Assembly (NCBI RefSeq): GCF_019649055.1
Contig: NW_026570515.1
Coordinates: 1 to 64,000 of the forward strand
Direction: 5' to 3'
Source of the DNA: Paramacrobiotus metropolitanus
Taxonomy: Eukaryota; Tardigrada; Eutardigrada; Parachela; Macrobiotidae
DNA: 64,000 nt
A program made the position numbers and the translations under genes. Positions 1-64,000 of the stretch are shown piece by piece. Numbering within the stretch: the stretch's first letter is position 1; each line of letters opens with the position of its first letter. The notes below the pieces were generated by a model. That model was given only the letters and a program-made list of their open reading frames with translations. It was not told the origin of the DNA and did not search any database.

Positions 1-650
1 AAGGTCATAGCGGTGAAACAAGCTGTCCCCATTGTCATTTCCGCATCCACGCCAAAGGAGCGCAAGGACAAACAGATTAGCGAAAAAGCGAAACGGGAGA
101 CGTCGCGTGAATCGGAGGCATCAGGAAGTGAGCCTTCAAGCACTTCGACGGTCAGTGCAAGGTCACATACAGATTCGAAAACGACACGATCAAGGACTAC
201 TGACCAAGAAGCAGGAGGCCTTGGATAAAGAACAAAAAACAAAAGAGCCGTTAAGATGAAAGGAAAGGTCAAAACAGCCATGAAAGTTGATGCAATGGCA
301 ATGATCAATTACGCTGAACCAGATGGAAGAGCAGGTGGACTTTGAAGGATGAAGAATTTGATGGTCAGATGATGATAATTTGAACACGGTCGATGAAATA
401 ATCAAAGCGTATAACGGAGCGGAGAATTTCACACGAATAAGAACAGCATCGGTGACATCAAATTTAAATCAGGCCTGAACGTATTTGAAGAAACAACATC
501 GTAGCTTCACTAAACAAAAAGTTCGACGTCGTATTGGAATTCGCGCGGAACGCAGGAAAACTTATACAGAAGCGCGAGTTTCTCGTATGAGGCCAAGTTG
601 TTCAGACCAGCCAGTTCGGATAAGGCATGACAACCCCGAATAGAAGCGGT
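1..650 (+). other. Left part of the unclassified element, partly coding
   Basis: The window opens inside this element. Positions 1-228 read as a Ser/Thr/Lys/Glu-rich peptide continuing from outside the window, similar in style to the disordered protein at 655-1533. The rest has no long frame and looks worn. AAAGGTCA occurs at 264-271 and shorter AAGGTCA copies at about 1 and 157, so the element's octamer signature already runs through this part. No known domain is recognised. Confidence 0.45.
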
Positions 651-654
651 CCCA

Positions 655-1533
655 ATGCGAGTAGAAAGGGCAATCGCGGGAATGACAAGCCCATTAGGGT
701 CAACAAGTCACCGGATTAGCCAATATATCAACGCAGTTTGGAACGACGGAAATGGAATGATAAAGGAGATCGACACGGCAACCGAGCGCGTATTGCCAAA
801 GTTGATTAAACAGAACGTCCTTGCCACGACAAACGCACATAAAGGACATCCGATCCGATATACGAGAGTCGGTCTAATACCACCGGAAAGACAGATCCAC
901 TGTAATATGTCCGACAGTCAGGACATGGAAAAGGTCACAGTTTCATCGAAGACAAAAGGCCCAATGGATTCGGAATCGGAAAGCGACGACGACGCTACTA
1001 TAACGGCTCCTTCTGGACCTGCGACAGAAAAAGGCGAACAGTCGAAAGGTCAAGAGACATCTGGAACTACCGCAGAAGATCAACCGAAAGGTCATGAGAC
1101 TTCAGATAAACGGGAGAAAGAAAAGGTCATGCTCCCGATGGATAAGGCAGCGGCAGAAGCTGAAGCGGATTCGGCGCGCCAGGTGTTTCACAAATCACTG
1201 TTCATACCATTAAAGGACGTCTTTGAGAAGGAACGATCGAAGTCGGTCGGCGATCTAAAAGGTCAAGAGACTACGCCACAAGAGGAAAAGAAAACAGTTG
1301 AACCGAAATCGGCGGGGTCATCATCAGGATCACTGGCAAAGCTGAGGATCGACGAGACAGCGACGGCTGACCCAACGGACTCGACATCCTCCCAGAAAAG
1401 TAGCGGTACACCGGCAAAGGAGGCTACAGATTACATGTTAGGGCCGGCATTGGACGTGAATAATCGTACATGGAACGAAGTCCAAGCTGCACTCCAGATT
1501 ATTCGGGAAAAGAAATGCTTGGGACAGACCTGA
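655..1533 (+). CDS. Acidic, disordered protein of the unclassified element
   Basis: A 292-codon intronless ORF. The first ~85 residues look ordered (mixed hydrophobic and charged). From the Met at about 907 onward it is rich in Ser, Glu, Lys and Thr with little hydrophobic content, so mostly disordered. Three related segments built on KGQET/KGHET coincide with the AAAGGTCA octamer (1045, 1087, 1258), while two other octamers (930, 1122) are read in another frame as EKV, so the DNA word is conserved independently of the protein. The true start may be 655 or about 907. No homologue is recognised; a phosphoprotein-like or scaffold role would be a guess. Confidence 0.5.
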   Translation: MRVERAIAGMTSPLGSTSHRISQYINAVWNDGNGMIKEIDTATERVLPKLIKQNVLATTNAHKGHPIRYTRVGLIPPERQIHCNMSDSQDMEKVTVSSKTKGPMDSESESDDDATITAPSGPATEKGEQSKGQETSGTTAEDQPKGHETSDKREKEKVMLPMDKAAAEAEADSARQVFHKSLFIPLKDVFEKERSKSVGDLKGQETTPQEEKKTVEPKSAGSSSGSLAKLRIDETATADPTDSTSSQKSSGTPAKEATDYMLGPALDVNNRTWNEVQAALQIIREKKCLGQT

Positions 1534-1958
1534 AAAGACAAGTGGCGATAAATACGAACGGAAGGTCGTCACTTAACATGACTGAACGAGTCTTGAAACG
1601 AGCTTATAAGGAAGGAAAGTTGGGATGTAAATATAACAAGGACAACAAAGTCGTCTACTACCTTCCGAAACAGGGCACGGAACGAACGCCCAGACTGAAA
1701 ATGGAACTGGAGGCCTGGAAGATAGCCATCACAGATGTAGCTCTGGACGCCATTGGCGGTACCAATGGCGCGTCATGGAATGACCTTTCAAACTTCATGG
1801 CCGTCAATTACGAGTTGGGAGATTTGAATATCGAAAGCGATAAAGAGTGGGTTAAGAATGCCGTTGAAGCCCTGATCGCGGACGAAGTGCTTCATATTAA
1901 GCCAGATGGCCGAGTCGATTTCAAGCCCTATAAACCATCGATGAAAGAATCCGAGTGA
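1470..1958 (+). CDS. Winged-helix-like small protein of the unclassified element
   Basis: A 162-codon ORF that overlaps the end of the preceding ORF in another frame; in-frame ATGs at 1515 and 1578 are alternative starts. The C-terminal half (AWKIAITDVALDAIGGTNGASW, then a second helix and VLHIKPDGRVDFKP) follows the helix-turn-helix-wing pattern of linker-histone-like or other winged-helix folds. The segment before it (TERVLKRAYKEGKLG... VVYYLP) resembles the last helix and wing of another such fold. A nucleic-acid-binding role is inferred from fold resemblance only; no family match is claimed. A 12-bp perfect hairpin follows 11 bp after the stop. Confidence 0.5.
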   Translation: MERSPSCTPDYSGKEMLGTDLKRQVAINTNGRSSLNMTERVLKRAYKEGKLGCKYNKDNKVVYYLPKQGTERTPRLKMELEAWKIAITDVALDAIGGTNGASWNDLSNFMAVNYELGDLNIESDKEWVKNAVEALIADEVLHIKPDGRVDFKPYKPSMKESE

Positions 1959-1968
1959 ACTAATATAG

Positions 1969-2260
1969 TGTAATATGCAGCGAGTAATGAACCCTGCATA
2001 TTACAGAAAAAAGCATAAAACAGTTTAAAACGAAAGAGAAAAAGTGTTACGAAAGGTCAACCGAAAGCAGTACTAGGACTAATAGAAAAGGTCACAGTAG
2101 TCAGAAAGTGCTGATAACGTGAGAAAGGTCACCACGTTACAGTGATAGAAAAGGCAGCAAGAGCTAGGAAAGTCTCAGCTCAGTAACGGAATAGGCGTAA
2201 AAATGATAGAAAAGCCTTGATATGGATAGGAAATGGAAGGATTAACGTGGAAAAGTTAAT
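1969..2260 (+). other. Chain of short hairpins between ORFs, octamer shown in loops
   Basis: Read directly: a perfect 12-bp stem at 1969-1980/1994-2005 with a 13-nt loop; GACTA/TAGTC at 2077-2081/2098-2102; a 7-bp stem TAACGTG/CACGTTA at 2115-2121/2133-2139; GAGCT/AGCTC at 2161-2165/2177-2181; ATTAAC/GTTAAT at 2241-2246/2255-2260, which ends exactly at the ATG of the 926-aa ORF. The loops of the second and third hairpins hold the full AAAGGTCA (2087-2094, 2124-2131). Another copy lies at 2052. This looks like a structured leader or intergenic RNA; its function is unknown. Confidence 0.6.
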
Positions 2261-5041
2261 ATGACGGATTGTTTTATAATTACAGATTCAAGCGGAAAAA
2301 TGGCACAGAAAGGTCAAGCCATTCCTAAACGTACGGGAACGGCGGCAGACATCGATCGGTTTACGGGCTACAATCCAAAGTGTCCGGACTGTCTACGTAA
2401 TAACAAAAAGGTTGATAAGAAATTTCCGTGCTACGCATGCATTCACAAGCTGGATGACCCACATATTGTCTCACTTGTTGGAGTCTCGGAAGCCAAACGC
2501 GGGAACCTGGATGTCTTCCGCAATCTGATAAGCGCAAGGAACTACGGCAGCATCCCAGTGGAAGAGCGAATGCTACTCGAGGATCGCTACCGGGAAGCGA
2601 TCCGGAACAACGAACCTGGTTGGGATGACACCTTGGAGCCGTTGAAGTGTCCACAGACAGACGCATATCGGAAGAAATTTGAAGAAGACCAAGCGAAGAT
2701 GCGAGCTCAGCAGATGGAAGACGAAATCCGCGCGAAAATTAATGCGGAAAATAAGAGAGCAAGTGAACAGGCCGCACGAGAGGGGCTGCCCAGCACATCG
2801 AGTTTAGTTGCACCTACGGGCACGGCCAGCCTTAATGAAGACGAAATGCAACTCGTACGACAGTCGCTTATCATTCAAATTGAAACGTTAACGAAGGATC
2901 CAGCTGCTATGTCAGACGAGATATTCAAAATGCTGTTGCGGGAGAAGAAACGACTGCAAGACGGGTTCGCGCCGGCACCATACATAAAGAAGGAAGTCGA
3001 AAGACGTATGGATGACCTACGTAAATCTCGCCGAACCGAAAGCGATGTGCTGCAAGCACTCAGAAGCTTCAAACGGGATGAAGGCTTCATACGGCCACGG
3101 TCGCCTCCGCATAGAGAAAGGTCACGCGGACATTCACGCGAAACTGAACGGACATCTGAGAGACGAAGCGAAAGGTCACGCGAATACTCTCGTGAGAGGA
3201 CACGTGATTACCGTAGCGAAAGGTCACGCGAACATTCTCGCGACCGAGATTACCGTGGCGGAAGAGGATGGGTACGCCATGGAAATGAGATAACGGAAAC
3301 GAGTATTCAGCGGAAAATCGATACGGCAAAGATTTTAGCAGCAACGAGAGGACGGGAAGAGCAACGGCGTGCGGAAGCATTCCGCACTGAACCTGAAAAG
3401 GAAGGCCATCAGGTGCCGTTGGAAGCTCCGTTCCGTAATCGCAATGTCAGAATGTCAACACCTGAAAGGTCATGGGACAAAAGACGCGAACAGACGCGGA
3501 ACCGAACACCCGACCCACAGGATAAAAGATGGCAACAGAGAGCTGCATTTTATGCGACCTTTGACTCGGGCGCAAGTAAAAGGTCATCAAGCACTGAACG
3601 AGAAGATTCACCCCCAAAGTATCAGCGGGTGGACTCAGTGGTTCATGTAGTGGATCCAATTGTGAGCGTCGTACGAGAAGACGATGCGATGGAAGGGACT
3701 AGTTTGATTGCGGAAACGTCTCAAGAGAACGTGACCCACCGACGAAATGTAATTTTGGATAGTGACCTTCAACCGGAACAACCGGCGAGTAACGAACCGT
3801 CGCAGCCTGAGTCAGGAGAGCGACGGGAACCAGAAGGTCAACGAGAACCGGATAATCATCGCCGGGCCGATCAGCGACAGAACTCCAGATTCGATAACCG
3901 ACAACCGGATACCATCGACATGGAATATAATACAACTGATATCGATGAGCAAACGGTCGAAATTTGTCGATACTTTGGACTTGAGCCGGATTCGGTTGAA
4001 GCCAACAAAATTGGCACAATTCTGAGACAGTTGAGCCAATTCCTACTTGACTCGGGTTACGCGAGAGAGATTAAACAAGGAGTGGAACAAGGACTTTTCC
4101 GTCGGTTATTCATCCACCGCGATTCAGCACGGGACTGTTATCTCCCTATCAGACGGAATGGGCTACACAGTTTGGTGGATTTGAGTCTATTGGATGTGCC
4201 GCTGGATACGACTGACCCAATTGGGATGACACAATTTTATTACACAGATTATCCCGAACGCCAAGAATACGTGGCTCAGTTTGTTCTACGACATGTGAAC
4301 CCAGCTTTCAAGTTGCTTGCAGCAAGGGCGTCGATAGGACTACAGGTGGATCCTAAGGACTATGCCGCAAAAAGGATGGGGCAAAAGGTCTTTGCTGCGA
4401 GACTGGCACATTATAAGACACAAAATCAATTGGTGTCTAATACCATGAAGGACGACATTCCACCGTTCTTCCGAGCTCATGTCGCCAAGTTGGGACAACC
4501 GATGGAACATATCAGCATAGCGCATACGGCTCGGAAGGCGCTGAAGAAATGTAAGATACGGATGGAAAAGGGCAACTTGACACAGCGCCACGCATCCCAA
4601 GTAGAAGAAAGGATTAATAAGATTAAAGATTCTCTGGGAAGCGACTACGTCGAACCGGTGGACGGAATCGAAACTTACATTGATGACTTCTTAGTGAAGA
4701 AAAGTGACCGTCGTCCAGACCGTGCGCCTAACCAGATGGGACGACGCGGCATCCGAAACCAACAGCTGCGGGATAATCTCGCCGACGTGCAGCGTCGATT
4801 GGCGGAAGACCCTGATAACCGCAGACTGCGACTCGAAGAGAATGACGCACGCCATCGACTTGAGGCGGTTAAGCGAAGTCGCCAAGGTAAAGGTCGTGGC
4901 CAGCGCGAAGTTGACCCGACAAAGGTCATGGAAGTTGACTCGACGGAACCAGTTGACCGAATTTCCGACCGAAACCAACCGGAAAGCGCTAAGAAACGCC
5001 GGCCGAGAGATGGCGAGGGCGATTCAAATGAAATGGAATAG
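2261..5041 (+). CDS. 926-aa Cys-box and RS-rich protein of unknown family
   Basis: One uninterrupted 926-codon frame, unlike the split host genes in this window. Residues 41-60 form a CX2C-X12-CX2C box, probably zinc binding. About 125-180 is a charged, likely helical stretch. About 280-340 is RS/RE-rich (ERSREYS, ERTRDYR, ERSREHS), built from a ~48-bp repeat that contains AAAGGTCA. About 560-800 looks globular (EICRYFGLEPDSVEANKIGTILRQL ... HVNPAFKLLAARASIGL). The last ~120 residues are basic and coiled-coil-like. I see no polymerase, protease or integrase motif. The start at 2261 is an ATG abutting a hairpin; Met14 is an alternative. It could be a structural or nucleoprotein-like product of a mobile or virus-like element, or an orphan host gene. 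Confidence 0.6.
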   Translation: MTDCFIITDSSGKMAQKGQAIPKRTGTAADIDRFTGYNPKCPDCLRNNKKVDKKFPCYACIHKLDDPHIVSLVGVSEAKRGNLDVFRNLISARNYGSIPVEERMLLEDRYREAIRNNEPGWDDTLEPLKCPQTDAYRKKFEEDQAKMRAQQMEDEIRAKINAENKRASEQAAREGLPSTSSLVAPTGTASLNEDEMQLVRQSLIIQIETLTKDPAAMSDEIFKMLLREKKRLQDGFAPAPYIKKEVERRMDDLRKSRRTESDVLQALRSFKRDEGFIRPRSPPHRERSRGHSRETERTSERRSERSREYSRERTRDYRSERSREHSRDRDYRGGRGWVRHGNEITETSIQRKIDTAKILAATRGREEQRRAEAFRTEPEKEGHQVPLEAPFRNRNVRMSTPERSWDKRREQTRNRTPDPQDKRWQQRAAFYATFDSGASKRSSSTEREDSPPKYQRVDSVVHVVDPIVSVVREDDAMEGTSLIAETSQENVTHRRNVILDSDLQPEQPASNEPSQPESGERREPEGQREPDNHRRADQRQNSRFDNRQPDTIDMEYNTTDIDEQTVEICRYFGLEPDSVEANKIGTILRQLSQFLLDSGYAREIKQGVEQGLFRRLFIHRDSARDCYLPIRRNGLHSLVDLSLLDVPLDTTDPIGMTQFYYTDYPERQEYVAQFVLRHVNPAFKLLAARASIGLQVDPKDYAAKRMGQKVFAARLAHYKTQNQLVSNTMKDDIPPFFRAHVAKLGQPMEHISIAHTARKALKKCKIRMEKGNLTQRHASQVEERINKIKDSLGSDYVEPVDGIETYIDDFLVKKSDRRPDRAPNQMGRRGIRNQQLRDNLADVQRRLAEDPDNRRLRLEENDARHRLEAVKRSRQGKGRGQREVDPTKVMEVDSTEPVDRISDRNQPESAKKRRPRDGEGDSNEME

Positions 5042-5066
5042 TGTTGACCTTTAGGATCACACTATT
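5037..5066 (+). other. Hairpin with TGACCTTT in its loop at the 926-aa ORF stop
   Basis: An 8-bp perfect stem, AATAGTGT (5037-5044) and ACACTATT (5059-5066), encloses a 14-nt loop containing TGACCTTT (5045-5052). The stop codon of the 926-aa frame lies inside the left arm. This is the first copy of the octamer in reverse orientation. Confidence 0.65.
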
Positions 5067-5227
5067 AAAAGGACGTCTACGGCATTTGTCGGTACGTCAC
5101 AAAGATGAAAATGGTGTTGTATAAAGGACGTGACACATGACATGTTAACATAAACTGTATTTGTGTATTTGTTGTTTGCAGCGTTTATAGCACAGAATTG
5201 CCTAAAAGAAATCATGTGGAGTATCTA

Positions 5228-5678
5228 TTGGGGTTGAAATTGATTCGGTCTATAAAGCCGGCCCCAAGGGAGTAGTTACGGCAGTTAGCCGGCTCTCCTC
5301 TCTAAGCGACTCAGTGTTATAAATGCACAAGAGAAACAACGGTAATCAAGCCGGATCTCTTGAATACGAAACGGGGCCACAAGCGGCGAAAAAGAGAAAG
5401 ACAACAGGTGGAATATTGATGAGGTTAACTTAATGCGGCAATCAGCCGGCCTCATTAGAGTTGTTACGGTAAACTGCGCCGGCACTCTTCTTAAGCGATT
5501 CAGTGTTAAAGGTGAAACGAGAAAAACTACGGTAATCGAGCCGGATTTCTCGTAGTAATATTAGCCACAAGCGGTGAACAAGAGTCAAAGATTTAAGGTG
5601 GAAATTTCATGGGGTAAACTCAATGCGGTAACTAGCCGGCCCCATCAGAGATGCTACGGTAAACTTGCCGGCACTCTG
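5228..5678 (+). repeat. Array of eight covarying hairpins, ~190-bp period
   Basis: Three hairpin types repeat in order. Type A: 5228-5267, 5418-5456, 5609-5645. Type B: 5268-5297, 5457-5488, 5646-5678. Type C: 5328-5362, 5517-5553. Matching types are 189-191 bp apart. Outer stems are 5-8 bp and differ between copies with both strands changed together: A TTGGGG/CCCCAA, ATGAGG/CCTCAT, ATGGGG/CCCCAT; B GGGAG/CTCTC, AGAGT/ACTCT, CAGAG/CTCTG; C CAAGAGA/TCTCTTG, ACGAGAAA/TTTCTCGT. Inside each is CGG, then 7-9 nt (often TAA...), then CCG, with a longer 5' than 3' internal bulge. The compensatory changes argue for selection on a folded RNA or single-stranded DNA. It matches no ribozyme or riboswitch I know. 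Confidence 0.8.
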
Positions 5679-5736
5679 GCCGCTCGAGGCATACTGAAGT
5701 TGGATGTGCGACAGAAAGGTCAAACTGCAAATTTCA

Positions 5737-6189
5737 CCAGGGAGGCAAGCGAAGTGCTTGAAAGCCGCAGAAAATCGGCTAAGTTCCTCCATGACCTTTA
5801 ATGGAAGTCGGATGACCTTTGGGATCATCAATTGCCCAACAGAGTCATCGTAATGGAATTCAAGTCGCATGACCTTTGGGACTACTAACCCAAAATGAGT
5901 CGCACATCGCAACGGATCATCTCAACAAATGATGACCTTTACCAGGGAGGAAGCGAACTACGCTTGTCTACATGACGTCCCTCCATGACCTTTATGGATC
6001 TCATTTTGAAGTCGTACAATTGATACGCACATTATTCCAAAGATTGAAGCAGTATTCTAAGTCGTACTTGATACGCACCAGATTCTCAAGCGGATTGTGA
6101 TGGAAAGTCGCACTATGGATGCGCGGAATTGCTCAACAGAGCGGAATGGATTAAAGTGCGGAAAACGGTGGACAGGACCTGTGACCTTT
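5737..6189 (+). other. Structured 3' tail with reversed octamers
   Basis: TGACCTTT recurs at 5792, 5813, 5870, 5933, 5986 and 6182, reversed relative to the coding part. Two related blocks, about 5739-5799 and 5941-5993, each run GGGAGG, a small AAGCG/CGCTT-type hairpin, then CCTCC-ATGACCTTTA, so they can fold into branched stems. Other short stems are GATGA/TCATC around the copy at 5813 and TTTGGG/CCCAAA just after 5870. Three copies of an (A)AGTCG(T/C)AC...GAT(A/G)CGC box lie at about 6012, 6060 and 6106. Composition turns AT-rich after about 6215, which may mark the element's end. Confidence 0.5.
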
Positions 6190-6214
6190 ACGAGTCAGAA
6201 ATGGAGGATCCTAG

Positions 6215-7290
6215 TCTACATTTGATTAATACTTTTGTTGATTTTATAACTGTTGATCTGTTTTATGATAGTATTTTTGTAATTGGATCTCTTTATTCAC
6301 ATTGTGTTAAAATGGAATTGTGCCTTATGGAATTGATGTGATATGATAAATGGAATAAGAGAATTTGATGTTTTCGAGCACACACAGACACCGGCGACCG
6401 TCTTCTCGTGGATTCGGGAGTGTGTCCAGCCTCACAGGAGCTCGGCATCCCCCCAGAGGCATGTGAGACCGGGATCACTAGCGTTCACGTCAGTGGCGCT
6501 AGGCGCTACGCCTTTGGATTATGGCCTGTGTTGTGTCTCGCTTCTGATTGGCTTGTGTTTTGTTAGTGGGCGCGGCATAGCACGTGCTGCACAGCGTTGC
6601 ACGCTGTTGAATGGGTTCCACGCTTTACGATCGAGCTGCGCCGATCAGTGTTGATTTTCTGTTGTCGGGATTTTCAATATTAAAAAGTCAGCAGTTTACG
6701 GTGCGACGTTTTGTGATTTCGCAATAGTTCGCAATCCAGATCGTATTGCTCACTTCCACGGGATAGATTCCGTTTCTGTCTCCGTCTGTGGATCTGTTCT
6801 GGATCTACCATTAGAGAGCCTTTGTGGCGAACCTACGGCGCCGTCGCACATACAATTAGAGGTGCAGCGCTCATCGATGATTAGAAGTACACGTTTATCT
6901 AATACTAACCATGAGTCACTGATAGCGTGACTACTTCCGAAATTATGCAATCCTGTAATAACCTAAGAATTTCTATTATTTCTGTTATTATGTTATCACA
7001 TCACAAAGTATAATTCACTACGAGTGTACAAACATGTGGCATAGTTTACTGGGAACAGTATTCACTACTTGCCGTTTACGACGCGGCTACGCTTACCTTT
7101 ACTTACTATTTACTTTCATGTTTTGCAGTTTATTGCTTAGTTTTCACTTGATTAGTGAAACGCAAAATCGGCTTACTATGTAAGGTTCACTATTTACTGC
7201 CACTAAGTCTCACATCACTAAAGAACCCTAAGATACTCGCATAGACGGAATAGCATCTGCACATACAATGGTATACAGATCTTGAAACGC
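6215..7290. other. Non-coding; possible worn LTR-like stretch
   Basis: No convincing gene. Part of it (about 6337-6830) has a loose LTR-like look: it opens TGTG, has an AT-rich TATA-like run near 6670, and is followed at about 6830 by TGGCGAACCTACGG, which would suit a tRNA primer-binding site. No second copy, clear CA end or target duplication was found, so this is only a suggestion. Positions 6950-7290 show nothing recognisable. Confidence 0.2.
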
Positions 7291-7530
7291 CGGGCAGCTT
7301 CAAAAGTTGCCTTTATCGTAGTATAACTTTAACGAAAGACCGTTATTCGGCCGCCAACTGTGTTGGAGCACAATGGGGTGACACAAATGATCGTTCCCGG
7401 CTTTCCATTTCCTCAGCACTCCAGGAAATGAGAGCAACAGCTACGCAATCTGAAATACATCATAAATCAGGTCAACAACAGGTCTCGCACAACATAAAAA
7501 CCATTCCAGCATTCCAGAAGCATTGAGAGC
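7290..7530 (-). pseudogene. Fragment of a Slo-type channel tail
   Basis: On the plus strand this stretch parallels 19600-19780, the start of the last exon of the Slo-like gene. Shared words include TTTATCGTAGTA, ACTTTAA, GGAGCACAAT.GGGTGACAC, TTTCCATTTCC and ATGAGAGCAACAGCT. The minus-strand reading gives only broken pieces of the exon (SYVSPDCAPPQL-type region), with stops. It is a decayed partial duplicate of the neighbouring channel gene or of a paralogue. Confidence 0.6.
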
Positions 7531-7837
7531 TTTAGTGTCAGTGCAATAAACACACACGCGATATTGTTATTGGTGGAAAACTCTTTCAAAAGCAAAACCA
7601 GAAAGCAAAAATTAGTTTCCAGCATAATTACAAGCCGGGAACCCTTTCATCTAGAGGTCACCGCTTTGAATGCACAGAACAGAAAAGCAGTTTGTTATGT
7701 TTTTATGTTTCTTTCTCTCTAGCAGTAAACGCTTCGGTGACGTATCCCAAGCTGTTCTTTCTTCGTCTTTCTTCCATAGATGCTAGGTGCTTTGTGTTAA
7801 AGGTAGCAAACTGTATACGGCGTTACTGCTTCGTTAC

Positions 7838-7970
7838 ACGACATTTCATAACTCGACATTTCATAACGTAACGTTTCACAACGTACATTTCATGACCGCA
7901 ACTTTTCACAACCGTAACTTTTCATGTCCGCAACTTTTCACAACCATAACATTTCATGACCACTGCATTC
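7838..7970 (-). repeat. 16-bp minisatellite, left inverted block
   Basis: About eight degenerate 16-bp units of the type CGTAACATTTCACAAC. The same unit, reverse-complemented, forms the block at 14991-15170 on the other side of the Gypsy insertion. Together they look like repeat-rich inverted ends of an older foldback-type DNA element. Confidence 0.75.
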
Positions 7971-8110
7971 CATCAATAATTTTAGCCGTTTTACTGTATT
8001 CTCATTTTAACGTAGTAGTCAACGGTGAAAAAAATTTTGCCATCATCCAGCGTTAATTTCTAGCTACCCCTTGGTGGTGCGGTTATGCCACAAATTTACC
8101 AAATTACTCA

Positions 8111-8367
8111 TGCTGTGTGATGAGTAATCACCTGTAGTGCTACCGACACTCTTGTGAGTGATGTAGCCGGTTATGCAACAGTTTGTTGTTTATGTCACGT
8201 TTGAACTGATATCTTTGCAATGATGATTTCTTATGCATATTTCATAGCTTGTATGTTCTTGCAAAACCACGACGATTCATTCGAGTTAGAAACATCTTGG
8301 AAGAAAAGTCTCATTAGGAATCGGTGTTTTTGCGTTATGAGTATGTAGTAACATACATCATATATCA
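8111..8367 (+). repeat. 5' LTR of the Gypsy element
   Basis: 257 bp, begins TGCTGTGTGA and ends ATATATCA. Identical by eye to 14137-14393. The target duplication CTCA precedes it. Confidence 0.95.
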
Positions 8368-8390
8368 TGGCGCTCCTGGTATAAGGACCG
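8368..8390 (+). other. Putative tRNA primer-binding site
   Basis: It starts TGGCGCTCCTGGTAT directly after the 5' LTR; the TGG start suits pairing with a tRNA CCA end. Primer tRNA not determined. A TGACCTTT copy lies a few bases downstream. Confidence 0.6.
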
Positions 8391-8748
8391 GTGACCTTTC
8401 CTATTTCATTATGACAGTTCAGTTGACTTTGCCCGAATCGGATTATGCCATGTTGGATGCTAACGATCGCATTACCACTCTTCAACTCGACACTGATCGC
8501 CGTCTGCAGTTGTTGGAGCAGCAGTTGAAAGGTCAGCAGAACTGCTAAAATGCCTTCTATTTGTTCTAGTTTGACTGCCGCGGTCGGTAAAATTTTTTCT
8601 TGTTGCTCTTTTACCACTAAAGTCTTGCTGGCTGTAACCGTTTCTAGCGTTGTCGCTAACGGTGTACTCGGATACATGTTGTACCAGGCAAAGAGCAGCT
8701 AAATCTGCAGTCAAATTCTCGGTTAATCTTATCTTTTGTTTATATTGC

Positions 8749-10167
8749 ATGTCGAGGAGTTTCGATAAGTCTGAGAAAGCCGGCAAGGTTGCCGACAAAA
8801 CAAAAACCGCTACTGTCGCTACCACAAAAGCCGCTAGTAGTTCTAGCACACAGTCAGTTGAAGGTGACCTTTCAGGTGTAAGTGGCCCACACTTGCGTTC
8901 TGACGGTAAATCTCAGTTTTCAGAAGGACTGCAAGGTTCAGAATATCAGCGTAAACCTCGAACTGAAAAACCTGATACCGATTCGCGTAGTTCTTCGCGT
9001 AGTCATTCGGAAAGTACAGATACAGTACATGTTCGCCCGGTTGTACCGGACATAGTTGATTTAACTGATACTGTAATTGCTGAAACCGGCATTATGAGTG
9101 AAGCAACGATTAAAGCACTGACCGACGGGTTTCAGCGTCTGACAAATGTTGTCTTCGATGCTCCGTCAAGCGGTCCATTGCAGTGCATGGACAAGTTTAA
9201 ACCTTTTGAGCATGACGCTCGTGACTGGATGAAGGAGTTCGAGGAAGCGGCCACGCTGTCTAACTGGAAAGACGATATAAAAAAAGACCGTTTCTCGTTT
9301 TACTTGTCTGCTGGTGCAGCCAAGCAATGGTATTCACTCAAGCAGCCGTTTGCTACCTGGGCATTGTTGAAACAAGGCTTTTTAGCGGAATTTGTCAGTC
9401 AGGACGAAAAATGGGAAGTTCAAAGTAAATTACAAAAAAGGAAGTTCAAGCAAGATAGTGAAACTCTTGTTGAGTACTATTACGCCATTATTGACTTGTG
9501 CCGTAAAGTTGATGCCGCTATGGCTAATGACCTCAAAGTGCACTACTTGCTCAATGGTTTGAGTATGCAGCTGCGTAACCACGTTGCACTGCTTGATCCA
9601 CAAACTCCGGAAGATGTTTTGGCGAAACTGAAAATCCTTAAATTTGATGCGAGTAGTTCTGATGTTGATTCGCATAATGTTTTAGCTGTGATGTCGGCAG
9701 CCGGCGCGTCACCAAAACGCAAGAGTGATGAGGTCATCCCTGCCGGTGAGCAACCGGATACCGGTGTGTCACCGCCTTGTTCAAAGACGTATTCTCAGTC
9801 TGAACTGGATAACGCTGTCCGCGCTGCAGTCGAAAAGGCCATGGAAGTCGCGCGGGAGAACAATGCAGCACCGGTGCTCACTCAAACGTACGTTCGCGGA
9901 GGTGGACCACGTGGTCGATTCAATGGATACAGTGGACGAGGGCGTGGCCGTGGAGGACGAGGCAGACTACCTCATCATGGACCCGGTGGACCGATGCCAA
10001 CCGCGTCGCGAGACATCCCGGCGGAAACCACTGAAGAAGGTAAACGGTTTTGCACCTTCTGCAAACGTGAAGGACATCTGGAGTTCCGTTGCTTCGACAA
10101 GCGGCGTGCAATGCGGGACGTGCAGGCAAATGGCGGTGCCAGGGTGATCGGGGTGAGCGTAATTTAA
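8749..10167 (+). CDS. gag: Gag-like protein of the Gypsy element
   Basis: The likely start is the ATG at 8749 (MSRSFDKSEKAG); the frame is open further upstream. A Ser/Thr-rich N-terminal region is followed by a helical retrotransposon-Gag-like core (KFKPFEHDARDWMKEFEEAA ... WALLKQGFLAEF ... YYAIIDLCRKV). A Gly/Arg-rich stretch comes next, then one CCHC zinc knuckle, CTFCKREGHLEFRC. This is the usual nucleic-acid-binding capsid precursor of Ty3/Gypsy elements. Treated as a fossil. Confidence 0.85.
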   Translation: MSRSFDKSEKAGKVADKTKTATVATTKAASSSSTQSVEGDLSGVSGPHLRSDGKSQFSEGLQGSEYQRKPRTEKPDTDSRSSSRSHSESTDTVHVRPVVPDIVDLTDTVIAETGIMSEATIKALTDGFQRLTNVVFDAPSSGPLQCMDKFKPFEHDARDWMKEFEEAATLSNWKDDIKKDRFSFYLSAGAAKQWYSLKQPFATWALLKQGFLAEFVSQDEKWEVQSKLQKRKFKQDSETLVEYYYAIIDLCRKVDAAMANDLKVHYLLNGLSMQLRNHVALLDPQTPEDVLAKLKILKFDASSSDVDSHNVLAVMSAAGASPKRKSDEVIPAGEQPDTGVSPPCSKTYSQSELDNAVRAAVEKAMEVARENNAAPVLTQTYVRGGGPRGRFNGYSGRGRGRGGRGRLPHHGPGGPMPTASRDIPAETTEEGKRFCTFCKREGHLEFRCFDKRRAMRDVQANGGARVIGVSVI

Positions 10168-10239
10168 ACTACAGAGAGTAGCTAATATTCGGGGCGTAGC
10201 TACTCGTAACGAACCTCCCGACAAAGTGACCTTTCACCA

Positions 10240-13200
10240 TTTGCTGTATATCCTGTTTTCGAGGAGAGTGATGAGTTTTCACCGTCCTCACCGGTAAAAG
10301 CTAATGCATATGTTAATGGTACCCAGGTGGACACAATCGTAGATTCAGGTTCAGCAGTCACTATTATGAGTTTGGTGTGTGCACGCTCAGTGAATGCGTT
10401 AGTAGAACGCTACACAGGCCGTCTAATTAAAGGAGTTTCTGGTAAATTAGTGGAGCCGGTTGGTATCGCTTTAGTTGAAATTTCAGTTGCTAATTGCACT
10501 AGACGGATCAAAGTGTTGATACTTGACTCTTACGATCGTGATTTACTTATCGGAAATGACTTCCTAATGCAAACCGATCTGGTGATCGATTATGCAACGC
10601 GCAGTGTGCGTCGGTTTAATGACACGACCGGAGAGAAATTCCTACCGTGGTCGGCGCGGGATCTAGTGGTGTGCGAACGTGTCAGCATACCAGCTGGTCA
10701 CGTCGCCTGGGTGAAATGTAAACTTAGGCATAATACATTTCCAGGTCGTGTTCCCTCAGAAAATATGGATTTCATAACTAGTCCGAATGCAAAACTATTC
10801 GCACAAAAAGGTTTGCGAACGTCGCATTCCTTAATGAAAATTGTAAACAATTGTTGTTACATAAGTTGTGCTAATTTCTCACGAACACGGCAAAAGTTGG
10901 CGTTGAGCGAAACAATTGCGTCTGCCGCTCCGGTAACCATCGACGACGAAGCCGATGTGTGTCTTGTGACCAATCGTGCTGTTGATGACCATCCGTTGCC
11001 TGAGTTGAATATTAGTAGTCAATTGACACAGGGACAAGCCGAGCAACTTCGTGCAGTTTTGCGTAAGCACTGGAAAGTATTTCCTACGGCAGAACGGCCA
11101 ATTGGTGAAGTGACCGGTGTCACTCATCACATAGACACTGGTAGTGCTGCGCCGTTGTCGCAACCGCCTTACCGCAGGTCCTGGGCGGAACGCATAGTTA
11201 TCCGCAGCGAAGTTGATAAGATGTTACGTCAAGGCATTGTGTCGCCATCCTGTAGCCCTTGGGCGTCCCCTGTTGTTCTGGTGTATAAGAAGGATGGTTC
11301 CACCCGTTTCTGTGTTGATTATCGGCGCATCAACGCGATCACAAAGAAGGATGTGTATCCTATGCCACGGTTGGACGACGCGTTAGATCGTTTAGGTGGG
11401 TGTGCGTAATTCACTAATTTAGACATGGCGTGGGGATACTGGCAGATCCCCGTCGCCGACGCGAGTAAAGATCGCACTGCGTTTATCACACCCGATGGTT
11501 TGTACCATTTCAACAGAATGCCCTTTGGTTTGTGCAATGCTGGTGCTACGTTTCAGCGGTCAATGGACCGAATTTTACAAGAATTCAGGTGGCAATTTGT
11601 AATTGTTTACATAGATGACGTCTTGATCTACTCCAAGTCATTCGACGAGCATGTGGCTCACCTGGATGCGGTGTTAACTAAGCTTGAAGAAGCCGGGGTC
11701 GTGCTCAAGCCGTCAAAGTGTAAGTTTGCATCCGATAATACAAAGTACTTAGGTCATATTGTTGACAAAACCGGCATAAGCCCTGACCCGGACAAATTAC
11801 AGGCTATTGTTAATTACCCTGTACCAGAAAATGTGACTGATGTTAAATCTTTCTTGGGTCTTTGTTCTTATTTCCGTCGCTTTGTGCGTAATTTTGCTGC
11901 CATTGCTGAGCCGCTAGTGCGTCTTACACGTAAAGTGAGCCTTTTATCTGGTCGGATGAACAATATCGAGCTTTCGCAGCGTTGCAGTCAGCATTGATAA
12001 GCTCTCTGTGCTGACTCATTACGACCCGGCAGCTGAGTTAGAACTGCACACAGATGCGGCGCTCTAGGCATAGGGGCTGCGATATCAAAACTGACGTCGG
12101 TGAACGTGTTTTGGCATGTTGCAAAACTACCGACATATCGCGGTGAATCTTTCAGGACTTATCAATTGCATGGCAAAAAGAATTACGTGTCGGCGATCTG
12201 GTATGCTGACGTTCGACTTCGCGCCGGGTATTCTAAGTTTAGCAAAACTTTAGTGCAGCGGAATCGCGCTATTCAGTGACCGAGCAAGAGTGTCTTGCTG
12301 TTGTATGGTGTATTAAAAACTGCGTCCGTATTTGCATGGTAAATGTTTCCGTGTCGTCACCGACCATTGCGCCTTATGTTGGCTAATGTCGCGACGAGTG
12401 CTGGCCGGCCGGTTGAGCCGGTGGGCAGTATATCTGCAGGAATACGACTTTGTTATAGTCTATCGTAGTGGCAAAAAACATCAGAATGCTGATGCGTTGT
12501 CGCGGCATCCTGTTGAAGCCGCCGACTCAGCTGATGTTGACTTCGATATGCTAGTGGCCATGACCGCTTCCGCTGACATGTGCGCAGAGCAGCGGCTAGA
12601 TGAAAAAATTACTCGTATAGTATCACGGATGACAGCTGGTGCAGTCGGTAAAGATACTGTACGTTATTGTCTTCGCGGTAATGTATTATACCGAATCGCT
12701 CTCGTAGACGGAGAAGAAGTGTTGTTGTTGGTTGTACCAACACACCTTAGACGTCAAATTTTGCATGCTTGCCACGATGAAATGACGTCCGGTCATCTTG
12801 GCTTTTGGCGCACATATAACAGATTGCGCTCACGGTACTACTGGCCGCGCATGCGTGACCATGTACGTAAGTATGTACGTGGTTGTGAACACTGTCAGTT
12901 TCGGAAAGTGAATAAAGAAAAACCGGGTGGTTTAATTGAAAGTATCCCGGTGGGTACAGCATTTGAGATGATAGGCATTGATGTTTTTGGCCCGTTGCCT
13001 GTCACAGCAAAAGGTAATAAGTACATAATTGTGTGTACAGACTACTTGACCAAGTATGTTGAAACAAAAGCAGTTCCGGCACAGACTGCTGGTGCAGTTG
13101 CGAATTTCCTTGTGTTACAAATTATTCTGCGACATGGTGCGCCGGCAAAAATGTTACCTGATCAAGGTGGTCCTTTTTTGTCAGCAGTTGTAAAAGGTGT

Positions 13201-14021
13201 CACAGAATTGTGTCAGGTACGACATCTAAACACTACTGCCTACAACCCGGCTTGCAACGGGTTGACAGAAGCGTTCAATAAAATACTAGCTGTAATGCTC
13301 AGCTTGTACGTAAGCGATAACCAGAAAGATTGGGATGTGTACCTCCCATACGTTACTTGCGCGTATAATACGAGTACGCAAGCTTCGACCGGCAAGACGC
13401 CGTTTTACTTGTTGTACGGTCGCGAATGCCGCTCTGTACTTGATGCCACGCTCGGTGCACTACCTACTAATAATATCAACAACTTGCACGAGTACAGTAA
13501 ACCATGGTTGAACGGATTAAACTGGCAAGCCATGTGGCTAAGGCCAACATCGATCAAGTGCAGGCAGGTTACATGTTGACCGGCAACTTGAAACGCCAAG
13601 ATCGTGAATTCAAAATTGGTGACCTTGTCTTGCTGTACACACCAGTAACTCGGTGGGTTTGTCTCCTAAGCTGGTGGCACATTATTTTGGTCCTTACCGA
13701 ATTGTAAACCGCGTGTCAAAATTAAATTATGAAATTGAATCCATTCGTAACAAACGCGGAAAACGTGTATTGACTGTACACGTAAAGCGTTTGAAACTAT
13801 TCACGCAACCGTTAACTGACGTCGACCTTAATAGCGATTCTGATTCGCAGTGGAGCATCCCGATGGATGCCGTGGATCCGGAGCTTAAGGACGATATTGA
13901 GCGCGACGTCGTTGTACCATCCACTCCTGCGCACGAGCCCCCGTCGCCAATGGAAGATGATGATCATCGACCCGTTATCCGGACACTCCGGAACCGTGCC
14001 ATCCGCAGTTCATCACCTTAA
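10240..14021 (+). CDS. pol: Pol region of the Gypsy element
   Basis: Domains in order: aspartic protease with TIVDSGS near 10335; reverse transcriptase with KKDGSTRFCVDYRR near 11290 and the YIDD active site near 11610; RNase H with TDH and the LSRW...NADALSRH tether near 12360-12510; integrase with an HHCC zinc finger near 12760-12900 and recognisable D, D and E positions (IDVFGP, LPDQGG, GLTEAFN) at 12980-13270; and a GPY/F module near 13690. The order RT-RH-IN is diagnostic of Ty3/Gypsy. The region is interrupted and treated as a fossil. Confidence 0.9.
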
Positions 14022-14136
14022 TATTCTTTTACCGCTTGCTTATTTGTGCTTACTGTACTTGCTCATTTTTGATTCACTGTCTGTGTTTCCTGTTGTTGTC
14101 ACTTTGTCTGGTGACCAAAGTTCTTAAGATACGGGG

Positions 14137-14393
14137 TGCTGTGTGATGAGTAATCACCTGTAGTGCTACCGACACTCTTGTGAGTGATGTAGCCGGTTAT
14201 GCAACAGTTTGTTGTTTATGTCACGTTTGAACTGATATCTTTGCAATGATGATTTCTTATGCATATTTCATAGCTTGTATGTTCTTGCAAAACCACGACG
14301 ATTCATTCGAGTTAGAAACATCTTGGAAGAAAAGTCTCATTAGGAATCGGTGTTTTTGCGTTATGAGTATGTAGTAACATACATCATATATCA
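14137..14393 (+). repeat. 3' LTR of the Gypsy element
   Basis: 257 bp, identical by eye to the 5' LTR, preceded by a short polypurine run and followed by the target duplication CTCA. Confidence 0.95.
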
Positions 14394-14464
14394 CTCAAAC
14401 AATCTTGCAATTACAAATATTTTGTATTAACTGGTAGTATGAGTCATGATCTAAATTCCTTCAA

Positions 14465-14810
14465 TTAGAGTGAAAACAAAATTCTTAATTTTTTAATTCT
14501 TAAATTATCCCTTTGGCACATACGTTGCAGAGCTGCATCTGATGGCATATTGCAGACTGCTTGTAAGGCCAAATCCTTGTTGACGATTAACGCCAACTGT
14601 CGTGGCTTTGATAAGGTTTCGCCCGCGCGTTTCTTCATATCCATTTTTGCCAAGTGAGCCAGCACTCCCGCTTTATCGGCTAGGTGGTAGTGCTGGGTGA
14701 CCTCTGGAATATCTCCGTTAATAAAGGCCATACGTCCATGGCAGGTGGTCTTACGACATCGCCACAACTTAGAACTGTTTTTCTTATCCTTTATTTACAT
14801 ATGATACTGC
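14465..14810 (-). pseudogene. FLYWCH zinc-finger-like fragment
   Basis: The minus strand reads KDKKNSSKLWRCRKTTCHGRMAF ... HYHLAD, then a Lys/Arg-rich helical tail of about 70 residues. The WRC...C...H.H spacing is that of FLYWCH zinc fingers, found in animal host proteins and in some MULE-type transposons. An upstream stop and the missing start of the domain show it is a fragment or lone exon. It lies inside the inverted minisatellite blocks, so it may be a remnant of the DNA element they belong to. Confidence 0.5.
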
Positions 14811-14990
14811 CAAATTTTGAGAGGAGCATTTCTGTTCGTTACTGAATCGGTTATGGTTGAATCGTGCATTACGAACAAACTAGAGAAACAATCATCAACC
14901 GCAAACCATGCCAACTAATTACATTGTTCAGGTCGATGCACTGTTCATTAAAATATTCGGCTTTACATCCGTGATTTGGAAAGCGGATCC

Positions 14991-15170
14991 AAATGTCACG
15001 GTTGTGAAATGTCCTGGTTATGAAATGTTACGGTTGCGAAAAGTCTGGGTTGTGAATTGTTATGGTTGTGAAAAGTCTGAGTTGCGAAATGTTACGGTTG
15101 TGAAACGTCCAGGTTGTGAATTGTTACGCCATGAAACGTTACGTCATGAAATGTCGGGTTGTGAAATGTT
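14991..15170 (+). repeat. 16-bp minisatellite, right inverted block
   Basis: About eleven degenerate units of GTTGTGAAATGTTACG, the reverse complement of the block at 7838-7970. It is followed at 15200-15285 by two ~36-bp copies of GTAAGAAACCGTTTTA.GAAACGACT. Confidence 0.8.
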
Positions 15171-15419
15171 ATACAATCTTACTGCTTACGGTATGGTCGA
15201 TCTGTAAGAAACCGTTTTATGAAACGACTAGGATGAACGAAACGACTGTAAGAAACCGTTTTACGAAACGACTACTACCCGTGTCCTTATGTAACCGTAA
15301 GCCGAAAACCCTATATAAAAGCATTTTAAAAGACAATAGCCGTCAAAGTAACAAAAAGTGCAAGCACAGACACACTACGTCACTGTTAAAATTTTAAACA
15401 TTGAAAAAACAACCAACGT

Positions 15420-15562
15420 TATATTGGCAAACGTTATACGGTGTACGGTACGGTCTATCCGGTTATTGTTACCGTAACCGTACAGTAGCTGCAGAAGCGT
15501 CGATTGGTACCGTACCGGTACGTAACCGTACAAAAATTCCGTACGGTTCGAGACTTCTACTT
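15420..15562 (+). mobile_element. ACGGTA-rich element end
   Basis: This stretch of TACGGTA/TACCGTA words ends GTACGGTTCGAGACTTCTA. It parallels the right end of the 32521-33339 element (GTACGGTTTGAGACCTCTA, preceded by CCGTA...AAAATTTC). It is therefore another, partial copy of the same small transposon family. The left end could not be fixed. Confidence 0.45.
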
Positions 15563-15838
15563 TGCGCATTAATAGCGGCTCGAAGAAATGCACGTCAAAG
15601 TGTGGGTACGGAAATAGTAACACACGCTGCTCAATGTCCGATATATTGTCATTGTCCGATCCGCCAGGGAAAGCGGCAGTTGCTGGCCCTAAACGTGGGG
15701 CATGCAGGTTTTGTAGGGATGTAGGTCTTGGAAGGAATAAGCTCATTAATGCTGCTTGTGTAGGCTGGTCCATAGTCAGAACAGATCGAGTCATTAGATA
15801 ATTTCACTTCCGTCTTGACACTTGCATCATTTTTGCAG

Positions 15839-16430
15839 GCGGAAATTTCACGGACGCCGCCACGCACTGTTTACCAATAAGTGTATACAAAAGTGGGCGT
15901 ACGAAATGGTGCGTGACTTCGATTTCTTACACCGAAGCCGCATCATTCTCCGCAGTCAGAGCAGTCGCGTAGTTTATTTCACGGAAGCACGTTTTAAAGG
16001 AACCATCAAGATTGGAGGTTTTCACAGCATACGCCAGTTGGAACGGTCCTACTCGCCGAAATCATGCCCACTCCGGCGCGGACGATTGTTTCGTCGCTCC
16101 CGAACTGATTAACTGTCTCCAAAGTAGGATGTTGGACGTAAAAGCGATATCTGGAGTGCTGGCTGTGTTGCCTGGAACTTGCTAACCGGGCAACCGCCAC
16201 TGTAGATATATCAGAGCAAAAAGCCAGCCAATAGGACTGGAAATGGGGGTTCTTTATCACTTGAATAACGAAAAAATCTGATATTTCCTGAGATTCCTGA
16301 ATCGTTACCAAAAATCGCCAAGGATTTCGTCGTACAGTGCCTAAAATCTAATTTGAAAGAGCGGCCGAGTGCGGACGGGCTGCTTGCAATAAACGGTCCG
16401 CTTTCAAAATGTAGCGACACGGATAATCCT
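15839..16430 (+). pseudogene. Kinase pseudogene of the local family
   Basis: An acceptor TTTTTGCAG before 15839 is followed by (G)GNFTDAATHCLP, matching the hinge exon of the minus-strand kinase at 45726-46402 (GGTFQEAANYYLP). In shifting frames one then reads FDFLHRSRIILR, FKGTIKIGGFHSIRQLE, FVAPELINCLQSR, TGQPPL and KDFVVQCLK, all aligning to that gene in order. Several frameshifts and stops break it. Like its relative it has GGF at the DFG position. A dead duplicate, with the same phase-1 hinge intron boundary. Confidence 0.75.
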
Positions 16431-17375
16431 GACCTCTCTCAAAACCAGCAAATAAAAGATTTATCGGGAGTAACGCTAGACTATTGATCAGAAAAGGCAC
16501 GTACATATGTCCATTACTTGTACTCGTAATAACTAACGGAACCTAACCCAGATCTTGTCACTTCTATTACGCTGTCATCTAAATTACTGTATTTGGCGTT
16601 TAATTACAGTAATGAGCAATCAGTTCTGTTGTCTCCCAAAAATAGATCCCATAACCCAAATATTATATTCTAGTTTTTATCCAGTAATTCAGCATCGATT
16701 CGCGCTGCAGGCACACCTATTTTCGGCATAAAACCCCTGGCACCCGTACCGCACAAATCAAGCTGTCAAAGATAAAATGGAAAACTATGGCACTATCCCT
16801 AATGATGCGCCACCGGAACATATCAGCTTATCAGTTATCACTGGAAGAAAAACAATGCAGCAAATTAACTTCAGGTTCAAAGGAGCCTGCACAGAGTCTG
16901 TGAAGAACGCTAATTAAAAAGATTTTTACTTACGGATTACGCTACAATGTGCGTGGTTGTATAACTTGTATTGAGAGTTGAACGTTGAGAGAGTTGAGTT
17001 GAAAGAAGAACAAGTGAGTTGCGGACACTAGTTGTCCGCAACTCCCTTGTTCTTCTTCGAGAAACGGCGGAATCTCCCATCAGGTTTTTACCCAGGATCG
17101 ATGAATCTGTCGATTATAATTTTCTGCGTAGCGTAAAGCAATAATTTTAAATTGGAAAGCAGTAGGTAAATATCTCTTTGGGCGATTCTGCGCAGGATAG
17201 AATTATCTTATGATATTTGGTTGAACAGTACGCAACTTAGAATCTTTTTTTTATAAATTGCAATCTGGACAGTTCACGCAGACTTCGTTTGGCAACATCA
17301 CCCTTCCCTCATGCTGCCATGAAAACACATTCTTTCTGTCTTGAGCTCGCACATTGGCTCCAACGTCGGGGCGAA
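16431..17375. other. Non-coding spacer with one hairpin
   Basis: No gene recognised. At 17003-17057 there is a near-perfect inverted repeat with ~23-bp arms (GAAGAACAAGTGAGTTGCGGACA and its near complement) around CTAG, a possible small foldback element. Confidence 0.5.
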
Positions 17376-17633
17376 CTAAAGTTTGTCAACAATTGGAGCT
17401 ATATCGCGCCAAAGCACTTTTCCTGCAAAATCTTTGCTTTGTTTGTAGAAGTACGCAGTATTGGCCGGGGCTTCAATTCTGTCAAATACGAGCGAGAGAT
17501 ATTCGTGGATGACCTTCGGCAGTTTCCAGATAACTCCGCTTCCTGCACCCACTCCAACGTGATTGTGCTGCAAGACAACGTCGGCAATTGCTTCGGCGTT
17601 CGATGGCAATAGTCGCGCATATCTCTCTTTAAA
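17376..17633 (-). CDS. Orphan terminal exon, unknown gene
   Basis: An acceptor TTTTTTTCAG is followed by an 85-codon frame beginning FKERYARLLPSNAEAIADVV and ending in a stop. Hydrophobic and charged residues alternate as in a folded domain. It lies downstream of the Slo-like gene's stop. A loose resemblance to the helical insertion encoded at 21512-23090 (ERYQLSANVRTVIKDV) suggests a paralogue fragment. Partner exons were not found except possibly 18822-19052. Confidence 0.35.
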   Translation of the reverse strand, partial: FKERYARLLPSNAEAIADVVLQHNHVGVGAGSGVIWKLPKVIHEYLSLVFDRIEAPANTAYFYKQSKDFAGKVLWRDIAPIVDKL

Positions 17634-17639
17634 CTGAAA

Positions 17640-18300
17640 AAAAGATCTGTTTTTGCCTTGAGTCTGGAGTAGATTTTACGTAACCAGCACCACTCCACGT
17701 ACATAATTATAATAACAATAACAGTGATAACCATGATCTATCTTATATCAAATAGACGCGTATCTTAACCGCATTGTGCGATTTTAAGGCCCATTTAAAA
17801 GAACTATTTCGGCATTTCCCAACAACCAGTCATCTTAGTGACTCTTACTATAGCATTTCAGTGGCCGATCTCCGCTTTCGTGGCGTTTTACTACTTCGCT
17901 TTGACCATTATTTCGAACACTTGTACTGTATGGATCAATATTTCTAACACTCGGCCGAGTAAACAGCCGCTTTAGCCGGCAACTACTTTAGCAGGATAAC
18001 TGAAATGTCTATGAGCCACGTAGGCTGCAGCATGTAGCACGCACTACGCAGTGTAGCATACTAGCATGTAAGCCGACTGAATGCGCAGACTGAAATGCCG
18101 TGTTAGACTCGGAGACCAACACGGGCAAAAGCACGGTGAGTGTTAGAAATATTGAGTCGTACACTGCAACCGTACGAAATATCGGTCAAAGCGAAGTAGC
18201 TGAAGTGCTAATCCCAGTTCAAATAACGTGTATAATGAAACTAAAATTAGATTCTACACCTGTTTCGCGGCTGGACCTGGTTGTGCAACTGACCAGAACA
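17640..18300. other. No feature recognised
   Basis: I see no gene, RNA or clear repeat here. Small frames such as 18100-18315 lack domains and splice context. Confidence 0.4.
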
Positions 18301-18303
18301 TTA

Positions 18304-18420
18304 TTCCGGGTCTAAATTCAGAAAATTCTGATTTTTTTATGTAGTAGAATGGTGGAAATTCGGTATGCAGACAAATTAATTTTAAACAAAGGCCCAAAGG
18401 GCATAGCCAGACAGAATTTG
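18304..18420. mobile_element. Single end of the 120-bp-TIR element family
   Basis: GGGTCTAAATTCAGAAAATTCTGATTTTTT...CAAAGG.CCAAAGGGC.T.GCCA matches the left terminal repeat of the element at 25418-26155. Only one end is seen, so it is a fragment. Confidence 0.6.
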
Positions 18421-18821
18421 AAGAAACACGTAATTACTTATATACTATAGCGTACTGCAGTACGCTACATTAAAAACAAGTTCCATATGCCGTTACCGTA
18501 ACGGTATCGCGCAGATACCACAATAAACAAAACAAAACGAATTTCAAAAATAAAATATTTTGAAATTTGAAAAAAAGATGCCCGCCACAGCCTTCCTCTC
18601 TCTGCCATTTTATTTTTTTTTGCGACAGGCTTATCGAGAAATCGTTATGAACGAAACTGCTGGCGCGGGAGTCGCGGTTGCACATCTGAGTAAATGTTTC
18701 ACTCATCCTTAATAGTGTACATAAAACAAATCCGAGAAATTAGAACCATTACACTACCATGCACTTCACTGTAACAGTTAAACGTAATGTTTAAATGTAG
18801 GTGTTACATAATTTAACAAAC

Positions 18822-19052
18822 CTTGTCATCTTGGGAAAGTCTTAGCATGATCCAGTAGTAAACTATAACCCATCGCTGATAATAATCAGGCCGATTAGCG
18901 CCGGGCATTGTGCTGCTACCATTTTCCATTAATTGGAGTAACTGTTTGGGAAGGATCTCCAGCTGAGCATACATGTCAAGGATATCCTTTCGATCTGCGT
19001 CATTGTTTGGAGGGCTGCGACGATACCGATGGTTGTTAGTATGTGACATGTG
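18822..19052 (-). CDS. Possible orphan internal exon
   Basis: A 77-codon open segment between CTAG (acceptor) and GTTTGT (donor): HMSHTNNHRYRRSPPNNDADRKDILDMYAQLEI... ending WIMLRLSQDDK. It begins only 18 bp after the stop of the Slo-like gene, and its phase does not fit that gene's last exon. Alternative 3' splicing or a leftover paralogue are both possible. No domain recognised. Confidence 0.3.
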
Positions 19053-19069
19053 CTAGGTTAAAGAAATCT

Positions 19070-22000
19070 CTACCTTTCCTCCTGCAAGCGCTTTTTTATT
19101 GCAAGCAGGAGTCGAGTACGCGCATCAACGAAAAAAGGTTGCTCGAGTACGAAATAATTGTAATCCTCAAAGCCATAACGAAGCTCGCTATTGCTTCTTT
19201 CCCCAGACTGTTGCATTCCATTGTTGTCTTTCATATAGGTTCCATTTGCCCAAGTTGTCGGTTGCCTTCCAATAATCGCGTATTTCTTGTTGCGCCGGAT
19301 AAAGCTATCGTAATCATCGTCTCTTTGTAGTATCAGATTAAATTTGGAGTCGCTGTGATTGCGTATATTTTCGAAAGCGTGCTCCAGCGCCTTATCGTGG
19401 AAGGAGGACAAAGTAGGGCACTGTATATTGAACCCTGCCGCGGCAGTGCCATTTGGACTGCGGATCGACGAATAACAAGCCCTCCGAACTATTGTTTGGT
19501 TTCCCGCGTACTGGCAACCACGAGATTTTTTGTTGCCGGGACTTCCGAAACCGTCTTTGTAACCTCCGAGCAGAAAAAGCCGGACTGCGTCCAAGATGTC
19601 TTTATCGTAGTAGCACTTTAACATAAGGCCGTCAATCAGCTGCGGTGGAGCACAATCGGGTGACACGTATGACTGCGTCCAGTTTTCCATTTCCTTACCT
19701 TTCCAGGATATGAGAGCAACAGCTTCGTAATCTGTAGTAAATCCTAATCAGATCAACGGCATATTTCACACAGCAGTCCAATATGTTACAGCGCAACAAT
19801 CTTTTTCTAAACTAGCCATACTTCTATATAAACTCGTCAATCTTAACTTTGGCTAGGGTACGGTTTTCCGGCTTTCTGTGTGGACAGATCTTTGCACAAT
19901 TCTAGTTTGCATCGTTAATTTTGACGCTGTGAATTGTAAGGGCGGGACGCTCCGCCCTCCTGATTAGCTATTCGCTGTTTCTGGGGATTTCCACCCCGCA
20001 CATTGCTGCGCTGTTTTGACGGATCTGCAGCACAGTTGCACTGGCTGCAGAATCCTTCCTTGTTAGTCTGGTGTTGCTGCGCCACGGTGCGCATTAGATT
20101 CGGCAATAAAGCCCCATCCAGGTTCACCGCTGTTCGCTGTCGATGATACGCGTGGCGCCCATACGGCCCCGCGTTATAGAATCTTGTTTTATTTTTTCGC
20201 CAGCCATTACTTACATGATTTTTAAAGAAAATATTTTATGGTTTGCACAAATAGAATTTGCGTATTTTGCTGAATCGCAAGTCTTTTATTTCCGAACGAA
20301 CCAAAAACCTTATATATGAGTACCGGTTTTCTTGTGTACCCGTTATCGAAGTGCATCGATGAAGACTCGAACGGCTGCCGTTCGTGCCCTCATCGAAGGA
20401 TTGAGGCCGTCTTAATAAGCATGGTCTGGAGGCATTGCGAGCTTTTTGTCGGCCGGTGCATTGGAAACATCTTTACCAGATAACTTCACGCATTCTTATA
20501 GCCGGTGAAGGCACTGCGCGCGAAAACGGATTTTACGCCTACGTGAACAAATCTTCTGGCTACAAAATAACATAAAGGAATGCAAAAAAGTGTCTGGGAA
20601 TGCGCGACAGCGAAAGTTGCCGTGGATGCGCAAGTATTTGGTGCTGTGTACCGGGCCAAATCCCTTAAGCCGCAACTTTCAAGATTTCGCGTTTAGTGTT
20701 CGCCCGTCCCTTGGACAGGCTTGTAACGCTAAGTTCGCGTTTGAAACAATGGCCACTTCACTACGTTTTTTGGATTTTAAATCCGCTCCGCAGTTAGATT
20801 GTCCATTAATGCATCGATCGTCTTTTCGTCACTTTTCGCCAGGCAGTTACTATTATTCTCACTAAATTATCTGGCGTGCACGAAGCCACCAACCACTAGC
20901 CAGCCAGATGCATGTTACTTGCTTAAGCGGTGTGGCATGGCGCGCCGTGGTATGCAGCTTGGCGGAAAACGTAAATTTGCATTATTGATTCGACACAAAA
21001 TTCCGGACAAGCTTGCACTGTACAAACAGTATATGCTTCATACTACACGGCCAACGTGTACGAAGCTGAGATTTCGTTTCGGATGCTGATGTTGTGCAGT
21101 AAATTATGCACAAAAGGGGTTATAAGGGTAGAAAAAAAAGAAAACAAATTGGTTATAAATGTCATTACGTCAATAGTAATAAATCCCATCCATGATGGTT
21201 ACTCGTATCACTACGACTGCCTGATGGTAAGATGTTTCTAATTTTGCTTGAACTGCACGGAATTTAGCTGACAACCGGAAGAAATTTACTTACATAGTGA
21301 AATACATACAAGCCGGTCCGGAGTTAGAGCACGATAGAGAACAGCGAACAATGTAAATTCACGAGTTGCGCCAACTGTAGTGCAGTGGCTATCGACTAAG
21401 CGCTAACATCGCGTTTATTATGCGTTAGCTGTTCTCTATCGTGCTCTAACTCCGGACGGGCTTGTACGTACATACATACATACCTTAGTGAAATACTACA
21501 ATGGCACTTACTTAGGCAGGTGATAATCTCTTCAGGCACAGGATCACGGGCTTGTCGCAGAGAAACCAAAAGTGCCTTTACAGCTGTTTCTGTTTCCTTA
21601 GGCTTAGGCAGAGAGTCGTAAGGGTCCCCAAATGCAATCAAATTTGTTTTTATTAGGTCCTTTAGGTTGACGTGTGTGTTCAAGTCGATAGTTGATGGGC
21701 ATAGTGCTTGTAAGATAGACAAAACACGTTTTGCTGCAATGTCTGACAATTCTGCCTTTTTCTGAAAGAGTCGCTCGATAACATCTTTTATGACTGTTCG
21801 CACATTCGCTGATAGCTGATATCTTTCCAGTGCGCGAAACAGTAATTCATTAAAGCTTTCGAGAGGAAGGGGACCATCTACTCCATAATGGATTTTCCAT
21901 ACTCTTTCTATGGCATCTGACGCGTATGTCGATAGTGGGCCATATGGCTGACAAAGGCGAGCTTTGTTGAACAATCTGTCGTTTACTTCTCGGAAGCCTT

Positions 22001-25000
22001 CTATTATTGAAGTGATGGCTTGCGCAGCCCGGTCGCGAAGCTCCTTGCCATCAGCGATTGTTAACGACGGCGTTGTTGCTATCGTGGTGCCATTTGCAAA
22101 TAGTCCGCTCATGTCGTGCGCCTGGTTTGATTCACTGGATTGCGACGTATTTGCCACTGGGCCACTTAAGGTGAAACTGATTTCTGGACTGCCGCTGTTC
22201 GACCCAATTGCTGCCCAGTTGCGAAACACTAGCATCTTGTTGTTTAGAATATTTGACGATACTTTCAATATGTTTAAGCATTCTTCCTGAAATTCCGTTA
22301 ACGCCAATGCTATCTTTTGTAGAGGGACGCCTAATCTGTAAATAAGGGCTAGAGGCCAAGTATAGCTGATCAGCTGATTTACTGCTATGGCAAATCTGTC
22401 CGGTGGTTTATAAGTTGGGTGATACAATCCTGTTAGCTGGTCCGTTATGTCGCGTGTCGCAGAATATAAAAATTTTTCGCTCCGAATTAAAAAGTCATTT
22501 ATGGCGAGTTGTAATAAGATGTCATTCATGGCGAGTTTTATCGCAGTGTTGTGCGATGCTTCTTCGGAAAAGTTGCGAAACTTTTGGAAAACAAGTCTAG
22601 TGGCATCTTCAGAATCGTTATTCCCGTGGGTTTCTCTTAGCCTTTTTAAGTATTGCGATAGCGGTTCGTTGGTTATAAGACTGGTTTCCAAATTTTCAGC
22701 TATACGTTTTGTAGTCGTTACTACTTGCCCACGGTTGAGCTCTATGAAATCAGTGAGAGCCCTTTTGATCGTTTCTCTGCGCCCCTCTGGTACTTTGCCG
22801 TCAGAAGCACAGTATTTGCAGGCGTATGCCGATATAGCTTGCGTAGTCTCCTCGATCAGTTTGCTTGGTTTATGAAATCCTTTCAGATATTCTGCTACTG
22901 ACGCCGTTGCTAATACAGCATTCACATGCCGATAGAAATGCTTCGGAAGGATTGGCCAAATTAAATCAATATTCGACTGTTGCCACTTATCCGACTCCTC
23001 TTTCGGACGCTCACTGGCATCTACGATGACGCACATCCGGCACGTTTCGATACTGATGTAACGAAGATGATCGTGATTAAGCGGATCGCCCTGCAATAAA
23101 GACGCATTCTAGAACCAACTTTTAAAAGTCCAGCGATGCTGTACAAAAATAAACTTTTCCTTTTTAAGAGAACGACGCCCTATGGGTGCTGTGAGTCTGC
23201 GACCATACCCCGTGCGATTAAACTGCGATGATCAACCGATTTAAGCCGTAGTTCGCAAAGCTTCTGGCATTGCAGCGCAAATGCAAACCTGTAACTCACA
23301 ATGCACGTATCACGGTAGGTGTCATCACAGCTTAATGGTGCAGAGTATGGTCACAGCAGTGACAGCACTCATCGGTTCTCGTACCTTTTTCAAGTTATCT
23401 CTGCCGTTATCGTCGTAAAAACTCTAATTTCCCTCAAAACTTTATTCGTTGTGCTAACTACCTGAGTCTTGAACTGGCACAGCAGTATAACATATGACGC
23501 CAACACACGTATGTTTTCTTACGAATACAACAGACACTTTTCGGTGACCATTACTTAACTCAATCCCTATCCCAAACTCAATAAGGATTCAAGGGGACCG
23601 AAAAAAGCAAGATGTACCGCGGCTACACGTGACTTTAAAATTCGGAATGATTCTAATGCTTCTGTTTTACCGGTTACGTTCAGAGTACGGTACATGCCCG
23701 CTATCTGAATTCGTACTTACGAGTATATCTTATTAATAGCGAAATTAATTGGGTGTTTACTAATGAATATAGTCGCGTATATGGTGAAATAGTGTAAAAT
23801 AATAAAATGAAAGCGGATCATACCGAGGTAGGTACCTGGACTAACCTCAACAAACTCAATATTGGGAAAATCGTCAAGTGCCACCCATTCCTTCTCCAGG
23901 AAATCTTTAGAGGCCAAGACAACAATAAGGGGTGGGTCGATCTCTTGAACAGCACGTAGTGGCTTAATAAAATTGACCAACCCGACTGAAGAGGGATCCC
24001 GGTCTGACACAACGCAGACAATTACGTGATGAACAGGTACAGGTTTCAGCACTTCCATTCCGCGTGGTTGCTGCAACAGTTGTTCTCTCTCAATAATGTA
24101 CTGTAGCCGCCCGCACAAGTTGCCCCACAGAGTGAGGTATACGGATATTTGGCCTCACATTGCTCGCTGTTCAGCGCAGTGTGTGCAGGGAGAAGGCAGC
24201 GGCCGGATCTGCCAATGGAGCAACTTGTGCGGGCGGCTACAGTAATTTCTGCATTACGGGCTATGGCTATTTTGCCGTCATATTTTACTGCACGTCAAAA
24301 TAGTCTTCTGTCATTTTGCCGCTTGTACGACGTAGAACCGTGGGGCTACCTTTTTTGGCGCAGAAGCTGGCGGAATAGCCTTCGACTATGTAGCCCACGT
24401 TGCAGATTTCTGTTTATTTCAAACTCTTATCGATGCAGATAACCGTCGCCACCCTCACTGCAATTTTTTTGGCTTACCGCGAACCATCCTGATGCCGCAA
24501 CGAGTGGTTCGCCCAGCTGCGGCAACCCTTGCCGGCTGCTAAGTGCTAACTCAGTCGTGTAACCACGTAGTGTTAAAAGATCCTTGGGAACTCGAGTGCG
24601 CTAAGGAAGAGACCTCGGCTCAACAGTTGGCAGCAAGGAGCATTCGCTGTGGCAGACAATATTCGCCGGGAAAAAAATATCAGAGTAGTTGGGCAAAAAT
24701 TTTACAGCTAGTTGCTTCTGCGAAAATGCCGTGACGTGTTACTGGATCTGATTTATGTAGCTGGAGATACCAAGATAGCAACGATGGAATTTTAAACCTC
24801 TTAGGATATTTGATGTTCTGTATGTATGTACAGAGTAGTTTGCAAACTATTACTGTACTTACGGCCGTTTATAACTTCACTTACTTTTGATACCATTTCC
24901 GTACGGGGTAGCAAGTACACGTTATATTGTCCAGTAATATCACAAACGGTGTCCTTATTAGCCTCCTTCCTAAAATCGGTAATGATAATAATTGATAGTA

Positions 25001-28000
25001 ATTAAAAAACTACCGCTCGGCCCACATACACACCTACGTAAAATGTAGTACAACATTCAGTCAAGGAGTTGCCGCATGCGTTACTGTATACAGTAAGACG
25101 TACAACTTACAACGTGCTGCGCAAGCATTGAGAAAGGGCAGGAATATGGGACGTTTCAATTCTGATACCGACGCCGTTCACCACACCCTGCGCATTTTGG
25201 CTAAAACAGCAGCGCAGTGTGCCGAAATGCGGTATGCCGGCATAAAAATTAATGATCCCCTTGGATTACGTAATTGTCAGGATGCATGGCAACGTGTGCC
25301 AGCTGTCTGCCGGCATACCTCCATGATGTTGTAATATTTACTTGTTTGTCATTGTTATGCTGTTCAGTTCATGATCCATAAAAAGATCAATAAGTATCAC
25401 GGAACCAATATCAACTTACCAGGGCACATTCTGCGGGTCTAAATTCAGAAAATTCTGATTTTTTGTAGAAAGGTAGAGTACTACCCCAGTTTGCTTAAAA
25501 AAATAATTTTTTCTGCAAAGGCTCAAAGGGCGTGGCCAAACAGACTTAAATTAGTACATAAATACATAAAGACTGCATACTTATTGTTAGGTATACTATT
25601 ACACTGCATTTGTGCAGTACTCTATCAGGGCTTTTTCGTATTATCTAAATTCTGCGGGTATGGCATTAATAGTTGATGGACCTTCCAGTTTCATTTTCAA
25701 GTACCGATCTCATTATCGCGCGCGTGCGATGACACTTACGCAGTTGCCAAATCACAGATTTCCAAAAATTCATTATCGGCTGAATTGCGAACACATCCGT
25801 ACAACGACCCAAGAATTCCTTGTATACGGTTTAGCTTTCAATATAAAAATGTTTTGAAAGAGAAATGCTTGGAGGGCATGGGCACGTGTTCTGAAAGAGT
25901 TCCCTTCGAGGCCAGCGCCCGCAAACTCAAAACAAAGCTGCAGAAAAGCCAGCATCGAACCACTGGAAGATACAGCTGCAGTGGTACATATATCTATATA
26001 GCATTCAGTACCATGTAATCATTTAAGTGTTGGTTGACCCCGCCCTTTGAGCCTTTGCAGATAAAATTATTTTTTTAAGCATGTTAGGGTAGTACTCTAC
26101 ATTTCTACAAAGAATCATAATTTTCTGAATTTAGACCCGGAGAATGTGCCCTGGTTAGTACTTGAAAAAAATTTGTAACAGAAACACTTCCTCAATGCTA
26201 CAGAAACACTTCCCTGGTCAATAAAAGAGCAGTACACTCCTTTGACACGTTAACGTGACACTGTAATTAATATAGTTAGTGGTAAGCACCAAAGTAATTC
26301 TGGTTATCACCGATTGGGCAGACAAAGGTCAAGATATCGAGCATAAGCCCGCCCGGATTTAGCACGATGCAGCTCCGTAGCGCACAGAAACGTGCATAAC
26401 GCAGTGGCATACACTACGTCTTCGATTTGCCGCATTGGCGTAACACGCGCTTTGGCTTACTGTATAGTTGATTGTGGAGCATAACGGATACGTTTCTTGA
26501 GTTTATCGCTTATAGCGGTTAAAATGACTTCTGGATGTACACATAATGTCATAAGTAAGGCATAGATACCTTCGGACTGCAAAACGTGTTTCGTGCCATA
26601 GTAAAGACGACGGTATGCAAAGCGGCTTCACAACAGCGGTCCAGTCCTAAACAATACCTAAGAGCCTGCTTCTAAGGGATCGCACAAGTTCTGGCTGTGA
26701 ATATATGGCGCATGAATGTACGCACTTATGTACGACAATGTACGTATGATCTGTTCCTCACTGTTCAGGCTGCTGTCACCCGACATTTGTTGTTCGCAAT
26801 AAATATGTGCTTACTACTTACCCTTCAGTTCCAATTGGGAACTCAAGCTCCAGTTTGCTGGTCGAGGTCGATTCGGGGACTGTTGCAAGCTTCTGACGTT
26901 TGCCAGAAATCTCCCAGCAATTAGGGCACAAAACTGCATACAGTTTCTTGAGTTTCGTTTTTGTTATCAAGAATAATTTTGAGCCGGATCGGAGGTGAAG
27001 ATATGCCGGGGGGTGTAAATGCAATTCACCGTCAGACAGCATAGCAAACAGAGTCGCTCGGCAGAGGAGTTGAAACTTTGTCTATAATCAGGCCCATGCC
27101 AGAACAAAACCGTATTCTATCATCACGTTATTCCCGTACCCTTGCATCTTCCACGTGATCAAATCCATGAACCAAGTTTTCGTTCATTCCGTTGTTCAAA
27201 AGCGGTGCATTAAGTTGATGTGCTTCGGCATCCCCATTTTGTTGCCGCCGCTGTGTGCCCTGTTTGCGGAAACATCTCCGCCACGGTGATGACCTGTGCC
27301 GGGTATTGGCAGTGGCCTCATCTGGTTGCGCTGCACATCCAGCACTTGTCCAATGTAGACCGATGCGACTGCGTAACACAATCGTCCGGATGGTGTCGTT
27401 CTCGGAATGGTCTGATAAGTCAAACCAGTTATGCACGACTTGAGATATTCCCGGTGCGAGACAGCGTTGTGCCAAAAGAGCAAATTGAATTTCTGCTGTG
27501 CAAATAACGCGATCGGCTTGTAGTTCAACCCAACATTCCCTGCCATTTTTACTGCTTATGGTTTTTTTCCACCAGTTGTCTTTATGCCAGTTAGGAATGT
27601 TCCGAAATCTTTCCTACGAGTAAAAAATATTTTAAATGAAAAATCCAAAAAAAGCGCCTAAATCAAAACTTTTGTGCTTCCCGAACCTTATTTTCGAATA
27701 CCAACACTTTCACGATCACCCGCAGATCAGGATAGTGCTGCTTCAGTGTGTGAACACGAAGAAAATTGCAGTTATCCTCGTCTCTATGGTTCTGAGCGCT
27801 TTCGTTCGCAAAGAAGAAAGCACACTGGCATTTCGCCGAAATGTTTTTTTTGAAGTCTTTGTTCTGGAAAACTGATCCGCTGATAACCGTGAGGAAATGT
27901 TTGTACCTTCCAGCAACTGTATCCATCTTTTCCGTAGCCTCATCGGATGCCTCTGGACTGTAAATTAATAATCGTCTAAACGTTGCACCAGTAGCATAGC

Positions 28001-31000
28001 GTTTACGTCTTTAGTTGAAGAACAGACCTGCGCCATCCAACCCGGTTTAAAAAGCGCTTACCATACTGCCATTGGTACTGCATTGTGCAATGTGCGGTAT
28101 TTTGGGACAATGAATTTTTCCAGTTGGCGTCGACTGAATAATGGTGGAGTGGAACAGACTCCACTCGTAGCTAATGCGAACAGTCTCCGAAAATGCATTG
28201 TCCCATACCGGTAGTACTGCGTACATATGCACTTACAGTTCGAAGACAGAAATAAGTACTACGGTAGCGGCGGTCGCAAGTTAGACCACAGAGTGTGGTA
28301 TACAGAAATCTGCATATACTAGCACCGTAATTATCGAATTTGAAGCCCCCCCCCCTAAATACAAGCCCATGCCCGTAATTAAAGCCCACCCCGTGGGTCA
28401 TTTGAAATATTTGTAACCCTGGGGCTCTAGTTCGATAATTACGGTACATTGTTCGTACAAGGCAGCATGTCAAATGCTCAGCAGGGATCAAACAGCGGCG
28501 GGACCAGACGGTGGTCTTAATTGTGACCGCCGCTACAGTATTATTTTTTTATTAGGCGTCTTGTTCTGATTTACATTTATCGTCCTCTATTTCCCTTGTT
28601 GTATAGCTGCCGTGTGAAGTCTTATGACAGTTGGTGACGTCACCGGAACCGGTTTTGTGCCTACAGCCAGTTACACGGTTCAGCGAGACCGGCAGAACAC
28701 AGCAGACACCACTCACATTGCGCGTTAGTAAGGGAGTCTGTCCTCGAATATACAAGCAGTTGTGACGTTTCCAAGCAAAGCCGGAAATATAATCGAAATC
28801 ATACTTACTCTAGCAGCACAAGAATTTTTTCTTTTGGATTGGTTTTGCAGAAGCTTTGGGCAAACCGAGCCACAGCGTCCGGGTTTACAGACCCAAGCAA
28901 TAGGACATACCTACACAACATTCACGAATTAACAGCAACCCTTGTCGTAAGTACTACGCAAGTACATTTTCTACACAATATTATAGCCGCAAAATATCTG
29001 CATGCAGAAACTACGAAGCTGCAGTCCCGGCAGAACAATATAACGTGTTGCAGTTATGTATCCTGACAGAGAGACACAAATGCATACTCACGATGCCACA
29101 TTACGACAAGCCAAGCCATGCTACTTACGGTACAGCAAGCTCCTTGTAGGCGGTGCTTATTTAACCTTACCTAAATTTTTGTACGCCTGAACGGTATTAC
29201 CGTATTACTACATTTTCAGGTATACATCTTCACTAACTTAGCGCTTTTATTCCAGTAAATAGTGCTGAAGGAGCGCATCTGAAGGATTTTTGGAAGCTTC
29301 TTCAGCATTTCCGGTATAATTTGAACAAGGAACACCTAGGTGTGAAATAGGTAGTTACATACTTAAACTATGTATTAATCTCAGTATGTTATTCGGTAAT
29401 CTTGGTGCTACAGACAACTCTGACGTTGGTTTTTAAGCAGTCCTTTCACACACCCCGTCAATTATAAGCATCAGTTTTAATTAAATAAAGCGTGTGAAAA
29501 CACCCGATCCTTTTCTAGGCACCTTTTCGAAGTTAACTACATATCGGTATACTTTCCCCTGGCTACAGTGTTGTTATTCTAGCCCTGGTCAAAAGCCGCT
29601 AATCAAATTGCTCACACTGAAATGCAGTATCAGTGGACCGGCTGAGAAAAATTGCGTGATAAGACAATTGTTTTCTGGTTGGCCGAAAAATCCGTTTTTG
29701 AATAGAAAGCAACTTCGAAACATGGCGAACGATTTCAAAAACTGAGGACATTATGACAACTTTATGAAAAGAAAAACGGGTGACTTTCAAAAACAACAAC
29801 GTTCCTGATTATTAACAAAAGAAAAGGTACTTCTAAAAAAACGAGATGCAATAAGGGGATGTGTATGGTGAAAGGACCATCTGCAGCAATTTCTTTTATT
29901 ATTTACCAGTGCAAGCGCTTGCGCAAGATAAACCGATATCTTGGAGATAGCTGTGTTCAGCTGTGTTGAAGTGACATCCAACAGCACTAGCTTTCCATAG
30001 AGAAAGGCAACTAGCCGCCAGTACGGCAGATCCTTCTGGCCGTTGTACGTAGAAACCCACGGATCGCCCAGGACCTCCACCTGTGAAATAATCATAAAAG
30101 CAACTACTGCTGAAATTAGTTTGCTTCAGACAACTTACGCTTCCACCTTGCGCCCACAATATAACTTTCTTGAAACAAGGATAATTACGCTCTTTCAGTC
30201 ATGTAGCGGCCTCGCGAAGATTGCGGAGCAAGTAATTAACAGTCAAACATATATTCACCATTAGCGGTCAATTAACGGTCATTCTCCTTCTAAACTGTGC
30301 CAAACTATTACTTACTTTTTCATCGCTTTCTGATTAAATCTCTAATGCGAAATACCCTAGTGCCCTTATACATTACTTAGGCGTAGCTCGGAGCGCGATC
30401 TTCAATTTTGTTGACCTCGCAAACATAAAATACTATCGTTAAACTCACCAGATTTTTATAAAAAAGTTGTAAAGCAAATGGCCCTGCAAGACTATTTTTG
30501 ATGTCGTAGAAACAAAGTCCACGTTAAAAATGTGTAGCATGTTGCCAGTGTTCAGTTTTTGAGGAGCATTTCTGGACATCCGCCCAATGTTTAATAGGAA
30601 ATGGCTTTAAAATTATAAATATAGCAAGGTACTAGCCCGCTTTAAAAATCTAAAAACCTGGATGACGAATGTAGATGTGCAGCTCACCAAATGTATCCAC
30701 GCTGCAAAAGCCAGAAACGAGCATGCAATCCATGTGACTCTGCGCATTATAGTTCCCACGGCTATTTTTAATTTGGGAAAAAATCGAATTATTTCATCAC
30801 ACAGCCATGTAACGCAGAAAATCCGCAGAAACTGCAAGTCTGAAAGGGATGGTTATTTCGTTACTGCTAACAAGTGCTTTTACGGAAAAACAAGGAATGA
30901 CTGCACCTACTTGTCAGCGACATGTTCCAGTATGTGATTGGCTTGTTGCAATCGACACCGTAGCACATTTCACGAATTTGCAACCCAATAAGCGGCAGAT

Positions 31001-34000
31001 TGGCACAGGCAGCCACGAATTCCCAGTCCTTGCAGGCACGCCAGAGGTTCGATGTTAGATAGTCTCGATCTTTAAAATTTTTATATGTGTCGATTAGTCC
31101 AACGTGGTAGTGGCAGCACAGACATTTCCGGAGAAAACGGAATGTAGCTTGCAACTGCAAATAGAATAGTAACCTAAAAACTTTTGATAAAATCAACGCA
31201 GGTAAGTCAGGTACAATTAATGGCAGGTAAAATTACGGGTAAAATTAAGCAGGCTATATTCTATCTGAGTAATCTGACCATCTGTATCCTATTGTCAACG
31301 TACAGAGCAGAAGAAAGCTGACTTTATATAACAACACAGTCGGTTAAATCAAAGCTAATTTTGAAATCTTAAGCTTTCGCTTTTTTCCTGATTTCAAGCG
31401 GACTTTGAGTAAACATACAACAATCTTTTAACAGCTTAAAACATCGATGTGCAGCGTGCATATACGGTACTTAATTAATTCGCAGTCGCTCTGCACTCGT
31501 CCAGAATTCCAAGTAATTCACGCGTGGTACAGCGTTTCGCGCACGTAATTTTTGTGGCGCTGGAGCTGCTTTTAATTATTGTGACTGTGTTCAAAATGTC
31601 ATAAGTATAAGTCGGTCTGAATTTCGTGTTCGTTTGCTGCTAGTACTAGTGTTGTATGCTTTCCAAAGACCTCATTTCACAGCAAAGCCACGGCTGCAAA
31701 TGGGAGAAAATGGGAATGAGACACGGAAACGAGCCATTGGGTCGGCTTAGGCACGCCATGCCACTTCGTAGACAAGTTTTGCGCAAAATGTGTATGTTGC
31801 TGCGGCACTCACAGAATTAGAGCCCCTGTACTGCGATAATTTCTCGGTATTTCTGAATTATAGCTGGTGTTTCCTTGGTGTAACTAAGAGGATGCGCGCA
31901 GTCGAACCGACAGTAAATTTTTTCAGCGAGACCAACCGACAAGCATGCACACAAGCAGATTATTGTTCCATATAACAGCCACCCGTAGAAGGGAGGAATC
32001 GTTTGCACTGTATGCATGTTACAGGTGACAGTCATCCGTGGATGGCTGCCAGTCGCTTGCACTATATGCACGGTTGTCGGTTGGTCGGCTGAAAAAATTT
32101 GCTGTCGGTTTTACTGCGTGTATCCTCGTATATATGAAACGTTTCGTACCAAAGAAAAAAACTGGAACGTTTTTTTCCTTCTTGTAGTCACTGTAGTCAT
32201 CTGTAGACAACCTGTAGACAACCTGTATACATCCTAAGAAACCAGGTGACTACAGTATGTCTACAGTGGTGTCTACGGGATGTCTACAAGTGACTACCGG
32301 TGTATACAGGCAGAGTATCGAGCTGAACCTAAGAAGGGCTGCCTGTATACAGCGGTAGATATCCGTAGACAACCTGTAGACACCGTTGTAGACACGCTGT
32401 ATACACCCTAAGAAACCAGGTGACTACCGATAGGTCAACAGGGTGTCTACAGCATGTATAGAGATGTCTACAAGGAGTGAAAAAACGATTCACCTTTTTT
32501 TCTTTGGTACGAAAGTGACCTAGAGGTCGCAAACCGTATACGGTATGACCGTATACGGTATACGGTATGGTCAAACCGTAAGGATCCGTATAAGAAATGA
32601 GTACGGTAACAAAATTACCGTACTTAACCGTATTTAAACTAGTTACGGTAATACCGTAACCGGACGAAAGGTTTTCTACGGTAAGTGACGGCACGGCACT
32701 TTTTAAATAAAAAGGTAAACAAAAGTTGGTGCCAGACATCCGGTTCACGTTTATCGCAGCTTCGCTCTCGCCTTAAACGAAACAATTGCATGCAGTGATG
32801 CTGTTTCAGCGCTCGTCACAGTGACTATTTGCAAATTCACATGTAAAGTAAGCGAGTGGCCACGGGCTCCATCACCGTGTTGCTGACATCATTAAAAACG
32901 CTGCAGTTGTTGTAAAACATTGTATCGACATATGGTGCTTTCGACTGACGCATTTTAACTGCAGCAGTTAAAATGCGTCAGTCGAAAGCACCATATCTCG
33001 ATACTGAAATTAACTGATAGGTCAGGCTAATAAAAGTTGTTAGTACATGAGTGGATTGAAAGAATTTCTTCACAGTTAAGGATTAACTCGGTATTCTGAG
33101 AATCTGAGTGAAGTTATTTGCAATTTTAGAACATGTCGAAAAGAATGTTTCATATGTCGAAAAAAACTTAAAATAAACATGCCGTAGTTTACCGTACCGT
33201 ACCGTAATGGGTTGGAAAATTTTTGTGCCGTAACCGTACAGATGCAGAACATGGCTGCCATAAGAGCACCGTAGCCGTAAAACGGTACGGTAAAACCGCA
33301 CGTAATCGTAAGAAAATTTCGTACGGTTTGAGACCTCTATACGAAACGTTCCACAGGTGTACTTGACTTCGTTGTGAAACAGGCCTGTATTTGCTCAAAA
33401 AGGTTGGCAATCATCGCTTACAGACTTACAGTTACTTCAAATGGCTTGATCAACAGGAGAATTAGTAGGCAGCAGTTCACGGCAAGGTCACGTTTCGTCC
33501 AATGTAGGCTATCCTGTGTAGGGGTGCGGCACCATCCATGGTTTAGAATTCTATGCAATGGCAACATAAAAAAGTTTAATGGTTACCGAATCGAGCAACA
33601 AAACTCCAGGACGACTAAGGTGTCGATCGTTAGACGATCACACCGTCCAGGAACTAGAAAATAATGGCTGTCCACCCAGTTATTTTTAATACTATCAGTA
33701 ATAAAAATTTAGTTCAAGTCAAGGGCGTAAATACGGGGGTGGCAACGTTCTGGAATTTGACTTCCCCTTTTCCCACACATTTTTGCAGGGAAAACGTTTT
33801 TCCAACGATATTACGCCCCTGATACAAATGCCTTGGTTGGGTTTAATCAGAGTGTGATTCTATTTCCACTTTGGTCAGCATACCGCTTCCAACCGGACAT
33901 ATGAAAGGTCGACATCGATACATCCCGGACACTGATTGGCGAGTCAATTTGATTTTCCGATTAGGATTCGTATCCTAACCACACAGAGTACCCGGATAAA

Positions 34001-34873
34001 ATTGAGAAACCCAACCAAGTGTCCGGTTTATAGTTTATAACGGATCTCCGCAAAAAGGAGAAAAAGAGATTGAGGTGAAAAAAGTTTGCTGTGGATGTTC
34101 TTTTTGCTCTTATGCGCTGGGAAACTTGCAGAGGCCGTTATAACACATGCATATGTTGAAACAGTTAGCATAACATAGTTATCATAATCAGTACAGCACA
34201 GTTACAGTATTTCGTTGCAAAAGATTTCCGCACTGCCTAAGTATTTCAATTGTGAAATGTTTTCTATTTTTTTCTTAGTTAACTATTTTGCAACGAGATC
34301 CTTGGCACTGATGGTGACTGAATCAGAGAAAAGTCAGCTTGATGCTTAATTAGGGACGGTGACTTAATTAGGAACAAGAACTAAGTATAGCTGTATAACT
34401 ACAGTAGAACTTACTATTCACACTATAGTAAGTACTTGTTAGGAATTATAAAAATTACGATACGTAAAGAAGTAAAACTCGTAAACTCGTACTCAATAGT
34501 GAAAATGTTAAAAAATATGTGGTCATGCAAATACTGCACAAAGTGCCGTGTGCTAGACTTGTGTGGTGTGAGCAAATGAAATGATCACATTAGTAACTGA
34601 TTCCCTTACGCGTTGTTGATTGACATGTATGGAACGAAGAAATTGATGGCCAGCGACCTCATACTCAAACAAAACACGCAAAATCCTCGAATATCTCCAT
34701 CCCGCCATAGTCGGGTAAAGGCTCGAGTGAAGTGTCTCTTGCTGATATTGCATCCGGCTTCAGCACGAGCTGCAATAAAGTGATGGACGATCGCCACTAA
34801 CCCAAGGAAGGAAAAAATTAGGATGGACGAAGTGTAATAACACGTCCACGGGTAATACACAACATCCTTTAAG
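19070..34873 (-). CDS. Divergent Slo/BK-type channel with altered pore, sensor and Ca bowl
   Basis: Twelve exons found: 34873-34610 (S0, S1), 31173-30911 (S2-S3), 30839-30688 (S4-S5), 30080-29907 (pore, S6 start), 29335-29238 (S6 end), 28910-28809, 27957-27687, 27613-27140 and 27081-26822 (RCK1, linker), 24070-23846 and 23090-21512 (RCK2 plus extension), 19731-19070 (tail, stop). Phases agree at every join tested. The first exon and at least one between 26822 and 24070 are missing. Slo landmarks: IHL-VEVLGDPW, IIPEM, AEIQFALLAQRCLAPGIS, NIPNW, HHVIVCVV, LIDGLMLKCYYDKDILDAVRLFLLGG. Departures: the pore reads YGKLVLLDV where Slo has TVGYGDV; S4 reads QFLRIFC instead of RFLRALR; the Asp-rich calcium bowl is replaced by SWKGKEMENW. 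A membrane protein is expected; K+ conduction, voltage sensing and calcium gating are doubtful. Confidence 0.8.
19926..20060 (-). repeat. Dispersed repeat, copy A
   Basis: It shares a gapped alignment with 51888-51990, including GGCGGG, TTCGCTGTT, GGGATTTCCA.CCC and TGACGGAT. The minus strand of both reads similar peptides (GGNPQKQR / GDGNPKEQR), so it may be a piece of a repeated coding element. Family unknown. It lies in the last intron of the Slo-like gene. Confidence 0.4.
20060..21290. other. Intron sequence, no gene recognised
   Basis: Part of the large last intron of the Slo-like gene (21511-19732). The plus-strand frame 20590-20865 has no recognisable domain or clear splice context; I make no call. 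Confidence 0.4.
21308..21465. mobile_element. Small MITE with 38-bp terminal inverted repeats
   Basis: Left arm 21308-21345 (ACAAGCCGGTCCGGAGTTAG...) and right arm 21428-21465 are near-perfect inverses. TAGTGAAATAC occurs on both outer sides (about 21296 and 21486), perhaps part of a duplicated target. It lies just inside the intron, about 50 bp from the donor at 21511. Confidence 0.7.
23100..23845. other. Intron of the Slo-like gene
   Basis: Intron between 23846 (donor GTTAGT) and 23090 (acceptor TTATTGCAG). No repeat or gene noticed. Confidence 0.55.
24102..24243. repeat. 24-bp inverted repeat beside the RCK2 exon
   Basis: TACTGTAGCCGCCCGCACAA at about 24102 and its inverse, running CAACTTGTGCGGGCGGCTAC from about 24219, form a 24-bp inverted pair around ~95 bp. 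They lie just upstream (minus sense) of the RCK2 exon's acceptor. Either the ends of a small element or an inverted duplication. Confidence 0.55.
24250..25417. other. Intron, no gene recognised
   Basis: Between RCK1 and RCK2 exons. At least one linker exon of the channel must lie between 24070 and 26822 because the phases differ, but I could not place it. Confidence 0.4.
25418..26155. mobile_element. DNA element with ~120-bp terminal inverted repeats
   Basis: Left repeat 25418-25545 (ACCAGGGCACATTCTGCGGG...) is inverted at about 26028-26155. Arms share TCTAAATTCAGAAAATTCTGA, GTAGAGTACTACCC, AAAAATAATTTT and TGCAAAGGCTCAAAGGGCG. The core is about 480 bp with no transposase frame, so it is non-autonomous. 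A lone end of the same family is at 18304. It sits in an intron of the Slo-like gene. Confidence 0.8.
28323..28446. mobile_element. Short MITE with ~27-bp inverted ends
   Basis: ACCGTAATTATCGAATTTGA at the left and its near inverse TCGATAATTACGGT at the right, both reaching GCCCC/GGGGC inside. 124 bp in all, in the intron between two RCK1 exons. Confidence 0.7.
31888..32127. mobile_element. Foldback element, ~57-bp arms
   Basis: The left arm 31888-31944 (GAGGATGCGCGCAGT...CCGACAGTAAATTTTTTCAG) is inverted at 32072-32127. The ~125-bp centre carries no frame. It is the first of three inverted-repeat elements stacked in the large S1-S2 intron of the Slo-like gene. Confidence 0.65.
32142..32514. 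mobile_element. MITE with 20-bp ends and internal GTAGACAACC repeats
   Basis: TTTCGTACCAAAGAAAAAAA at 32142-32161 is inverted at 32495-32514. Inside (about 32185-32465) runs a degenerate, partly palindromic series of GTAGACAACCTGTATACACCC-like units and their complements (TGTCTACAG...). Confidence 0.7.
32521..33339. mobile_element. ACGGTA-rich element with 18-bp inverted ends
   Basis: TAGAGGTCGCAAACCGTA at 32521-32538 and its near inverse TACGGTTTGAGACCTCTA at 33322-33339. ACGGTA/TACCGT words are packed at both ends. The centre contains an 83-bp near-perfect palindrome (32922-33004). Non-autonomous; a related end is at 15420-15562. Confidence 0.7.
32922..33004. repeat. 83-bp near-perfect palindrome
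   Basis: Two 41-bp arms (GTATCGA.ATATGGTGCTTTCGACTG ... inward to TTAACTGC) meet at a single central base (32963), with one mismatch near the outer end. It can extrude as a cruciform or fold as a long hairpin RNA. Confidence 0.85.
33340..34609. other. Rest of the S1-S2 intron
   Basis: No gene recognised. At about 33832-34020 TTGGTTGGGTTT and its inverse AAACCCAACCAA bracket ~165 bp, a possible further small MITE. Confidence 0.4.
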
Positions 34874-35914
34874 CTGCAACAGGTAACTGATATATTACTA
34901 GCGCTCTTTATGCAGATAATAATTACACGTTGTCCGTTTATCTCGCTTTGTATGCATTGCTGCTTTATTCGTACGGTAGATCGTCCCGGCGTAACAGATA
35001 GTAAAGAGTTGGCATAATTACGAACGAACTTCAGCATATTAATTACGCTCACTTTGTGATGTTTCGAGGAAGAGGGCATAGCAATTCGGATTGGTTGAGT
35101 CCGTCAGGAGCCGCAGATGTATTACAGGCCATCTTCTAAAATTTGGCATATAATACTTCTGGGGTAGCGTGTAAATATAGAGCTCTTGCTGGTTATACAC
35201 GACGTCCGGCCTCCAAGGAATAGGTATTATACAGCTAACTGGCCGACCACTTTGATCACAATAAATTTGTTAATTCCAAACAACCATCAGAATTATTGAG
35301 AATATCATCATACAAACAGTTTTTCAAAGCAAGTATGGTGAGGTCTTAAAGCCAGTTATTTGTACTACTACGTGGAGTACGGTTTTTAAATTATTGAGAA
35401 TATCATCATACAAACAATTTTTCAAAGCAAGTATGGTGAGGTCTTAAAGCCAGTTATTTGTACTACTACGTGGAGTACGGTTTTTAAATTTACTGGTGCG
35501 CACCAAAACCTTGCGTGCGCTTATCAGCTGCACAAATATTAGAACTCTAAAACTGCCGGGCTGAACGGCATTCCGATGGACTTTGCTTCTGACAAACATT
35601 CTGCATCATGGAAAACTGGTGCGCGCTCACTTACATGCCTCAAGCTGTGTACACTCGGTACGCAGTGCGCACAATCAGTATGCAATTTTTAGCGCTGAAC
35701 ATATCGATTTCTTCAACAACGATGAAGTACAATATACTCCAGTGCGCACTTTATGAGCGCCGGAAATAGATTTAACTTCTTGATTATTCATTTACGCTTA
35801 TTCGCTGCTGATTGTCACAAAATAGTTCACTTTTATAGGCCCCAAAAAACGAAGTTCTACAGCGTTTAACAAGAAACTAAAATTTAAATCAGTTTTGGTA
35901 CTAAAGATTTGAAA
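34874..35914. other. Divergent spacer between the Slo-like gene and kinase 1
   Basis: This should hold the missing first exon of the channel gene (minus) and the promoter of the kinase gene (plus). A reading MPSSSKHHK followed by GTGAGC near 35075 was considered as first exon, but its phase does not match the S0 exon. Confidence 0.4.
35291..35487. repeat. 98-bp tandem duplication
   Basis: Two head-to-tail copies (35291-35388 and 35389-35487) starting AATTATTGAGAATATCATCA, with one difference noticed (CAGTTT/CAATTT). A very recent duplication upstream of the kinase gene. Confidence 0.9.
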
Positions 35915-38900
35915 ATGGCATCGATTTATGCTGGTGCGTTTCAACAGCAGCTTTCGCCAGCAAATTTCCGAAGATACCGTGTAACGCTAAAGACAACGGC
36001 GAATGAGAAGACGGACTTGCATTTATGTGGTAGTCAGGCAGATCTACAATTCGAAAACTCCGGTTTTAAGCATTTGGCAACTATGAAGTTCGCGTTACCT
36101 ACGGCTGCCGAACTGACAGTAAGAACAACCTCAGGGAGCGATTCGAGAACGGATTTCCAGCAATTAAGAACAGATTTACTGCCGCTTGTTAAACTCTTCG
36201 TCGATGGTATAAAAAGCGATGCCGTGCAGTGCTATTACGGAATAGATTACACATTTCCAAAGCCAAGCGCGCAACGGAATTTTTACATTCTAGCCGAAGA
36301 CTGCGCAGGTAAGGACCCATAATACGAGTATTATAGGTAATCCCCATGCTTTGCTTTAACGATTTTCCATAGCCACGATTGGACAATATTTAACTAATTT
36401 ACGTTCTTTAAACTAATTCTTTTCTTAAACGCAGAACAACTGACGGGTTTAATTTCATTGAATATTAACTACGGCTAATTTTGCCACAATATGCGAGGCG
36501 AGATAAAACAGATGAATTAAATTAATAAAGCAAAAATCGACACGAAAAACCTACGACGCACAACTTTCGACATTTTCCAGATTTGACTACCGTAGCCGCG
36601 CACACATCTTGAACTACAGAATTTACGAACAGCGCGCGCGCAGCGTGTGCATTGCATTAACGTTATTAAAAAAGCTGAAACATGATAACTGTTAAGTGGA
36701 CAAATTTAACGCGAAAAAGGTAATAAATTTATTGTTATCTTGTCGACCGAAGCGTAGCGAGGTCCTCTATGTTCAGAATTAATGGGAAGCGTGATGTCCG
36801 TTCGTCGGTCACCGCCACCAAATGCACACATGCACGGTGCATTGGAAGAGATGCACCAGTGCGCGGTGGCCGTATATACTCACATCCCATGTAACTGGCG
36901 ATGTCCGTTCGTCGTTCACCGCCACCAAATGCACATATGCACGGTTCATTGGGAAGAGATGCAACAGTGCGCGGTGGCCGTATATACTCACATCCCATGT
37001 AACTGGCGATGTCCGTTCGTCGTTCACCGCCACCAAATGCACATATGCACGGTTCATTGGGAAGAGATGCAACAGTGCGCGGTGGCCGTATATACTCACA
37101 TCCCATGTAACTGGCGATGTCCGTTCGTCGGTCACCGCCACCAAATGCACATATGCACGGTTCATTGGGAAGAGATGCACCAGTGCGCGGTGGCCGTATA
37201 TACTCACATCCCATGTAACTGGCGATGTCCGTTCGTCGTTCACCGCCACCAAATGCACATATGCACGGTTCATTGGGAAGAGATGCACCAGTGCGCGGTG
37301 GCCGTATATACTCACATCCCATGTAACTGGCGATGTCCGTTCGTCGGTCACCGCCACCAAATGCACATATGCACGGTGGCAGTGGGAAGAGATGCACCAG
37401 TGCGCGGTGGCCGTATATAGTCACATCCGATGTAACTGGCGATGTCCGTTCGTCGGTCACTGCCACCAACAAACCTTAAGGACAAATACACAAGCACGGT
37501 AACCGTACTCGCTTGCACCCCGAGTAACTTGTTTTGCCAGTTCGTTGGTCACCACCATCTGATCTAAAAAAGGATGGGCACCGTAGCCACATACACTCAT
37601 GACCTATAAAAATTGTGGTGATGGAAACATTTCGAATCTGTTTTCCAAATGCTAACAATGCGCTTGGGACTGACAGAACCATCAGTCGGTTAAAAAAAAA
37701 TCCGTCGTACGTAAATTTTTCTCTTCCAGGATTTTGTAATAACATTAATAAGTTTAATATCCTGTCAACGTTGCCCGTCAAGGCTACAGACAGAGGTAGA
37801 CCATTTGACAAAACAAAAAGTCCTACCGGCAAAGCTACTGGACCCGCCCTCTCTCCTAGCGGCTTTAAATTCTTATTGCGTGTATATGATCTCAACTGCA
37901 TCAATTTTGAGAGAACCGGACCGGCAAAAACGCCCAGCAGATGTTTTTGCTGGCTTTATCCTTTATACGATCGCTAGAATGGGAACTCGTTGGCCACCAT
38001 TGGTAAAATTATTGAGATGACTGCCCCGTAGTAAAGAATAATGTGTGACCTTTTGGACCATTCCACAAGTGCTGTTACTGCCTAACAAAAGTGATAACAT
38101 CGCATTATTAATCAAGACGGGATTGTTCTTGCAGAGTAACCGTAAAAAACCTGGGATGTGAGAGATGTTGTTGAAATATTATATACCACATGCGTCCGGT
38201 GTTAAAGACTGCAACATCTAGAGTAGAAAAGTTTGTCTAGCAGGGACAACAATATTTCTAAAATAAAACAACATGATATCTGTTTGGTATAGCAGAAGTT
38301 ACATTTAAAAAAACCATTCGCTTGCGAAAACAAAGTTATTAGAGCAGTGGACGGATTTTCTGTTACATAGACGGCTTTCCCGATTACATTGGCAATCTGG
38401 TAGTGCTGTTGTGAAAATAGCTCAAATTGCTTTACCATTAGAGGCTTTGCCCAAACTATTCCAATTTAGACACATATTCCTGCTACGCTTCGGTCATGCA
38501 GTGCCCGCAAAAAGCGAGCGCACTTTCCTAGTTAATAGATTTGCTGCTGCAATCTAGCTTATTTCTTAGAATAAAAATTGTTTGTTTTAGGCGTGCCGTT
38601 GGATGAGCATATGAAAACGAAAAGCGTTCCAGTCAGCGAAAACGAAGTTATCGTGTTTGCAAGGCAAATACTGGAAGGACTCAGGTTTCTTCATGGTCAC
38701 CAAATCATTCACAGAGACATAAAAGGGGAAAATCTTATCATTATGGCGGCCACAAAAACGCTTAAGATAATAGGTCTAACGATGATAAAACATTTTGATG
38801 GAACGCAGACACCGCCCAGCACTTTGAGAAACGCGGCAGGCACTGTTCCATTTGTCTCACCCGAGATGGCAGCACTATCGGCTGGACTGCAAAGCCAGCC

Positions 38901-39681
38901 TTCTTATGTTGGACGGAAAACGGACATCTGGAGCTTCGGCTGCGTGGTAATACAAATGATGCAGAAAGGTCAACCTCCTGTATTTGCCAGAACGGATAAG
39001 GACGTAATAAAACCAAACGCCATGTCAGATAGTTTCCAAAGTGTGCATCGGTATTTTGGACATGGTTACAGACCACAGCAACCCAAGACGTTTGCAGGCA
39101 GTTCGGTCGATATTTCGTCTGAATTTCTAAGCTTATTGAACGGTTGCCTGGCCGTAGACGTTAGCGAACGCTCATCTGCCTCGGAGCTTCTGGACATGCT
39201 GCTCACTTCCTACTATTATCTATTTTGCCCAAGAAGGCCGAAATTTGTTGGGGCAGAAGAGCAACGGTTTCACGCAGAACGGTACAGCTTGTTACCCGTC
39301 CAGGTGAATACGGATGGAAACTCAGTTTTGCCTCAACAGCAAGCTGTTACTTTAACGGATGTAGAGCAACAAGAACGCAGACAGTACGATCTTCTTAAGA
39401 AAGTCACGCTACCGGAAATGGCAAAAGGTACCATGACCTGCGATTGCGACGTTACAATCGTGTCCTCACGGAGTACCGGGGACAGCGACTATGAAATTGT
39501 ATTTGCAAATAAAAAGAGAATGTATGAGATGCTCATAAAAGACGTGGCACGAAGGACCAAGCATATAATTCAGCACTTACATGTTACGTCGGTGTTATGC
39601 GATAACCTGCTGGAAATACATGTCTTTACGGAGCACGGAGGTAAGATACAAGAAATTAGGGCATTTTATTCTGTGAAATAA
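35915..39681 (+). CDS. MEKK-like pseudokinase 1
   Basis: Two exons, 35915-36308 and 38591-39681 (donor GTAAGG, acceptor TTTTAG, phase 1), giving 494 aa. Exon 1 carries a worn N-lobe: no GxGxxG, a possible ATMK in place of VAIK, and a C-helix to hinge stretch VQCYYGIDYTFPKPSAQRNFYILAEDCAG. Exon 2 has HRDIKGEN (intact catalytic loop), but the DFG position reads IIGLT, then GTVPFVSPEM, TDIWSFGCVVIQM and the C-lobe. About 150 residues of unknown type follow. HRDIKGEN with WSFGC is STE11/MEKK-like. Loss of the DFG Asp predicts no normal phosphotransfer. The first intron holds a 108-bp satellite. Confidence 0.75.
36793..37460. repeat. 108-bp tandem satellite in kinase 1 intron
   Basis: GATGTCCGTTCGTCG recurs at 36793, 36900, 37008, 37116, 37224, 37332 and 37441: six full units plus a partial one, with a diverged piece near 37530. 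Units differ at a few sites (CGGTCAC/CGTTCAC, CAACAG/CACCAG). The period is a multiple of three, so several frames on both strands stay open for over 180 codons; these are not genes. Confidence 0.95.
37540..38590. other. Rest of kinase 1 intron
   Basis: No gene or clear repeat recognised apart from the diverged satellite edge. Confidence 0.45.
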
Positions 39682-40034
39682 CAAGTATGAAGCCATAACC
39701 CAGTTCCTGGTGACTGTTTGCGTTGCGGAATCACCTCGGCCATGTTTCCCTTAAATATTTTGTCGCCAGCTGCGCTGCCATAACCTTTTGCTAGTTTGCC
39801 ACTGGCGCAATATTTTTGGATAGATTACGAGAAAAACGGTAGGACCAGAATCCCTGTTACTGCACTTGTCCATTTTTGTATAACAGGCCTGGTTGTTGCC
39901 TGTGTGGCATATCTTAGCTTTAACGTAAATTTGTAATCGAGGTTTGCTACGCCCGGTAAGTGTTGATTTATTTATGCTGTACACTGTGTAACGAGTAGTT
40001 CACTGCACTTTTGACCAGTGACAGTGAGACAGCT

Positions 40035-43000
40035 ATGTACTATATAAAAAAATACGAAAGGAAAGGGCAAACGATTTTTGAGCGTTTTCTCTTTTCAGAT
40101 GCCTATGAGCGATTGTCAGACTGCCTAAGCTCACGACAATCTTTTGAAAAATCATTTATCCCTAACATTACTCGACAAATTCTTGAAGGACTGAGAATAC
40201 TGCACAGGCATAATATTGTACATAAAGACATCCGATGCTTTAATGTACTTAAAAGAAAAACTGAGCACTTGAAAGATCGATGTTTACTGAAAATCACGGG
40301 GTTTGAGAAAGCTGCATACCATAATTTCGACTCGAATATGGGAAACTTTGTGTCCTATCCGGAAGGTTCTGCGCAGTTTGCATCCAAAGAAATGCAAGAG
40401 CTACTTTCGTTTTCACCAAGTGGTCAAAAGGACAATGTAGGAACAGCAACGGATATTTTTAGTTTGGGCTGCACGGTGATTGAAATGTACCAAAGAGGGA
40501 TAGCGCCGGCATGGGTATCCAAAAAAAATGGAAAAACACATGAGTTTGGTTCCACTAGTGGATTAGCAGGATTTGTACGTAACCTGGCCCAGCTCACAGA
40601 AACAGACGCCCAACCTGATTACAGCCGCATTCTGTTCGACAATGCGGGCGGGCTCAACTTCGTGCAGTCATGCTTCGTACAACCGTCAACAAACAGGCCT
40701 ACTTGTGACAGTCTACAGTTTCATCCATTTATCGTGAATGAAGTAGGCCCTGACGCATCAGTATTGACGACATTACAGAGGAAAACTGAAGATGAGCTCT
40801 CACCAATCATGTTGAAGTCTTCTCAAGTATGTCAGTTAACTGCAGTTTTTTAAGCAACAGGTTATACAAAACCATCAGCGAATGGTATTGCTTGTTTCCA
40901 GTATACCAAAACTATGCCAATTGGAGCGGGCGCCATTGGCAAAGTCTACAAAGCCAGCACCGCAAATGGCACAAACGTTGCGATTAAAATTATTGAAAAA
41001 AATCGTTCGCTGAATCCAAAGAGTCCCGGGAATACCGAAGAGGATGCCGAAGCGTCGAATCCAAGGATGTCAGGAGTCACGGAAGTTTATGCTGAATCGT
41101 TCCGCAGATTTGAGGTGCTACTGGAGCTACAACACGAGAATATCGTTTCCTACTTCAGTTATTCCATAAGCAGAGACATCGAGAAAGTCACGACTTCCCA
41201 TACGATGGATTACTGTGATGGTGCGAACACGAATAATTATATCGAAATAACAATCGTATTCTGTTACTAAATAATTGGTACTGAGAACAGGGTGTAAACG
41301 GTGGCAGTGGCACTTGCCACTGGCAGTGGCAGCTTACTGGCAAGCGGTAAAACATGGCAAGTGGAAAATGCCAAGATATCGTATTTTCAATTCAGTAAAT
41401 AAGCTTACGAGACTGCATTAGCTATCCTTCCACTTCGACCACCTGCCGTTGGTCGCCGCATATTTAGGTTTCTTAAATTTCTTAAGGTTCCTATCTTTTC
41501 TTGGTTTTGCAGGTTTTCTGAGTTTTTCTCGTTACTCAGACTTATTAGATTCGTAGCGTTTTATAGCTGGCCTAATGTAAGGGACATGTAAAGGAGTGAT
41601 GTAAGGGAGTCGTAGTCGTGTCTGGTATCGCTAATCGTAATTTTCAAAACACTACTGGTAATGAAAATATTTATAATCACTAACCGTTGGTAACCAAATG
41701 CACTGATGTCTAAATTTTCGAGAGATGTATGCTGTTTCGATTTGCAACAAATTTATTAGATGTTGATGATATGGAATAGCCCGTAAACGTCTAAGTTTTA
41801 ACTCATAAAATTTAATATCAGTAAACATTTTAAAAATTAAAAAAACCGGAAATCTAGAAAACTTTGAAAAGACTAAAGAAAACGTAAAAAAACTCTAAAA
41901 AGGACTATGAAAACATAAGATTATCTTAAGGAGCTGGAAAGTAAGCTTAAGCGAACCTGGAAAACCTGAGAAACTTATGAAACCTAAGAATTCTTAATAA
42001 ATTCGAGAAGTGCCCCTGAGTAATCACACAGACTACAGACGAAAAACAAACTACTTGACGATAGCGTGCAGACTCTGCAGAGCTGCTGAAGGTGCTAGGC
42101 AAACTGGAAACAATTAGGGGCCTTACAATACGTGACCTGATACGAAGCAGGATACACACAACACAACAGGATACGCAGCAGTCGCACCAAGAATAAGTCT
42201 GGTCTCCGGCCTATCTGGCCCAACACAAAAACAGATAGGCGGCATAGTATGTTTCCGGTCGGTTCTGGTTGCTCACAACAAAACTCGCACGGCCTATCTG
42301 GCCCAACACAAAAAGTTGAATTTCTCAAAGTTGTCACGAGCAGTTCCCGTGCCATATGTGTTGTGTCATGTTTTCTTATGTTTTCTGCCCTTCCGGGCAT
42401 GGTGTCTGTTCGTATATATATCGGCGCTACCGCACCGATATAGAGAGAGGCGGCATAGTATGTTTCCGGTCGGTTCTGGTTGCTCACAACAAAATTCGCA
42501 CGGTTGCTCGTTTCTGTTGTCTTTCGGTTTGTCCGTTTTCGGGCGTCGCAGCTGGTCGCCCCTGCGACAAAGTTACAAATACTGATCAAATAACTCAGCG
42601 TTTTCTCCGATTTTAAGTTTGACAATTATTTTCATCTTATGGAGTGTATTCCTGTACACATTCTGAACCAAAATAAAGGTTATCCGAAGTAAATTCACCG
42701 AGTTATACGAGTTTAAAATATTTGAAAATTCGCTGCACTTTTGTTTTTTATGATTACATCATGATATCGGTTCAGAATGTCCTTCATATGTGGTTCTATC
42801 ATATGGGAAAGTTTCATAAAGTTCGGTAGATAGCTGAGTTATTTTACGCGTTTGATTTTTTAAACTTTTTCCCGTGATAGCACAACAGCCGGTTATTGCG
42901 CGCACATTTTGAGTTTAAATCAGTGTAGTTCAATGTTCTGAGCATTGAAAGCAGTAACGTACACTATGGAACTGTTTACGAGACCTTCATGGCTTTTTTT

Positions 43001-44067
43001 CTAGCAAAAGGGGTGCAAACGAGTAGTAACTCCGCTTAAGACTGTTATACGACGTTATACGTTGTATAGTGTGTTAAGAGTGTTATACGTTGCAGCGTGC
43101 ACTGCTTTGGTAGGCGCGGTAGAGAAGAGTACTCAAAGGTAAGTTGTATGAGATCTCTTTCACTTTACAATAGCTTTTCTTATTGAAAGAATCATTTCCA
43201 GGTATTTCCGCAATTCTAAAAACTGCCATGTTTTACCGCTTGCCACTCGCGAAATGGCACAAGCCATCGCCGGTGGCAATTGGCAGTGGCAGGTGCCATT
43301 GCCACCTTTTACACCCTGCCAGTACCGGCAGAGTACCGAGCACCAGAATTTAAAGTATCGGGTTTTGCTGTTTTGCAGGGGGTGACTTAGAGTTTCTGCT
43401 AATAGAAATTAAGGAGAATGGTGGTCGGCTTCAATGGAGAACAGCATTTCAGTATGCGATAGAAATTACAGAAGGCCTCTCTTATCTCCACAAATGCGAA
43501 ATAGTGCATGGTGACCTAAAGCCTAAGCATGTGTTAATGAAACATCTGGCAAACGGTCACATGAAAATGCTGATAGGAGATTTGGACGACTTTATCGAAA
43601 TTGGTGGGCATGCTGCAAGTTCCGGTGGAATTGGCACCTATCAATACATGTCACCCGAATTGCTACGAGAGCGGTTAGGACTGAGTGACAAGATGCAAAC
43701 CATTGGGACAAAAAGTGATATTTGGAGCATGGGATATATTATATTGCGTTTAGCTTTATTTATTGAAGGTCAGTATGAGATAAAACTTCACCCAGCATGC
43801 CACTCTCCAGAGTCAGTCGGAGACAATATTCATTCGGATCATAAAAAGAAGGTCAACGAAGTTTCAGACCTGTATATTGTTAAGAAAATTATGGACCGCG
43901 ATTCGGATTACATCTCGTCCGTTTTGTCCAGCATTCCTTTACGGACGGAGGCATGGAAACAGGCAGCCATATGCCTCGGACGGTGCCTGGATTACGACCC
44001 TGAGAAGAGGATGGCAGCAACCGATTTAAGCGATGAACTGCGTAGCCTGAAAGATGCACTGTTATAG
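40035..44067 (+). CDS. Tandem pseudokinase-kinase 2
   Basis: Exons 40035-40826, 40902-41220 and 43379-44067 (donors GTATGT, GTGCGA; acceptors TTTCCAG, TTTTGCAG) join in phase to 599 aa. Domain 1 starts at the hinge without an N-lobe. It has HKDIRCFNVL (HRD altered, catalytic Lys replaced by Arg), TGF for DFG, then TDIFSLGCTVIEM. Domain 2 has a good N-lobe (GAGAIGKVY, NVAIKI, C-helix Glu), hinge MDYCDG|GDLEFLL split by a phase-1 intron, HGDLKPKH for HRDLKPEN, GDLDDF for DFG, GTYQYMSPE and SDIWSMGY. Domain 2 could bind nucleotide; domain 1 probably not. An upstream exon with another start cannot be excluded. The 2.16-kb second intron is mostly a transposon. Confidence 0.75.
41278..43330. mobile_element. 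~2-kb inverted-repeat DNA element in a kinase intron
   Basis: CAGGGTGTAAACGGTGGCA at 41288 is inverted at 43300-43318 (TGCCACCTTTTACACCCTG), and the arms continue for ~80 bp (CAAGCGGTAAAACATGGCA). GGTACTG words outside extend them, so limits are approximate. CAGGG ends recall hAT elements, but no 8-bp target duplication or transposase is visible. Inside are direct repeats: GGCGGCATAGTATGTTTCCG at about 42238 and 42450, and GGCCTATCTGGCCCAACACA at about 42210 and 42291. Confidence 0.75.
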
Positions 44068-44654
44068 GCTGTATAAGTACACGGAAGCGAAATTTAAATG
44101 GTGGGTACAGGGAAATTGTTTGGAATGTCTGGCAAATTGTTTGGAATTCTTACAGACTACGATGACAAATCTACAAAAGTCTGAACAAGACGCTGCTGGG
44201 CATGTCATTTATGTGGGATTCGTGCTCTTTATTCAGTCATGAACCAAAATAATTGAACCGCTAAAAGAAACGTTCCGTAAACAGGAACCCACTTAAATAT
44301 TATTTACCACTTAAACCCACTTAGATATTATTTACGACAGTTGTATTGGCACATGTTTTCATACGTCGGAACGTAACATCAGGGTCGTTACATAATAACA
44401 TTAATACGTATTAGAGAGTATCGACAGTTTTTCTGTTCATTGTGCAGTCGCACACAGAATAAATTCGCACTGAATTAGTACAAGGGCGGGGATAACGGGC
44501 GCACCCCACCTATTTTGGGTAAAATCGGGTTACCCCATAGTATGAGTGTATGACTGCATACCCCAAAATTGTGGAAACGATACATTGTGGCCATACAAAT
44601 GGGTAAATTACAGAAAAGTGGGTAATTCGCACTCAGTGCTGCATCAGCTTTCAT

Positions 44655-44861
44655 ATGTGCCAGCTAGCGAAACCGAGTGATAAGATTTTAACAAAACAGG
44701 TCAGGTGGACTCGATATTCCTGCTCTTGTATTGCTGCCCTCATGATTGCTGTGCTGCTGCCTTATGACGTTCAAGCAGAGCAAAATCACGTTACGAAACG
44801 GCATCAGTGCAATCCTGAGAGTATTAGGAAAAAAAGCGGTTTTATCGTTTGCCAATTGTGA
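44655..44861 (+). CDS. Possible short secreted peptide
   Basis: A 68-codon ORF from an ATG. After a basic start the stretch CSCIAALMIAVLLPYDVQA looks like a signal peptide with an A-x-A cleavage site, leaving a short basic tail with two cysteines. No homologue or promoter evidence; it could be chance. Confidence 0.2.
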   Translation: MCQLAKPSDKILTKQVRWTRYSCSCIAALMIAVLLPYDVQAEQNHVTKRHQCNPESIRKKSGFIVCQL

Positions 44862-45364
44862 CTTCGTTCTTCGTTCTTATTAAAAGCTTAGCACAATTCA
44901 AACATTTTTCTTTTGTTAAAGCTCTTCTCTGTAGAAAACATAACAGTTACTCTCTACATTCCATTATGCCAAACGGTTATTCGTAACCGTTTCAAGAAGC
45001 GTGACGACGCATTATGCAAACTCTCGAAAAAGTAGACAACAAGAAAGGCGAGCGGACATTAGTAGCAGCAATAGGATACGGAAGAACCGCTGCTTCTTTA
45101 CTATGTGGAATCCGGCAATATCTATTATCTGCACTTCAGTTAATAATGCTTTAAAATTCTTGAAGCTTACTGTGGTTCAAAACTGGCATCAGTGCAGATT
45201 AAGGAATGGTCACAGTCGCACTCACCAGAGACCGTCTAGCGGTCCACCACTCAGGAAAAACCGATGTTTTGAATGAAGGCAGACAAACAAACATTACAAC
45301 AGACTTCAAAAATTATCGCTTCGGCAATGAATATACAGAGACTCAGAAACCTAAGAATGAATAA

Positions 45365-45412
45365 GCTCACCCCTCAGAAACGTTTAAGTGGACACGTTTT
45401 CGAGGGGTGAGC
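45365..45412. repeat. Hairpin with ~18-bp arms
   Basis: GCTCACCCCTCAGAAACGT and ACGTTTTCGAGGGGTGAGC pair with one mismatch around a ~10-nt loop. It may be a small foldback remnant between the two kinase genes. Confidence 0.55.
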
Positions 45413-45725
45413 CGGTGGGCGACCTCTGGTCAGGAACCTTATGTACGTATTTAATTTTGTAGTCCCTTACGCCAGAATTTTATATAGCCGTCCTTTTTTT
45501 TCTGTGCTCTGATTCCGCAGAGTGTATTGTTACAATATTATAGAGCCTTACGTTTTCGATAAATTTATGTTTATTGCGGCCGTCCTTAGCCAGCACGGTT
45601 TCATGAAAAGGGCAATGATGGCTGAAGTCGATAGCACTGTAAAAGTGAAAGGTGATATCGGATTTATACGCTTTAACACAGCAAGCAGCAGGTTTTTTGA
45701 AATGTTAAATCAACGTTGCATAGCA

Positions 45726-48700
45726 TCAGCAGCGAAAGTTTTCCCAGTAGGTAATTATACTTCCGTCTAGCTTAGGTCCTACTGACCGGTTTTGATCGTA
45801 CTTGTTAATGGAAGCAGAGTCAGGAAGCGGAAAAACACTATCGTTTTTTAGAATATCGGAGGCGGTTGGGCGGTGTTCCGGTTGGAATTTTAGACACTCT
45901 TTAAGGAAGCCCTTTATACGAATCGGTATCCATTCCGGGAAGTGCGGTAGAGGTTCGACTGTACTGTTCAAATGATAAAGAACAGCCATTTCAATTGCAA
46001 TTGGTTTGTCCTTTGCGCCTGTGTACAAAGGCGGCTGGCCACTGAGCAAATGCAAAGCGACGCAGCCAAAACTCCAAATATCACTCTTGCGCCCAATGTT
46101 GACGTCACCGTCGTAAGAATTAACTATTTCCGGCGCAACAAAACGACCGTCAAGCCCGGGTCGAGCACTTATTTCATGTCTTGTGGTGCGTTCTGATTCC
46201 AGTTGTCGCATATTATGGAAACCTCCAATCTTAACGGTGCCCTTAAAACCAGCCTCACTGAAAAACACCATGCCGCTGCTCAGGTTGCGGTGTATAATTC
46301 CATGGCTATGCAAAAACTCTAATCCGCAGAGCATCGAACGAAGCCACTTTTGAACCACTTGAATTGGTAAATAATAGTTGGCAGCCTCTTGGAATGTTCC
46401 ACCTAAGAAACACAAAAGATACGAAATCATAACTAACGAAGTAAAAAATGGGAAAAAAACTGGTGCGAGAACGACATCAAGGGCATGCACGGAAACTTGC
46501 AGAAAAGCAATCTCAGGAAGTTAGTTCTGCAAAGACCATAACGCGAAAAGAGCTGCTGACCCTTACGTTCTACGCGCTTGCTTTATCCCGAAAAATACGA
46601 TGTCTCATGTCTGTGATCGTAGGTCTTGGCGTCTTGGGTACTCTACACGTAGTAAGTACCTATTCAATACGTAAGCATCGTAAGAGCAGATTTGCAAAGA
46701 AAATTACGCTTATATTATTATTATTTTGTATTATTTAGCAAAGCGTAATTGAATTGTAGTCGAACTGTGAAATCGCAACTCATAATTCGATTCACATAAG
46801 CGTGTTATGGAAAAATACGAAGCATTGAAAATCACTATTTATGCGATAGAAGCGCCACTGTCTAAATCGTAGTAAACAGAGCTGGAAAGGCGTTTCTGGA
46901 AACTTATCGGCAAACCCAGCCAGAACCAGAAAGCATACCTTCCCCAGTTGTTTTATACTAATGCAACGTCAAAGTCTAAATGGTATATATGCATATTAAC
47001 ACATGGTTCGATGCAACAGGAACGATACCAGCATGAGGTGCCAGTTGGTGCCTTTAGGGTTGCACTTCAGTTGCCCCGACCCCCCTTTTGCTTCCCGACA
47101 ATTTGTTGACTGACATATTGCTGATTAACACAACCTGATGCCCGACAGATTACTGTCCGACAATACGATTTTCTACAATTATGCTGTCTGACTTTTTGCA
47201 AAAACTACTTTATTGACCGACAGCTTGCTTAATGGGTTTTTGGTTCCCGGCTTCTTGGCTTTCTGGTGTTTTGTCTTCGGTGTTTTAGGTTTCTTGATGC
47301 GTTTTTGTAGGTTTTCCTAAATTTTTTGAATTGCTTTTTTTGTCATCTTTATGTTATTCTTTGGTTGTTCTAAGGCTCTCGTATTCGTTTCTCGTGCTTC
47401 TGGTGTTTTCTTATGTCAACAGAATGTCGTTAGCAGCAACATGCCGATCATAGTTTTGTTTCATTTTAGTTGTCGTTTCAACAAAATGTCGGGTAAACAA
47501 TTTGCCGGTCAGTGAAAAGTCACCAGCAAGGTGTCGGTCGGCACGATAGTGAGCATGAAATTAACGAGTGCCCCAGACGGTACCCAGGCAGGAGAAGATA
47601 GTTTTTATCCTTAGCACACCAGTTGAGCGACGTCATCGCGTCATTACATCACTGCTTTAACACCCAGATAATATGGCAATGCAATGATGGGCAAAGCGTT
47701 GGTGATTTTTACGACTAACCTGGGCAATGTTCCGCGAACACTTGAAACTCTGGGAGCGCAAACGCGGTGCCGGATGTCTTAAATTGGCAACCGAAATGGT
47801 GAACAATATTTTCATGTCCTTTTTGTAGAGCACGAATTCCATAAAAACTGGTGCGCTCTTTAGAGTTAGTGTCACCGCTGTTTTCCAAATCCAAAACATG
47901 CAGCAGTTTACCGAATGCTTTAGTATACGAATCGCCATCTTTCTTTTCATCGAACATGGTAAAGCGCCAAATGTCAACCGCCTTCTGCGAGAGCCCAGGT
48001 GCGTTTTCGTAATGCAAGTCGCCAAGTTGAACGGTAACGGCCGGATCACTCCTTAGAAATGGTTGGTTTCGTACATTGGTAACCTTGAACTTATTGGTGA
48101 TTGGCAGTGGCTGGCGGTAATACGCTTTGTCCAGGTCGCGCAAATCATTGATGGACTTTGTCATATCGAGAAATGGATGCAGTTTGAGTTTATCTAGACT
48201 TTCTCGCTTGCCAGGATCAAGCTCCAGGCAACGTGCTAAGAAATCTTCGCAAGAAATCGGTACTGGTTCAGGGAAAGAAATTAGTGGACCAATAATTAGA
48301 CCTTTTTCTTTCGGCACTTCAGTATAAAACTGCTTCAGTTTGTTCATAATGTCTTCCCCTTCAGGTCGAAAATATTCGATTTCTTTAGAATATCGCCAAT
48401 GACGTACAAGCTGTAATGGGGCGTAGTCGTTTAATAGCTGAACCAACAAACATCCGATCGTCCAGCTATCTATGTTTTTTTCCTCAACTGATTCGCGTAA
48501 AAACACCTCCGGTGGTATGTAAATTATGTTGCTAGAGTTGTTCTGCCGCCATTCCATCCATAGTGATTTAAAATCTTTGCAACTATCGAGACTATATATT
48601 TTTTCGCCATTATCCCGTTCGAAGTATACCACATTGTCACGAAAAATGTTTCCAGGTGTAAACTCACTATCCACGACGTTACGAATGCTCGTTCGAATGT

Positions 48701-48832
48701 CTTTTAAGTTCAGCCGTTCATATTCCAATCCTAAAACAACCATCTCATTGATAAAACAATTTTGCCGCTCACAATAATAATTCCTGTTACTGCATTTGCA
48801 ATACAGCACATTGCCCAGTTGGTATTGTCCGC
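45726..48832 (-). CDS. Tandem pseudokinase 3
   Basis: Exons 48832-47720 and 46402-45726 (donor GTTAGT, acceptor TTTCTTAG, phase 1) give at least 595 aa; the acceptor at 48833 shows that an upstream exon is missing. Domain 1 begins at the hinge (GGQYQLGN). Its catalytic loop is DSEFTPGNIF without HRD, DFG is unrecognisable, and PPEV and SWTIGCLL mark the C-lobe. Then comes a reduced N-lobe without Gly loop or clear VAIK (RALQKGHENIVHHFGC) and the hinge VFAEHCPG|GTFQEAA. Domain 2 has HRNLSSG (Asp to Asn, Lys to Ser) and GGF for DFG, followed by FVAPEIV and SDIWSFGCVALHL. Both domains should be inactive, so a scaffold or regulatory role is likelier. Confidence 0.75.
46491..47650. other. Kinase 3 intron
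   Basis: No gene recognised. About 47080-47540 is scattered with GACAATTTGTTG / CAACAAAATGTCGG-like words in both orientations, perhaps a worn inverted-repeat element. Confidence 0.35.
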
Positions 48833-50072
48833 CTGTGTTGATCTTAGAATAGTGAAAATTGAAAAAAACAACAAAAGTTATAAACCACGCTATTTGTACT
48901 TATTCTACGTATTCGCATAGAGCAGTTATTTTCAATTTTGGACGAATGCGCCGTAGCCCGGCCCGTAGGAGTATAACTTTATCTGCATTAATTTACTGCA
49001 CTAAATAGTGCTCCCGAAGCATAATACCGTAATCCTTCCCGTATTAAATACTTACTGTGCTTTTGAAGGGCCATGGAGATTAAATAAGATTTAACAGTTA
49101 TGCACGCTTACTCATTACAATCAAGTTTTCATGATTAGGAAACAGATTCTAACGCGCAATGCAATATTTCCCGAATCTTTCAAAGTTAAACTACTCCGAG
49201 AAAACGATATTCACATCACTAATTACTCAACTAAAAACTCTTCTGCACCCTAGTAAAACTGGAACAGCTATGGTGTTTGAGTGTACGGCAACTACTTACC
49301 CATGTAGCGCATCGAGAATACTCAGCGAACCGTACTTACTTTCGATCGCTGTTTACCGCAGTCTGCTGCACTGCTAGGACCACTCTCAAAGATAGAGTGT
49401 GCCGATAACAACGGTTGTGTACATGGCGTGCAACTGCCAACATTCTGAGGCTGTAAATTACTTACAATAGTACTGTTATTTGTATAGTTGTACAACTATA
49501 CGGTGTATCGCTTGAGTCAACTTAACGCGGTGCTTTTCAGGTTCAAATGTCAAAGCTAATCGCCGGAAGGCCTGACGGACTGTGCATGGATCATACCGGA
49601 TGCATTAAGAATGCTTGTTGTGAATGAGTCGTACATGTTTTGGTCAACTGTTAGGAGCCTAAAATAGAGCAACCACAAAACTTAGTAGCAAAATTAAATG
49701 ATCAGGCTATTCGGGTAACTTTACTGATGGCAAATGACCACAGAAGCTTTGACTATATTTCGGTAGTACTCGGCTAAAAAATTAAAACGTGTTAACTGCG
49801 CCGCTATGATGGCGCTTGCTGGTATTGCGGCTTCAACAACTAACAACTAAACATGGACGTAAAAACGTGATACTTTTGGCTGTGCTCACTGGTTACGTAA
49901 AAGACCGAGGTAAAAAGAAACAATTATGGTTGTGCGAAATTTCAAATTTAATAAGGAGACTTTAGGCACACCGCCGTGTGTTTAAGCGGTCGCAATGTTA
50001 TTTCACCCATGACTTCTTAACATGTTGCGCGCACCAATGGTTTCATGCCAATCTAACTTCGTACGTAGTTCA
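48833..50072. other. Upstream of kinase 3, no gene recognised
   Basis: This should contain the missing upstream exon(s) of the minus-strand kinase, but I could not find an N-lobe. Confidence 0.35.
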
Positions 50073-50360
50073 TAGTTTAGTTAGTTTAGTTTAGTTTATT
50101 CATTGAGCAGACAAACCCTCGAGGCACTTGCTGGTATAGTCAGTACAATACTTGGACAAAAACAGAAAAATTAAGAACTACAAGAAAAATATTTTGATTT
50201 CAACAAGAACAGGAAAGTCTTAACAGATCCACAACCAGACAACTCATTTCCGCTTCCCACTGCTTTGTTAAACAAATCTTTCAGCCTCATCGCCAGGGTT
50301 GTCTTTCCAATTCGTAGCTTTGCCGCAGGTACATCCAGACGTTCTTTCCGGCGGAGGTCA
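50073..50360 (-). mobile_element. 3' end of a non-LTR retrotransposon (LINE)
   Basis: Minus strand reads LRYDLRRKERLDVPAAKLRI, then a ~45-residue tail (LKDLFNKAVGSGNELS ... SVKTFLFLLKS) typical of the C-terminus of CR1/Jockey-type ORF2 proteins. A short 3' UTR ends in AATAAACTAAACTAAAC, a TAAAC-type microsatellite tail. Strongly 5'-truncated, as is normal for LINEs. Confidence 0.55.
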
Positions 50361-52833
50361 TACCTCAGGCTAATGTAGAGTGTACGATGACACGATAGCG
50401 CGCCATCACACTAGTCACCTTTACAAAATAGCAGAAACTTGTGGTGAACAGCTGAGTGGGCAAAAATATACTACGGAGGTATTCTTGGTCTCCGGACGTC
50501 ATGGTGATCAGGGGAGTTTAGGTCTGCTACAGGTACAAGAAGTCCGCACCGCACGATTCTTTGAAGTATTCGAATCGTTTCGGCGTCTGGCTGAATGGCT
50601 TTGCGGCAGTTTTTAATAAATTATATACCGTACACATAGCTCAAGAGCTTCCGGTAGACGCGAGCATCTACAGAGCGATCTGTGGATTACATACGAGTAC
50701 ATGAGCGCCGCCCTTATACGGCCCTGCTACGCCAAGTCTGTATAACTGTGTAAAACGAATCAGCAAATATTTTCATGTGTCGTTTTGAATTCATATCTGC
50801 GCTTTCTAGTGTAAATATCTCTTGCGGATCAAACATTATTAAAAGAGGTGCAATTCGATGTGTCAGTAGCGAGCTGAACTGCGATTTTGGGGATGAGATA
50901 ACGGTAAGTTTTGAAGAGCTTATACAGATACGTAACTAGCTAGCCGGCACGAAACCCGCCAGCTGGAAAGATGATAGTGACAAACAAATGGAATAAAAAC
51001 CTGACAATGCTGGAGCCAGAAACCGTTATGGCTGCTTTATTATGCATGGCTGTTTGTTTTAAGTAATTCATCGGGACGGAATGTCGCAAGGTTACTTTGC
51101 TAACAGACAGCTCTACGTTAGGTTTCACTGCCTTCTAAGCGAGATCTTATCAAAAATAGCCATTAATAGCACACCGCAGCTATACGGCGAGTTGGAAAAA
51201 AGCTACAATTCGATAGTGCTCGCATCTGGGGTGCAAAGGTCACGCAAGTTTGGTCGAAACCGGTTAAGGTCTGGGGTAGTCCTCATGAGCACTGAATGGC
51301 CAGCATTCCAACGTTATCGCTTTTGGACTACAACATAAAAATAATTTTTAAGTACATTTCACATAAGAAAAAGGACGAACCGTTTTGGGTAGAGGGGTCG
51401 AGTCGCTTTCTGAGACAGGTCTGATTTGAATTTTACTCGTATTTCACCCTAATTAAAAACACGCTCTCATTTTGAAGGTCTGACCGTAGAAGATGCTGGA
51501 CACAGGTGCCACAAAAATGCCGACATGTGCAGAGAGTATGGCACAAAGACGGTTAAGAGCCACATGTACAAAGACGGTTAAGAGAACTGGTCAACAGTCT
51601 CGGCAGCGGTGAAGCGTCTGGAACGTGACTTTTGTGGCCGGCATATCACACAGTCCCAAATCAACTAATAAATACAGACCGGTAACACCAGGATCGACTG
51701 CGCTGCAGGCGGAAGAGTACAACTGGGACCGATTGCGAATTCTTATTCGGAAGGCCGTCACATTGTTGCGCCCATGACCTTTGAAGCACTTTGACCTTTG
51801 AAGCGCCTAAGACCTTTTACTGCATCCGTGGAGTCCATGGGAACTTGCTATCGTACAAGAACGAGCGGAACTGCCAGGCGCGAAAAAAATAGGCGGGCTT
51901 CTCTCCGTCCAGCTGACTTGCCATTTGCTGTTCTGCTTCGCTGTTCCTTGGGATTTCCATCCCCGCTTTTCATGTCTTTCTGACGGATATAACGGATACA
52001 ATTGGCTGACGGATACAATTGGCTCGGCAACGCAAGTCGTGTGAATGTTGCGCTATCTGTGGATCGCGGTAAATCGGTAGGTCGCAGTCGTACGATGCCC
52101 AGGAATGAGTGCTGTCGCCAAAGAATTCGGCTCTCCACGCCACTTAGATTACATGCTCGAACTTCTCCATGATTTTGATTAAATTGATGATGGTGTTCCT
52201 GAATTCGCGCGTTACGTAAGATTGTGATTTACTTAAGATCTGGGCAATTACCGACGAACCATCAAAACTTGTATTATAGTGGTACGGGACCTACTACGGG
52301 TGGATTAACCCATTCAGCTATAGGCAGTTTAGAAGTTGCCATTGCAATACGCTACGTAACACGTGAAGATAGGCGCACGTTTTGCATTACCGTGATCACG
52401 GCAATTGACGCATAATTTGCCGAACAAATTGCAGCTTCTCCAGTCTGAAGTGCTTAGTTTTTTGTTGGTTTGCAAGGGTTTGTCTTATTAGCAAGCTAGC
52501 AACTAGCCAGCTCTAGCAGCATTGTTTTAAAAGGTACTTACTAGTACGTGCTGCTTTGGGGCTGCGGTGGACTTCCCGGCGTCTCACAGGCATGTGGTTT
52601 CCAACCACCCCGAGGCGGCGTGTCGCTGCGAATGCAAAATTTCCCCAATTGTCAGCTGTGTGCTCAGTGTGCTGTATTTCCGAAAGATGATTTCTCGGTT
52701 CTTGGATGATGATTTTCTGTTTTCATTTTGAAAAGGAGTGTCTCCTTTCTTTTATAAGTATCGTTGGCCGCTGGCAAGTGTTACTGTACTAATTTCGGAA
52801 ATTGAATTGTCAAATGATTAGCATGCTGCAAAG
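50361..52833. other. Spacer before WDR24
   Basis: No gene recognised. It includes two reversed octamers TGACCTTT (about 51775 and 51790) and one forward at about 51234, and the dispersed repeat copy at 51888-51990. The WDR24 promoter should lie at its right end. Confidence 0.4.
51888..51990 (-). repeat. Dispersed repeat, copy B
   Basis: Counterpart of 19926-20060 (see there); best-kept word GGGATTTCCATCCC, then TGACGGATA. It is followed by a short duplication GACGGATACAATTGGCT. Confidence 0.4.
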
Positions 52834-55800
52834 ATGAGCTATTCCACTAACAGCAGCCCGAAATCATTTTCTGTCAATCTGGAAAGCCCGATCAAGGCGA
52901 TGTAAGCCGTCCCTGTAATTATATCGCAATGTTAATCGCAACATTTGATTTTATCTGCTGTTATTGTTGATATTGGTGACTAGGGTAACCTGGGTTTTAT
53001 TAACATATGGTGCATACAAATTGCAGCGCACTGAATCGTGATGCTTCTCAAGTGGTGGCAGCTGGACGAAACTGTACGTATGCTGCGTTGCGCAGATAAT
53101 TTGATATTCTCGGGTCTCTCGCATTTCTGATGGAGTTCTTCATCGGTGCTGTACTTTGCCGCAGTAATTCGGATTTTTGGCATCGAAGAGGAGAGGTTCG
53201 CGGAGAAGGAGAATCTGCGTTTATCCAAACGCAACAGCCAGTTTAATGGCGCCTGCACCGATGTCGCGTGGAATCCCAACGACGGTATCAATTTGATTTT
53301 GAAAGATTCTCACTAGTTGCTCCCGGGTCCCCGTTGTTTTCTTGACAACAAATGGGTGCTTTTGATTTAGAGACCATTCTGGCCACGGCGACAACAGCGG
53401 GAGCGGTTTGTGTGTGGAATTTGCCCAATAATTCCAGCGTTCGACAAGGTAAATAAGATATCAAAAAACAAAATTAATAAAAAAATTACAAAAGTTACAA
53501 AATATGCATATGAATTTTGTATAAATTACGCACCTAGAAACAGTTAAATAGCGTAAATTAAATTACCGCCTAAATCGTAAATTAAGTTACATTCTATAAA
53601 TCGGAAACAAGTAAAATGATCAAGTTTAAATTGAGTAGATAGCTGTTGTGGGTTATTAAATTCTGCAAGTTTAAATTACGGTTAACGCAATGGTGTGTTC
53701 CGCTGTTTAATATTTTTTATTTTATTTGATTTTTTTGTAGTATTAGCGATTCTGTTTGATATGGTTTTGCTCTAATTTTCTTATCCGGCAGACAAAATTT
53801 TCAGTTTTGTGACTTTTTATTTTTAGATGTCGTCTTCACGGAACATCGACGCACTGCAAATCGGTACGCCAGCTGAATATTTTCTGATAATGTCATAAAT
53901 GTTCGGGTAGGAAAAAATTTTGTATTTTATTGATGTAAAATCGTTGATGCCCTCGAAACGGAATTTTTAAGCAGTCGCCCTACATCGAAATTTTTTTATC
54001 TTTTTGCTGAGTCGTTGGTCCTCATTTTTGCTGTTTGTTTCTCTTAATTTTCATTCGATTTATTTGTGATTCTGAACAATGTGAATTTTACTTTTTGTGT
54101 TAGTTCGAAAATTGCGATTTTAAGAAAACATTATGTTGAAATTGGACAGTTGAATGTTTGGTTTTTTAAAAAAAAATAATATGAAAAAATGAATTTGCTT
54201 GGTAATGAGCTTTTTGATGTGTAGAGTGAATTTCCATCCACGCGAGCAGAATCTGCTGCTGAGCGGCTCCCAGGATACAACGGCGATACTCTTCGATTTA
54301 CGCACTGCAAAGCCGCATATGATCTTCAAATGGTAATGTGTGAATTGTGATTATTCCTTGCTTACTGCGTAGAAAATGACGGTGACGGTGCTTTGCATTT
54401 TGTAATCTCCCGGTCAGCGGAATTTTTTTCAGGTAATTTCTTATCACGCTGGGCTTTCATTGTACGAGTGTTAATACTCGTATGTGTTCGGTATACCGCT
54501 TGCCGAAAAACGAAAAAATTGTTTTAGGTTGATCAGGTGTAAGTAACAATATTTATTCATTCTTTACTCGTAGTTTTTTACACTGGTGCACTAGTAATAG
54601 TCTTCGCACTTTGCAGTGGCACTGCACTACATCGTATTTATTTTTCGGTTTTACAGCGAGGAAGCGGTTCGTGATGTGCGCTTTAATCCGCATAATCCAC
54701 AACAGTTCGCGGTCTGCCTGGAAAATGGCAATGTGCAGTTCTTCGATTCGCGGGTAGGTATTTTGCAGAAGGTTCATTCCTGGAATGTTCTGATTTGAAT
54801 GTGTTTGTATTCTGAAATTTGATTCACAGACAGTGGTTATACCGCATTTATCTGATTTCCTAGATGAAGAATTATTTAACAACCACAATACTATAATGCG
54901 AAGAAAATTTATTCTCGGTATTTCCGATTTTAATGCTTATCTTACTTTCGCATTTTTTGTTTCTAATAATATTTTATGTTTATGATAATATTTTCTGTTT
55001 TTTTTATTTATTACTTGGTATTTACTCAAATATTTATGTTTTTTACTAACGTGCGTTTTTTTATAAATTTCTTACCGTGATTTGGTAACCACATAACGAA
55101 GGTTTAGTAAATTTATTGACTAAGGAAAACATACATATGTATCAGTTTCTGCTTTTAAATAGTTTGTAATTCCCGTTTTGGAAGTAAGAACAGTTCCATG
55201 GTGTTTTCGCTATTCCGACAGAGCGCCGAGATCTGCATCCGCGAATTCACCTGCCACGCCGGCCCGGTGTTCCAGTGCGACTTCCATCCCGGCGAATCGA
55301 ACCTGCTGGCCACCTGCGGGCGCGACAAGTGCATCAAAGTGTGGAATCTGTCGGAGGTCAGCAAGAACCCCTCCCTGGACTCCCTGGTCCCCACCATTGC
55401 CGCCATGGGCACCATCGCCTGGCGTCCGCACCGTCGTCCCTACCTGGCCTCGTCCGCGCTGGTCACCGACTTCTCCGTGTCGGTGTGGGATCTGCGTCGA
55501 CCGTATATTCCCTTTGCCACCTTCGAGAAGCACACGGACACCGTGACGTCGCTGGTGTGGCGGGAGGATCCGCATATTATTTTGGCTGGGAGTAAGACGG
55601 CTGGCTGAGTCAGTTTGCCTTTAAGGATGCCAAACGACCAGCTGATAAGGTGGGTCACCACGTGATCGAGAAAAATTCGGTTACAAGTTACAATAAACGG
55701 AGATTCATAATTTTACCTTTTTTTAAAGATATTTGTTTGCAGTCGATCCTTTCTGTTTGATTTTTTGTGTTTCCGGTGTCTGCTTTGCGCCATTTTGATG

Positions 55801-58800
55801 TTTTTCTTTTTTTATGAATTTGCGGATTATACCAGTAAAATGGATTGAATGTCAAAGGTCTGAAAATTTTACGTTTATTAAATTATTTGTCTTCCGATTG
55901 TTTGCGGTCTTTGATTTTTTCTTTTTTCTGAAGCGGTCACTAGATGCCTTGATTTCCTGATTAATTTGATAAAACTTTCTGCTTGTATTCCTCATTCGTG
56001 ATATTTCCTTTTTTGAGTTTAAGTGTTGCTCGTGGAGTCGTGGTTGAAAAATATGTTTCTTTTTTTAAACGAGCAAAAATTACCGAAAGGCTGTTTGTTG
56101 TAATTCGGGAAAAGCCACAAATTATAACATCCAGCTTTTTGGTTACAGCTGGTGCAAATGTAAATTTGTTTAGAATTTACTTCGATATTCTTTGGCAGGT
56201 CAATCCTGTGGGTATGGATATCGGATGCAGCGGTGACGTGGCCATGGCGTGTGGCGAGAAAATTGCTAAAGGCGACGGAAAGTATCTGCGACCGCGCGTG
56301 GATAAAATGTTCACCAAAACAACGCGCGCGGAAGAGTTCCCCAAAGAAGGCAGCAGCCAGCTGAACTTCTACCCGCATGAAAATCTGCAGGTACATACGT
56401 TATCGCTGTTAATAAACAATAAAATAAAAAAAGCAAATTAAATCTTGCAATCCTGATTTGCCGTATTCGCCCTGGAAAAAATCGAACACCGGGAACATTA
56501 AAATATTCCTTGCTCTGATAAAGAAAAATGATTGTTTAATAGAAAAATAATTAACAGTATGGTTATAATTTATTAATTTCGCAGTATGATTATGGTTAAT
56601 TAATTTAACAATGGCTTACTTAATCAGACGGGAGGTTTATAGTTGTGTGCTTTGCAGTCCTTATCGATGGACTGGTTTGTGACATGCGCCAAGGAGTACC
56701 AGCTGCAGGGCCGCTCCGTGTCGGAGCTGTGCAACCACAACGCTGGCGTGGCGCAGCGTGCCGGACGGGATCAGGTGGCGTTGGTGTGGCAGGTGGTGGC
56801 CCTGCTGTACTCCATGAGCGACAGCCGGATGAATAAGACCGGACAGTACAGCTCCACCACGTCGCATCACCACCGCCATATAAGTACGTGAAGTGCAATA
56901 ATAATTATAACATTACCGCCAAAACGTTGGTACGTTGCACTGGCTCTCCCGAAATTCGTTTATTTTTTCATGCTGGTTTATTCAAGGTTTATGGAAGCTT
57001 TTTTAATTTTTTTTACACTTATTACATGTTCTTCAACCATGCTGCGATTTCGCTTGCTTTGTGTTGATTTTTTTAAAAACTCGATTTCTGTGTTGGGAAA
57101 GTTGTAATATTTTGTTCCGCTTAATATTTTCGATTTATTTCGGCGTCACTTGCGCACGTTTCCTACTTTTTATATAGTATCCTTTTTACTATTGCAGAAT
57201 ATCGTTTGCGTTTTCGAATTATGTGATTTCCTTTTTTAATTGATATTTTCTGACTTATTTGGATTTCTGTCTGCGTTTTGAAGTTTTATTTTGGTTGATT
57301 TTCAAATAAGATTTCGTTTTGGGATTTTTTATTTTGTCATTTAATATTTTATTTTTATATTAAATTTATTGTGCGCGCAGTTGCATTTAGCTTTTTTGAC
57401 AATTTTGTTTGCAATTGCAGGTGGCAGTGGGCGTGACGACCTGCATCTGCACAGTCGCACGGACGACAGCAGCTCCATGGGGGACGGCGGCGTCATTTAC
57501 GAGTCGGGCTATCCGCACCACCGCACGCCGCGCAGCATCTCCGCCCGCGATCCGCATCCGCTGAATCTGGACCCACCCAGTTCCGGCGCCGGGGATTTCC
57601 TCTTCAACGAGCAGTACACCGTCTTCGAGGAGATCGACACGCCCTTCGCCGGGTTCGAGACCATCCATGACGAGGATCACTGGCCCACACTGCCCACGGT
57701 GCGTGTCCATAAGAAGAGTGTTAATTTTACTTTGTTTGTATTGCGCATGATATTTCAGCCCGCTGCATTGTCAGTTTGTCGTTGATTGTGATTCCCAGAT
57801 TTGTCGTTTATCTGCGTGAAATTTTCAAATTTTTTTTATGTAAAAAATATGACTTAGCTTTTTCTGGAAAGCAACAGGAATTCGAGAATATTCGCTAATT
57901 GCGGTTTTGTGTCAGACACTCAGTTGTCCCAATCATATTGTCGCTATAGGGAAGTGAACACAGGGTACAGTAGGATTGCTGAAGCATCGTAGTTTAAAGG
58001 CGCTGAACCTCTTGCGGCTAACGTGGTAGCGCTTTGCTTTAATTCGCTGTGGGCTGATTTCACAGCATAACAAATTTCACAGAGTTAGGTTGTATAATTT
58101 TTCAGTTTCTGGTTTTCTGTAGAACGCAAAGAACTGCGTTTGTCGTGGTATCGCCGTTTAAGTATCGCATTTATTACACACGAACACTGATTTTTTTAAA
58201 ATTGTGCTCTGAAAGGTATCTGGAAGATTTCATGGTGTACTGTAGTCGATTCGAGCTTGTTTGACCAAAGGGTGTTTCCCTCCGAACACTTCAGTCTTGA
58301 GATGATTATTTTCTTTTAACTATTGCGTAGTGTTGTTTTCTGAATGACTTTGTTAACGTTTTATGAAAAAGTGAATATTTTTAGGAGGGTTTTGAAGTGC
58401 GCACCGAACTGCCGGATCGCTCGCACGACCGCGTGGATTCCTCGCATCGCAAGGAGATTATCCGTCGCGGTGGGGATCGTGACCGCAACCGCAGCGGCTC
58501 CCTGGGGCCGGACGAGTACGAGGACGCGCTGCGGCTGGGGAATCTGGCCATGCAGGACAACTGCAGTAACTGCATCGATTTTAGTGAGCGCGTCAAGGAC
58601 ACCGTGGAGTTCCACGCCAACCAGGGCGATCTGCAGACGGCCGTCAGTTTGATTATTGTGCTGGGCGACCGGGCTAAAGGGATGGTCGATGAGCTGCGAC
58701 TGGAAGCGTGGATCATGGATTATATCGGTAAGTCATTGCAAAATTAGTCAGTTGTCGGTGTTATTCGGATATAATTATTTTATTTGGATTAATTTGTGGA

Positions 58801-59589
58801 ATAGTTACGCCCACCTGCTAGGGAACATTACTGTGTTTGTATGGTAATAATTTTCCTAACATTTTTTAAAGCTTGTTTAGTTAGTGATTTTCGAAAGAGC
58901 TTTATAATTTAAAGTTATCATTACCGGATATAATGCTTATTTGTTTTGTTCTTATTTATTTTAATTTCCGGACAATAAGTTCTCGCACTCGCACTTGTAT
59001 TCTTGCCGGGTTTTCGGAATTTTTGTTTTTTGGTAATTTTTGAAATGACTTGCCCCTGTTAATTTTCCAACTGAATGAACTGTTTGATCCTGTTAATTTT
59101 CCAACTAGTTTTAGCATACATATTTTTATTTTTTTAATTAATTTTTGAACTTGTCGAATCGGATTTGTTTGGCATATTTGGTGCTCGGGAAATACGTGTT
59201 TCTTACTTTTTGAAATGGTTTGCGCTTAGTTACTAGGAATTTTTCCCGGTTTTTTTGCAGATCTCCTCTCGCGTTTCCAGCTCTTCACCGTGGCCAACGA
59301 GATCATCAAGCTGTGCCACCTGCCGGCGGTGGGCGAGCTGAACCAGCAGTCAACCACGGTGTACACCAACTGCAACATGTGTGGCCGGCATCTGCAGCGC
59401 GTGGGCTGGTACTGCACCTCCTGCCGCAAACTGACCAACACCTGCAGCATCTGCCAGTTGCCGGTGCGCGGCCTGTACGTGTGGTGTCAGGGCTGCTCGC
59501 ACGGCGGCCATCTGCCGCACATTCAGGAGTGGTTCAAGAAGGCCGCGCACTGCCCCACGGGCTGCGGCCACTACTGTGAATTCATCTGA
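52834..59589 (+). CDS. WDR24: WDR24, GATOR2 subunit
   Basis: Thirteen exons: 52834-52901, 53027-53073, 53165-53284, 53371-53448, 53827-53863, 54225-54332, 54657-54753, 55222-55649, 56199-56390, 56658-56883, 57421-57698, 58385-58727, 59261-59589. Start MSYSTNSSPKSFSVNLESPIKAI aligns with the family's N-terminus. WD40 repeats fill the first eight exons (TEHRRT, FHPREQNLLLSGSQD, CHAGPVFQCDFHP, GRDKCIKVWNL, DLRRPYIPFATFEKHTD). The C-terminus has DLLSRFQLFTVANEIIK and a Cys/His zinc-binding RING-like domain ending WCQGCSHGGHLPHIQEWF ... CPTGCGHYCEFI. In animals WDR24 is part of GATOR2, which relieves GATOR1 inhibition of TORC1 at the lysosome. In exon 8 near 55592 one base appears missing (GTAAGACGG for GTAAGGACGG); otherwise every junction keeps frame. 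Exons are GC-rich, introns T-rich. Confidence 0.95.
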
Positions 59590-59898
59590 TCGCGCTGATC
59601 GGCGATCAGTAGGCTCAGGAAATGTGTATTTTAAATTTTATGGTGATTGTGTAATTGCTGTTTTGGATGCGTGAATTTTTTAACAATTTTATTGCGTTTG
59701 GAAGATGATTGGTAATGTTGTTTGTGTGTTGACTGTTGACTGACCTCGTCTACCTTGTTGGCCGTGATATGTAGAAAATGGAGATGTTTACTTATCTTGC
59801 TGCTAAGTTCGCTGTTATTAAACTCTTAGGTAAAAGCCGTTTTAGTGTCTGTGAACGTTTTGCGCTCACACTGGCCATTAACGAAATCGGCCCGGTAC

Positions 59899-60242
59899 AA
59901 CTTTCGCTTTCGGGCACTCCGAACCACTTTTTTGTAATACTTTATGTCATTCCAAAGCTAACTGATTTGTATACATGGTTCTGCAAACCGTTTACCCGCG
60001 CAGCATCCGGCTGCCGAGATATGACGAACTAAAATGGGCGAAAAGTTTAAGTGCATTGCTGTGTACCAATAACCAGACTTTTGGTACACAACAATGCATT
60101 CAAACTATTGTAGTTCGACATATCTGGGCAAACGAATGTTGCGCGCGCAAACGGTTTGCAGAACAATCTACACAAATCAGTTAGCTTTAGAATGACAAAG
60201 TATTATAAAAAAGTGGTTCGGAGTGCGCGAAAGTGAAAGTTT
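59899..60242. mobile_element. Foldback element, ~165-bp arms, downstream of WDR24
   Basis: From AACTTTCGCTTTCGGGCACTC at 59899 to its inverse ending at 60242, the two arms pair almost throughout (AAAGCTAACTGATTTGT, TTCTGCAAACCGTTT, GTGTACCAA) around an ~11-nt loop at about 60070-60080. No frame with a domain. Transcribed, it would form a long hairpin. Confidence 0.85.
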
Positions 60243-61347
60243 TAGTGTATATATCCCCTTTTGACACTACTCTGTATGTACGGGGCCATTTTCCTTAATA
60301 GTATCACTCGATGTGGCGTTCCAGTCCGCCCTCCTCTACAATGCTGGCGATTATACCAAACCAAAAACATTTTGCTGGAGCTAATAACCTCTGTATGGCA
60401 ATCCGGTAAACATTCTGAGCGTTTAAACCGACAAGAATTTGATGGACATAGGATCATAGCGCACCGCTCCCGGTAAACCTAAACCTGCCTGCATTGTACA
60501 AAACCGAAAAAATCTGACGGCATTCATGATGATCATTTGGTCCGCGTCGACGATTAAAAAGTGTACCGCCATTGCAAACTAAACCGGATGTTGTCTAAGC
60601 GGTTCACCATGTTGTGACTAACTCTACTGCAGTTTGCCATTAACGCATCGGAAGCTGTTCAAGCTGTTTCTAATGTGACTGGAAATTTTGTCTTCTTCAG
60701 CTTGTATGGCACGTTCTGATTAATTAGACCTGCGATTTGGCCGCATAGTAATCTGTTTCTGGATTCAGGTAGTCGCAATTACAACAGACTTGCATCCTTT
60801 GACAACCCGAACAGCCGTTAGCTCTCTTAAAGCGCTGACCACTGAATAATCATCAATCATTTCGATTTGAGATGCTTTAAAGTCTAAGGTCATCGTCCTG
60901 ATATTTGGACTTACGGTCATTCGACGCGAAAAACGTGGATGAAGTGTTAACATTTTATTCTCCAAGAACCGTTCATCGCTTAAAACGCGCTAACTTAAGC
61001 AGCGCTTCTGCTTCATACCCCACAGATTCGTAGCCACTACTACGATTTCCGACGAAAATACAACTTTTCATCAAAAATGCAAAAAGTACTAAGCATATTT
61101 CTCATCCACGTGAAGTGGTATTAACGTTAGTACGCTTATCTATGAAAGAATCTGTATCACACAATATCCACAGCTAGTTCTTTAAGGGCATTATGAACAA
61201 CCAACAGAAGTTAAATGTCATTCCACGATTCTTGATGAGGGAACTCACGCGGTGCCAGATGAGGCGTTATGGTACAGTGTACTGTGCAGCGAGGCGTTAG
61301 TCGGCGGACCGCCGTTAATCGTCTGCATTTCTGTGCGATAACACCGT
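60243..61347. other. Spacer, no gene recognised
   Basis: Small frames only, none with a domain or splice context. Confidence 0.45.
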
Positions 61348-63494
61348 TTAATCCGCCTGGAGCCGCATAATCGGCGTTTGAGCGAGATATTCCGCAAGAT
61401 GCACCGGAATATGCTGGATGCACACAGTATGCGGCACGAACTCCTGCGGATGATCGGCGTAATTTATTAAGTACTGCACATCGTTGAGCGTACGGATGCG
61501 CAGTTGCGCTGGCTTAAAGGCGATGATTTTCACCACCAGCTTGCCCAGTTCAACGCCCGACTGCCCGTTGGTGGCTACGACGATAGAATGCGGAACCGAT
61601 GCCGGAAGCGGAGCAGGAATCTGACTGGTGGTCGATACCTACGCAATACCAGATTAAAAATCAGAATGTACGAGAAGCTGACTGCCAACCTGAGGATGGG
61701 ATCCAAAGTGCTTGAACGAGCGTCCGTTGCGATGTCCCCTCGAAGGTCGCCCAAAAGAACGCTTCGGCAAGCGCCCAAGTGGCACAGGCTGTACTGCGGT
61801 CGGTATTACCGTATTACGCTGCGCCTGATGAGTGCGTTGCTTGGCAACCTGAAAAGAAGACAAGGCGAATGAATGTACAGAAAAAGCGGCCCGAAGGGTT
61901 GTGTTAAGCAAAACTAAAGGCCCTCGAATTATAAAATGCAATTTCAATAACAGGAAAGCCGCTGGCGCTCCGGCCTCTGGGAATGCAGATGCTGGGGCAC
62001 TTGTTTGCCGGGAGGTGCACGTAATCGCTCATGTTCCCAGTTTTCTAAGGTTTTCTTCGCTTTTGTTAGGTGATTCAAATGTCTGGTGACCGATGAGCGT
62101 GTCCTGCTTGACTTGTCAAGCGGTATGATGGTACAGCATTAGACTGTGTTCGCAACATCAAATTGTGATACATATTCGAAAATGTTAATCAGTCTGATAT
62201 AACGAAACCCATCGGTTGTGACTGACAAAAACGCCCCCACGGACGTTTCTGTAGCGCTTCCAAGCCATGTGTGCTAACTTCAACTAAACCGATGCCTTTA
62301 ATTATGTACTGTATATTACTGGTGACATGATAGACTTACACGGTAACACGGGAAAGATAATTCTTAAGTAAATCGTTGAGATTTTAAAAAGTGCCAGCAT
62401 CATTATCTAATTCAAAACATTTAACGTGACGCCGCATCCTGCGGCCTTGCGAAGGAAATGAATGGTTTAGACTTTAGACTAGCGTGGTTACATAATACTT
62501 TACTCCAAAAAATTGTTGTTGTTGAATTTCATCTACTGAGAAGTTTGCTTGAGTGTACGGCTATTTGAACGAGCTTGTTTGGCAACCACCTCGCGTACGC
62601 GCATACATGTAATAGTCGGGACTCTGGGTAGCTGATTTCGACTGCCACTTGATCTCCAAAACTTGCAGCATCAGTTTTTCGGTGTGTCTTTATCAAAACT
62701 TCCCAGTCAATATTTCAGAACAGAGAACAAAATTTCAGAATTTTTTGATATCTGGGAAGTAGGTCTTTATGGCGCATCAAGAAAGTTATGCTTGTTTTGT
62801 TCCTCATAAGCATAGCGTACGACCTTGCGATGGATGCGTTGCTTTGCACCTTATACTATGTCTACGAGAAACCAAAACAATCATTACTTTATTGGTTCGC
62901 CAGAAATGACTACTTATCAGAGATCAAAAGCTTCGGAATTTTTTCTCTATCTTCTAAGATGTTGGGTGGGGAGTTTTATGAAAGCTAAACGAAAAACTAG
63001 TGCTTGAAACTTTGAGTCAACTGACAACGACATTCAGTGCATTCTTTCACTGCTAACAAAACATGGTCCTCCTCTGCCTCTGCATCTCTGAGATCTTCAA
63101 GCGGTTACGGCGTAAGCATTACCGTGCGGATTTCTGGCCGACGTGCTGGAGAAATAAAGAGTCCTTGTCCACCACATGTGGAAGCTTGACTGATAACAGG
63201 AGTCGCGAGCTGTTGCTGACCTTCCCGCGCTGGCACCAAGTTCGAGCGCTTGACGCGCAGTATCTCCGGCCACGGATGACCACGCTTCTGCTGAGAAAAG
63301 AGGACCGCTGCCGGCGCTTGTCCAACTGGGGCTATATTCTCCGCCGCGATCATCAATCCAGCATCCGAACTTCTTGCGTCCTCCTGGGCCGCCAAAACTA
63401 CCGGCCCGTCAACACACTGTTTGGGCTGCCGCTTAACAGGGCGCCCACAGGGAACAATCTGCACACATTCGTCCGAGTCTGACGAAGCAGGCAT
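61348..63494 (-). CDS. Unrecognised three-exon gene, 273 aa
   Basis: Exons 63494-63123, 61848-61690 and 61638-61348. All joins are phase 0 (donors GTAATG, GTTGGC; acceptors CTTTTCAG, TTGCGTAG); intron 2 is 51 bp. The start is the in-frame ATG at 63494 (MPASSDSDECVQIVP). Exon 1 is acidic at first, then basic and Gln/Pro-rich. Exon 2 is basic (RLPKRSFGRPSRGHRNGRSF). Exon 3 looks like a folded domain (IVVATNGQSGVELGKLVVKI, then QLRIRTLNDVQYLINYADHP and HLAEYLAQTPIMRLQAD at the end). I do not recognise the family. The charge pattern would suit a nuclear or nucleic-acid-associated protein, but that is a guess. Confidence 0.6.
61849..63122. other. First intron of the three-exon gene
   Basis: No other gene recognised; short plus-strand frames at 62788-63007 have no domain. 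Confidence 0.4.
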
Positions 63495-64000
63495 TCCAAT
63501 GGCCAAAACAGATGCACCGCCAATTAAGTGCCAAAACACTTCAAATTAAAAGCGCTGAATACACAGAAACGAGAAACACCAGTTTACTGTACGGCCAGAT
63601 CACAGGCCTAATTTATTAGACGTCGTCCCCAACGAACGGAAGCAAAACCAAAATTAAAATCGGGTTTTGAAATAGAATGGGCAGCTTCCGGTAAATGTGT
63701 TCCGCCATGCTGCGCGCATGGTGAGCTGGTCAGAACAGGTAGTCACACATGGTGAACCGCTTTGACACCATTCATCCGCTTTCACCCAGGACTTCCCGGT
63801 ACCCGTAACCCGATCCCGTTCGAATTAGACCCTGAAAATTAGGAATTTTCGATAGAAATAATTCAATCAAGAAATTAAATTTTTTTCAGAATTTTGCTAG
63901 CCTTAGGTCAGCTACAGCAGAATGGTATCAATCTGATAACAACGGGCGGACTGGTACGCGTGAGAAATTTAATTTTTGTTTATTGCGGTTGTAATATAAA
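63495..64000. other. Right edge, nothing recognised
   Basis: Upstream of the minus-strand gene, so probably its 5' region; no motif could be assigned. Confidence 0.4.

Follow-up and report, generated by a model that had tools for sequence, protein, structure and literature searches.

Location of the hairpin array in a giant LTR retrotransposon

A row of hairpins with a near-invariant CGG...CCG core is located near the beginning of the 64,000-nt stretch of Paramacrobiotus metropolitanus DNA analysed here (the window), and raises the question of what kind of sequence carries such a row and what the hairpins may do. Eight hairpins had been noticed in a preliminary description made from the letters of the sequence. 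All eight were found at the place described, the last one ending at 5679 (Table 1), and the three hairpin types distinguished there were recognized as A, B and C in the order A-B-C-A-B-C-A-B. The same description spoke of eight copies of a ~190-bp repeat. The period was right (190 bp by TRF), but the copy number was not: TRF gave 2.1 copies, and the eight hairpins are thus contained in ~2.7 A-B-C units, the unit itself not being present eight times. Outside the span described, 30 bases past the stop of the last open reading frame (ORF), a further hairpin built on the same plan (D) brings the number to nine.

Table 1. Features of the array and of the element that carries it. Positions refer to the window except in the last row; z, folding score of the single hairpin against shuffles; bits, score in the covariance-model search.
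Feature	Position	Strand	Description
Element, 3' part	1..6815	+	Flanking DNA repeated from contig start to ~6815; remainder off window
Last ORF	2261..5041	+	926 aa as listed; start in other copies is ATG 13 codons in
Hairpin D	5072..5098	+	GACGU-C-ua-CGGC AUUU GUCG-G-u-ACGUC; 57-63 of 65 rows paired per position; z -3.04
Hairpin A1	5228..5267	+	UUGGGGU / GCCCCAA outer stem, large 5' bulge, CGGU...GCCG core; z -1.21
Hairpin B1	5267..5299	+	Outer stem with 1-nt bulge, UA bulge, CGGC AGUUA GCCG; 38.3 bits; z -2.96
Hairpin C1	5328..5362	+	CAAGAGA / UCUCUUG, CGGU AAUCAA GCCG; 55.1 bits; z -4.20
Spacer motif CCACAAGCGG	5377..5386; second copy 5565-5574	+	Common to 5' leader of the five copies read
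Hairpin A2	5419..5455	+	AUGAGGU / GCCUCAU; pair 5422-5452 is AU, GU or GC across copies; z -3.01
Hairpin B2	5457..5488	+	AGAGU / ACUCU, CGGU...GCCG; 36.5 bits; z -1.31
Hairpin C2	5517..5553	+	ACGAGAAA / UUUCUCGU; pair 5523-5547 is AU or GC across copies; 56.4 bits; z -3.37
Hairpin A3	5609..5645	+	AUGGGGU / GCCCCAU; z -1.61
Hairpin B3	5645..5679	+	UCAGAG / CUCUGG, CGGU...GCCG; 39.4 bits; z -3.85
3' LTR	6462..6815	+	354 bp
Leader motif TTCAGCGAA	L015 ~7290-7400; also L100, L101, L102, L019	- (L015)	Three times per leader

The window does not extend to the frames for a gag-like protein, protease, RT/RNase H and integrase or to the 5' LTR; these parts were read in other copies. Pfam searches of the C104 copy identified an aspartyl protease in one frame and RVT_1, RT_RNaseH, Integrase_H2C2 and rve in the next, which is the pol order protease - RT - RNase H - integrase of Ty3-type (Metaviridae) elements. 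This copy spans 24.5 kb (76666-101208), the C43 copy 21.6 kb. The two LTRs were 100, 99.7, 100, 96.4 and 99.7% identical in the five copies compared. A 4-bp target-site repeat was present at C43 and C213 and at neither C104 nor C8; no ends were located for C91. The sequence TGGTAGCAGAGCC directly follows the 5' LTR, and no tRNA matched it. Since the flanks are repeated, and other copies contain Ty3-type pol frames and an LTR pair, the array can be assigned to a giant Ty3-type LTR retrotransposon of P. metropolitanus, whose 3' UTR it forms between the last ORF and the 3' LTR. The preliminary remark that no transposon end with this core was known had missed this LTR-retrotransposon 3' UTR, together with a copy of the hairpin in the 5' leader (see below). 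Among the papers listed for Paramacrobiotus and tardigrades, judged by title and abstract opening alone, none describes the element. A striking row of hairpins in raw eukaryote sequence can thus turn out to be the 3' UTR of a transposon.

The common core and its distribution

The typical hairpin consists of an outer stem, a 5' bulge, a 4-bp CGGY/RCCG stem and a loop of mostly 4-7 nt. A tabulation of the core covered 65 arrays together with six further loci and the five leaders. Three positions ahead of CGG there is a pyrimidine, C or U, in 211 of the 220 B cores, in all 127 C cores and in all 60 D cores; the two intervening bases are UA in 202 of the 220 B, 93 of the 127 C and 59 of the 60 D cores. 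Because this pyrimidine can pair with the G that follows CCG (a G required by the search expression itself), the usual motif can be written as Y-[UA]-CGGY-loop-RCCG-G, in which UA forms a two-base bulge on the 5' side, four pairs below the small loop. Type A (197 cores) has a bulge of ~10-12 nt, an A three before CGG and a U-G closing pair. A G-U third pair (GUCG for GCCG) was seen in D, in 14 B cores and in 3 A cores. The 5' bulge had been described as retained; its size is not fixed: where type A has ~10-12 nt, types B, C and D have two bases, mostly UA.

The number of exact cores per array was eight in 42 of 52 arrays and seven in another eight; one array had nine matches to the expression, and L074 contained five hairpins. 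The core pattern TACGGTAAN{2,6}GCCGG had 374 exact matches in the genome compared with 24 for the reversed control, and 116 array candidates were found (169.8 Mb, 533 contigs), 40 of which were scored and were 93-100% identical. An exact core search in viral contigs gave 0 matches. With Rfam, no family reached the gathering score in the whole window, none was found in two leaders, and at a lax threshold the array region matched just snoU49 and rliB, far below their cut-offs (E ~1). The statement that no ribozyme or riboswitch with this core was known is in agreement with these searches.

A covariance model of 38 positions was built from the B and C hairpins. In the window it recovered all five hairpins of these two types (36-56 bits); of A2 and A3 it picked up the bare core, at ~12 bits. 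Distant families were matched at 13-60 bits, the weakest matches having E above 0.1. In L079, whose protein is 70% identical, D, a further hairpin, A1, B1, C, A3 and B3 were present, whereas three hairpins were found in each of L093 and L095, the most distant families read; L094, like L079, has more. The outer arms in L093 and L095 read, for example, AUAGGAG/CUCCUAU and UUAAAG/CUUUAA, and the core is kept. When two L093 hairpins were folded singly, one was no better than its shuffles (z 0.00) and the other had a z of -3.00.

In the copy scanned, the motif is restricted to the sense strand of the element. In this 21.6-kb C43 copy, eight sense matches fell in D plus the array, one in the leader and a chance-like one in the integrase-region frame; a scan of the antisense strand of this copy gave no match. 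The sense strand of the element part of the window contained D, the eight hairpins and one match at 2343, inside the ORF, and the remaining 57 kb of the window a single match, on the minus strand.

Pairing and folding of the hairpins

The helix score summed over the nine outer stems was 56.0, compared with a mean of 28.5 in shuffled flanks (sd 3.3, maximum 45.5), and was reached by none of 20,000 shuffles. In a cross-pairing matrix of all arms, six of the nine rows had the hairpin's own 3' arm as the best partner. The B hairpins account for the three rows that failed, because single B arms find equally good or better partners among C arms or other B arms. At the level of types, the true pairing of 5' and 3' arms ranked first of 24 permutations.

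Folded singly, the nine hairpins of the window had z values between -1.21 and -4.20, with A1, B2 and A3 modestly better than their shuffles (z -1.21, -1.31 and -1.61). The whole 481-nt region did not fold beyond shuffles (z -1.16; 15 of 100 shuffles were as good), and neither did its antisense strand. The finding is thus a row of local hairpins and not a large fold. By eye, the A1 bulge and the C loops could form loop-loop pairs.

Conservation of the stems across copies

Pairing was counted in an alignment of 51 of the 52 arrays, from which L074 with its five hairpins was left out; it had 81 pairs and 4122 cells, the outermost pair of B3 being omitted on account of a base common to B3 and A3. 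In this alignment 99.2% of the stem cells were paired, as opposed to 33-51% when the partner was slid by 1-3 columns. Independent mutation of the stem halves, which the preliminary description had named as evidence against a conserved structure, is not what the copies show. Mean pairwise identity, determined in 65 rows including L074 and skipping columns with fewer than 40 letters, was 0.977 in the core, 0.957 in the outer stems, 0.891 in the internal loops, 0.867 in the spacers and 0.842 in the apical loops. The least constant outer stem was that of B2, whose two innermost pairs were paired in 49 and 53 of the 65 rows.

Compensatory change had been the main argument for a selected structure, and this argument held in part. 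Double-changed cells were more frequent than expected (12 against a shuffle mean of 1.9, reached in 0 of 500; 0-3 in all six slid controls). The covariation score of 0.021 exceeded that of the shuffles (0.016; 0 of 500 reached it), but half of the six slid controls lay above it, at 0.024, 0.033 and 0.024. Two-sided changes were present in only 2 of the 81 pairs of the 51 arrays, a number that 197 of 500 shuffles reached, and further pair types were not enriched in these arrays (453 of 500 shuffles). The two clean cases are the pairs 5422-5452 of A2 and 5523-5547 of C2 (Table 1), the latter with 44 AU, 19 GC and 2 gaps in the 65 rows; the D pair 5073-5097 was mostly AU and GU in these rows, with one GC. 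Tree-null tests in the style of R-scape were not significant: the best proposed pair had E 1.75 in a first grouping, in which A2 was put with B, and E ~2.4 in a second test, which covered hairpins of types B and C and of the leader but none of types A and D. In the second set (337 hairpins kept, 82 distinct) 346 of 410 outer cells paired, compared with 34-72% in slid controls. A lack of significant R-scape covariation had been put forward as a sign against selection on structure, and this is what the two approximate tests found. With covariation being thin, the structure rests on the pairing of unlike arms in the same register and on conservation. On the + strand these results, namely the pairing frequency and the higher conservation of core and outer stems than of loops and spacers, support the selected structure that had been proposed.

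Compared with the window, the copies C130 (ORF region 91%, array 85.5%), C42 and C1:844634 have an array that has diverged further than their ORF region, whereas the array is the less diverged part in C55 (ORF region 78%, array 88%) and C327 (80% and 87%). The higher divergence of the array in several copies points to module exchange between copies. The A2 hairpins of L075, L076, L077 and L078 have a 5' bulge of the A1 type, which is exchange between array units.

The hairpin in the 5' leader

A hairpin of the form UACUGU-ugcua-CGGCAGUCAGCCG-gc-ACAGUA was present in all five leaders read (C43, C104, C8, C213 and C91), in each case downstream of the 5' LTR and ahead of the gag-like frame. In C43 it is located ~410 bases past the left LTR; the outermost pair is lost in C104 and the loop is shortened in C91. 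A smaller CGG/CCG stem follows it in four of the five copies. Twenty-one of its bases (UUGCUACGGCAGUCAGCCGGC) occur also in B1 of some arrays, with different outer arms, and the spacer motif CCACAAGCGG is likewise common to leader and array. A 32-mer of the leader hairpin had 68 sites in the genome at up to 3 mismatches (45 exact), and its reversed control 0. Among the 68 sites, a two-sided change of the outer stem from A-U to G-C was found in two, and the outermost pair was lost by one T-to-C change in 12; a pair is broken at some of the other sites as well.

The leader of all five copies contains another motif, TTCAGCGAA, three times, each time as the middle or loop side of a small hairpin whose loop is AGC. 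The three hairpins of C43 read GTCTTC-AGC-GAAGAC twice and GGATTC-AGC-GAATCC once.

Product of the last ORF

A C4 motif, CPDC-x12-CYAC or a close form, was found in six of the 12 proteins compared; the other six begin downstream of that stretch. The product of the last ORF contains an Arg/Ser-rich stretch as well, with 16-23 Arg in the richest 60 residues. The C4 motif and this stretch may point to RNA binding. Pfam gave no family match for the last ORF, and NCBIfam, applied to two relatives of its protein, one weak and unrelated match. The structure model of the C-terminal part was of low confidence (mean pLDDT 48). Since there was no Pfam match and the model was poor, the putative RNA-binding role rests on these motifs. 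All 11 of the listed relatives of the protein are from P. metropolitanus.

An 8-mer repeated throughout the element

The 8-mer AAAGGTCA, or TGACCTTT, occurred 99 times in the 21.58 kb of the C43 copy (557348-578927), where ~0.66 occurrences are expected at equal base use, and six times in 45 kb of other DNA of the window. In the genome as a whole it had 42,562 matches compared with 15,522 for the reversed word. The sites have unlike flanks and lie, by eye, in different reading frames (K-G-H/Q, K-V-T/N, R-S). Between positions 1240 and 1834 of the C43 copy, ahead of the gag-like frame, there are 15 sites, all in minus orientation. Of 25 sites in the element part of the window (1-6200), each of six other copies has kept 20-24 exactly (80-96%), whereas other 8-mers were kept at 47-76% in the same comparison. 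The word is identical to the NBRE half-site of NR4A receptors, and the field looks like dense transcription-factor half-sites of this kind or another selected word. Where the L093 and L095 3' UTRs by eye appear homologous to TGACCTTT, the letters differ, for example ATGACCA, so that the field may be a lineage-specific gain. A literature search for AAAGGTCA with retrotransposon yielded nothing related by title.

Possible function of the array

How invertebrate LTR elements export very long unspliced RNA is little known. The near-invariant core, the variable paired arms, the many copies and the presence of the hairpin at both ends of the presumed RNA speak for a protein-binding site, and judging from their sequence the hairpins look like docking sites that may aid export or packaging of the element RNA. 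Every hairpin would present the same core to one RNA-binding protein, and with eight or nine of them in a row and another in the leader the genomic RNA would carry a multivalent binding platform. Either a host export factor or an element-encoded protein could be the binder; the first candidate is the product of the last ORF with its C4 motif and Arg/Ser-rich stretch. Hairpins of the HIV TAR type or those bound by phage coat proteins also have a short bulge, a short upper stem and a small loop; the likeness to the array is in size only.

The explanation to which we give most weight, although at somewhat less than even confidence, is that the array is a cis-acting RNA element of the 3' UTR, most likely one for nuclear export of long unspliced RNA (a CTE/RRE-like candidate). 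According to passages of the respective papers, the region between env and the 3' LTR of a primate retrovirus works as an RNA transport element (PMC11379458), and the CTE of MPMV is located at the 3' end, with the direct repeats of RSV as a further example (PMC12789967). The array at 5228-5679 has the placement of such elements, with the ORF ending at 5041 and the LTR at 6462-6815. It resembles the MPMV CTE, the RSV direct repeats and SERV-K MER11, as these are described in the passages concerned, in lying at the 3' end by the last ORF or 3' LTR and in being repeated or multi-stemmed. It differs in having no Rfam match, in consisting of eight or nine small hairpins with one core each and in recurring in the leader, and its export activity is a prediction. 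A second precedent is Cer1 of C. elegans, whose genomic RNA requires for its export the element's own protein CERV, with an essential cysteine loop; no RNA target site of CERV is named in the relevant part of that paper (PMC10309623). Cer1 and the present element are both invertebrate LTR retrotransposons with an extra protein that has a cysteine motif and possibly acts on the genomic RNA. In Cer1 the protein is required and its RNA site goes unnamed in that part of the paper, whereas here an RNA array was seen and the protein is a candidate. The 3' placement, the CERV precedent and the motifs of the last ORF product put export first and packaging second.

The predicted role in export is weakened by the leader copy, which would fit packaging equally well. 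Also speaking against it are the non-significant tree-based tests, the slid controls above the true covariation score, the pairs lost at some leader sites, the L093 hairpin that folds no better than its shuffles and the higher divergence of the array in several copies. If the hairpins were a psi-like signal, they would be putative Gag-binding sites selecting the genomic RNA, with the leader as the primary site and the 3' array as an amplified second cluster. Bulged stem-loops between the 5' LTR and gag are what retroviral packaging signals look like, and this is where such signals are placed in the relevant passages of PMC8396678 and PMC12789967. The leader hairpin was found there in five of five copies, accompanied by the three TTCAGCGAA hairpins. 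The main cluster, unlike that of retroviral psi, is at the 3' end, and it would be contained in any RNA ending at the 3' LTR, spliced or not, and would not by itself distinguish genomic RNA; we regard packaging as possible, if rather unlikely. Slightly more doubtful still is the broader proposal of a novel modular RNA-protein system, in which Y-UA-CGGY...RCCG-G hairpins, eight or nine at the 3' end and one in the leader, would let an element-encoded C4/RS protein export or package the 24-kb RNA. The row of stem-loops might instead guard the RNA against exonucleases or nonsense-mediated decay, like the RSV stability element. A very long RNA with several ORFs is expected, the position is again 3', and part of PMC10309623 provides the RSV precedent; simple hairpins with a 4-bp core of invariant sequence suggest recognition over a mechanical block, which makes stabilization improbable.

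Two further explanations seem to us very improbable, each to about the same degree. Arrays of repeated sites may act in the DNA, and the inverted repeats would then be bound by a protein as DNA, in an enhancer or insulator, or take part in reverse transcription or integration. Other gypsy-type elements have tandem arrays of binding sites, and the present element is dense in another DNA word, AAAGGTCA. However, the outer arms differ among the hairpins and still pair in register, the core is asymmetric with its bulge on the 5' side, and the motif was found in the sense strand only of the copy scanned. The array could also be made of ordinary 3'-UTR tandem repeats that have no function of their own and are alike through recent copying. 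The copies are young, with 96.4-100% identity between the two LTRs in five of them, the number of units varies, as in L074 with five hairpins, and the tree-based covariation tests failed; a figure legend in PMC6431247 likewise marks tandem repeats in the giant gypsy-type element Burro. Against mere copying, conservation is higher in stems and core than in loops and spacers, changes in the stems mostly preserve pairing, distant families retain core and pairing, and the leader contains the same hairpin. As described in parts of the same paper, Burro of planarians and Ogre of plants are, like the tardigrade element, very long LTR elements with extra ORFs, and the Burro legend shows the repeats; the tardigrade element differs from both in its short 354-bp LTRs, its hairpin array and its occurrence in another animal phylum (PMC6431247). 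Because a compact, repeated candidate site and a candidate protein are present in many young copies, the question of a role in export is directly testable.

Other features of the window and of the C43 copy

By eye, a frame resembling a non-LTR endonuclease/RT (L013, C43:554394-557348) adjoins the right LTR of the C43 copy. The window contains a second, smaller Ty3-type element with gag, protease, RT and integrase at 8650-14021, which is flanked by 16/32-bp minisatellites (7841-7961 and 14991-15169) that look mutually reverse-complementary. Several protein-kinase-like ORFs, four of them with Pfam kinase matches, lie on both strands at 38578-48809. A 108-bp tandem array at 36793-37469 (6.3 copies, 97% match) is open in several frames.
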